Source: a virus. From it: a stretch of DNA of 34,075 bases. The DNA is taken from positions 1 through 34,075 of the IMG/VR virus record IMGVR_UViG_3300025128_006394. One strand, given 5' to 3'. Position numbers and translations under genes: made by a program. Under the pieces are notes generated by a model. That model did no database searches, was not told the origin of the DNA, and was given only the letters and a program-made list of their open reading frames with translations. Below are positions 1 to 34,075 of this stretch, in pieces; within the stretch, counting starts at the first letter, position 1; every line of letters starts with the position of its first letter.

Positions 1-653
1 CAATTTATCTTGCAAAATTTCCCTGAAAACTTCTTACCCAGTAGTTTGCTAACGTATGTTTTTCCAACGCCAGTAGGGCCTAGGAAGAAAAACGCAGCAT
101 GTTTCTCTAGCCCAGAACCCAATAGTTTTATAGAGTCAGTTAAGCAATCAATTGCTTCTTCCTGACCAATAACTTTACGCTTGAGGTATTTATTCAAACG
201 TAATATATCCTCCATAGTAGAAAACATTTTACCTTTATATTTCTTCTTATCTCTCAAAGGAGATCTTTCAACCAAGGAGTCTAATATTCCTTCACCAAAA
301 GAACTTAGTGTAGAATTTATATCCATAAGAATCATATCTAGATTAAATATTGGATATAATTTAGTAACTCCAAAGTATATATCTTCTAAGGCTTCCTTAA
401 GCCCTTCGTGAGCATCAGGATCATCAGAATCCTCTACTTCGTCCCTCATCTTAGTTATTATGGAAGAATCCTCCAAGAATATCTTTGCCAGCATAACCAT
501 GTAAGTAAACGTGCTGGGAGATCCCTGATACTCCTCCACCTTCCTCCTGATTACGTTATATGCTGCGGAAATTTCCGCATCGTTCATGTTTCTAATCAAG
601 AGTATAGTTTGTATGGTGTGACATACAATTTTATAAGATTTTCTGTTATTCAT
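1..653 (-). CDS. Clp-type AAA+ ATPase (partial, N-terminal 217 residues)
   Basis: Reading from the ATG at 653 to the window edge gives an open frame with no stop; the gene continues beyond position 1. Residues about 153-200 match the start of a ClpA/ClpB second AAA+ module: a VIGQEEAID box followed by FFFLGPTGVGKT, with the Walker A lysine and threonine at 198-199. Residues 1-145 look like none of the usual Clp N domains. Family knowledge: Clp ATPases unfold proteins for a protease or as disaggregases; the partner here is unseen. The start overlaps the stop of the preceding gene by 8 nt, so it is probably translationally coupled. Single- versus double-module architecture cannot be judged because Walker B and sensor regions lie outside the window. 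Confidence 0.85.
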   Translation of the reverse strand, partial: MNNRKSYKIVCHTIQTILLIRNMNDAEISAAYNVIRRKVEEYQGSPSTFTYMVMLAKIFLEDSSIITKMRDEVEDSDDPDAHEGLKEALEDIYFGVTKLYPIFNLDMILMDINSTLSSFGEGILDSLVERSPLRDKKKYKGKMFSTMEDILRLNKYLKRKVIGQEEAIDCLTDSIKLLGSGLEKHAAFFFLGPTGVGKTYVSKLLGKKFSGKFCKIN

Positions 654-978
654 CGCCTAATATATCATCAAGAGACACGGAACCAGACCCTTCTTTCCCT
701 TTAGCTATATCAGGCTTGGAGAAAGTCTTTACCAGCAGGTCAAATAATTTTACAGAGGTAGCTCTGGAGTCAGAAGCTATCTTTAAGCACCCAACCATGC
801 ACTTCTTACACTCGTCTGTGTCCGTCCCTGGCTCCCTGTCCACTATATCCTTAAAGTAGTCGTAAGCCTTTAGAGCCGCTTTCCTAGTGTCTCCAGACTC
901 CCTGATAACTGAGGTCATCATCTTTTTAATTCTCTTCAGATCTACGGGGTCGTTCGTCAATAAATAATCTCTAGCCAT
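646..978 (-). CDS. Hypothetical protein, 110 aa
   Basis: I do not recognise this protein. It is mostly predicted helical, has a CKKC pair near residues 57-60 and an acidic C-terminus. An AAGGAAG ribosome binding site lies 7 nt before the ATG, which supports the start. The central stretch (repeated Ala/Lys helices followed by a short segment containing SDSRATSVKLFD) loosely recalls T4-type small terminase subunits, but I have no motif that proves this. It sits between a small membrane protein and the Clp-like ATPase, overlapping the latter by 8 nt. Confidence 0.7.
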   Translation of the reverse strand: MARDYLLTNDPVDLKRIKKMMTSVIRESGDTRKAALKAYDYFKDIVDREPGTDTDECKKCMVGCLKIASDSRATSVKLFDLLVKTFSKPDIAKGKEGSGSVSLDDILGDE

Positions 979-982
979 TTTA

Positions 983-1276
983 TTACTTCCTTATAGTATT
1001 TAGTTCAGCTACAGCCTTATTTATTTCTTCTTCGCTAGCATTATTTTCTCTCATAGAGCTTTTAACGTCACTAGCAAGAGATTCTAAGTGTTTATCCTTC
1101 TCATTTTGCCTATGGTTTATTTCCATATCAAATTTATTTAAATCAGAATTAACCATAAAAGCAGATGCAAAATCAACTACGGTAACCTTACCCCCTAACA
1201 ATGACCACAGTAAATTTATGGCACCATCAAAAATACAAAGTAACTGAAATACTATATTTCTAATATAATTTCTCAT
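983..1276 (-). CDS. Hypothetical protein with N-terminal hydrophobic segment, 97 aa
   Basis: Unrecognised. Residues about 5-30 are hydrophobic and could be a membrane helix or signal anchor; the rest (about 50-97) is charged and probably helical or coiled. No lipobox or catalytic motif is visible. The gene starts directly after a perfect 12-bp hairpin (1289-1316), with only a T/A-rich stretch between hairpin and ATG and no clear Shine-Dalgarno site, so expression may depend on readthrough or on a promoter in that short gap. Confidence 0.6.
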   Translation of the reverse strand: MRNYIRNIVFQLLCIFDGAINLLWSLLGGKVTVVDFASAFMVNSDLNKFDMEINHRQNEKDKHLESLASDVKSSMRENNASEEEINKAVAELNTIRK

Positions 1277-1288
1277 TATATAAATATA

Positions 1289-1316
1289 GGGTAGACTTTT
1301 CTATAAAAGTCTACCC
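1289..1316 (-). terminator. Perfect 12-bp hairpin, probable Rho-independent terminator
   Basis: Both arms (1289-1300 and 1305-1316) are exact inverted repeats around a 4-base loop. On the minus strand the hairpin is followed by TATATTTATATA, which is T-rich but not a clean T-run. It lies just after the stop of the gene at 1349-1624. It could instead be an RNA-processing or stabilising hairpin, because the next gene begins only 12 nt further on. Confidence 0.6.
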
Positions 1317-1348
1317 TCTTAGTTTATCGAATTATTAGGTTAAATATC

Positions 1349-1624
1349 CTAATTTTCTCCGTCAGAATGCCTATCATAGGTATCGGAATCAGGATTCCAG
1401 TTAGAGATAAAAACCTCAAATGCCTCTTGCCTTGACATTCCACTGTTCTTTTGCTCCTTAGTCATTCTGAATCTCTTACCTGTTGCCTTTCGGTAATCCT
1501 CTGGATTTTGGAAAGGGAGACTACCCTCATTTGCCTCTACTGAAAAAGTGTTTTCCATTGCTTTATTAATTAAATTGTCTAAAATAGATAGAAGATTATC
1601 TGTGTATTTATTATTATCTCCCAT
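1349..1624 (-). CDS. Hypothetical protein, 91 aa
   Basis: Unrecognised small protein, acidic at the C-terminus (SDSDTYD-like, Asp/Glu/Asn-rich), with a central basic patch around KRFRMTKEQK. I place the start at the ATG at 1624, not at an upstream in-frame TTG at 1642, because a CTATAATA box at 1630-1637 ends 5 nt before this ATG, as at four other genes in the window. There is no Shine-Dalgarno site. It is followed by a strong hairpin, so it looks like a monocistronic unit with its own promoter and terminator. Confidence 0.6.
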   Translation of the reverse strand: MGDNNKYTDNLLSILDNLINKAMENTFSVEANEGSLPFQNPEDYRKATGKRFRMTKEQKNSGMSRQEAFEVFISNWNPDSDTYDRHSDGEN

Positions 1625-1629
1625 AAGAT

Positions 1630-1637
1630 TATTATAG
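1630..1637 (-). promoter_or_regulatory. CTATAATA box, 5 nt before the ATG at 1624
   Basis: Exact CTATAATA on the minus strand, with no -35-like hexamer recognised upstream. If it is the melting (-10) element, transcription would begin at or within a few bases of the ATG, giving a leaderless or near-leaderless mRNA. The same box and spacing occur at 6409, 30092, 31124 and 34067. Confidence 0.55.
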
Positions 1638-1651
1638 AACAATAAAAGTTA

Positions 1652-2665
1652 TTATTGTCCATAAATTAATTTTTTTATCGTCGGTAAATCACCAGAGTTT
1701 AGCAAGTCCAATAACTGAGATTCCCTAAACTTCTTACCATCACAGTTATACCAACCTGGGGAAGATACCTCTATGGCCTCGTCCTGAACCAAACTATGAA
1801 TAAGACCACACTCGGGTGTTAGCCCCTTATCGAAGTATAATTCAAACTCACATTCCTGGAACGGAGTAGAAACTTTATTCTTCTTATTCTTTATATCCCC
1901 CTTGATGCCTAGAGTCTTTTTGGTTTTCTCATCTACTATAAGAGTCTTTTTTGTTCTATTAGATAGACAATTCATATCTACTGAGAGGTAATACTCCAGA
2001 GATTTTCCTCCAGCAGCATTGGTGTCTGGGTTTGAGTGTGGCATAACTCCAATCTTGCTTCTTGTTTGGTTAATGACCATTAGAGCTACATTATCATCCT
2101 TTAGCCTTCTATAAATAAGGCGTAATTCATTTCCTAAGGCCTTCGCCCTCCAAGCTCCCAAAGTAGGACCAGCCGTATTAGCCCTCTCATCCTCCTTCTT
2201 CTTCTTTTCGTCTTCCCCTCTGAATTGAATCTCTGCATCAATAGGAAGGACAGGTAGACTATCCACTCCAACTACTATAGGAGTCTCTTTATCAACAGCC
2301 CTTATCTGCTCTATCTTCTTGTGTATATCATTGAAACACTTCTCTAATGTCTCTGGCCTGGAGTATATCAGCTTAGAGGGATCAATTCCTAATCCAGTAA
2401 CAAAAGACTTGTTTAGGGAGTCCTCAGCGTCCTGAAATATGGTGTAAAATCCTGCCTTCTGAGCCTGAGCTAGGGTACTTATGACAAAAACCGTCTTTGC
2501 GGTAGAAGATTCTCCTCTGAATTGTGTTATCCCTCCAACAGGAACCCCACCATCATACCTACCTGATATAACATGATTAAGAGCTAAGCTACCAGTAGAA
2601 ACAAAAGTTTCGTAATCCCTTTCATCAGAGAGACAACCTATGGATTTTAATAGATCACTATTCAT
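1652..2665 (-). CDS. recA: RecA/UvsX-type recombinase
   Basis: Homologous recombination ATPase that coats single-stranded DNA and drives strand exchange. The 337-aa length is close to RecA. Walker A is at residues 51-58 (GESSTAKT), Walker B around VVGVDSLPVL, and the L2-type region has INQTRSKIGVM followed by a Gly-Gly-rich loop, all in RecA order. The Walker A glycine before the lysine is replaced by alanine; T4 UvsX also departs from the textbook motif here, so activity is still plausible. GGAAGAG lies upstream of the ATG, and the start overlaps the glutamine synthetase stop by 8 nt. The partner proteins gp32-like SSB and gp46/47 are encoded elsewhere in the window. Confidence 0.93.
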   Translation of the reverse strand: MNSDLLKSIGCLSDERDYETFVSTGSLALNHVISGRYDGGVPVGGITQFRGESSTAKTVFVISTLAQAQKAGFYTIFQDAEDSLNKSFVTGLGIDPSKLIYSRPETLEKCFNDIHKKIEQIRAVDKETPIVVGVDSLPVLPIDAEIQFRGEDEKKKKEDERANTAGPTLGAWRAKALGNELRLIYRRLKDDNVALMVINQTRSKIGVMPHSNPDTNAAGGKSLEYYLSVDMNCLSNRTKKTLIVDEKTKKTLGIKGDIKNKKNKVSTPFQECEFELYFDKGLTPECGLIHSLVQDEAIEVSSPGWYNCDGKKFRESQLLDLLNSGDLPTIKKLIYGQ

Positions 2666-3632
2666 TACCTAACTCTTCCTTCTTGCAGTTTACCGTAGAA
2701 AGGATCTCATGAAACGCTGAGTATGGGTCCACGTTAGCTGCTGGCCTTCTGTCTTCAATATACACTCCATCATCGCCATCAGGAATTCTAATACTGGTAT
2801 TCCTGGATCCTACTCCTATACTAAACTCATCATAATCAGAGGTTTCGTGTTTCCCCGTCATTCTAAGTTCATTATGCTCACCATAAGCTTCCATATGTTC
2901 AAAGTGGAACTCTTCAAACCTCTCAGCAAGATTCATCAAGGAGTCTTCGCCGCTCCTTGTACCTCTTGTAGATATGTTAATGTGACATCCAGCACCATTG
3001 TAATCTTCAAAAGGTTTAGGGTGGAGAGTAACTGCTATGTTGTTGTAAGCAAAAACTCTACGGAGGAAATATCTGGAGACTACCAAATCATCAGCTACCC
3101 TGACTGGGTCATCTGGCCCTATCTGGTATTCCCATTGTCCGTATGTAACCTCTGAATTGAATCCAGCATACTTTATACCGTATACTAAACACAAATCCAT
3201 GTGAGTTCTAACTAAATTTTCAGCTAGATTTGTAGGAAAACAGTATGAATTCCCTTGCTTTGAAGAATTAAGGTGAGGGGAAAATGGACCTCCAGCAAAG
3301 TGAGAAATAGTAAATTCTTGCTCTACACCTACCCAGGTATCCTCCCTGTCTGTCTGAAAAGAATATTGCAAACTCTTTCTATTATTTGTGGGGTGTGGGT
3401 CACCATTAGAATCCAATACCTCACATAGAACTACAGGATATACATTATCCCCCGTATAGACCCTGACAGGGTTTAAAATACAATCGGACTTGTCTACAGT
3501 CGCTTGACCAGTACTTCCCCCATCAAACCTCCACTTAGGTATAGGTTTTCCGACAAATTCCTTGTCAAGTATCCTAGTCTTACCTCTAATCTCCCCCTCA
3601 GCATCTTGCCAAACATACTCTACAATATTCAT
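2658..3632 (-). CDS. Glutamine synthetase, type II (eukaryote-like GSII)
   Basis: Predicted to make glutamine from glutamate, ammonia and ATP. The 324-aa length and motifs are those of GSII, not bacterial GlnA-I: KWRFDGGSTGQA (33-44), WVGVEQEF (100-107), YGQWEYQIGP (164-173), NGAGCHINIST (212-222), MTGKHET (258-264), SIRIP (280-284) and EDRRPAANVDPY (293-304). Equivalents of the metal- and substrate-binding residues are present: E104, E106, E161, E168, H217, E263, R277, R282, E293 and R295, so the enzyme looks functional. Its ATGA overlap with the deaminase and 8-nt overlap with recA place it in a nucleotide and recombination operon. It may supply glutamine for nucleotide synthesis during infection, or it may act as a gamma-glutamyl ligase on another substrate; the sequence does not decide between these. 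Confidence 0.95.
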   Translation of the reverse strand: MNIVEYVWQDAEGEIRGKTRILDKEFVGKPIPKWRFDGGSTGQATVDKSDCILNPVRVYTGDNVYPVVLCEVLDSNGDPHPTNNRKSLQYSFQTDREDTWVGVEQEFTISHFAGGPFSPHLNSSKQGNSYCFPTNLAENLVRTHMDLCLVYGIKYAGFNSEVTYGQWEYQIGPDDPVRVADDLVVSRYFLRRVFAYNNIAVTLHPKPFEDYNGAGCHINISTRGTRSGEDSLMNLAERFEEFHFEHMEAYGEHNELRMTGKHETSDYDEFSIGVGSRNTSIRIPDGDDGVYIEDRRPAANVDPYSAFHEILSTVNCKKEELGNE

Positions 3633-3940
3633 GAATAAATAACCTTCTTTATCTTGTGCTCCTTTATTATAGCCTGACAGTCCTCACAAGGACACGCCAA
3701 ATTATTATTTCTTCTATAAATATACATGACGGATCCTTCCAGGTCGTATCCTCTGTTTAGAGCAGAGTAGATAGCCGAACCCTCTGCGTGAAGCATATTA
3801 AACTTACCACTGCCTAGTTTTGTGTGGGTCTTCCTAGTATTATAGCCTAATCCTAATACTCTCTTTTTCTTGGTTATTACTGCTCCTAACTTGAAAGACA
3901 TAGTGCTCTTTTCACTTTCTTTTCTAGCTAGGAGCATCAT
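3629..3940 (-). CDS. dCMP/cytidine deaminase-family zinc enzyme
   Basis: Zinc-dependent deaminase fold with HAE (51-53) and PCEDC (84-88), the standard metal and proton-shuttle motifs. In a phage, next to dUTPase, the likely reaction is dCMP to dUMP, feeding thymidylate synthesis by ThyX. At 103 aa it is shorter than T4 dCMP deaminase and lacks room for its regulatory insert. I chose the ATG at 3940, 4 nt after the dUTPase stop; a longer version from TTG at 4018 would overlap dUTPase by 74 nt and adds no conserved sequence. Its stop overlaps the glutamine synthetase start (ATGA). Confidence 0.85.
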   Translation of the reverse strand: MMLLARKESEKSTMSFKLGAVITKKKRVLGLGYNTRKTHTKLGSGKFNMLHAEGSAIYSALNRGYDLEGSVMYIYRRNNNLACPCEDCQAIIKEHKIKKVIYS

Positions 3941-3944
3941 CCGA

Positions 3945-4397
3945 TCAGGATCCAGTGCTTCCGAATCCTCCAACTCCTCTAACGGTATCAGACAAGTCAT
4001 CACATTCCTCAAATTCAAAGTCTTCTAATTTTCTAAATATTACCTGTGCGACTCTCTCTCCAGAGAATAACTTAAATTCCTCTCCTAAGGAGGTTAGCAT
4101 TACTGCCCACTCTCCTCTATAGTCGCTGTCTATTATACCAGTTCCGTTAGATAAAACAATACCTCTTTTTCCTAAAGATGATCTTATATAAATAGCAGCA
4201 TAATATCCTTCTGGTATTTCTGTAGAAAATCCTAAGGTAATTGTTGTAACTTCCCCTCTCCTAATACAGTAACTATCATAACCATCAGGATTATCATCTG
4301 CCCTGTATGGTAGGTATAAGTCAAATGCCGCTGAATATGGAGTTCCTTTGTTAGGGACTACAGAGTGTGGATGAATCCTCTTAAACTTTATTTTCAT
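3945..4397 (-). CDS. dut: dUTPase (trimeric type)
   Basis: Hydrolyses dUTP to dUMP and pyrophosphate, keeping uracil out of DNA and giving the ThyX substrate. All five trimeric-dUTPase motifs are visible in order: AAFDLY, RSSLGKRGI, GTGIIDSDYRGEW, GERVAQVIF and the C-terminal glycine-rich RGVGGFGSTGS. The 150-aa length is normal for the family. It fits a phage that carries a uracil-DNA-glycosylase-like domain on its polymerase. No good Shine-Dalgarno site precedes the ATG; it starts 2 nt after the preceding glycosyltransferase stop, so translation is probably coupled. Confidence 0.96.
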   Translation of the reverse strand: MKIKFKRIHPHSVVPNKGTPYSAAFDLYLPYRADDNPDGYDSYCIRRGEVTTITLGFSTEIPEGYYAAIYIRSSLGKRGIVLSNGTGIIDSDYRGEWAVMLTSLGEEFKLFSGERVAQVIFRKLEDFEFEECDDLSDTVRGVGGFGSTGS

Positions 4398-4399
4398 AG

Positions 4400-5413
4400 T
4401 TAATCTAGTTGATGCAAGAAATCTTTCTTTACTACCTCTGGGGTTAGCGAGGACATAAGTTCTGAATTTCTCCTGGATTCCCCCAGAAGCTCTTCATAAT
4501 ATTTTTCATGTTCCTGTAAACATTCTCCCAGGTTGTCTCCGTCCTTAACCTTAACGAAAGACTTAGGCATGTATAACATTTTTCTGTCTTCAACATCTGT
4601 CCAAAATAGTATTGATCCCGCAGCCATTATATCAAAAGTTCTCCAGGATATTCTATCATGTCCCGTAGGACACAAAGCTACCTTGTTCTGTATTATTGAC
4701 ATTAGATTTTGTTGATAGGAAATAGGATCATGAGCCCACTTCCTAACACCTTTTCCGAACAAATTAGACACAAAATCTTGGGAATAGCAATCATCCTCTT
4801 TAAACACTAGTCCACCCTCAAAATGTATCCCACTTTTCTCCATAGAAAGTAGCCAATCAACTCTTTGATTGTATCTTATATTACTACCACCGTCAGTGAT
4901 TTCCTCTTCAGGAAGAGTTACAACAGAATGAATATCCTGTTCTTCATCAAAGCTGTATGCACCCCCATCAACAATGGAGTCTGGGTTGGCCCAAGTAGGA
5001 ACTCCTATAAAAACAGGATCGAAAGAATAAGGAACGTTGGATAAATCACTTTTCGCAAAATTACGTAACCCTAAATAAGTTTGTATAGGAAAAGCTATAT
5101 TTTTTATGCCGTCTTTCCTATCATCCTCAACATATACCATTTTAGCATAAAACTCTACATGATCTTTCAAAGAGTAATATGCTTCTCCTGGGTCAAAATG
5201 TCTGGGGTCATCCTCGCAGTCAAAAAATATAATCTTGCTTCCCATGTCATGTGACACACTTCTTGGAAATGAAGGGTCCACAAAAACAATATCATAAGCT
5301 CCCTTAGGTATATTTTCATCCTGTATAACTACAGATTCAATACCACAGGATCTAAGCCCTTGAAAAAGTCTGTAGGTATGAAGATCATTTCCCCTAAGTA
5401 TCCCACATCTCAT
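4400..5413 (-). CDS. Probable glycosyltransferase (exostosin/CgeB-like C-terminal half)
   Basis: 337 aa. The C-terminal third has features of retaining or exostosin-like transferases: CPTGHDRISWRTFDIMAAG around 245-265, followed by a segment ending in a VKVKDGDNL stretch, resembling the R...E/D-x-x-A-x-G acceptor/donor region of GT-B enzymes. The N-terminus (GNDLHTYRLFQGLRSCG) resembles the first Rossmann half. Donor and acceptor cannot be read from the sequence. It follows Gmd after 1 nt and precedes dUTPase after 2 nt, forming the low-coordinate end of the glycan block. Confidence 0.65.
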   Translation of the reverse strand: MRCGILRGNDLHTYRLFQGLRSCGIESVVIQDENIPKGAYDIVFVDPSFPRSVSHDMGSKIIFFDCEDDPRHFDPGEAYYSLKDHVEFYAKMVYVEDDRKDGIKNIAFPIQTYLGLRNFAKSDLSNVPYSFDPVFIGVPTWANPDSIVDGGAYSFDEEQDIHSVVTLPEEEITDGGSNIRYNQRVDWLLSMEKSGIHFEGGLVFKEDDCYSQDFVSNLFGKGVRKWAHDPISYQQNLMSIIQNKVALCPTGHDRISWRTFDIMAAGSILFWTDVEDRKMLYMPKSFVKVKDGDNLGECLQEHEKYYEELLGESRRNSELMSSLTPEVVKKDFLHQLD

Positions 5414-5414
5414 T

Positions 5415-6404
5415 CTATAATGCGCCTCTGTACAGATAGCTGTCTATAATTCCCATCCAGTGGTCAACCATCTCCTCCACCATAGAGTCAAAGGTATATT
5501 CTGGCTTCCACTCTAGTTTTTCTCTTATCTCGGAGGAATCTCCCCTCAAGAAATCAAGCTCTTGAGGTCTAAAGTATTTGGGATCCACAGTAACGTAGTC
5601 TTTATAGTCAAGTCCTAAATACCCGAAGGTTTTCTCACACATCTGTCTGATGGTACGGCTTTCTCCTGTAGCTACTACCCAATCACTGGCTTCCTCATTA
5701 GTAACTATCTTGTGCATAGCATCAACATAATCTTTAGAATGTCCCCAGTCTCTTGAAGCATCTAGATTACCGAGAGCCAAAGAATCACGAAAACCCTTTC
5801 TAATCTCAACAGCACCCTTCACAATTTTGTTGGTAACAAAGTTAGAGCCTCTCCTAGGGGACTCATGATTGAACAATATACCATTACACGTATGCATGTC
5901 ATATGCAGCCCTGTAATGCCTAACCAGATTATACCCCATGACCTTAGCACATCCATAAGGAGACGTAGGTGTCATAGGTGTTGTCTTTCTTTGATATCCG
6001 TCCTTATCAACAGAGTTACCAAACATCTCAGAGGAGCTTGCCTGATAGAACTTAACCTTAGGAATAAGTAACCTACATGCCTCTAGCATGTTCAAAACGC
6101 CTAGTCCGTTAGTCTGTATAGTAAAAGATGGAACATCAAAACTTATTCTAACATGGCTTTGGGCACCTAAGTTATACACCTCATCTGGTTTTACCTCACT
6201 GATAATTCTATGTAAGGATTGGGTATCTAATAGATCTCCGTAATGAGTTGTTATATTAGTATCTTTTATTCTACTATCTTGATTTTCAGGAACAGAATTT
6301 CTTCTCAAAATTCCATGGACATCATACCCTTTTGATAGGAGTAACTCAGATAGGTAGCTCCCATCTTGTCCTGCTACGCCCGTAATAAGTGCTGTCTTGG
6401 TCAT
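5415..6404 (-). CDS. gmd: GDP-mannose 4,6-dehydratase
   Basis: Converts GDP-mannose to GDP-4-keto-6-deoxymannose, the precursor of GDP-fucose, GDP-rhamnose and GDP-perosamine. It is an extended short-chain dehydrogenase with NAD(P)-binding GVAGQDG (9-15), an SSSEMFG active-site segment (123-129) and the catalytic Y150/K154 pair in SPYGCAK; the RRGSNFVTNKI stretch is typical of Gmd. At 329 aa it is slightly shorter than bacterial Gmd (about 350-370). It has its own CTATAATA box 4 nt before the ATG, unlike its neighbours in the glycan block. Neighbouring DegT-type aminotransferase and fucosyltransferase-like genes fit a GDP-deoxyhexose pathway. Confidence 0.96.
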   Translation of the reverse strand: MTKTALITGVAGQDGSYLSELLLSKGYDVHGILRRNSVPENQDSRIKDTNITTHYGDLLDTQSLHRIISEVKPDEVYNLGAQSHVRISFDVPSFTIQTNGLGVLNMLEACRLLIPKVKFYQASSSEMFGNSVDKDGYQRKTTPMTPTSPYGCAKVMGYNLVRHYRAAYDMHTCNGILFNHESPRRGSNFVTNKIVKGAVEIRKGFRDSLALGNLDASRDWGHSKDYVDAMHKIVTNEEASDWVVATGESRTIRQMCEKTFGYLGLDYKDYVTVDPKYFRPQELDFLRGDSSEIREKLEWKPEYTFDSMVEEMVDHWMGIIDSYLYRGAL

Positions 6405-6408
6405 GCCT

Positions 6409-6416
6409 TATTATAG
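6409..6416 (-). promoter_or_regulatory. CTATAATA box, 4 nt before the gmd ATG
   Basis: Exact CTATAATA on the minus strand, overlapping the TAA stop of the upstream aminotransferase gene, then AGGC and the ATG at 6404. An AAGG in the gap is too close to the ATG to be a standard ribosome binding site. It is one of five identical boxes placed directly before start codons. Confidence 0.5.
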
Positions 6417-7022
6417 GCTACCATATTGAGAAGTTTTAAATACTTCCATATTTCTTAGGTCAGGCCAGTCCGTATAGTGCCATTTTTTAGGGGTATTTTT
6501 TATGGCCTCAGGTAGCTTATCCAAACCTAACTGAGCGGTCTCTGGAGTCATGTAATAATGATATCCCATGGTGTCTATGTTTTGCTCCCTCCAGGGTTTA
6601 TCTGGTAACCTGCCGTCGTAAGACATCTTTTTAAGGGCTGTAGCTGCTAACTGACCATCTGTAAGTATCATTCCCCCTCGTCCAAGGCTCAAGTGCTTTT
6701 GATATTGAAAGCTAAGGCACATAAAAGAACCAGGAACAAATCCCCCCTCCTTCCAATACACAGCAGCATCAATTATATTAGTATTTCCTATGAGATAATA
6801 ATCTTCCCATGGAGTATCGTCCCAGTCCCAATTGATCCCTAATTTACCTCCTAAGAAAGGAACAGAGATATAGGTCCTGGTAGGGAACTTAACGTTATTA
6901 GGCCCTGTAAGACGAAGACAAAGCTCTATAGCATGGGTACAGCAATCAACCGCAACCGCATACTTAGATCCATAAAACTTAGCTATACTATCTTCAAATT
7001 GTTTAACAGTATCAAAATTCAT
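6411..7022 (-). CDS. Short DegT/DnrJ/EryC1-type PLP aminotransferase
   Basis: Sugar aminotransferase fold, likely to act on a keto-sugar nucleotide. The PLP lysine is K109 in SFQYQKHLSLGRGG, the cofactor aspartate is D85 in NIIDAAVYW, and GYHYYMTPETAQLG (153-166) matches the family's GYNYR-type segment. At 203 aa it lacks most of the C-terminal domain of the usual 360-400 aa enzymes and also has a shortened middle, yet the frame is intact. Next to gmd, the obvious parallel is GDP-perosamine synthase; this is inference. Its stop is directly followed by gmd; its start overlaps the methyltransferase stop (ATGA). Confidence 0.8.
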   Translation of the reverse strand: MNFDTVKQFEDSIAKFYGSKYAVAVDCCTHAIELCLRLTGPNNVKFPTRTYISVPFLGGKLGINWDWDDTPWEDYYLIGNTNIIDAAVYWKEGGFVPGSFMCLSFQYQKHLSLGRGGMILTDGQLAATALKKMSYDGRLPDKPWREQNIDTMGYHYYMTPETAQLGLDKLPEAIKNTPKKWHYTDWPDLRNMEVFKTSQYGSL

Positions 7023-7546
7023 TTAGTGGCCTCAAGATTAAGGCTTATTAAAGTACCGTTATCTTTATCTATGTGAGGTATGTAAGCCTGAGAGTGATCA
7101 TCAAATTCAGAGTGCTCCGTCTCTCTCCAATCGTATCCTACAACATCTTTAAAACCCACCAAAGTTAAAAGTTTAGATAGTGATGTGAAAGTATATATTG
7201 TTTTATGGTAGATAGGAGGATCACCCATCTTACCATACAGAGGACCTAAAAAAGAATCTAGATTATGACCGTTTCTATACAGATCACATATGGCTGTGAA
7301 GTCTGGAACCGCCAACCTAAGAATTCCCCCAGGCTTAAGAACCCTCTTCCATTCTTCTAGAACTGTAAAGGCCTCATCCCTATCAAAATACTCCAAAAGG
7401 TGAGAAGCATATACAACATCACAGGAACCATCTTTAAATGGTATATCCATTACATCGTTGAAATCAACGTGAGGAAAATCCTCAGAGTCTATATGAATCC
7501 ACCCAGAACCAAAGTCTCTCTTTCCACACCCTAAATGTAATTTCAT
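7019..7546 (-). CDS. Class I SAM-dependent methyltransferase
   Basis: 175 aa with a Rossmann methyltransferase layout: motif I LHLGCGKRD at the N-terminus, acidic IDSEDF after strand 2, CDVVYASHLLEY (motif II) and LKPGGILRLAVPDF (motif III), as in Methyltransf_11-type enzymes. The substrate is unknown; in a glycan block it is probably a sugar or sugar nucleotide. It overlaps both the cupin gene upstream and the aminotransferase gene downstream by ATGA, so these three are one translational unit. Confidence 0.88.
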   Translation of the reverse strand: MKLHLGCGKRDFGSGWIHIDSEDFPHVDFNDVMDIPFKDGSCDVVYASHLLEYFDRDEAFTVLEEWKRVLKPGGILRLAVPDFTAICDLYRNGHNLDSFLGPLYGKMGDPPIYHKTIYTFTSLSKLLTLVGFKDVVGYDWRETEHSEFDDHSQAYIPHIDKDNGTLISLNLEATK

Positions 7547-7956
7547 ATAAACACCTTGTCATTCTCTTGCCCTGTATAGGGGCCAGTTTTGTATTCGTAT
7601 ACCACAGTGTCATCTTCCAAAATTTCGTAATTATGACCACCCTCAAGAGTGAAAGAGCAGTCTCCAGTGTATAGGATGTGAGACTCCAAATACTCACCGT
7701 CGGTATCATAGAATATAGCATTAACGCTACCCTTAATCACCACCCAACTCTCTTGAGCAATCACTTTATCATAACTAGGAGATTTCCAAATATGACGGTG
7801 GGGGCGAAAAGTCGTGCCTTTTTCCATCCTTAAATAGGCACACTGGATAAAGTTATTAGGGTCTACTAACTCAGTTCTTTGTTCTTTAAAATCTCCTGCT
7901 ACATAAACTATATGTAATAGTTTTTCAGGATCTACTTTTGAATATAGTTTTTCCAT
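7543..7956 (-). CDS. Cupin-fold protein (WbuC/sugar-cupin-like)
   Basis: 137 aa. A single beta-barrel cupin is suggested by FRPHRHIW (metal histidines), WVVIKGSVNAIFYD, LYTGDCSF and GGHNYEILEDDTVVYEYKTGPY. Such small cupins are common in O-antigen and capsule loci, where some are sugar-nucleotide isomerases and others have no known reaction. It begins 1 nt after the stop of the GT2/CMP-sugar synthetase fusion and overlaps the methyltransferase start. A reaction cannot be assigned from sequence alone. Confidence 0.75.
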   Translation of the reverse strand: MEKLYSKVDPEKLLHIVYVAGDFKEQRTELVDPNNFIQCAYLRMEKGTTFRPHRHIWKSPSYDKVIAQESWVVIKGSVNAIFYDTDGEYLESHILYTGDCSFTLEGGHNYEILEDDTVVYEYKTGPYTGQENDKVFI

Positions 7957-7957
7957 A

Positions 7958-9193
7958 TTACTTAAGTTTTTCTCTTACTAATTCTAAATCACTTTCGTAA
8001 TGAATATCAGTAGCTGTGTCCTTTACACAGCCTATTCTTTTACTTGTATGTCCAGCCAACAAATGAGTATATTTAATTATTCTAACACTACCATTCCTTT
8101 CAGAATCTGGTGTAACTGTAATTAAATCATCATAATAGTTCCTAACCATATACTCTAAACAGTGTGATAAAGAATTACTTTTGTCTGGGTGGTCTGGCTG
8201 TAAACCAACGACATAATCATATTTAGCTTTAATATTATTTACTATATCGATATAAACATCTACAACTTCGGTATCACCACATAAAAACTTATCTCTTATC
8301 ATACCCCTAACATCATTTTTAATGGCAATTTCCATTACATCGTTATCTTCTGTTGAAACAATTATATCATCAACATAAGGACACTCTTTGGCATAATCAA
8401 TAGCATGTTCAACTAAAGATTTCCCATTTATCTCCCTCAAGTTTTTTTTATGTAATCTAGTAGAATCACCTTTAGCAGGTATTATCACCAAGACTTTTAA
8501 ATCCTTCATTTTATTTTCTCCCACCATGACAGTTTTTGTGTTTTTAACTATGTCTTTTAGTGAAGACCATTCAGCTTCGTACCTTTTTATTGTTTCACTA
8601 TTACCCTCATCATGATAGTGGTACACTTCAGCTTCAGGTTCATAGACAATAATATAATTCATTGCTTGGACTTCATTTGACCATTTTATATCTTCCCAAG
8701 CTTTTATTTCTTCATCGAAGTCTACATACTTCCATATATCTTTTCTGATCATACTTGATGCATTATTGAAAAAAGAATCTTTTTGTTGATAAAGTTTTTC
8801 ATCTCTAAAAATTATACTTAAATTTCTCTTATCAAGAACATTAGCATCTTCAGTTGGTAATTGTTTAGAATAAACACCAGCTATTCTATTATGATTAAAA
8901 TTATCAACCATAGTTTTTAAATAAGTTGTCTTTGTAGGAAAACAATGGGCACTAAGATTACAAATGTAATTAAATTTAGCCTTTTTAATTCCTATATTTA
9001 ATGCTTTTCCATATGTAAATGGAATACATTTTTCTACTATACAACCGTATTCATTAGCAACCTCAATTGTATCATCTGTACTCCCAGAATCAACAACAAT
9101 GACTTCGTGTTCTGTAGTTTGATTTGATAGTATCCCCAGTAGCTTTCTTAAATTTTTACCTTCATTTAAGGTTCTTATTACAATACTTATCAT
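7958..9193 (-). CDS. GT2 glycosyltransferase fused to CMP-sugar (ulosonate) synthetase
   Basis: 411 aa with two complete parts. Residues 1-228 are a family-2 transferase: [23 protein letters not shown] and a later WEDIKWSNE acidic segment. Residues 229-411 match NeuA/KdsB-like cytidylyltransferases: [37 protein letters not shown] and VVGLQPDHP. Such enzymes activate 3-deoxy-ulosonic acids with CTP. The junction has a Met (ATG at 8509) with a GGGAGA site 7 nt upstream, so a free 183-aa synthetase could also be made. It overlaps the DAHP-synthase-like gene by ATGA, pairing ulosonate synthesis with activation. Much of the gene is very AT-rich (11/60 to 18/60 G+C in lines at 8761-8940), suggesting a separate origin. 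Confidence 0.88.
8517..8522 (-). promoter_or_regulatory. Internal Shine-Dalgarno site GGGAGA before in-frame ATG 8509
   Basis: GGGAGA ends 7 nt before an in-frame ATG that falls exactly at the start of the CMP-sugar synthetase domain. This spacing and position would allow internal initiation and a separate synthetase polypeptide in addition to the fusion. Confidence 0.45.
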
Positions 9194-10032
9194 TTATATA
9201 TCTCTTTTAAAGTTTCAAAATCTATAGCTTGATTCGGATCACTTATGGATTCATCTGGTATTGGATGAGTTTCTATTATCAAACCATGTGCGCCAGCAGC
9301 CAAAGCAGCTTTAGCTATAGGAGGTACAAAATTTCTATAGCCACATGCATGGCTAGGGTCATAAATAACTGGTATATTAGTTAACTCCTTAAGAGCAGGT
9401 ATAACCATTAAATCTGGAGCCCATATATTATCAAATAGATGTCTAGTTGAAGGGGCACCTCCAACTCCTCGGGGGCAAATAGCTATTCTCTGATTACCAC
9501 CAACCATGATCCTTTCACAAGCACCGAGTATATCTTCAATTTGACCATATAAGCCTCTCTTTAATAAAACAGGTTTATCAATATGTCCTAAAGCATCTAG
9601 CAAGTCATAATTCTGAGCATTCCTTGCTCCTACTTGTATAATATCAACTATATCAAGTGTTTCATCTGTTAATTGACTCGTATGCATTATTTCTGTGACA
9701 ATGGGTAAACCAGTTTCTTTTTTAGCTAAATCTAGTAATTTCAAACCTTCTAGTCTTAATCCCTCTTTCCAACTATAAGTTCCTACGGATTTAGAATCTG
9801 TTACTGGATAAGTACACGGTTTATATGCACCGCCTCTTAGTGCATTAGCACCAAGATCTTTCACGTTTTTTGCTATATCTACTATATTAAATCTATCACC
9901 TGGACCTCCCTCGACCGAACAAGGTCCTGCTATTCTAGTCCAAGGCCAATCAACAGTTAGATCCGCATCTACTGAATGTTTTAACTGTCCTTCTTTAACT
10001 AAATTCTCTATAAATTTGGGTAGTTTTCTCAT
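9190..10032 (-). CDS. DAHP-synthase-like 3-deoxy-ulosonate aldolase
   Basis: 280-aa (beta/alpha)8 enzyme of the type I-beta DAHP synthase group, which condenses phosphoenolpyruvate with a phosphorylated aldose. Visible: GPCSVE (36-41), LRGGA (65-69), QVGARN (133-138), LLKRG (156-160), DPSHACG (225-231) and IETH (253-256). The metal ligands C38, H228, E254 and D265 are present. The phosphate-binding KPRT motif is KPCT (71-74), followed by about nine extra residues, so the aldose substrate may not be erythrose 4-phosphate. No other shikimate gene is present; the next gene is a CMP-sugar synthetase, so a surface-sugar role fits better than aromatic amino acids. GGAGA lies 7 nt before the ATG. 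Confidence 0.85.
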
Positions 10033-10054
10033 TTTATTTCTCCATTTTATTTTT

Positions 10055-10777
10055 TTACAAGTCTAATACTTCTGCGCCAGCCTCAGCTATTATACTGTTT
10101 GCTTCTATAGTACAGGGGGTAATATTATATGTATTTTTTAGATGATGAAAAATATCTTTGAACTGATTAAGAGTTTTATAATATTCGTTAAAGTACGAGG
10201 GTGTACCAAAATCATCAATATCTTCCTGAATGAATGTATCTCCTCTAAAGGTTTCTCTAAGACTTTCTAGTTGATGTTTAATCGTTTCCTTAAATGGTTC
10301 AAAAGAATAAAAGTGATTTGTACTCTTATGGTCAAATCCCACATACACTACTCTACTCGCACCAAGTATCATGGCAATATGAGTAGCTGCAAACCCTATC
10401 TGTTCCGCTCCGACTAAATTAGAATTTTCATTGATGTCTTTAATCATTTCAGACATATTATGTGTTACAACATTTCTATTCGTAGTTTGTATTACATTCA
10501 TAGTTTTTTTCAAAGAGTTATCTAGGGTAGGTTCACCTTGAAATATTCTCACCTTACTATTGCCAAAATAATGATTAAGCAATAACTGAACATAATGACC
10601 AGTCATAAAGTAGTCAGTATCTTCAAATACTAAGTGACTAGCATTACAACCTATGGAGATACCATTATTAATAGTATCGATTTCATTTTGAGTCAAATCT
10701 TTTAACCTAGTACCATTACCTAAAATAAATATAGTTTCTCCACTATGTATATTTTTTAAATCTTCTATTGTTAGCAT
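10055..10777 (-). CDS. GT42/DUF115-like putative sialyl- or ulosonyltransferase
   Basis: 240 aa. The N-terminal [15 protein letters not shown] and SIGCNASH, the central [23 protein letters not shown] and the C-terminal YNITPC...NSIIAE segment follow the order seen in GT42 (CST-type) sialyltransferases and in DUF115/Maf proteins linked to nonulosonic acids. I infer transfer of a CMP-activated ulosonic sugar, because the next two genes make and activate such a sugar. The start is the ATG at 10777, with GGGAGGGG 6 nt upstream; a GTG at 10801 is less likely. The ATG overlaps the previous gene's TAA by one base. AT-rich like its downstream neighbour. Confidence 0.6.
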
Positions 10778-12270
10778 TATTTCCCCTCCCAACACTCCCA
10801 CACGAAAGGATAAGAAAATTTCATCTTGTGAGTTTTCGACAACTTATCAAGAATCTTGTTCCTACGATACACAGGGAATCTACCATAATAATGAAACTGT
10901 ATTAGGAATTTATCTACCTTAGTGTGCAACCCAGAATCTAGCAACTCTTCAAGTATATCAAACTCTGACCCTTCAACATTTAATTTCATAACGTCTATAT
11001 TGTCTACGTCTAACTCCTCAAAAACTTCTGCTATACCACGAACCTTGCAGTCTTCTCTTTTTCCTCCCTCAAGCATAAAAGAAGACTCATCCTCAGAAAC
11101 TGATATGCTGAAAGTTCCGTTCTCTTTTCCTAGTCCAAAATTGAAAAACTTTATCTTATCATTTTCGTTAGATAAAGACCTATCGTAAAGATCCTTAACA
11201 GGTTCAAATCCGTAACAAGTGCATCTATACTTATCGTAAATTTCCGTAGAGTATTCTCCTGTATAAGAACCAAGATCCCATATAACAGAATCTTCAGTTA
11301 ACTCTGGAAAATAAGAAAGTTGGGAATCTCCCCCTCTAGAGAAAAATTCGCTAAGGTGCCTATACTGAGTATGTCCATCTACATAGGTCAAGATGTCTGT
11401 TACATCTAAATCATCCGTTATATTTTGATCAATCAAACTATTTTCAAGAAGAACATTTTCAAATATCCAGTCTTCCTGAGTATCATACTTGCTGACCAGC
11501 TTCTGATTTTCTTCTGCATACATGAACATACTGTCATATAGCTCAGGTGTCAAAGTATTTAATATCTCCTCAAGTTCCTCAATAGTATCGAAAGTTAGTA
11601 TTCCTTTACTATTGAAAAAGTTACCTATCTCCGTAGCTCCATAATAAATAGGTATCACCCCCAAAGCCATAGCGTCTAGAAGCTTCTCACTAAAGTAATA
11701 TGGGTTCTTAGTATTTTCTATTACTACAGTAAACCTGTAAGGAGATAGAGCCTCTTCCTTAGTTTCAAAAGGTCTTCCTGCCCCTGCTCCCCACAAATCT
11801 ATTCCCTTCAAGGATGAAGCTATCTTGTGTCTAAGGCTATGACCAAAAGCTTCTCTCTTAGTAGAGTAAATCATGGAAACCATTTCTGTCTTTTCTGGAA
11901 ATCCATAATTTTCCTTCTCTACCCAGCACCCTCCGAAAGGATAAAACTTAGTTTTTTCTGGATACTTCTCTAGAAGTTCCTTATCGTAAGTGAGCAAAAA
12001 ATCGTAGTTATCAATGTAATTATCTACGCTGTTATAGATAGAGGGGTTTGTCTCTCTGGTCTCTACCAACATACCAATATTTGTGCCCTTGCAATTGGTT
12101 ACAGAGTCTGTATCTAAATAAGAATCCGTAAATAAACTGATGCCTTCCCAACCTTCCTTAACTCTAACATACCTAGTGTAAGAAGGTTTTTTATTATCAG
12201 TCATGGAGTAAATTCCATCCTCTGTTTCCAGATGACTGAACGAATCATCAAATAAATTAATTTCTATCAT
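10777..12270 (-). CDS. GT10 fucosyltransferase-like / FkbM methyltransferase fusion
   Basis: 497 aa with two domains. Residues about 1-280 resemble alpha-1,3-fucosyltransferases: FTVVIENTKNPYYFSEKLL (about 180-198) followed by MALGVIPIYYGA is the GT10 donor-site signature. Residues about 300-497 are an FkbM-type methyltransferase: VIWDLGSYTGEYS, a YGFEPV segment and DVMKLNVEGSEFDILEELL. The polypeptide could both add a deoxyhexose and O-methylate a glycan. I use the ATG at 12270, which overlaps the upstream stop as ATGA; a TTG at 12282 would only add four residues. The GDP-fucose it might need could derive from gmd plus host enzymes. Confidence 0.85.
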   Translation of the reverse strand: MIEINLFDDSFSHLETEDGIYSMTDNKKPSYTRYVRVKEGWEGISLFTDSYLDTDSVTNCKGTNIGMLVETRETNPSIYNSVDNYIDNYDFLLTYDKELLEKYPEKTKFYPFGGCWVEKENYGFPEKTEMVSMIYSTKREAFGHSLRHKIASSLKGIDLWGAGAGRPFETKEEALSPYRFTVVIENTKNPYYFSEKLLDAMALGVIPIYYGATEIGNFFNSKGILTFDTIEELEEILNTLTPELYDSMFMYAEENQKLVSKYDTQEDWIFENVLLENSLIDQNITDDLDVTDILTYVDGHTQYRHLSEFFSRGGDSQLSYFPELTEDSVIWDLGSYTGEYSTEIYDKYRCTCYGFEPVKDLYDRSLSNENDKIKFFNFGLGKENGTFSISVSEDESSFMLEGGKREDCKVRGIAEVFEELDVDNIDVMKLNVEGSEFDILEELLDSGLHTKVDKFLIQFHYYGRFPVYRRNKILDKLSKTHKMKFSYPFVWECWEGK

Positions 12271-13058
12271 ATCTTTATCCAAGAATCTGGAATGATGTCT
12301 TTGCTGTCAAACTCTGATCCAGGTCCGAACCAATTCTTTGGGGCTATTACCACCTTATCCTTATACTTGTTTAGCCAAGCGCCCCACCAACTGAAGGTAG
12401 AATTAGCTATGATATTGTTTTTACACATAGACATCAATAGCATATCAGTAATATCAGATTCCCCCTCTACGTAGAAAGAGTTGGGGACACTAAAATTGTT
12501 TTTGCACCATTCTATATCATCACTAAACACTAGAACAGAATCTACACCAGAAAATTTATCCAGAGCTTTATAATAGTAATCTTCGGTCGGTAATGAATAT
12601 ATATTACTCAAAGAAATGTAATCTCCTCTCCTAACATGCAGTGATAAAGTCTTACCAACCAATATATCGGCATACTTATCCCAAACATTAGAAACCATGG
12701 AATCAGGAAATTTTAAACTGTCTAAAATGTATTCCCTATTGTGGGAAAAATACTTCTCTGATTGAAAATACCCATTGTAACAACAACCTTTTATATAAGG
12801 TAATTCTGTATATGAGAACTCTGGTTCCTCGTAAATATAAATTGTTAAAGCGTCATCGGGATAATATGAATTAACCTCTCTAAATATATTATCATGGTAA
12901 CCTCCAAAATCTGGATTGGATATCTTAGGGAATATGGCAATGTCATCGTTATCTTTAGCTAAACTTAGTAGAGTAGCTACTTGAAACATTTGATTTCCTA
13001 ATCCAAAGTTAGGACAGTTCCCTATATTACTAGGTCCTACCAAATCACAGGTTATCAT
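12267..13058 (-). CDS. GT11 alpha-1,2-fucosyltransferase-like protein
   Basis: 263 aa with the GT11 hallmarks in order: GLGNQMFQVAT (19-29), the GDP-fucose-binding HVRRGDY (141-147), VFSDDIEWCK (177-186) and NSTFSWWGAWLN (219-230). These enzymes transfer fucose or a related GDP-deoxyhexose in alpha-1,2 linkage. The length is near the family's usual 280-300 aa. ATGA overlaps join it to the GT25 gene upstream and the GT10-FkbM gene downstream. With gmd 6 kb further along the same block, it points to a GDP-6-deoxyhexose-containing glycan. Confidence 0.92.
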   Translation of the reverse strand: MITCDLVGPSNIGNCPNFGLGNQMFQVATLLSLAKDNDDIAIFPKISNPDFGGYHDNIFREVNSYYPDDALTIYIYEEPEFSYTELPYIKGCCYNGYFQSEKYFSHNREYILDSLKFPDSMVSNVWDKYADILVGKTLSLHVRRGDYISLSNIYSLPTEDYYYKALDKFSGVDSVLVFSDDIEWCKNNFSVPNSFYVEGESDITDMLLMSMCKNNIIANSTFSWWGAWLNKYKDKVVIAPKNWFGPGSEFDSKDIIPDSWIKI

Positions 13059-13645
13059 ACAGAAAGAACCAATCTAGTAAAGTCTTCTTGTTCTGTTTGA
13101 TAAAAGAAAGGTTTGTTTGGGGTCAAAATAACAAAATCCTTATGTATACTAGCCAACCCTAAGTCGAAAGGCATTTCAAACTCAAGACACTCTTCTATTT
13201 TTTCTAACGCGGCACTAATATAGGAATCAGTAAGATACAAAATTGCGTGGGTAGAACACATATTGTAAACTCTCTTATACTGATCATTATACTGAGAGGC
13301 CATAACTATGTTCTTTATACCTACAGAATCGTAACCTCTAACATACCCATGATTAGACACACCCAAGTATACAGCATCGGCCTCATCAGGTATATCTAAT
13401 TGCAGCCTAAAACTGTCCTCTAGACCTATATCATCTTCTAGGATGAGACACGGTGAGGATGCATCCTTCAACAAAGATTGGTGGGACATTCCACAACCTA
13501 CAACTCCAACGTTATTTTGTATACCTGGAAACCTCTCAAAGGGTAAATGATTATCCTCTAAAAGATTAGATACGTATACAAATCTCCCTGGTGCATCATC
13601 TAGATTTATGAGATGATTTTTAGTTTCCTGGAGATTAACTTTCAT
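13055..13645 (-). CDS. GT25-family glycosyltransferase
   Basis: 196 aa. INLDDAPGRFVYVSNLL near the N-terminus, FERFPGI, GCGMSHQSLLKD and the acidic CLILEDDIGL are the GT25 (LPS/LOS galactosyltransferase-type) pattern, and the acidic pair after LILE is the likely metal-binding site. The start is the ATG at 13645; a TTG two codons upstream is less likely. It overlaps the upstream transferase by 11 nt and the GT11 gene by ATGA. Sugar specificity cannot be read. Confidence 0.85.
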   Translation of the reverse strand: MKVNLQETKNHLINLDDAPGRFVYVSNLLEDNHLPFERFPGIQNNVGVVGCGMSHQSLLKDASSPCLILEDDIGLEDSFRLQLDIPDEADAVYLGVSNHGYVRGYDSVGIKNIVMASQYNDQYKRVYNMCSTHAILYLTDSYISAALEKIEECLEFEMPFDLGLASIHKDFVILTPNKPFFYQTEQEDFTRLVLSV

Positions 13646-14525
13646 AGTCAAGATACTTACCTATAATTGTAAGGTTTTCTAGCGTCTTTTCTCTAAGAAA
13701 ATTTATTAATTCCAACCCAGACAAGGAGAACCAAGGCTCTAATACGGCACCGTAATTCTTAGTAGTCAACACATTCATGCCCAAGGATCTAGCCTCTACT
13801 ACTAGTCTACAGCAGGATTCCCTAGCTATGGGGAAGAACACCAAAGAGGAGTAACTAGCCATGCTAGACAGGAATTTTCGCCTATCGTCACTATTGGTTA
13901 TTAGACTATAATCAAGAATGTTATCTTTACAAAATTTTATAGCTCCTTCAGTGTTCTTAATAGGATTATCACTATCCAAAATACCATACCTATAATCTAT
14001 ATCTTTGGGAGACTCAAAAATATCCTGTAACAGATCTAAATCTTCCGAAGACCACAAAGAACATTCCAGATTAACAAAATTACCAATAACATCATTAGCT
14101 TTGAACACATTGAGATGATCAGTCGTTTGTACAAATATAGCTTTGGCATTTTTATATAAATCATAATTAATTCTATCTTCCTCAGGAACTATGTTATCCT
14201 TATACACCCATGGGTGCCTGTGCCTAACTATCTTATAATCATGCTCTAAAATGACATATCTGGCATTATTAATTATATTATCAACAACAGATTTATCCAT
14301 TCTTGATATATTAGAAAGAACATAAGTAGTAGAGGGGTCTACGTCTTCAAAGTTTTCAGACTCAACATAAGACAGATCAAAATTGTCAACTAGTATAGAA
14401 TTAACTAATTCTGCCCCTCCTTTTTTACCGTCTTTAACTCTGGCTTGGGAGCTTCCGTCATCAGTTTTATATACTGCTTTTATCTCCCAGGGAAAATCAT
14501 CGACTAATGCTCCAACACTAGACAT
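13635..14525 (-). CDS. Putative GT-B glycosyltransferase
   Basis: 296 aa. The C-terminal part has VFFPIARESCCRLVVEAR followed by SLGMNVLTTKNYGAV, a GT4-like donor-binding segment with the E-x-x-R/A-x-G arrangement. A central VILEHDYKIVRHRHPW stretch and AIFVQTTDH recall transferases that act on nucleotide sugars in phage and O-antigen loci. The N-terminal half is divergent. It lies between a GT9-like and a GT25 gene with short overlaps on both sides. Confidence 0.65.
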   Translation of the reverse strand: MSSVGALVDDFPWEIKAVYKTDDGSSQARVKDGKKGGAELVNSILVDNFDLSYVESENFEDVDPSTTYVLSNISRMDKSVVDNIINNARYVILEHDYKIVRHRHPWVYKDNIVPEEDRINYDLYKNAKAIFVQTTDHLNVFKANDVIGNFVNLECSLWSSEDLDLLQDIFESPKDIDYRYGILDSDNPIKNTEGAIKFCKDNILDYSLITNSDDRRKFLSSMASYSSLVFFPIARESCCRLVVEARSLGMNVLTTKNYGAVLEPWFSLSGLELINFLREKTLENLTIIGKYLDYES

Positions 14526-15222
14526 TAGTTAGGCCCTCCCTCTCAAACACTACGGCAGGGTACACTCTATACACTTCATGATACATAGGAGATTTCTTCA
14601 ATCCCTCCGCTATGGAATGAGGCAAACTCTGATTTCCCATGAATACTTCTGCCCCATTGATAACTTTAGCTAAATCTAATATAGTTTCTGTATATTGATA
14701 AGGTATATTAAATCCGAAAGTCTTATTGAAGACCTCACACTCAAACTCCGTACCCACAAAGACAGAATCGTTTCTATACTGGTAAAAGAACTCCTCCCAG
14801 AAGGAGTGATTTCCGTGTACTTTTAAGGATCTAGAAACTACAACCTTCTTCTCTGGATATACTTTCTCGCAGCTAAGCCATTTATCGTTGGCTAGTTCTC
14901 TGTTTAGTTCAAACGCTGATAAATGAGATTTAGCTAGATTATTATATTTTACATGTTGTCTAAACTTGTCTAAGTTGTAATCAATGCTTTCTCCCCTCCA
15001 ACATCTGACATCCTCAATGTAATCCTGCTCTAATAAGAGATGCTGAAGAGAAGATATCGTAGCCTCATTTAGATTGGTCTTGTTTTTGTGGGGAGGGTGA
15101 ACAAAAGGATCCTTTTCACCTCCACAAGGATCTAAGTATAAAAGACCTCCCCCTAAAGCCCTAACAGTGGGAAGAGAGAATATTATATCCCCTAAGTCAC
15201 CAGAATGTTTAAAGGTTTTCAC
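14518..15222 (-). CDS. GT9/heptosyltransferase-like protein
   Basis: 234 aa. The N-terminal HSGDLGDIIFSLPTVRALGGG is the start signature of ADP-heptose:LPS heptosyltransferase-like proteins, and ILDLAKVINGAEVFMGNQSLP..AEGL corresponds to their C-terminal donor-site segment. It is shorter than true WaaC/F (about 320-350 aa). The start is GTG at 15222, preceded by GGGAT, because no ATG precedes the conserved N-terminus. It overlaps the GT4 gene by 14 nt. Confidence 0.72.
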   Translation of the reverse strand: MKTFKHSGDLGDIIFSLPTVRALGGGLLYLDPCGGEKDPFVHPPHKNKTNLNEATISSLQHLLLEQDYIEDVRCWRGESIDYNLDKFRQHVKYNNLAKSHLSAFELNRELANDKWLSCEKVYPEKKVVVSRSLKVHGNHSFWEEFFYQYRNDSVFVGTEFECEVFNKTFGFNIPYQYTETILDLAKVINGAEVFMGNQSLPHSIAEGLKKSPMYHEVYRVYPAVVFEREGLTNV

Positions 15223-16390
15223 TTCTAGGATCCCACCCCAAACTACTAAAACATTGTTCGTATAAACTTAGCCTAAGACCTACAACCTTATTAATATCAA
15301 ATTGTTCTTCCGTTAGCTTATGCAAATTCTCCCCCATTCTCTTTATTAGTTTAGGATTTTTAAGTGCTTTAGTTAGAGTCTTGGCCCAAACCATCTTAGA
15401 AGCGTCTGGAGGTAACAAGACCCCATGTTCCCAATTAACTATAGTTTCATTATAGCACCCTACATCTGACCCTATTAGAGGCACCTTGTATCTCCCAGCT
15501 TCAGCTATCTTAATATCAGATTTACTGTCATTAAAATCATTCATCTGCAACGGAGCTATGGCTATATCCATGTTAGCATACATAGAACCATACTTGTCTG
15601 GCGGCAATGCGTAGTGTATGGCCCAATTGGACGGTCCCCTGAAGCCCTTGAGTAAGACTTCTTTATATTCCTTCCAAACATCCCATTGCCAATCCTTTTT
15701 TTGCCCCTCCTGAAGGGGAGGCGGGTGTCCGTAAAAATCCCAATGTACGTTTTCCCTTCCTACCTTCTGATTAACTATGTGAGGAACGACAGAGAATTGC
15801 CTAACGTCAGGCCTATGATGTATTCCCCCTGCCCATCCTACTCTCATGATCTTCCTAGGGGGCACTGGTTCATTCCAGCAGGGAAGTTCATAATCTATAG
15901 CATTCTTAACTACAGCCAGAGCCATTCCACAAAAAGGCTTTATTCTCTCAGCAAATTTTCTCTGGGTCACTGTAACCAAATGAGCATTGTTATACATAAA
16001 CTTAGTTATCTCGCCTAAGTTTTTCTCCTTATATGTTTTAGCCAACAAATGGTCATCATACAAGTTGGTTAATAAATCATCATTATCTACATGAACAAAC
16101 TTTTTAAACTCTCTAGCTTTTCCCACAGTCCTAGCACTGTATGGACCACCAAAGTTACTTATATTATTAATTAATACTATATCGCTCCACTTTATATTTT
16201 CATACTCCCAGTCTGGTATCCAATGTCCTGTAGAAACGTCTAAGCCTAAAGGATTTTGGTCAAACCTAACCTCTACATCGTCTGGGTAAAGCTCCTGCAA
16301 CTTAGCATACGGAAGTATTGCTCTGTAGTATGCACACCCCCCATCGTTAGCCTTGACCACTAGAATCCTAAGCTTTCTTTTTTCGTTCAT
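15209..16390 (-). CDS. GT4-like glycosyltransferase
   Basis: 393 aa, a full-length GT-B enzyme. KANDGGCAYYRAILPYAKL at the N-terminus, VGWAGGIHHRPD in the middle, and IAPLQMNDFNDSKSDIKIAEAG followed by PLIGSDVGCYNETI at the C-terminus match GT4 donor-binding architecture. It is the second gene of the block after the HNH gene, which it overlaps by 23 nt. No clear Shine-Dalgarno site precedes its ATG, so coupling to the HNH gene is likely. A near-match to the CTATAATA box (one mismatch) lies 4 nt before the ATG, inside the HNH coding region. Confidence 0.85.
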   Translation of the reverse strand: MNEKRKLRILVVKANDGGCAYYRAILPYAKLQELYPDDVEVRFDQNPLGLDVSTGHWIPDWEYENIKWSDIVLINNISNFGGPYSARTVGKAREFKKFVHVDNDDLLTNLYDDHLLAKTYKEKNLGEITKFMYNNAHLVTVTQRKFAERIKPFCGMALAVVKNAIDYELPCWNEPVPPRKIMRVGWAGGIHHRPDVRQFSVVPHIVNQKVGRENVHWDFYGHPPPLQEGQKKDWQWDVWKEYKEVLLKGFRGPSNWAIHYALPPDKYGSMYANMDIAIAPLQMNDFNDSKSDIKIAEAGRYKVPLIGSDVGCYNETIVNWEHGVLLPPDASKMVWAKTLTKALKNPKLIKRMGENLHKLTEEQFDINKVVGLRLSLYEQCFSSLGWDPRSENL

Positions 16391-16784
16391 GTAATATGAT
16401 AGTGGGATTATTCTCTACTTCTAGTAACTTTTTAAGCATAGTTTTAGCTATCTTAATCTTCATCCTCATCTCTTCAGAAGACTCAGTATCATTTTTAAAA
16501 TGGTTGCATCCATTACAGGCCACTATTACATTACCCTCTATGTATCCTAATTTAGGTTTTACTTTGTCTAAAGTAGGGCTAGACCTAGTGAAAGGTCCTC
16601 TTATTGTTTTCATAGGTCTTTCACAATAAGGACACATAGGCTTATCCGTTTCTGGATAGATATCTTCTCTCAGATATTCTAGTGTTATGCTATGATCAAG
16701 GCCTTTCTCTTCGGCTCTTTCTTGAGACCTTCTTATCATGGCAGAAGTAAGAGCCTTCCAATAACTTTCTCTGCCGTGGACCAT
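16368..16784 (-). CDS. HNH-type endonuclease
   Basis: 138 aa. CPYCERPM is a zinc-knuckle pair; PTLDKVKPKLGYIEGNVIVACNGCNHFKND is the His/Asn-Asn type core of HNH endonucleases of the recombination-endonuclease VII kind, here with a second C-x-x-C in place of some histidines. In phages, free-standing HNH genes are often mobile. It sits directly after the terminator that closes the replication module and at the head of the glycan block, so it may have moved as or with an insertion. AGAGA lies about 6 nt before the ATG. Confidence 0.8.
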   Translation of the reverse strand: MVHGRESYWKALTSAMIRRSQERAEEKGLDHSITLEYLREDIYPETDKPMCPYCERPMKTIRGPFTRSSPTLDKVKPKLGYIEGNVIVACNGCNHFKNDTESSEEMRMKIKIAKTMLKKLLEVENNPTIILHERKKKA

Positions 16785-16806
16785 ATGATTATCTCTAATA
16801 ATAAAA

Positions 16807-16844
16807 ATGTCCCGCCAAGGACAAACAAAGCCTCAGCGGGACAT
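16807..16844 (-). terminator. Rho-independent terminator closing the replication module
   Basis: Nine-base arms 16807-16815 and 16836-16844 (ATGTCCCGC / GCGGGACAT) enclose a 20-nt loop with further partial pairing. On the minus strand the stem is followed by TTTTATTATT. It comes 19 nt after the lipoprotein stop and 22 nt before the HNH gene, so it separates the replication module from the glycan block. Confidence 0.88.
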
Positions 16845-16863
16845 CACCACCATAAATAGCAAA

Positions 16864-17433
16864 CTACGCTACCTTCTTAGATTTCTCTTCTTCCTTGTCA
16901 AAAGTCTCTCCTGAGCCAGTGGAAGAGTGTGCCATACCAAGAGCTTTGCCGATACTTTGTGACGCAGTCTTGATATTAATCCCTTCTCCTGTAGGAGCTA
17001 TAGCTTTCAAAGCATTCCCATAGTGTTTTCTCTTTCTCTTGAATAGCAACAAAAGAATAGCCTCAAACCCTGCAAGCTGAGGTATGAAGGTACTCCCTAC
17101 CTTCAGAGCGCCTTGAGCTAAGCTCAATATGGCATCACCTCCCCACATACCAGAGTTTGTAGATACTGGAACGAACGAGGTTGAATCAGCCCGAAGAGAT
17201 TCCCTAGGGGCCATTACGACTACCTTATCCTTCCAGGTAGTCCTATACTCCTCAGGTATCTTATCAGTGGGAAGAATTACAGCTTCTCCCTTCTTTCCGT
17301 CTTGTACTTGCTCAATTGTAGTAATAACCATGTTTTGATTATTAACCCAATCTAACACACTACAAGAGGCTAGAGGCAATACCACTAAAAACATTAGTGA
17401 TACGCTTAAAACAATACTTCTAAATTTAAACAT
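16864..17433 (-). CDS. Putative lipoprotein, 189 aa
   Basis: The N-terminus has a basic start, a long hydrophobic core and a LASC lipobox (cysteine 24), typical of signal-peptidase II substrates. A second hydrophobic segment near 117-130 (GFEAILLLLF) is followed by KRKRKHYG, a stop-transfer-like basic run. The last 50 residues are small, polar and Lys/Glu-rich. This could be a spanin-like or superinfection-related envelope protein, but neither is proven. It is the last gene of the replication operon, 4 nt after SSB, before a strong terminator. Confidence 0.7.
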   Translation of the reverse strand: MFKFRSIVLSVSLMFLVVLPLASCSVLDWVNNQNMVITTIEQVQDGKKGEAVILPTDKIPEEYRTTWKDKVVVMAPRESLRADSTSFVPVSTNSGMWGGDAILSLAQGALKVGSTFIPQLAGFEAILLLLFKRKRKHYGNALKAIAPTGEGINIKTASQSIGKALGMAHSSTGSGETFDKEEEKSKKVA

Positions 17434-17437
17434 AACG

Positions 17438-18226
17438 TTACTTTTCTAATTTTTCCATGAACTCGTCATCTGACGCGCTTCCATCGGAAATTTCTTTTTG
17501 AGGAACTTCAGAAGGAACAAATAGTTCCGCAAGTTCCTTTGCATCCTCATAGCTTTCAACCTTAGCAAGAGCATAAATATCGTGAAGGCTATCCATAGAT
17601 TCACTGATACCCTTAGCGGAATTCATTGCTTTACTTGGCTTAGGTCTAGGAGCAGACTGATCATACGCGGGCCAGTCTTGACCTGGGATTTGCTTCTTAA
17701 CTACCTTGAAATCATGTCCCGATTCAAGGGCTGTGATATCTCCGTAATCTTCGTCCAGCATGGTATCAATGATCTTAGTAAATACCTTAATACCTACAGA
17801 CAAAATCTTAACCTTATTGTCAGCGCCCCTGTCTACTACATTCATGTAATAGCGTTTTCCAGGCTTGATAGCCCTAGCCGCCTTAGAGAACTCACTCTGG
17901 TCCCCCTTAGGTAAGTCTAGTTTATTGTGAGACTCCCAAAGTGAATAGTATGCATCACATAATGGGCAGGACTCACCATGAATTTTTCTGCAATGGAAGT
18001 TTCTTGGTTTTCCATCTGCTGTTAGCTCCTTAGGGATTCTGTGAATTGCAGTTTCAGCGTAAAACTGCTTCCCATCATCCTCAGATGCCTCTGAGGGAGG
18101 CAAGATTCTCACCACATTCTCCCCCTCATTTAGTTGTACATATTTCTCTGTCCAATCCTCGGAAGCTCCTCCTGGATTGGTTAATTCTGCGTGTTTAGCT
18201 CTTAGTGCTGCTAGGTCAATAGTCAT
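17438..18226 (-). CDS. gp32-like single-stranded DNA-binding protein
   Basis: Coats single-stranded DNA during replication and recombination. 262 aa. An ENVVRILPP strand precedes a zinc site H62, C79, C87, C90, with spacing close to T4 gp32 (H64, C77, C87, C90). RYYMNVVDRGADNKVKILSVG is the OB-fold core, and the acidic tail (SDDEFMEKLEK) is the usual partner-binding end. AAAGGA with a normal gap lies before the ATG, and a CTATAATC box is 28 nt further upstream. Its neighbours, helicase and a possible mediator, fit a T4-like replication set. Confidence 0.92.
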   Translation of the reverse strand: MTIDLAALRAKHAELTNPGGASEDWTEKYVQLNEGENVVRILPPSEASEDDGKQFYAETAIHRIPKELTADGKPRNFHCRKIHGESCPLCDAYYSLWESHNKLDLPKGDQSEFSKAARAIKPGKRYYMNVVDRGADNKVKILSVGIKVFTKIIDTMLDEDYGDITALESGHDFKVVKKQIPGQDWPAYDQSAPRPKPSKAMNSAKGISESMDSLHDIYALAKVESYEDAKELAELFVPSEVPQKEISDGSASDDEFMEKLEK

Positions 18227-18254
18227 GTTTCTTTTTCCTTTTGTTGTTACTAGT

Positions 18255-18262
18255 GATTATAG
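18255..18262 (-). promoter_or_regulatory. CTATAATC box upstream of the SSB gene
   Basis: TATAAT on the minus strand in the 38-nt gap after the preceding stop. The six bases 17 nt upstream (CCAAAC) are not a sigma70 -35 element. Unlike the other boxes, this one leaves room for a normal leader with a ribosome binding site, so SSB may have a separate promoter of standard leader type. It differs from the main box in its last base. Confidence 0.4.
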
Positions 18263-18264
18263 TG

Positions 18265-18720
18265 TTAGCCGTTTATAAGTTTGGCTTCTTCTCTGTTATT
18301 AGCTGATAATTGTATCAGCATTCCATTTCTCTGGCTCATAGCGTCCAATAAACCCTTTACTAGGTCTACTTTATAGGAAGCATCAACCAAATTCTTTTTT
18401 AGTTGTGAGTATGTAGCCGTTGACTCAGCATGAGCTTGAATATCGTTTGCAGTCAATTTCTTGATAGCTCCTTTGTTGGCTTCTCTGAACTCCTTCTTTT
18501 CCTTGGAGACATAAACAGTTAGTTCATCCTCTAAGGTTGTTTTATATTTCTTAGCTTCTGCATAAACTCCAGTCCAATACCCATATCGTTTGGATTGGTC
18601 AGCTAACTCAGAGACTAGATCCAACTTATTAATAATAAGAAGCTCGTCGCACAAAGAGACGTATTTATCGAAGTCCAGTGTCTGGAGTATCCCAAGTAGT
18701 ATCGATTGCTTCTGATTCAT
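18265..18720 (-). CDS. Coiled-coil protein, possible UvsY-like mediator
   Basis: 151 aa, almost wholly helical and charged. Two long helices are suggested around 40-85 and 100-145, with an LTANDIQAHAEST segment between and an NNREE-rich tail. The order (helix, short turn, helix, basic/acidic end) and position between helicase and SSB suit a recombination mediator of the T4 UvsY kind, but I have no diagnostic motif. I start at the second Met (18720), because AGAGG lies 6 nt before it. The gene overlaps the preceding HExxH gene by 56 nt in another frame. Confidence 0.5.
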   Translation of the reverse strand: MNQKQSILLGILQTLDFDKYVSLCDELLIINKLDLVSELADQSKRYGYWTGVYAEAKKYKTTLEDELTVYVSKEKKEFREANKGAIKKLTANDIQAHAESTATYSQLKKNLVDASYKVDLVKGLLDAMSQRNGMLIQLSANNREEAKLING

Positions 18721-19150
18721 TGTCATCCTCTATTTCTCTATCGTCTAAACAGCTTTGTATTATATCAAAAAGATCGGGGTTTAACTTTACTAATTGCATG
18801 TAGCCCCTACTAATAATAGTAGTAGCTTGCTCATTCTTTATGGTAGAAATAATATCTTCTTCGTCTCCCCCCATACCCACGGACTCAAGAACTATGTGAA
18901 AAAGTTCGTGGACTACAACCTCCACAGCCAACTCTTTTTTCATGCTTGGATCGAAACTTATGGTACATTCATCAAAATCTGTTAGACCGTGACACAATAC
19001 CCCAGAGTGTATAATCCTTTCCTGTATCTTTATACAGAATTTTCTCCACCCAGAATCTACTTCTAAAATACCAGCGTCCAGTATCCTATACAGTATATGG
19101 TCCTTTCCTACTTCACCTAAGTTGTTCTTCAATCTCTCTTTCAAGATCAT
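18665..19150 (-). CDS. HExxH metallopeptidase-like protein
   Basis: 161 aa with VEVVVHELFHIVLE (H81, E82, H85), the zincin motif, in a helix following a beta-rich N-terminal part with TISFDPSM; a possible third ligand lies near NEQATTI (E107). This resembles the short SprT/ImmA-type metallopeptidase-like domains carried by phages; the target is unknown. The start is uncertain: ATG 19150 has GGAGG directly against it, whereas TTG at 19144 has the normal 6-nt spacing. The start lies 38 nt inside the helicase gene, and the end overlaps the next gene by 56 nt. Confidence 0.65.
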   Translation of the reverse strand: MILKERLKNNLGEVGKDHILYRILDAGILEVDSGWRKFCIKIQERIIHSGVLCHGLTDFDECTISFDPSMKKELAVEVVVHELFHIVLESVGMGGDEEDIISTIKNEQATTIISRGYMQLVKLNPDLFDIIQSCLDDREIEDDNESEAIDTTWDTPDTGLR

Positions 19151-20441
19151 CCTCCGCAGAACTTTCTTCTATACGAAGGGTGGAGTAATCTACGCTTGCA
19201 CGTATGGTATACTTCTGTTTAGAGTCCCTAGACTTTATAACAAATACTCTCATCTTACCTGTGTCGTATTCTTCCTGAGTTTGGTTTAGAGAAATAGCCC
19301 AATCACAGACGCGAATTTTACCGTAAGAATCACCAAGCTCTGTATCATCAATGATTGCTACCTTCTTCCCATTCCTATTCGTTTGGGTAGCCGTCCACAT
19401 CATAGCATTATTTTCAACTCCTAAACCTCTAATCTCTTCTGCTATTCTTTGTTGTGCTATGTATTCAGAATCAATCTTAGAACAGGGTCTTAGGAGTTCC
19501 AAGTAATCTATCACAATTAATTCAGGAACAAAATTATGATAATTTTTTAATTGGACAAGAAATGATCTTACTGAGTTCACTGTAGCTAAACCAGTAGGAA
19601 ACTCTTTTATAAACAAGCGTGATCCCTCAAACTTATCCTGGAACATCTTCAGTCTCTTACTAAGCTCCAACTGTCTGGTGGGGTCGCTAAGGGATTTATT
19701 GTCTAGTAAAGAAGCTACAGAGTCAATCCTTCTAGCTATCTTGTCTTCTGACATTTCTAATGTCACGTATAAAACCTTTTTACCTTGCATCAAACCTCTT
19801 ACAGCCTGATTAACTAAGTATAAAGATTTCCCTACACCAGGAGGAGCTACTACCATAGCCAACTCCTTAGCATTCAAACCACCCTCTAGATTATCGTTGT
19901 GACTGTCAAATATGGTTGCATACTTGATATCATCCTTATCTTCGTTTTGCCTTCTCCACCTTTCCGATACGCTATCAAAATAATCCTGACCTAGATCAAC
20001 ATTCCTGGAGACAGTTAGAGCCTTTCTGATAACTTCTTCGCAAGCTTCTATGTTATCCTCGTTAGTTAGCTTAACACAGTCCTTAATTGCTTGCTTTATA
20101 GATTCTTTTTTAGCAAAGTCCTCTACAAGATCAAGATAGAATTCAGGGTTATCATATACCTTAGAATCCAAACGACCTATATGAACAAGCTCGTCTTCAA
20201 ATTCTGATATATCATCCCTTTCACTTTTAACCTTGTCACATAAAGTTAAAAGTACATCGTCACTAGGAAGCTTTCTATAACTACTGAAATAGCTAGATAC
20301 GCAAGAAAAGATAATTTGATGAGTGGGAAAATCAAAATACTCATCTTTAACTAGAGGAGCTATCTGGCAATGGAAGTCCTCGTCAGATTTAAAGAGGTAT
20401 AAAACTCCCCGCTGTATGTTATCACTAAAATTATATCCCAT
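19113..20441 (-). CDS. DnaB/gp41-like replicative helicase
   Basis: 442-aa hexameric helicase of the DnaB superfamily, unwinding the fork for the polymerase. The N-terminal 150 residues form the primase-binding-like helical region; GGLNAKELAMVVAPPGVGKS holds Walker A (199-206), ELIVIDYLELL is Walker B, and WTATQTNRNG is the DnaB sensor-like segment with a following DSYGKIRVCDWAISL motif. No primase is encoded in this window. TAATG overlap joins it to the zinc-ribbon gene upstream. Confidence 0.93.
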   Translation of the reverse strand: MGYNFSDNIQRGVLYLFKSDEDFHCQIAPLVKDEYFDFPTHQIIFSCVSSYFSSYRKLPSDDVLLTLCDKVKSERDDISEFEDELVHIGRLDSKVYDNPEFYLDLVEDFAKKESIKQAIKDCVKLTNEDNIEACEEVIRKALTVSRNVDLGQDYFDSVSERWRRQNEDKDDIKYATIFDSHNDNLEGGLNAKELAMVVAPPGVGKSLYLVNQAVRGLMQGKKVLYVTLEMSEDKIARRIDSVASLLDNKSLSDPTRQLELSKRLKMFQDKFEGSRLFIKEFPTGLATVNSVRSFLVQLKNYHNFVPELIVIDYLELLRPCSKIDSEYIAQQRIAEEIRGLGVENNAMMWTATQTNRNGKKVAIIDDTELGDSYGKIRVCDWAISLNQTQEEYDTGKMRVFVIKSRDSKQKYTIRASVDYSTLRIEESSAEDDLEREIEEQLR

Positions 20442-20887
20442 TAGTATTTATCTTTCCATCCTGGTTTTAAACCCAACTTTCCGTATGCGTCCTCAGTTAT
20501 TTTTTTAGATATCTCTTTTTTCTCCGCAGCCCTCGTATCAGAGACTCTCTTAGCTTCCCCAGTCTCAACCATTTTATCTAGGTTAGGCTCCCACCTAGAA
20601 TAGTTTTGGCCCCCAGTTTTAATCCTCTCTTTTGAGTATTTTATGGAATCACCCAGGAACTCATTTGCCTCATCCTTTGACATGCCTTTTTTGGCATACT
20701 TTTCATCTCTTATTGAATTTGTATCCCAACCAAAACCCTTGAAAATAACGCCAGATCCTCCTGTAATAAGCTTATCACGAAGCTTATTACAGGATGGGCA
20801 TCTTTTTCTCTTAGGGCATTTCTTTATGGATGCATAAATTTCCCAAGAAATCTCACAATCTTCACACTCATAAACATATTGAGGCAT
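20441..20887 (-). CDS. FmdB-like zinc-ribbon protein, 148 aa
   Basis: MPQYVYECEDCEISWE with C8/C11 and CPSC at 30-33 form a zinc ribbon of the FmdB/CxxC regulatory type; LITGGSGVIFKGFGW follows as in FmdB family proteins. The C-terminal 80 residues are charged and helical with no motif. In phages, such proteins are often beside replication genes, with unknown role. TAATG overlaps on both sides couple it to the GroES-like and helicase genes. Confidence 0.75.
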   Translation of the reverse strand: MPQYVYECEDCEISWEIYASIKKCPKRKRCPSCNKLRDKLITGGSGVIFKGFGWDTNSIRDEKYAKKGMSKDEANEFLGDSIKYSKERIKTGGQNYSRWEPNLDKMVETGEAKRVSDTRAAEKKEISKKITEDAYGKLGLKPGWKDKY

Positions 20888-21186
20888 TAGTCTAGAATTT
20901 TAACCATAATCTCTTTTTGGGTAAGAACAACAACTTCGTTACCACGTATATCTACTGGTCTGCCAGCCATTGGGGGAAGTAAAACTACGTCCCCAACCGA
21001 CACTAGGTTAACTTCTGATCCTACAGAATGAACTGTAGCCTCATGAACATCTTGAGAAACTCCCTCAAGAACTATACCCCCAGCAGAAATAGATTCCGCC
21101 TCTGCCTTCTTAACAACAACATACTCTCCGAGAGCCTCTATATCAAATTTTTCCACTTTTTTACTTTTAACCACAGTCTCCTCCAT
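20887..21186 (-). CDS. GroES-like co-chaperonin
   Basis: 99 aa. After a charged extension, EYVVVKKAEAESISAGGIVLEG includes the GroES mobile loop with the GroEL-binding IVL, followed by HEATVHSVG and GDVVLLPPM, the beta-barrel of Cpn10, and a final QKEIMVKILD strand. No chaperonin large subunit is in the window, so it would have to work with host GroEL, as T4 gp31 does for capsid folding. It overlaps nrdJ by 20 nt and the zinc-ribbon gene by TAATG. Confidence 0.85.
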   Translation of the reverse strand: MEETVVKSKKVEKFDIEALGEYVVVKKAEAESISAGGIVLEGVSQDVHEATVHSVGSEVNLVSVGDVVLLPPMAGRPVDIRGNEVVVLTQKEIMVKILD

Positions 21187-23059
21187 AAATGCTACAAGAA
21201 TCCGCTGATCCTACTGATACATTATAGTCAGATCCTATATAAGTTTCAATGTTATCTGAGGTAAGTGGGATGGCCTCCAGTGGTTCCTGACCCTTGCTAC
21301 CTGCTCTATAAATGGTCATACCTTTTAGTTCACTAGCATACTTTAAAGCCATATCACTTAAATCCTCTGCTTTGGAATCATTAGGTAAATTAATAGTTTT
21401 ACTTATGCAGGAGTCAATATACTTCTGAATTGTGGCCTGAACAGCCATATGCTCTTCTGGAGCAACGTCGTAAGCCCCCAGAAAGTGTTCTAAGGGCTTT
21501 CCAGCCCTAACATGGTCTTCGAATAGGGGGTCTAAAACGACAGTTTCCTTCCAGGTATTACCCTGTCTGTAGCGTCTCTTATACATGGCCGAGAAAATTG
21601 GTTCCAATCCAGATGATACCCCATGAACCATAGATGTTGTACCAGTAGGAGCAATAGTTAGCATTACTGCATTTCTTATACCATGCTCCTTTATAAGCAT
21701 TCTAATCTTTGCTGGGAGGGTCTTGGCGAACTCCTCGTTAAGATAGTCCTTATAATTAAACTGGGCGAAAGATCCTTTATCTCTAGCGATGTAGGCTGAG
21801 GCTTTATATGCCTCATTTCGGATAGTGGCGAACAGCCTTTCCAAAAACTCAAGACAATCCTCATCTCCATACTTATACCCTAGTTTAATAAGCATATAAT
21901 GGAGCCCTAACACACCAAACCCAATTCTTCTAGATCTATGAGCTACTTCCTTACATTTATCGGTGGGAAAATGATTAACAGTTAAAACATTATCCAGGAA
22001 CCTTATTCCAGTCTTAACAGTTCTCGCCAATCGCTTCCAATCTACTTGCCCGTCAACAACCATATTAGCTAAATTAACATGACCTAAACAACAATTACCA
22101 TAAGAAGGGAGAGATATTTCCCCACAGGGATTTGTGGACTGCATATCTTCAAAGTAAGATACATTAGTGAACTTATTAGCCAAAGAAACATTATAAATTC
22201 CAGGGTCTCCCGACTCTACGGCATTAACCCAAATCTTATTCCAAACATCCTTAGCTTTTAAGGAAACTTTCTTAACGTTCTTAAACTCGTCCTGATAATG
22301 ATCTAGGTAATGCTCTTTAGCTCTTCCTACAACGTCCTCTTCATCTAGGCCAACGACGTTTATTTTAGAGGTCTTCTCTGGTCCTACTCTGTCCAGTTCG
22401 TAGACATAATACTTTCTATTATTAAATGTGAAGTGCCACTCCTCATCATTCTCGCAAGCTTCAATGAACCTGTCCGTTATGGCTACAGAAACATTAAAAT
22501 TGTTAAGCTCCTTTTTGTCTAACTTTAGATACAAAAACTCCAGTATATCTGGGTGAGTTACATCCAGGATGGACATAAGTGCGACTCTTCTAGGACCTCC
22601 AGCTTTGACCCTCTCACCTATTCCATCTATCATCTGCATATTAGATATGGATCCAGGTGCCAAATACTTTAGATTTCCAAGGCCATCCCCCTTAGGCCTA
22701 ATCTTGCTGAAGTTGAACCCTAGTCCACCTCCCCCGCAAGAAATCTTATACATATCTTTTATGGTTTGGCCTATGCTCTCTACATTGTCCTCAGGAATAA
22801 TGACATAACAATTTAAAAGATTTTGCCTTCCAGAATTTCTACCAGACCCAAAAAGAATCCTACCCCCAGGTACAAAATCTCCAGAGGACATAGCCTCAAA
22901 AAATTTCTTCTCAGTAGATTCAACATTATCAGGTGACTCTGCCGATGCTATGTGCTTAGCTACTGTCTTAACCCTATCAGCATAAGTCTTATCTCCTGGG
23001 TAAGCGTATTTGTTTTGGAAAATTTCCTGGCCTAAGGCATTCAGTTCTTTTATTGTCAT
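21167..23059 (-). CDS. nrdJ: Class II (B12-dependent) ribonucleotide reductase
   Basis: Reduces ribonucleotides to deoxyribonucleotides using adenosylcobalamin, so no NrdB is needed and none is present. Visible: LLNCYVIIPED (C84), SCGGGGLGFNFSKIRP, the active-site N310-P-C312-G-E314, APTGTTSMVHGVSSGLEP, and C-terminal redox cysteines C622 and C629. There is no N-terminal ATP cone, and at 630 aa it is in the compact class II range. It provides dNTPs for the adjacent polymerase and ThyX. Its activity depends on host cobalamin. TAATG overlap with gp46. Confidence 0.93.
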   Translation of the reverse strand: MTIKELNALGQEIFQNKYAYPGDKTYADRVKTVAKHIASAESPDNVESTEKKFFEAMSSGDFVPGGRILFGSGRNSGRQNLLNCYVIIPEDNVESIGQTIKDMYKISCGGGGLGFNFSKIRPKGDGLGNLKYLAPGSISNMQMIDGIGERVKAGGPRRVALMSILDVTHPDILEFLYLKLDKKELNNFNVSVAITDRFIEACENDEEWHFTFNNRKYYVYELDRVGPEKTSKINVVGLDEEDVVGRAKEHYLDHYQDEFKNVKKVSLKAKDVWNKIWVNAVESGDPGIYNVSLANKFTNVSYFEDMQSTNPCGEISLPSYGNCCLGHVNLANMVVDGQVDWKRLARTVKTGIRFLDNVLTVNHFPTDKCKEVAHRSRRIGFGVLGLHYMLIKLGYKYGDEDCLEFLERLFATIRNEAYKASAYIARDKGSFAQFNYKDYLNEEFAKTLPAKIRMLIKEHGIRNAVMLTIAPTGTTSMVHGVSSGLEPIFSAMYKRRYRQGNTWKETVVLDPLFEDHVRAGKPLEHFLGAYDVAPEEHMAVQATIQKYIDSCISKTINLPNDSKAEDLSDMALKYASELKGMTIYRAGSKGQEPLEAIPLTSDNIETYIGSDYNVSVGSADSCSIYGGDCG

Positions 23060-24612
23060 TAGTTTATAGTAGTTATACCCTGTTCTTTAGTTACGAGCAT
23101 TCTAGGGTATTGGTCAAGTAAGTTTTTCATATGCTCATTGTGCGTAATTAAGAATACTTTCTTGTTATTCTTCTGAATTTGACGCAAAAGTATGTATAGT
23201 CCATACATCCCATCAGCATCTAGGTTTTCACCTATTTCATCAAAAAATAATAAGTCGGTCTTATTAGACTCGGTTAGAGATAATAGGTCTTGTAAGGCAA
23301 GCATTACAGAAAGATTAATCTTTCTTTTCTCCCCACCAGACAAAGCCTCATGGTATATTACCCTCTTTTCTGTGTATATTTTTTCGTCCAACTGATCATC
23401 AAATTCTATGTAATACTTACCACCAGAAATAAGGTACAAATAGGTGTTACACTTGTCGTTAAAAGTAGAAAGAACATTTCTTATAATATACTTTATTATT
23501 CCTTGCTCGGAAAAAGCTTTCTCCCAAAATCTCATTACCTCGTAAGAAGATATAGCAGAAATATTCTCACGTTTCAATTCATCCCCCCTAACTTCTAAAG
23601 AATCCAACTGATTCTCGTAGGTTTTTCTTAGCTTACTCTCCTGTATACTCTTTTCTATAGATGCATACTGTTTGGAGGATATAGGGGGTTTAGCATCATC
23701 TGCTTTAGTAACCAAATATTCCAACTCAGACTCCTTTGAAGAAGCCTCTACAATAAGGGAATTTAATTTGTTATTATAGCTCTCAATATCTTTATCAGTT
23801 ACCTCCTTAACATACTTCTGATTACAACTACGGCAAACGTCTTCCTTACAATATTCACCAGTAGATATCGCGTCTCTAGCAGTGTCTATGGAACAATTAA
23901 TTTCAAATAACTTTGAACTTACAATAGCTACTTCTGATCTGTATTCTGAGTATTTATCTTCCGCTTTAAGGATGCTATCTAGGGTGCAGTCTGGGGCCTC
24001 AACTTCCTCTATCTTAGAGAGCCTATTCTCAAGGTCCTTAACCTGCTTTTCATTCTCAAGCAATGCAGACTCAGAAATCTTCTTTTGATTGTTGTATAAA
24101 GACTTATAATCCTTAATCTTGTCTCTAGTATCAAATATCTCGTCTACACTAAGAAAATTCCTTATGATGCTACGCTTATCATCTTTGGTTGCAGACAAAA
24201 AATCCTCAGTTGAATGCTGACCAAATACCATGGAGGCATTTATGACCTTATAATTAGTCCCAAGAACTTTCTCTATTTGGAACTGGGTCGCTCTCGCATC
24301 TTCCTGAGTTAGGTTCTCTTCACCAACTAAAAACTCTAGCCCTGTTGGCTTTCTTGTTCTCTTGATATACTTGTCTTCATCTACCCAAACCTCTACAATG
24401 CAATTTTTCTGTGATTGGTTATTGACCATAGACTTTTCAGTGCTTTTTCTTATGGTCCTCCCAGTTATTCCCCAAATTACTGCTTCAAATATAGTAGATT
24501 TCCCAGAACCATTCTCACCATCAATTACAACTATACCCTCATAATCTTCAAAATTTACAGTAACGTCCTTAGCAGAATAAAAGTTTCTATACCTCACCTT
24601 TCTTATATTCAT
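23059..24612 (-). CDS. SbcC/gp46-like recombination ATPase
   Basis: 517 aa with Rad50/SbcC layout: N-terminal Walker A GENGSGKST (32-40), long coiled-coil arms, a zinc-hook CRSC at 260-263, the ABC signature LSGGEKRKINL and Walker B LLFFDEIGENLD. It forms a complex with the gp47-like nuclease directly upstream, resecting DNA ends for RecA-type recombination and processing host DNA. The length is close to T4 gp46 (560 aa). ATGA and TAATG overlaps link it to gp47 and nrdJ. Confidence 0.95.
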   Translation of the reverse strand: MNIRKVRYRNFYSAKDVTVNFEDYEGIVVIDGENGSGKSTIFEAVIWGITGRTIRKSTEKSMVNNQSQKNCIVEVWVDEDKYIKRTRKPTGLEFLVGEENLTQEDARATQFQIEKVLGTNYKVINASMVFGQHSTEDFLSATKDDKRSIIRNFLSVDEIFDTRDKIKDYKSLYNNQKKISESALLENEKQVKDLENRLSKIEEVEAPDCTLDSILKAEDKYSEYRSEVAIVSSKLFEINCSIDTARDAISTGEYCKEDVCRSCNQKYVKEVTDKDIESYNNKLNSLIVEASSKESELEYLVTKADDAKPPISSKQYASIEKSIQESKLRKTYENQLDSLEVRGDELKRENISAISSYEVMRFWEKAFSEQGIIKYIIRNVLSTFNDKCNTYLYLISGGKYYIEFDDQLDEKIYTEKRVIYHEALSGGEKRKINLSVMLALQDLLSLTESNKTDLLFFDEIGENLDADGMYGLYILLRQIQKNNKKVFLITHNEHMKNLLDQYPRMLVTKEQGITTIN

Positions 24613-25610
24613 TCTCTTCTTAGCTCCTCCAAACCCTTCATTATATCTTCTTTGCTAAGATCAGAGTTCTGACCATCTACATATTTTTGTATAAGATCAT
24701 CTGTTACCTGGAATACATCACCTCCAGGGGTAAAGCTAGACTGCTCCTCACCTTTTTCTTCCTCTACGGGCTTAAATTTTATGTCTAAATACTTAATTTT
24801 ATACTTATCAATCAACCACTTCTTGAATCTCATGTCTGGCACTCCGTCAAGCTCACTCATAAATATTCTTAGTATGGTAAAATAGTTTTCATCCTGTAAC
24901 CAGTGAGTTTGTTTGTTTTTTAGATCTGAGTAATCAAGAATGACATGTCGTATACCCCAAGTAATCTCATTCTTCTTGAAGCTCCACTGATCATCTTCAT
25001 GTTCTAGAACACCATAGTAACTAGTTTTACCAGATTCTTGAAATGATGTAGTGTAAGGGGTACCCATTAGAGTAACCCTTGCCTCTTCCCTGAACGTGTG
25101 TATGTGACCTAAAAAAGTGGGATTGTTAAAATTACTCCGTTTAATGCTGAAGTCAGCATTGCCAATACTATTAAGGCACCCATCAAATCCAAAATGTCCA
25201 AAAACAAAATTTCCTTTTGGAACAGAAGATAGCGCCTCCTCAATAGTTTTTTGGTTTTCATAATGAGGTATAAAAGTGTATTTACCTACAGTTTTTGTAT
25301 GTGTTATTACGTTCTCTGAATACAGGGACAAGGCCGTTACCCCGTCATCTGATTTTGTCTCTGATTCGTGATTACCTCTAATTAGGAATACCTTTGTTTT
25401 TACGTATACAGAACTAAGAACCTCTCTAAATTTTAGAAGTTCTGTAGGTGTAGGTCTTCTATTATGAAAAATATCACCAAGAAAGATTATATTGTCTAAA
25501 TCCTTCTCAGCACAGACTATCCTAGATATAGCCTCTATCTGAGCATCTATATACCCAGGTATAGAGGGAACATTCTTTATGTGCGTATCACCAATTATTA
25601 AAGTCTTCAT
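24609..25610 (-). CDS. SbcD/gp47-like nuclease
   Basis: 333 aa, calcineurin-like phosphoesterase with GDTHIK (7-12), LGDIFHNRRP (44-53), RGNHES (78-83), FGHFGFDG and LGHIHTF, all metal-binding motifs of Mre11/SbcD. It is the nuclease partner of the gp46-like ATPase. ATGA overlaps connect it to ThyX upstream and gp46 downstream. The last 40 residues are acidic and probably contact gp46. Confidence 0.95.
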   Translation of the reverse strand: MKTLIIGDTHIKNVPSIPGYIDAQIEAISRIVCAEKDLDNIIFLGDIFHNRRPTPTELLKFREVLSSVYVKTKVFLIRGNHESETKSDDGVTALSLYSENVITHTKTVGKYTFIPHYENQKTIEEALSSVPKGNFVFGHFGFDGCLNSIGNADFSIKRSNFNNPTFLGHIHTFREEARVTLMGTPYTTSFQESGKTSYYGVLEHEDDQWSFKKNEITWGIRHVILDYSDLKNKQTHWLQDENYFTILRIFMSELDGVPDMRFKKWLIDKYKIKYLDIKFKPVEEEKGEEQSSFTPGGDVFQVTDDLIQKYVDGQNSDLSKEDIMKGLEELRRE

Positions 25611-26377
25611 TCCACAATGCTCTCATAAGTGACTCCCATTCTGGACAAGTCTTCTGAGACTAATTGGTATATACCCAAGGCACATTTCCTTATTTCAAAT
25701 TGAGCGTCTGGTTTAAGCCTCTGCCTTAGGAAGTGCATCAATGATTGCAAGGAAACGGTCCAATAAGCCTCAGTATAAATAGCTGTTGGGAGTATAAGTC
25801 TAGCTAATTCTTTAGCCACACCAGCAGACAGTATCTCTTTATATTGTTCATAGGCTTGACTATACTGATCTTTAAAGACATCCCTATATGCATCGGTCCT
25901 AGTTTTACCCCAGCCTAAATCCCCACTAGACTGCTTAGAACCATGACCAGTATTACCCCTCATCTTTCTGGGAACGTAGAATTCAGGCTCTAACTTTTTA
26001 TATCTTCCAGACAATTCATTCCAAGAACATCCCTTATCATCGTCGTAAAACAAATCAAAAGCTTCTACGGATACTGGCTCCCCATCCACTTCATACTTCC
26101 TCCAAGAGGACCCTACCTGATACTTAGTCCATTGTCTAAATGCAAACAGAGGTGCTCGTATATGGAAAGTATAGAAAGCGTGTCTGAACGGACTGGTGTG
26201 ATCATGTTTCCATAAATACCTAACGAGGCCCTTATCCTCCTTCGTAAACTCATTAGAGGAATTTCCGTAGGAGCATCTTGCCGCGTTTACCACAGACAGT
26301 CCAGGATCTTTTGAAGCTCCAACTAACTCTACAAACCCAAAATTGTCATCAAGACAATATACTCTATTGCTTTCCAT
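25607..26377 (-). CDS. thyX: ThyX-family flavin-dependent thymidylate synthase (variant signature)
   Basis: 256 aa. Converts dUMP to dTMP with FAD and methylenetetrahydrofolate in the standard family. Family features: FRHAFYTFHI, FAFRQW (79-83), WNELSGRY (119-126) and C-terminal LMHFLRQRLKPDAQFEIR. The usual motif is RQWxRHRxxSxNExSxRY; here RHR is replaced by KYQ (85-87), and about 28 extra residues (including VEAFDLFYDDDKG) separate RQW from WNELSGRY. The frame is open, so the insertion is real. It could be an ordinary ThyX with an altered FAD site or an enzyme making a modified pyrimidine. It sits with gp47 and a small protein in the replication operon. Confidence 0.85.
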   Translation of the reverse strand: MESNRVYCLDDNFGFVELVGASKDPGLSVVNAARCSYGNSSNEFTKEDKGLVRYLWKHDHTSPFRHAFYTFHIRAPLFAFRQWTKYQVGSSWRKYEVDGEPVSVEAFDLFYDDDKGCSWNELSGRYKKLEPEFYVPRKMRGNTGHGSKQSSGDLGWGKTRTDAYRDVFKDQYSQAYEQYKEILSAGVAKELARLILPTAIYTEAYWTVSLQSLMHFLRQRLKPDAQFEIRKCALGIYQLVSEDLSRMGVTYESIVE

Positions 26378-26561
26378 ATTTATTCTTAATATCTCTAAGT
26401 TTTCTTGCCGAATTTAAATCATTCTTATGAGATCCAGTAAAGGTCATAATAGGAACAGAACCCTTATCGATAATATCCTCAGCATAAAAACCTAGATACT
26501 CAATAAGCTCTAACAGAAATCTTACATCACTTGAACAGGTCGTTTTCTTTTTCTTAGACAT
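26364..26561 (-). CDS. Hypothetical protein, 65 aa
   Basis: A small basic-start protein with a lysine-rich N-terminus, a hydrophobic stretch near 15-27 (FLLELIEYLGFYAE) and a basic tail. I do not recognise it. It overlaps the polymerase C-terminal ORF by 8 nt and thyX by 14 nt, a typical operon arrangement that supports its being translated. Confidence 0.6.
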   Translation of the reverse strand: MSKKKKTTCSSDVRFLLELIEYLGFYAEDIIDKGSVPIMTFTGSHKNDLNSARKLRDIKNKYGKQ

Positions 26562-27699
26562 TAATGCTATCTAGATATTGAGTAACTTCATCTCTATTAG
26601 TTATTACACCATTTTCTAAAAAAGCCTCAATGCCATCACCAAAACTTGAGCCTACCAACATCTCTATAGAAAGAGGAACATCAAGCTTTATACCAAACCT
26701 ATTCGTCATAATAGGATTCTGGACCATATAATAGTCTATGATCTTTAAAGCCTCGTCTAATTCCTCTAACTCAACCAAAAATTCCCCAGAGTCATGCACA
26801 GTCTGACATATTCTAGACTTCATTCCCCTATGCCTGAACTCTCTACCTATACCCAATAAAGAACATAATAATATGTCTGAAGCAACACTTTGAATAGTAA
26901 AGTTCAACCCTTGCCTAAGTGCTTTCTTGGCTACCTTAGGATTTCTTGAATCTACATTCTGTAAATGTCTGCGTCTTCCGAAAAGGGAGTAAGCATACTT
27001 ATTATCTCTAATATTTTCATAGATAAAATCCATATACGGTTGGATACTATCGTAAACTTCAAACCAAGAATCCATTACAGCCCTGGCTTGCTCAACGGTC
27101 TTTCCTATGTTAGGGGCTAGAGTTGCTTCTGTTCCCCCATATACAATAAGGAAGGAGGTTGCTTTTGCTTCTTGTCTTTCTAATCTACTAAGATCTTTCC
27201 TACTCTTTCCATGAATTAGTTCTGCTGTATACCAGTGCAAATCATCATTCTCAATGAATGCCTTCTGCATCTTTTTCTCTTTTGCCACATGAGACAATAC
27301 ACGTAACTCCATAGCAGAATAATCAACAGTAACAAAAGCGTAGCCAGGAGGGGCTACTACCATTGACCTTATGTTGTATTCTCCCTCTTCCCTGGGCAGG
27401 GTGTGGAAAGATACCCCCTTAGGCTTCTTGTTACCAGCGGAATATTTTGAACAGGACAATCTTCCAGTAACTGTACCATCAAAATTGTAAGTGCAGTAAA
27501 TCTTATTTTCACCGTTGTATTCTACGGATCTTTCCATGCCTCCTATGTAAGTAGACTCTAATTTCTTAGTCTTTCTAAACTCAAGAAGATCCATTATAAA
27601 CTTCTGAGCCTCTTTCAAATCAGAAGTTGATTTACCGTGGATTACGCTGGAGCTAACCTGCTCGTCCTCTTTTCTCTGTCTCCAATTTCTTCTAGACAT
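26554..27699 (-). CDS. DNA polymerase family A, C-terminal part (palm and fingers)
   Basis: 381 aa carrying the catalytic core: FRKTKKLESTY, TGRLSCS, motif A VDYSAMELRV (D126, E131), motif B RQEAKATSFLIVYG (R175, K179, F183), QSVASDI and motif C TVHDSG (H302-D303). Motif C has Ser in place of the usual Glu after HD. The 762-type position is Phe, a residue associated with virulent phages in surveys of viral PolA. The ATG overlaps the TAG of the middle piece by 8 nt, and the pieces are offset by one base, so this is a separate ORF or needs +1 frameshifting. The N-terminal 20 residues replace the expected linker of a single-chain enzyme. Confidence 0.93.
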   Translation of the reverse strand: MSRRNWRQRKEDEQVSSSVIHGKSTSDLKEAQKFIMDLLEFRKTKKLESTYIGGMERSVEYNGENKIYCTYNFDGTVTGRLSCSKYSAGNKKPKGVSFHTLPREEGEYNIRSMVVAPPGYAFVTVDYSAMELRVLSHVAKEKKMQKAFIENDDLHWYTAELIHGKSRKDLSRLERQEAKATSFLIVYGGTEATLAPNIGKTVEQARAVMDSWFEVYDSIQPYMDFIYENIRDNKYAYSLFGRRRHLQNVDSRNPKVAKKALRQGLNFTIQSVASDILLCSLLGIGREFRHRGMKSRICQTVHDSGEFLVELEELDEALKIIDYYMVQNPIMTNRFGIKLDVPLSIEMLVGSSFGDGIEAFLENGVITNRDEVTQYLDSINV

Positions 27700-28177
27700 C
27701 TGGCCTCGTCAATAATTCAAACTCTATTTGCTCTAGTAATTGTTCCAAAGCGTCCTTAGCCACTTTGGGGGCCTCATTATCCGTGAACTGAGGAGGGAAC
27801 AGTCCAAACCCTTTGTCATCTAGAAATAATATTTTCCCTATATCATCATTTGATGTTAAGCTATATTTAGTATTAACTTTATCAGACTCATACATGCTGT
27901 CTTCTTTCCTGATATTATTGTTTCTTATAGCTCTACCAATGCGAGTAACTGCATCAAGGTCTACGCAATTCCCATCAAATTCCATCTCTAGGAATTCGTC
28001 TGAGACTGGGCAAAGAAGATCTTTGTATAAGTTCCACCTATCATCTCCCCTGAGAATTTCCTCAAACTTATTAAACAGCTTTAAAGTAAAGTAGGAGTCC
28101 CAACAATTTCCCTCTATACAATCAGGCAGAGAGATGCTTGCCCAATCAAAGGTCTTAGGATTGTCTATAGTAAGCAT
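27692..28177 (-). CDS. DNA polymerase family A, middle part (exonuclease end and thumb)
   Basis: 161 aa matching the stretch of PolA between the exonuclease Exo II motif and the palm: FDWASISLPDCIEGNCWDSYFTLKLF corresponds in position to the Exo III region in PolA (D in NCWD), EMEFDGNCVDLDAV to the thumb start, and TDNEAPKVAKDALEQLLEQ to the pre-palm helix. The Exo III tyrosine position is Gly. It cannot be a polymerase alone. It begins 7 nt after the stop of the glycosyltransferase gene, with no Shine-Dalgarno site, and an in-frame stop lies two codons upstream. The stop overlaps the palm ORF start by 8 nt. Confidence 0.85.
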   Translation of the reverse strand: MLTIDNPKTFDWASISLPDCIEGNCWDSYFTLKLFNKFEEILRGDDRWNLYKDLLCPVSDEFLEMEFDGNCVDLDAVTRIGRAIRNNNIRKEDSMYESDKVNTKYSLTSNDDIGKILFLDDKGFGLFPPQFTDNEAPKVAKDALEQLLEQIEFELLTRPDV

Positions 28178-28184
28178 GTATTAT

Positions 28185-29048
28185 CTAAGTATTAGGTTTG
28201 GTCCAAACAACTTTATCATCACCAACATTTCCCTCACCAACTTTCCTTAGATTATACTTATGAAGGTTACCGATTACTTCCTTAGCCTCCGTCAAATCTT
28301 TCTCAAAAGAGCTAGTAATGTCCTCCTCCGATTGAGTCCAATGATCACATAGGCCTTGTTCAGCAGTCCACTCTGATCTCCTGGAGAGAAGCTGCTTCCT
28401 CCTCCTCACTTTATAGTCTACGGACAGGTCTTTATAGTGTAGAAGTTTAATATCATCCTTCTCACTCTCTTTCATTAAGTCTTCTCTAGCATAAAGACCG
28501 TGGGCACCATAACACAGCTTACTTCCATATCCAACCCTAGGATCAAATATAAGCCTCTTGTCCATTCCCTCACACCTCATTCCAGTCCTAACTTTATCTA
28601 CCAGAAGTTCTCCGTCATGTTCAGGAAAATCCTCGGAAATCATTTCAAACCCCATAACTGTGGGGTAATTAATACCAGAGAGCATATAGCCCTCCAAAAG
28701 TCCCCTCATGTTTGGATGGTAATAGAATTCGTCGCAGTCTGCTATTATAACCCAATCGGCACCCTTTCCATACTTCTTAAAGCAGTTTTCCTTAACGAAA
28801 TTAAGCATTCTTTCGTCGTAAACAGGAGCTATACCACTCACACTTTTTTCTTCCTCTGACAGTAAGGAGGGATCTACGCACCATTGCTCTACTTGAACTT
28901 TATTATACTGGGACGCTATTTCTAAAGACTTATCATCTGATGCATTGTCTAGTAACACAATTCTATCACAAAATTGTGAGTAGTGATCTAACGTAAAAGG
29001 AAGAATTTCCTCCTCATTCCAACATACAATATAAGCTTCTATATTCAT
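28185..29048 (-). CDS. GT2/GT92-like glycosyltransferase inside the polymerase gene set
   Basis: 287 aa. YIVCWNEEEILPFTLDHY, IVLLDNASDDKS and WVIIADCDEFYYHPN (acidic metal motif) show a GT-A transferase of the Glyco_tranf_2_4/GT92 kind; LLHYKDLS and the basic RRRKQLLSRR segment lie near the C-terminus. Its ATG overlaps the stop of the UDG-exonuclease ORF (TAATG) and its stop precedes the polymerase middle ORF by 7 nt. It interrupts the polymerase between Exo II and Exo III. It is isolated from the main glycan block 11 kb away, so a role with DNA or virion is possible but unproven. Confidence 0.85.
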   Translation of the reverse strand: MNIEAYIVCWNEEEILPFTLDHYSQFCDRIVLLDNASDDKSLEIASQYNKVQVEQWCVDPSLLSEEEKSVSGIAPVYDERMLNFVKENCFKKYGKGADWVIIADCDEFYYHPNMRGLLEGYMLSGINYPTVMGFEMISEDFPEHDGELLVDKVRTGMRCEGMDKRLIFDPRVGYGSKLCYGAHGLYAREDLMKESEKDDIKLLHYKDLSVDYKVRRRKQLLSRRSEWTAEQGLCDHWTQSEEDITSSFEKDLTEAKEVIGNLHKYNLRKVGEGNVGDDKVVWTKPNT

Positions 29049-30091
29049 TATAAATCCTGTAACTCATCAGCAAAATACTCGGTTACCAAACTTTTAAGGC
29101 CGTTTGGAGCGTCCTCCCGTATAAGTTTAGCCAACAATTTAGTATCCCAAGTGGTACCCTCAGCGCACCTTATATTATACCTCAAGAGAAATTTTCTATC
29201 AAAAGTATGATTTTGAAATATTTTTTTATTATTTTTATTGCCTAAGACCTCAGAAATAAACTCCAGAACTTTTTTCCTATCGTATTCAGAAAACGGAGTG
29301 AATCTGTGATCAATAGGTAAACAGACATTTCCATCAGAAAAAGAAAATGCGATAGTTTGGATGAGATCCTTTTTAAAATCGAGTCCTGTTGTTTCAATGT
29401 CAATTCCTATTGGTTCCTCTGTTGTTTTAAGAAAGCCATAATTTTCAAGTTGCTTAATATCATGAATACCCTCATAAGAGAACTTACTCTTATCTACTAT
29501 ACCAAGTATATACTTATTATACCCGTTCCTAATGTCAAGTTCAAACAAATATCGCATTCTAGGTTCTTGAACAACTGCAAAAGGATGATATAGTGCTACC
29601 ACCCTACAAACATGTCCCTTCTCCGTCTTATACTCGTAGGAAGTCCCTCTTTTGTCTCCGATACCTGATTTTTTCGTTAGCATTTTTAGGGCTAAATTAC
29701 CACAGGCAAATATTAACTTTGGCTTAAGCTTATCAACCATAGGATCCAGATAATTTCTACAAGAATTCATAGACACTGGATTCATGTCCGATTCAAGCAT
29801 ATTAGGACACTTTACAGAAGCTGCGAAATCTATACGAAGGCCATCTCTAATATGGTCATACATGGGATGTAAGCAATCAACTATAAGATCTCTTTCTTCC
29901 GTCCTAAAAGCCTTGCTGTCCCCATAATTCCACTTAACACTATCAGAAAGGAAGAGTATATCCAATTCCTCCATGGACTCATAGTCTTTTATACAATGCC
30001 TTGGCTTATTCTTTTTTAGAACTGGGCACCCAACGCAGTGTGATTCTGAAGCCTCAACTGGGCCAGAGAATAAATCTTCTAAATCGCTCAT
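29048..30091 (-). CDS. Uracil-DNA-glycosylase-like domain fused to PolA 3'-5' exonuclease N-part
   Basis: 347 aa. Residues 1-200 resemble the family 4 UDG/SPO1-polymerase N-domain: C19-x2-C22 and C95-x15-C111 match the [4Fe-4S] cysteine spacing of that family; IFACGNLALKML and ALYHPFAV follow. The catalytic GEAPG-type motif is replaced by SDSVKW, so glycosylase activity is doubtful. Residues 225-347 are the exonuclease start: GIDIETTGLDF (D231, E233), NHTFDRKFLL (Exo II, D298) and TWDTKLLAKLI. The chain stops before Exo III, which is in the ORF at 27692-28177. The three pieces may assemble into a proofreading polymerase with an Fe-S uracil-recognition domain. A divergent CTATAATA box lies just before its ATG on the other strand. 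Confidence 0.85.
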   Translation of the reverse strand: MSDLEDLFSGPVEASESHCVGCPVLKKNKPRHCIKDYESMEELDILFLSDSVKWNYGDSKAFRTEERDLIVDCLHPMYDHIRDGLRIDFAASVKCPNMLESDMNPVSMNSCRNYLDPMVDKLKPKLIFACGNLALKMLTKKSGIGDKRGTSYEYKTEKGHVCRVVALYHPFAVVQEPRMRYLFELDIRNGYNKYILGIVDKSKFSYEGIHDIKQLENYGFLKTTEEPIGIDIETTGLDFKKDLIQTIAFSFSDGNVCLPIDHRFTPFSEYDRKKVLEFISEVLGNKNNKKIFQNHTFDRKFLLRYNIRCAEGTTWDTKLLAKLIREDAPNGLKSLVTEYFADELQDL

Positions 30092-30099
30092 CTATAATA
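30092..30099 (+). promoter_or_regulatory. CTATAATA box, 4 nt before the sigma gene ATG
   Basis: Exact CTATAATA on the plus strand, then CTGT and ATG at 30104. No Shine-Dalgarno site or -35-like element is apparent. The gap between the divergent sigma and UDG-exonuclease genes is only 12 nt, so it must hold the whole plus-strand promoter region apart from sequence within the opposing gene. Confidence 0.55.
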
Positions 30100-30103
30100 C
30101 TGT

Positions 30104-30460
30104 ATGCGTAATAATAAACACTATCTAGATAATGATAGATTTGAATTACTAATTAAAGAATACTATTCTGGAAATAGGGACAACGAGGAGGAACTAATGG
30201 CTATGTTTGATCTCCTCATTGTTAACATACTAAACGGATTTAATTTTGCCGTGGACGAGGACGATGCTAAGCAAGAAACCTTTCTGCTTATACTAAAGAT
30301 ACTAAAGAACTTTAGCAGTGAGAAAGGTTCCGCTTTTAATTACTTCACAACGTCTATTATGAACAACCTACGTTTAATCTATACGAAGAATAAAAAGCAT
30401 ACAGAGAAAATAAACAGGTATATCGAGTATAAGACTGGCTACAGCCCTAGTAGCTTATAG
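30104..30460 (+). CDS. gp55-like late sigma factor
   Basis: 118 aa. DEDDAKQETFLLILKILKNF (51-70) and GSAFNYFTTSIMNNLRLIYTKNKKH (75-99) form a sigma region 2-like core as in T4 gp55, which directs host RNA polymerase to late promoters with a -10 element only. It lacks region 4. It is on the plus strand against the replication operon, with a CTATAATA box directly before its ATG. It ends overlapping the thioredoxin-like gene by 22 nt, tail to tail. Its likely targets are the CTATAATA boxes in this window; this is inference. Confidence 0.82.
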   Translation: MRNNKHYLDNDRFELLIKEYYSGNRDNEEELMAMFDLLIVNILNGFNFAVDEDDAKQETFLLILKILKNFSSEKGSAFNYFTTSIMNNLRLIYTKNKKHTEKINRYIEYKTGYSPSSL

Positions 30461-30753
30461 ATTCTAGGCGTATACGATTCTACATCAACTTTATTAGTAT
30501 CCAACGTTACTAGCGTTGGAGTTTCAGTAACCTTAAATATAACGAAGGAATGAGGCATATTAAAACTGTCTACAACAAATAAAGGTGGGCCTTCGTAATT
30601 TCCCAATCTAGCATTAAGATACTGACTAATTTCATCCCACTCAGAGAGATAAAGAATTCTTACTTTAGCCTTATCTTTCTTCTGGTCCTTTAGGACCTTA
30701 TTTATCTGATTCTCTCTGGTAAGATAAATTAAGTTAGACTTCGCTTGTATCAT
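30439..30753 (-). CDS. Small thioredoxin-fold-like protein, 104 aa
   Basis: Unrecognised by family. ILYLSEWDEISQYL, FVVDSFNMPHSF and ETPTLVTLDTN are arranged like a thioredoxin fold, with a possible cis-proline in TPTLV, but there is no CxxC, so it cannot be a dithiol redox enzyme. It ends with RIYKLLGL. It overlaps the ribbon-helix-helix-like gene by 20 nt and the sigma gene by 22 nt at its tail, so it belongs to the minus-strand pair at 30439-31120. Confidence 0.55.
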   Translation of the reverse strand: MIQAKSNLIYLTRENQINKVLKDQKKDKAKVRILYLSEWDEISQYLNARLGNYEGPPLFVVDSFNMPHSFVIFKVTETPTLVTLDTNKVDVESYTPRIYKLLGL

Positions 30754-31120
30754 CTTTATCTTGTAATGATTTTATTCCTGGAATTTCAGAAGGTGCTTCC
30801 CCCTCAACTACTTCTTCGTGAGCACCATCAACCCCTATATTCTCCAAGCCGTCTGCCTGTTCTTTCATCTCGGCTTTGACCTTACTAACGACCTGAGCAT
30901 TCAGGGCTTCCATACCAGTAAAAAATACAACCCTAATGAAATCGTCCATAGGCATCTTAGGGTCCTTAAACACTTTTGCGTAATTTTTAAACGCAACAGC
31001 TTCCTCTTCCTTAAATTTAATTTGAAACTTCAATCTATTCCTGCTCCTTTCAGTATATGTTATCTGAACCCCATCTTGTTTTAGGGTAATCAATTGTTTG
31101 GATCCTTCCTCCAACATCAT
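30734..31120 (-). CDS. Small protein with ribbon-helix-helix-like topology, 128 aa
   Basis: No family recognised. RLKFQIKF (strand), EEEAVAFKNYAKVF (helix), PMDDFIRVVFFTGMEAL (helix) give the beta-helix-helix order of Arc/MetJ-type DNA-binding proteins. The C-terminal 45 residues are strongly acidic and probably disordered. Beside a sigma factor and in a divergent promoter gap, a transcription role is plausible. It starts with two ATG codons (31120 and 31117); 18 nt separate it from the nuclease gene. Confidence 0.55.
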   Translation of the reverse strand: MMLEEGSKQLITLKQDGVQITYTERSRNRLKFQIKFKEEEAVAFKNYAKVFKDPKMPMDDFIRVVFFTGMEALNAQVVSKVKAEMKEQADGLENIGVDGAHEEVVEGEAPSEIPGIKSLQDKDDTSEV

Positions 31121-31123
31121 GGA

Positions 31124-31131
31124 CTATAATA
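31124..31131 (+). promoter_or_regulatory. CTATAATA box, 7 nt before the nuclease ATG
   Basis: Exact CTATAATA on the plus strand, in the 18-nt divergent gap. The following G makes CTATAATAG, whose reverse complement CTATTATAG is nearly the same, so a weaker divergent start on the minus strand is possible. An AGAG precedes the ATG by 5 nt and may serve as a weak ribosome binding site. Confidence 0.5.
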
Positions 31132-31138
31132 GAGTATA

Positions 31139-31651
31139 ATGGAAGATAATTACGATCTATCTAAACTAAAAAACAAAAAGAAAAGAAAGAATAGTAGGGC
31201 CAAGGGTAACGCTTTTGAACGTAAAATAGCAGAGGCTCTTAATAAAAGATTCAACACAAAGGAATTTTGCAGGACCCCTGGGTCAGGAGCATTCGCTACT
31301 AGCCATAAGAACCTTCCTGAGCATCTAAAGCTATACGGAGACTTGATAACGCCGATCAATTTTCGTTACGTCATAGAGTGTAAGAAGGGATATAACAAAG
31401 AAAACATTTGTTCTTTTTTCTCAAAAAAATCTGAGATAAACTCTTTCATAAAGCAAGCAAATAAAGAATCAAAATATTCAAACAAGCCATTCATAATTAT
31501 ATTATGTCAAGACAGACAAAAACCTATATGTATATTAAATAAAGATAATATAAGTTATATGGATAGTGATTATTTAATATTTAATGATGAATATATAATA
31601 ACTACGTTAGAAAGTCTACTTAAGATAGAAGACTCTTTCTTCCTATATTAG
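31139..31651 (+). CDS. PD-(D/E)xK nuclease (Holliday-junction-resolvase-like)
   Basis: 170 aa. AKGNAFERKIAEALN (E27), RTPGSGAF, YGDLITP (D68) and YVIECKKGY (E80, K82) are the catalytic E, D and ExK of the PD-(D/E)xK fold in Hjc/RusA-independent resolvase-like nucleases. It may resolve branched DNA in replication and recombination. A lysine-rich N-terminus suggests DNA binding. The second half is very AT-rich (11 G+C in 60 bases at 31501-31560), in contrast to the conserved first half. It runs opposite to its neighbours, and its last 32 nt overlap the 813-aa gene tail. Confidence 0.8.
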   Translation: MEDNYDLSKLKNKKKRKNSRAKGNAFERKIAEALNKRFNTKEFCRTPGSGAFATSHKNLPEHLKLYGDLITPINFRYVIECKKGYNKENICSFFSKKSEINSFIKQANKESKYSNKPFIIILCQDRQKPICILNKDNISYMDSDYLIFNDEYIITTLESLLKIEDSFFLY

Positions 31652-34061
31652 AAAGAAATTCCACCAGCCTACTTTGAAAATGAATCATTGACTCAAGAAC
31701 AGATTCTGTAGTAGGTTTCTTTGTTCTTATGCTATGATGTTTTGCTTGTCCTTTAGAAATATACACTCTTGAGTTTAGCTGTCTATCTCCACCAACAGAT
31801 TTTGAACCCTGGTCAAGGACTATAAACCTTGATGGATCTTTAATATTAGTTAAATACATCTCATACATAGATCCCGCTACTTTAGATCCTTTCTTCTTAG
31901 ACATGCTACCCATAGTTAATTTCCAATCATCACTACCTTTTAGCCAGGAATTAATAGGCTCTGATAATGTAGCATTCTTATTAGATACATAAGTCTTTAG
32001 ATCTTTAAGGGATCTCATAGATAAAGTTGTTCCGTCCTTACCAGATCCACCAGGGAGAAAGAATCTGGAGGCTAAGTAATACCTAGCGTCCGTGTTCCCA
32101 GGGTCATTAGCATCATTAAACATTTTCTTAGTTTGCAAAAATGTAGATATTCTTTCCCTAGCTCGTAATAAAGTACCCTCATTACCTTTTTTAGAGTCGG
32201 ACATAAGGTTAACCAAAGAGGCCCTTTCCCCAGTAGTAATTTGACCGTATGTGCTGTTTCTTTTAACTACGTCAAGCAAATTACTAACTGTGTCCTTAAG
32301 AGGAGTAGTCTCAACATCAGAACCGTCAGGTGATTTAGTAACCTGTTCAAAAGGTAACGATCTAACCTTTTTGTCTATATTTGATATTGTTTTATGATAA
32401 CTGTGCGCTGAGTCCCATTCATTATCACTCATAGCTAGATTAGTTTTAGTTACCTCTCTAATAGATTTATAAACAGGAGTCTCCCTGCTACCAGAATAAA
32501 ACTTGTCAATTGTTGTCCCTTGAAGCTCTCCAACTTTAGCTCCTTTACCTTCATAGCTCATATAATTTTTAAGATCCAAACTATGAATATATACTTCTGT
32601 ATTTTTAGAAATTCTACGTGTAGATAACGCATACTTGTAAGAATCTTTATCATCTTTGAATGCTACACTTGCTGGGGCCGTTACTAATTTTCTTTCGGAG
32701 TCTTGTCTAGAAAATCCTTGAGACATGAGACCTTTTATGGCTGCTTCCTTATCAACCCATATTTCCAGGTTATCTGTAGATTCGCCAATGGTATTTGAGC
32801 CTCCTCCAGCGTTAGCAACAAAGTCTGGGTATCTTGTGTTTACAACGTCTTTTGACATACTTAGAATAGCTGTCATTGTTTGTCTAAATTCTTCTGTATC
32901 TCCTACTAACTCTGCTATAGCATCAACGACTTGTTTATCCTCTGACGTTACTGCCCTCTCCCCTCTGTGATATCCAGCTACCCAACCTCTGTGGACGTTT
33001 ACTAACTTGGCTATTTTTCCTTTATAATCTCTAGCCATATTTTCAGATGATTGACAGATTGAATCCACTAAGGGATCTTTTCTGATTTTAGCATCTATGC
33101 ACTGTTTAACTGCTACGGTCATAGGTAGAATTTTTTCAAAGGAAAGACTCCTAAAAACTGTATCTACTCTATCGTTTTGAATCTTATCAATATCAATTGA
33201 CCTAAAAGATATTCCATGTTTATCCTCAGCAACTAATGCCAAAGAGTCTAAAAATTTAGTTCCATCCTTAAAAACTAATCCTTCAGTATCCGACCCTTCA
33301 GAGAACACAGTAAAAGTCCCATCACTTCCCCTAGCTACTTTCATTAGTAGTTCTTTCTTAGCGTCATCAGCCAAGTCTTCTTCTGTAACTTTATCTATAA
33401 AGAAACCAAGATTTCTAATAACACCCTTTGCCATATTAACGTCAGGTATATTATCCTTAGTATGCTCTGTCGTTATAGCCTTCCCTTCCTTCAGGTTAAA
33501 AGATACAGTGGAGGCTATCTGAGATTCCAAAGACGCTTCTCTTGCCCCAGCTAAATAATTTCTTAATACCTTGTCATTCTTAATATACTGTTGGTCTGTA
33601 TTTCTTCCTAGCTTGGAAAGAACTTCAGTAAGTTTCTTAAAAATTTGTGGAGCGACCGCAGCCATCTTTTTAAATGTCTGTATAGACTCCTCATCCCCAA
33701 AAGGAGTATTCATTATTTTAGATCCAGCATCAAACTCAGTCCTAACCTTTGCTGGATCAACTTCTGCTTGTTTTCCGCCAAATTTAGATACAAACTCGGG
33801 CCAGAATTTTCCCTTACGTCCACCGACTTCTAGAGCAGTTTTATTATACGCTGCCGAAGGGCTGGAAGAAAAATTTATCTTGCCTACGCTTGTAGCAAAA
33901 ACATATAACTTTTCAATAGGGTTATATGGGTTATTCATTTTATACTTAGAAGCTTTTTTAGCAGCGTCCATAGCAGCCTGTTCAGCCTGAGGATCTAATT
34001 CCTCAGCTTGCTCGTATAGAGTTTCATACGCTTCCAGAAGTTGATCCAAGTAAGTATTCAT
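31620..34061 (-). CDS. Large hypothetical protein, 813 aa
   Basis: I recognise no catalytic motif. The N-terminal 40 residues are acidic and helical (LDQLLEAYETLYEQAEELD); the body mixes alpha and beta with no signal peptide or membrane segment, and the C-terminal 30 residues include a repeated hydrophobic pattern (SMIHFQSRLVEFLSNIG). Length and lack of enzyme motifs would suit a virion or injected protein, but that is inference. A CTATAATA box lies 5 nt before the ATG, with no Shine-Dalgarno site; if this box is a late promoter, the gene is in the late class with structural genes. Confidence 0.75.
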   Translation of the reverse strand: MNTYLDQLLEAYETLYEQAEELDPQAEQAAMDAAKKASKYKMNNPYNPIEKLYVFATSVGKINFSSSPSAAYNKTALEVGGRKGKFWPEFVSKFGGKQAEVDPAKVRTEFDAGSKIMNTPFGDEESIQTFKKMAAVAPQIFKKLTEVLSKLGRNTDQQYIKNDKVLRNYLAGAREASLESQIASTVSFNLKEGKAITTEHTKDNIPDVNMAKGVIRNLGFFIDKVTEEDLADDAKKELLMKVARGSDGTFTVFSEGSDTEGLVFKDGTKFLDSLALVAEDKHGISFRSIDIDKIQNDRVDTVFRSLSFEKILPMTVAVKQCIDAKIRKDPLVDSICQSSENMARDYKGKIAKLVNVHRGWVAGYHRGERAVTSEDKQVVDAIAELVGDTEEFRQTMTAILSMSKDVVNTRYPDFVANAGGGSNTIGESTDNLEIWVDKEAAIKGLMSQGFSRQDSERKLVTAPASVAFKDDKDSYKYALSTRRISKNTEVYIHSLDLKNYMSYEGKGAKVGELQGTTIDKFYSGSRETPVYKSIREVTKTNLAMSDNEWDSAHSYHKTISNIDKKVRSLPFEQVTKSPDGSDVETTPLKDTVSNLLDVVKRNSTYGQITTGERASLVNLMSDSKKGNEGTLLRARERISTFLQTKKMFNDANDPGNTDARYYLASRFFLPGGSGKDGTTLSMRSLKDLKTYVSNKNATLSEPINSWLKGSDDWKLTMGSMSKKKGSKVAGSMYEMYLTNIKDPSRFIVLDQGSKSVGGDRQLNSRVYISKGQAKHHSIRTKKPTTESVLESMIHFQSRLVEFLSNIGRKSLLS

Positions 34062-34066
34062 TATAT

Positions 34067-34074
34067 TATTATAG
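34067..34074 (-). promoter_or_regulatory. CTATAATA box, 5 nt before the ATG at 34061
   Basis: Exact CTATAATA on the minus strand, followed by ATATA and the ATG. The window ends one base beyond the box, so any upstream element is unseen. It is the fifth copy of the start-codon-abutting box. Confidence 0.5.
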
Positions 34075-34075
34075 A

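Follow-up and report, generated by a model that had tools for sequence, protein, structure and literature searches.

Three adjacent genes of an uncultured virus very probably form a CMP-ulosonate module in a phage glycan island, with an aldolase of DAHP-synthase fold doing the job of NeuB. The genes lie in a 34,075-base record, IMGVR_UViG_3300025128_006394 (positions 1 to 34,075; the window, meaning the whole stretch analysed), which also encodes a phage replication set comprising RecA-like, DnaB-like helicase, family A polymerase, ribonucleotide reductase, ThyX and gp32-like proteins. Specifically, the enzyme encoded at 9190-10032 is predicted to make a 3-deoxy-2-ulosonic acid by condensing PEP with an aldose. 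The synthetase domain of the 7958-9193 product would couple this acid to CMP, and a transferase, for which the best candidates are the DUF115/GT42-like protein and the fused GT2, would attach the ulosonate to a glycan next to fucose-type sugars. The aldolase would be off DAHP-synthase duty and would fill the role that a NeuB-family enzyme has in matching viral cassettes. The features of the cassette are as follows.

9190-10032, minus strand: DAHP-synthase-fold aldolase of the KPCTYP clade, putative 3-deoxy-2-ulosonate synthase (280 aa; from PF00793, structure model, clade and residues)
9805-9822, minus strand: KPCTYP codons (aldolase residues 71-76), altered acceptor motif, KPRTS in DAHP synthase
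7958-9193, minus strand: GT2 and cytidylyltransferase fusion (411 aa)
7958-8509, minus strand: CMP-sugar synthetase domain of the fusion (residues 229-411; PF02348)
8549-9193, minus strand: GT2 glycosyltransferase domain of the fusion (PF00535)
10055-10777, minus strand: DUF115/GT42-like ORF, candidate transferase (240-248 aa; frame open to a GTG at 10801; weak profile matches)

As the earlier note had described, the three genes are adjacent and nearly gapless. The aldolase stop codon and the fusion ATG share a 4-base overlap (ATGA at 9190-9193), and 22 bases lie between the end of the DUF115/GT42-like ORF and the start of the aldolase. Pfam matches to DAHP_synth_1 (156 bits), Glycos_transf_2 (71 bits) and CTP_transf_3 (64 bits) are all above cut-off. 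The aldolase and the fused synthetase are adjacent again in another virus, at 76-77% identity. Because of this side-by-side recurrence and the strong purifying selection on the aldolase clade (dN 0.03-0.16 versus dS 0.66-1.7; dN/dS about 0.05-0.1), the arrangement is not due to chance. No NeuB-like or dehydrogenase ORF was found in the window, and no shikimate enzyme was recognised among the window ORFs scanned.

The sequence evidence assigns the aldolase a fold and a set of catalytic residues shared with DAHP synthases. Its PF00793 score of 156 bits far exceeds the cut-off of 25.5, its best alignment partners are type I-beta DAHP synthases (1vs1 at the top, E 1e-51), and its predicted structure (pLDDT 85) matches 1vs1 with a Z-score of 30.7, with DAHP synthases at about 30 and Kdo8P synthases at about 25. 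Comparison of the 16 clade members with 79 cellular DAHP synthases indicates that metal ligands C38, H228, E254 and D265 and PEP-side residues R66, K71, R137, K158 and R188 are kept. They align with C102, H272, E298 and D309 and with R126, K131, R186, K207 and R237 of the T. maritima enzyme, respectively, positions that we take to have these metal-binding and PEP-side roles. The aldolase and type I-beta DAHP synthases (AroF/AroA(Q) type; 1vs1, 1zco, 1rzm) have in common the fold, the metal ligands and the PEP-side residues, but they differ at the acceptor side. KPRTS is replaced by KPCT[Y/F]P in 16/16 clade members; the third residue is Cys in all of them, whereas it is Arg in 78 of the 79 cellular enzymes and Cys in one. 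ERGIRT is replaced by LRGVVG in the clade, except in the window and L106, which have PRGVGG, and clade aldolases carry an insertion following the acceptor motif. None of the curated DAHPS or KdsA cut-offs is reached by the aldolase, which scores 222.7 bits against the type I-beta DAHPS equivalog TIGR01361 (cut-off 267.75) and 90.5 bits against the KdsA model TIGR01362 (cut-off 314). The KANR[S/T] motif of KdsA is absent, with KPCTYP standing at the position of KANRT.

The aldolase clade has 16 members (support 100/99), namely the window, 14 uncultured viral contigs and one 3.3-kb MAG contig. The 14 viral records were retrieved by pattern and profile scans, at 52-76% identity; viral scans with single proteins as queries (the fusion or the DUF115-like ORF) gave no matches. 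The 3.3-kb contig, from a Nitrosopelagicus MAG, is the sole cellular one among the matches listed. Its GT2 closely resembles a GT2 of L106, and we take the contig for viral DNA that ended up in the MAG bin. Searches with the clade profile found this one MAG only in 151 genomes of its phylum and no member in 395 Bacteroidota genomes, a cellular survey that, together with the matches listed, is partial and cannot show absence. A search of 50,697 phage records, which may leave out very near records, found no clade member. Isolate-phage matches to the aldolase are restricted to 11 unannotated records at 33-42% identity, all outside the clade and probably host DNA in phage assemblies; matches to viral NeuB are weak, and the fusion, the DUF115-like ORF and the free synthetase have none in isolate phages. 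Photosystem D1/D2 family genes, a clue to cyanophages, are absent from every clade record. The family thus far appears to be almost only viral. Two further viral DAHP-synthase-like groups (L122-L143) have FRAGTYPG and IYGTYPPENSG in place of KPRT; they form one supported clade of 22, without a CMP synthetase.

The gene neighbourhood defines the partner of the aldolase. A CMP synthetase of one subfamily adjoins the aldolase or lies one gene away in 15/15 other clade loci, a count that is non-independent in that the loci come from related viruses. In contrast, such a synthetase is present in 0/79 cellular DAHPS loci, and 27 other viral loci yielded one weak match (21 bits). A D-2-hydroxyacid dehydrogenase is present in 14/15 other clade loci, missing only from the 3.3-kb contig, and a GT2 is usually present. 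Loci usually run dehydrogenase, synthetase, aldolase, GT2, but in the window and L106 the aldolase is followed by a GT2-synthetase fusion (synthetase domain 72% identical between the two, GT2 domain 82%). The lack in the window of the dehydrogenase that most cassettes carry counts against the CMP-ulosonate module.

These data bear on whether the aldolase could simply be a DAHP synthase that the phage carries to raise aromatic synthesis in its host, with coincidental neighbours. DAHP synthases are indeed nearest to it both in fold and in sequence. Nevertheless, we consider this very improbable, as the aldolase is under all DAHPS cut-offs, KPRT is lost in all members, the partner is a CMP synthetase rather than shikimate genes (15/15 versus 0/79), no shikimate enzyme is apparent in the scanned window ORFs, and aldolase and NeuB exclude each other (below). 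The shikimate auxiliary-metabolism reading was rejected on motif, cut-offs and gene context. Homologues in shikimate operons, which the earlier note had named as evidence to the contrary, were not encountered for the KPCTYP clade, with none of the 79 controls sharing the synthetase link.

It is also very unlikely that the aldolase is a divergent Kdo-8-phosphate synthase that supplies LPS-like sugars of the phage. KdsA does share its fold (Z about 25), superfamily and PEP chemistry, and the KdsA product is normally CMP-activated; the linked synthetases score best with KdsB/PseF-type models, and the auxiliary genes of marine viruses have been reported to include KdsA and KdsB (PMC10653327). However, the aldolase is without the KANR motif and far under the KdsA cut-off, and a true KdsA above the curated cut-off is present besides the clade aldolase in L107 and L109, with KdsB above cut-off in L107. 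The separate KdsA implies that the clade aldolase is not a Kdo synthase and is a second, separate ulosonate route in these two viruses; the Kdo reading was rejected on this coexistence, and the proposal in the earlier note that the product is not Kdo holds. In L109, a 173-kb virus, KdsA, a second cytidylyltransferase, an ORF that we read as transaldolase-like and the KPCT cassette lie within 6 kb (L109:2047-7810). L115 has a second sugar block (7871-11162), situated before a GT29-like ORF. It comprises an ORF resembling aminotransferases, a PseF-like cytidylyltransferase that ends in a cupin-like tail, and an ORF that looks SIS/GmhA-like by eye.

The synthetase is a short member of CTP_transf_3, the family of KdsB, NeuA and PseF. 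Like them it passes PF02348 (64.4 versus the gathering score of 22.6) and starts with IPAKxDSxRLxxKN. It differs from them in its length of about 185 aa, in scoring under all subfamily cut-offs (window domain at best 54.7 against named subfamilies such as KdsB and PseF, cut-off 193; the linked synthetases under every curated one), and in its fusion to GT2 (window, L106) or to NeuB (L185, L190, L196). Related cytidylyltransferases have a C-terminal metal-binding DxD; the corresponding motif in the alignment is DIH or NIH. The short length, the low subfamily scores and this C-terminal motif count against the CMP-ulosonate module.

A scan with the synthetase, using a query alignment built from aldolase-linked members only, identified 54 viral loci, which divide into 14 with the aldolase, 39 with a NeuB-family gene, none with both and one truncated contig. 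Thus, aldolase and NeuB are mutually exclusive beside the synthetase. The sequence-based synthetase tree indicates at least four partner changes (bootstrap range 4-4; 0% of bootstrap trees with one). These changes may be swaps of the synthase or of the synthetase; whichever partner was swapped, aldolase and NeuB are both served by a single synthetase subfamily. Aldolase and NeuB cassettes carry the dehydrogenase and GT2 at equal frequency. Enzymes of the NeuB family (sialic, legionaminic and pseudaminic acid synthases) hold the slot of the aldolase in a cassette that otherwise consists of dehydrogenase, CMP synthetase and GT2. Yet the aldolase gives no NeuB profile match: neither PF03102 nor the viral NeuB profile matches in the window, and Pfam finds no NeuB in the aldolase, in agreement with the earlier note that no NeuB-like gene is present. 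NANAS shares <10% identity with DAHP and Kdo8P synthases (PMC6795526). The aldolase most likely works like NeuB without being a NeuB, and its product would equal or resemble the NeuB product.

The altered motif suggests the nature of the acceptor. In DAHPS and KdsA, the Arg that the clade has lost binds the aldose phosphate; its loss suggests an unphosphorylated aldose as acceptor. The reading in which the aldolase has kept an aldose phosphate as substrate is somewhat doubtful, although it retains appreciable weight. Its product would then be unlike the one made by NeuB cassettes, and a phosphatase of the host would remove the phosphate ahead of CMP activation. All fold relatives found are synthases acting on aldose phosphates, and other loop residues could bind the phosphate. 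Moreover, GT29-like ORFs (7/14 aldolase versus 2/29 NeuB loci) and an ORF family without Pfam match (L106:5174-6241 and relatives; 4/14 aldolase versus 23/29 NeuB cassettes) hint at different sugars, with uncorrected p of about 0.002-0.003 and neither contrast surviving correction for about 30 comparisons. Against it, the phosphate-binding Arg is Cys in all clade members, no phosphatase is recurrent among the clustered neighbours of the clade loci, one synthetase subfamily serves both partners, and NeuB, the slot partner, acts on ManNAc (PMC6795526).

The substrate of Neisseria NeuB is ManNAc, whose N-acetyl group is positioned by Arg314 in the SAF-type domain of the enzyme (PMC6795526). Among the viral NeuBs scanned, four measure about 270 aa and have no SAF domain, so these SAF-less NeuBs and the aldolase may use an aldose without N-acetyl. 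By comparison, both of the two synthetase-NeuB fusions scanned (of L185, L190 and L196) have SAF. The earlier note was too sure in regarding the product as probably not plain sialic acid; it may be sialic-acid-like, since NeuB takes the place of the aldolase beside the same synthetase subfamily. A C7 sugar, such as the heptulosonate-like one of the earlier note, is a guess. More tentatively still, and with some doubt, we propose that this viral DAHP-fold lineage is an ulosonate synthase acting on an unphosphorylated aldose, that it has been exchanged with NeuB several times, and that it makes an undescribed CMP sugar (e.g. a C7/C8 ulosonate) for phage-directed surface glycans.

The CMP-ulosonate module lies in an island that is near-syntenic in L202, where NeuB is located between the DUF115-like ORF and the synthetase, at the slot of the window aldolase. 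Eight island genes are common to both: GMD, DegT, methyltransferase, cupin-like, DUF115-like, GT10, FkbM and GT11. The window members that flank the cassette are as follows.

5415-6404, minus strand: GDP-mannose 4,6-dehydratase-like (PF16363, 392 bits; TIGR01472, 388.5, just under the cut-off of 415; 68% to L202)
6411-7022, minus strand: short DegT-like aminotransferase ORF (PF01041, 61 bits; 38% to L202)
7019-7546, minus strand: methyltransferase (PF08241; 56% to L202)
7543-7956, minus strand: small ORF, cupin-like in our reading, without Pfam match (55% identical to L202 ORF)
10777-12282, minus strand: GT10 fucosyltransferase-like and FkbM methyltransferase fusion (PF00852, PF05050; both halves matched in L202)
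12267-13058, minus strand: GT11 glycosyltransferase (PF01531, 103 bits; 41% to L202)

The free L202 synthetase is 82% identical to the window synthetase domain, and its start aligns with the linker of the window fusion, so the fusion looks as if a GT2 had merged with a synthetase gene that used to stand alone. The DegT-like ORFs, 203 aa in the window (6411-7022) and 241 aa in L202 (6625-7350) against a profile of 360, are possibly reduced or non-catalytic. The NeuB of L202 is part of a 792-aa fusion (3558-5936) of a flavin oxidoreductase (amine oxidase/UDP-galactopyranose mutase-like) with a full NeuB and SAF.

The earlier note had the three genes synthesise, activate and transfer an ulosonic acid. 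Synthesis and activation are well supported (15/15 versus 0/79); transfer is the weaker part, with the DUF115/GT42-like ORF a candidate transferase from weak similarity and position. It scores 18 bits against PF01973 (MptE-like; cut-off 34.6) and E 6e-4 against PHROG 4603 'alpha-2;3-sialyltransferase', and its single-sequence structure model has a pLDDT of only 34.7. Its homologue in L202 (29% over 185 aa, E 7e-20) adjoins NeuB. GT29 (sialyltransferase-family) ORFs are present in 8 clade loci. The plant RG-II Kdo/Dha pathway offers a precedent, in that its CMP-Kdo transferase is likely to be a GT29 protein; Dha is a C7 3-deoxy-ulosaric acid whose plant genes and activated form are unidentified (PMC12168206). 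The target in the virus would be a host or virion glycan.

In uncultured viruses, two remotely related PEP-condensing families appear to replace each other next to a single CMP-sugar synthetase subfamily, which would take viral surface-glycan tools beyond Kdo and sialic acid genes. The cassette may provide a short pathway to a CMP sugar that could be new, and it advises caution in labelling such genes 'DAHP synthase' auxiliary metabolism. A literature search, with subscription journals mostly outside its scope, found no account of it.

Elsewhere in the window, the family A DNA polymerase is apparently split into an ORF with UDG and 3'-5' exonuclease (29048-30091) and polymerase ORFs (27692-28177 and 26554-27699), with a GT2 glycosyltransferase gene (28185-29048) separating the exonuclease ORF from the polymerase ORFs. 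A glutamine-synthetase-like ORF (2658-3632; PF00120, 60 bits, partial match) lies amid DNA metabolism genes.

Follow-up and report, generated by a model that had tools for sequence, protein, structure and literature searches.

A family A DNA polymerase encoded as three separate genes, with a cargo slot at its first junction, in a clade of T4-related viruses

The window (the whole stretch of DNA that we analysed, a 34 kb IMG/VR fragment of 34,075 nucleotides; all positions below are window coordinates) carries four closely packed ORFs on its minus strand. The most upstream, P1 (29048..30091, minus strand, 347 amino acids), encodes a family-4 UDG-like domain followed by a PolA-type 3'-5' exonuclease with the Exo I and Exo II motifs. 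A glycosyltransferase gene (28185..29048, minus strand, 287 amino acids; GT-A/GT2-like, with a DCD motif) is inserted at the boundary between P1 and P2. P2 (27692..28177, minus strand, 161 amino acids) encodes Exo III, with D27, and the greater part of the thumb; what remains of the thumb is encoded by P3 (26554..27699, minus strand, 381 amino acids), together with the palm and fingers. P1 and the glycosyltransferase gene share a TAATG stop/start overlap (29046..29050, minus strand), the glycosyltransferase stop codon is separated from the ATG of P2 by 7 nt, and the end of P2 overlaps the start of P3 by 8 nt (27692..27699, minus strand). A first-pass annotation, made from the letters of the window, had described the same four ORFs at these positions and had read three of them as a UDG-PolA polymerase whose pieces follow one another in PolA order with little loss.

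Profile comparisons bear out this reading. P1 matches the Pfam exonuclease family (PF01612, 5.5e-12) and UDG (PF03167, 4.5e-6), and P3 matches DNA_pol_A (PF00476, 6e-71) over profile positions 66-380 of 381. P2 as a single sequence had no Pfam match; a profile built from 12 of its relatives matches the Klenow fragment (9.2e-11). On the PHROG family phrog_17 (DNA polymerase), the three pieces match successive stretches (475-785 for P1, 797-927 for P2, and 929-1236 for P3); the P2 match is weak on its own (E = 0.003). When profiles of the three pieces were aligned to the Klenow chain 1d9d, they covered residues 6-127 (P1), 160-294 (P2), and 303-598 (P3) and did not overlap. Thus, little of the polymerase is missing, and the breaks fall between Exo II and Exo III and within the thumb. 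The N-terminus of P3 has about 25 extra residues that have no counterpart in Klenow.

The UDG-like domain spans about residues 14-198 of P1. Among structures in the PDB, the P1 profile matches the family-4 UDG 4zbx (9e-14) as well as the Klenow exonuclease. An AlphaFold2 model of P1 from the window is a confident fold as a single chain (pLDDT 91, pTM 0.84), and the UDG part of this predicted fold superimposes on 4zbx with Z = 15.9 and an rmsd of 3.4 over 174 residues. Four cysteines (C19, C22, C95, and C111) are invariant in all 107 P1 sequences, and we take their spacing to be that of the ligands of the 4Fe-4S cluster in family-4 UDGs. Most P1 sequences retain the HP motif of UDGs. The GEAPG sequence of UDG motif A is absent from P1; the aligned segment is sDslk, and position 50 is acidic in 106 of 107 sequences (98 D, 8 E). 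Because motif A is missing, we describe the domain as UDG-like rather than as an active UDG. It may excise uracil or only bind it.

Single-sequence scans with P1, P3, and the glycosyltransferase recovered no relatives. Using a mixed polymerase alignment as the query, we obtained 13 true relatives, whose P3 proteins are 41-54% identical to that of the window. The gene order around P1-P2-P3 is common to 12 of the 13 (L010-L021), and the distant relative (L022) retains P1-P2-P3-ThyX-SbcD-SbcC-RNR as far as its contig reaches. Further scans gave 301 matching stretches; the set that we compared, using profiles of P1, P2, and P3, consists of 126 non-identical contigs from IMG/VR, including the window. 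All of the clade's contigs are metagenomic or single-cell and none is from an isolate. The sole match from a genome collection was a 130.6 kb contig in the Prochlorococcus single-cell genome AG-409-P03, identical in length and range to L125. There were no members of the clade among 50,697 phage records (a set that may lack close records), in which the best identity for the polymerase pieces was about 34%. Rhodothermus phage RM378, whose exonuclease and polymerase are separate genes, had no match to the P1-P3 profiles and so is unrelated at this level.

Across these contigs the split is constant. P1 and P2 are separate ORFs in 116/116 contigs, as are P2 and P3 in 122/122. As a control, the same script found a single ORF in 78 of 80 other phage PolAs with equal domains; the two exceptions are Aerococcus phage AVP and L078, which has overlapping frames. 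In a tree of 81 P3 sequences from the clade and 30 unsplit sequences, built by a quick method and with long outgroup branches, the split sequences lie on one side of a branch with SH-aLRT support of 100 and a stem length of 1.66. The split group is a single clade.

The first-pass annotation had named two observations that would overturn it: an assembly error that broke up one frame, or a complete second polymerase elsewhere in the genome. Neither was found. The identical split is present in over 100 independent contigs, and we reject assembly error, since the arrangement turns up again in numerous separate datasets and in a single-cell genome (L125/L170). As for a second polymerase, the window itself is a 34 kb fragment; the eight clade contigs of 68-131 kb each have exactly one match to PF00476 and none to PF00136 (PolB) or PF07733 (Pol III alpha).

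These eight contigs also encode a T4 gp23-type capsid protein; the one that we compared to phage records (from L314) is about 29% identical to its nearest match. The window also encodes gp32-like, DnaB-like, and UvsX-like genes and has a weak sigma-factor-like match. The clade is related to T4 and has a polymerase of family A. The Prochlorococcus single cell is a lead as to the host, and a caution is that the eight long contigs had no match to a photosystem gene.

Although the split is constant, what lies between P1 and P2 is not. The two genes overlap or abut in 70 contigs, and the gap is filled in the other 46. The filling is a glycosyltransferase in three of these and unrelated genes otherwise, including lipoprotein-like and virion-like proteins, a small membrane protein, a 2OG-Fe(II) oxygenase, and unrelated small ORFs (names for inserts with no database match were read from the sequence by eye). 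In 30 contigs, the slot contains a gene on the opposite strand. In these 30 loci, a motif resembling the T4 late promoter (of the CTATATAT or CTATATAATA type) lies on the reverse strand beside the start codon of P2. A strict pattern for the motif matched 24 of the 30, as compared to 0 of 15 loci with sense-only inserts and 0.6% of background windows; the remaining six have a close variant, TATATAATA, identified by eye. (In the window itself, the exact motif CTATAATA is only marginally enriched, with 8 occurrences where 4.0 are expected.) Inserts at the second junction, between P2 and P3, are rarer (5/122): three contigs have a dNMP-kinase-like gene there, L094 has a small ORF, and L141 has a gene for a DUF6445 protein. 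The gap between P1 and P2 is a cargo slot that has repeatedly taken in unrelated genes.

How the gene came to be split is a separate question. A homing endonuclease might have split it and later been lost or replaced by cargo. This is a known route in T4-like phages (nrdA of Aeh1 and gene 43 of phage 25; PMC2988022), and the split PolA of Aerococcus phage AVP has an HNH gene between its halves. On the other hand, no homing endonuclease was matched by Pfam among the insert families and representatives that we tested, and the present state of the locus does not require one. We consider this origin possible, at well under even odds; it is compatible with the three chains forming one enzyme today.

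The catalytic residues are intact in all three pieces. The exonuclease carboxylates are invariant: D231 and E233 of Exo I and D298 of Exo II in 107/107 P1 sequences, and D27 of Exo III, along with G23, in 122/122 P2 sequences. In P3, D126 of motif A, R175, K179, F183, and Y187 of the O-helix, and H302-D303 of motif C are invariant in 113/113. With palm and fingers bearing motifs A, B (the O-helix), and C, and with the carboxylates of Exo I, II, and III, these proteins belong to family A, although the clade departs from the usual PolA arrangement of one continuous polypeptide in having separate ORFs. They also depart from it at the tyrosine of the Exo III YxxxD motif, which is usual in proofreading members of PolA and is not needed for membership. 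This tyrosine (aligned with Tyr497 of Klenow) is replaced by glycine in all 122 P2 sequences, so proofreading may be weakened or may differ. The median dN/dS is 0.085 for P1, 0.069 for P2, and 0.050 for P3, as computed from the 10-15 pairs with unsaturated dS (synonymous sites are saturated in most pairs). All three pieces are under purifying selection. The low dN/dS and the invariant catalytic residues lead us to reject pseudogene decay.

We propose that P1, P2, and P3 are translated independently and assemble non-covalently to form the replicative family A polymerase of this clade, with P1 and P2 sharing the proofreading site. We put the probability of this explanation at roughly 0.82. P1 would contribute the UDG-like domain along with two thirds of the 3'-5' exonuclease, namely Exo I and Exo II; P2 would contribute the helix of Exo III and the larger part of the thumb; and P3 would contribute the remainder of the thumb together with the palm and fingers. 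The proofreading site would then draw its metal ligands from P1 as well as P2. At loci where the genes touch, their expression is probably coupled by reinitiation at the overlapping stop and start codons (TAATG). The first-pass annotation had likewise suggested a three-chain proofreading polymerase, and its reading of three separate chains that together make up a UDG-Exo-Pol enzyme of family A is supported, with catalytic residues intact and the pieces under purifying selection.

A structural model of one relative is consistent with a shared proofreading site. In L018, P2 follows P1 in the same frame after a TAA stop codon, and we modelled the two as one chain by reading through the stop (for prediction only). 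The model, which covers P1 and P2 only, was folded as a single chain, and has low confidence in the thumb, contains a complete PolA exonuclease that includes P2: residues 195-461 align to Klenow (1d8y) with Z = 20.2 and an rmsd of 2.6 over 209 residues. The break between the chains, at 338/341, lies inside the modelled exonuclease domain.

Alternatively, P2 and P3 (or P3 alone) might carry out polymerization while P1 acts as a separate UDG-like or nuclease factor, with proofreading being lost or provided in some other way. The loss of the Exo III tyrosine throughout the clade would fit with this, as would the confident prediction of P1 as a fold of its own, and P1 and P2 are the pair that is most often separated. 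However, none of the four exonuclease carboxylates varies, not even the one in P2 (D27), which has no obvious role unless P1 docks on it; this counts against P1 working separately. We think that this alternative is unlikely.

The glycosyltransferase (PF13704, 2.1e-12) is best read as cargo. It is absent from all 13 of the first-found relatives. Homologues that are 45% identical lie in the P1/P2 slot of L193 and L284, which rules out an insertion that is private to the window, and all three proteins have a DxD-type motif (ADCDEF). L193 and L284 are placed elsewhere in the tree than the window, which implies at least two changes. Because relatives have the same split without a glycosyltransferase, it is not part of the split. 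The first-pass annotation was therefore correct that a transferase sits between the segments encoding Exo II and Exo III, but the split does not depend on it: the clade is split without this gene, and elsewhere the slot holds unrelated genes, so it is not the element that interrupted the polymerase. The suggestion that it was captured by insertion holds with one amendment, as it entered a gene boundary that already existed.

That annotation had also raised a tie between the transferase and DNA modification, which the many unrelated genes in the same slot of relatives do not support. The glycosyltransferase could nevertheless be linked in function to the polymerase (for example, by glycosylating newly made DNA) and placed there for co-expression, given that its start codon overlaps the stop codon of P1 and that its family recurs in this slot in a remote part of the tree. 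Against this, it is present in only 3 of 116 loci, and elsewhere the slot contains unrelated small ORFs, lipoprotein-like genes, or a 2OG oxygenase. Furthermore, a region of sugar genes at about 4.4-16.4 kb of the window (identified by eye) suggests that it works on glycans, not on DNA, and inspection of the window's ORFs, also by eye, revealed no recognisable DNA hydroxymethylase. A functional link is quite improbable.

The junctions themselves indicate that the pieces are not joined. A TAATG-type overlap of 1 nt links P1 directly to P2 in 59 relatives. More broadly, P1 and P2 may overlap by 1, 7, or 11 nt, may be in frame past a stop codon, or may have whole genes between them. Relative to P2, P3 is in the +1 frame in 89 loci, the -1 frame in 28, and the same frame in 4. 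Because the frame relations vary among loci, no one frameshift can join the pieces. The filled gaps between P1 and P2, including those with genes on the opposite strand, argue strongly against frameshifting, introns, or inteins. There was no Rfam intron match at the gathering score in the window or in ten related loci. Thus, even though P2 and P3 overlap with a +1 frame in 89 of 121 loci, and P1 and P2 share one frame in L018, L305, and L312, we view a single chain made by an intron, a split intein, programmed frameshifting, or stop readthrough as very improbable, in light of the varying frames, the spacing of 150-2400 nt that separates P1 from P2 in 46 of 116 loci, the opposite-strand gene in 30 of those 46, the 11 sources that lack an Rfam intron match, and the near end-to-end alignment to Klenow, which leaves no space for the two halves of an intein.

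As real gene boundaries, the junctions can take in other genes harmlessly, and the one between P1 and P2 became a cargo slot. By a narrow margin over even odds, we favor a broader view of the clade as having fixed an obligate heterotrimeric replicase. The proofreading site would be built from two chains, P2 would link the exonuclease and polymerase chains, and the proofreading chain could be expressed or docked separately. The P1/P2 boundary would then be a long-lived capture site that accepts late, virion-type genes on the opposite strand. With this clade it becomes possible to test whether the exonuclease site of a DNA polymerase can form between chains in nature, whether a separately docking chain serves to regulate proofreading, and by what steps an essential gene turns into an open site for gene capture. 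The pieces may also be useful in biotechnology as ready-made parts for split polymerases, and surveys of polymerases that count only full-length PolA would miss this clade.

In the literature that we searched, which mostly excluded subscription journals, we came across neither a PolA in three pieces nor a break that separates Exo II from Exo III, and no account of a comparable cargo slot. Single-chain UDG-Exo-Pol polymerases of family A are already known: those of SPO1-like phages (Herelleviridae) and of the jumbo phage PaBG share the domains and their order with our clade, down to the UDG-like domain at the N-terminus (L005, PMC7412058). These enzymes are a single chain, whereas the clade described here has three chains and has lost the Exo III tyrosine. 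Splits of replication enzymes are also known from other T4-related phages. In Aeromonas phages 25 and 44RR, gene 43 is divided into 43A and 43B, whose products co-purify and are active, and nrdA of Aeh1 is split as well (PMC2988022). In contrast to our clade, gene 43 encodes a family B polymerase, and these splits yield two chains, occur in individual phages, and go together with a seg endonuclease or an untranslated insert.

Among family A polymerases, the PolA of the OM43 phages MEP401 and MEP402 is split, with a small ORF between the pieces, and the split is conserved in most of that marine group; the authors suspected an intron (PMC10580990). It is in two pieces, with the break inside the polymerase domain and the exonuclease intact. 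The PolA of Aerococcus phage AVP (L006), which is also UDG-like/Exo/Pol, is annotated in two pieces, and its break is in the fingers with an HNH homing endonuclease in between, unlike the breaks described here. Finally, jumbo phages have a split PolIII alpha and multisubunit RNA polymerases, whose stand-alone domains are thought to reconstitute the enzyme (PMC7824862); these families are unrelated to PolA. The known split phage polymerases are in two pieces, and several are tied to mobile elements. Here, a family A polymerase is in three pieces, and its divided proofreading domain is fixed, under strong purifying selection, in a widespread group of uncultivated viruses.

The N-domain of P1 (29048-30091), the exonuclease chain of the split DNA polymerase, contains four invariant cysteines that are spaced as in family-4 UDGs, and from these we predict that the chain carries a 4Fe-4S cluster. 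In a relative with the same split polymerase (L141), both junctions are occupied by cargo: a 2OG-Fe(II) oxygenase (L141:6287-6920) at the first and a DUF6445 protein (L141:7410-7997) at the second. In the window, P3 is followed by an ORF of 65 amino acids (26364-26561) whose start overlaps the stop of P3 (TAATG) and for which no PHROG match was found; in most relatives, ThyX comes after P3, with little or no space for this ORF.

The ribonucleotide reductase gene of another relative (L013:10308-13101) has an in-frame, intein-like insertion past residue ~312 (CLKKGSLVLTPDGYK...GIVSQGCGE), which the window's copy lacks.

Judging by eye, window 4400-16390 is a run of sugar-biosynthesis and glycosyltransferase-like genes (a nucleotide-sugar dehydratase, an aminotransferase, a DAHP/KDO-8-P synthase-like gene, and several glycosyltransferase-like ORFs), which suggests synthesis of a surface or virion glycan. 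A glutamine-synthetase-like phage ORF (2658-3632, also by eye) is adjoined by dUTPase-like and deaminase-like ORFs.

Finally, CTATAATA, whose enrichment across the whole window is only marginal, occurs immediately upstream of the genes at 30104(+), 31139(+), and 31620-34061(-) (sites 30092-30099, 31124-31131, and 34067-34074, respectively). In its sequence, the motif at these three sites resembles a T4-type late promoter.
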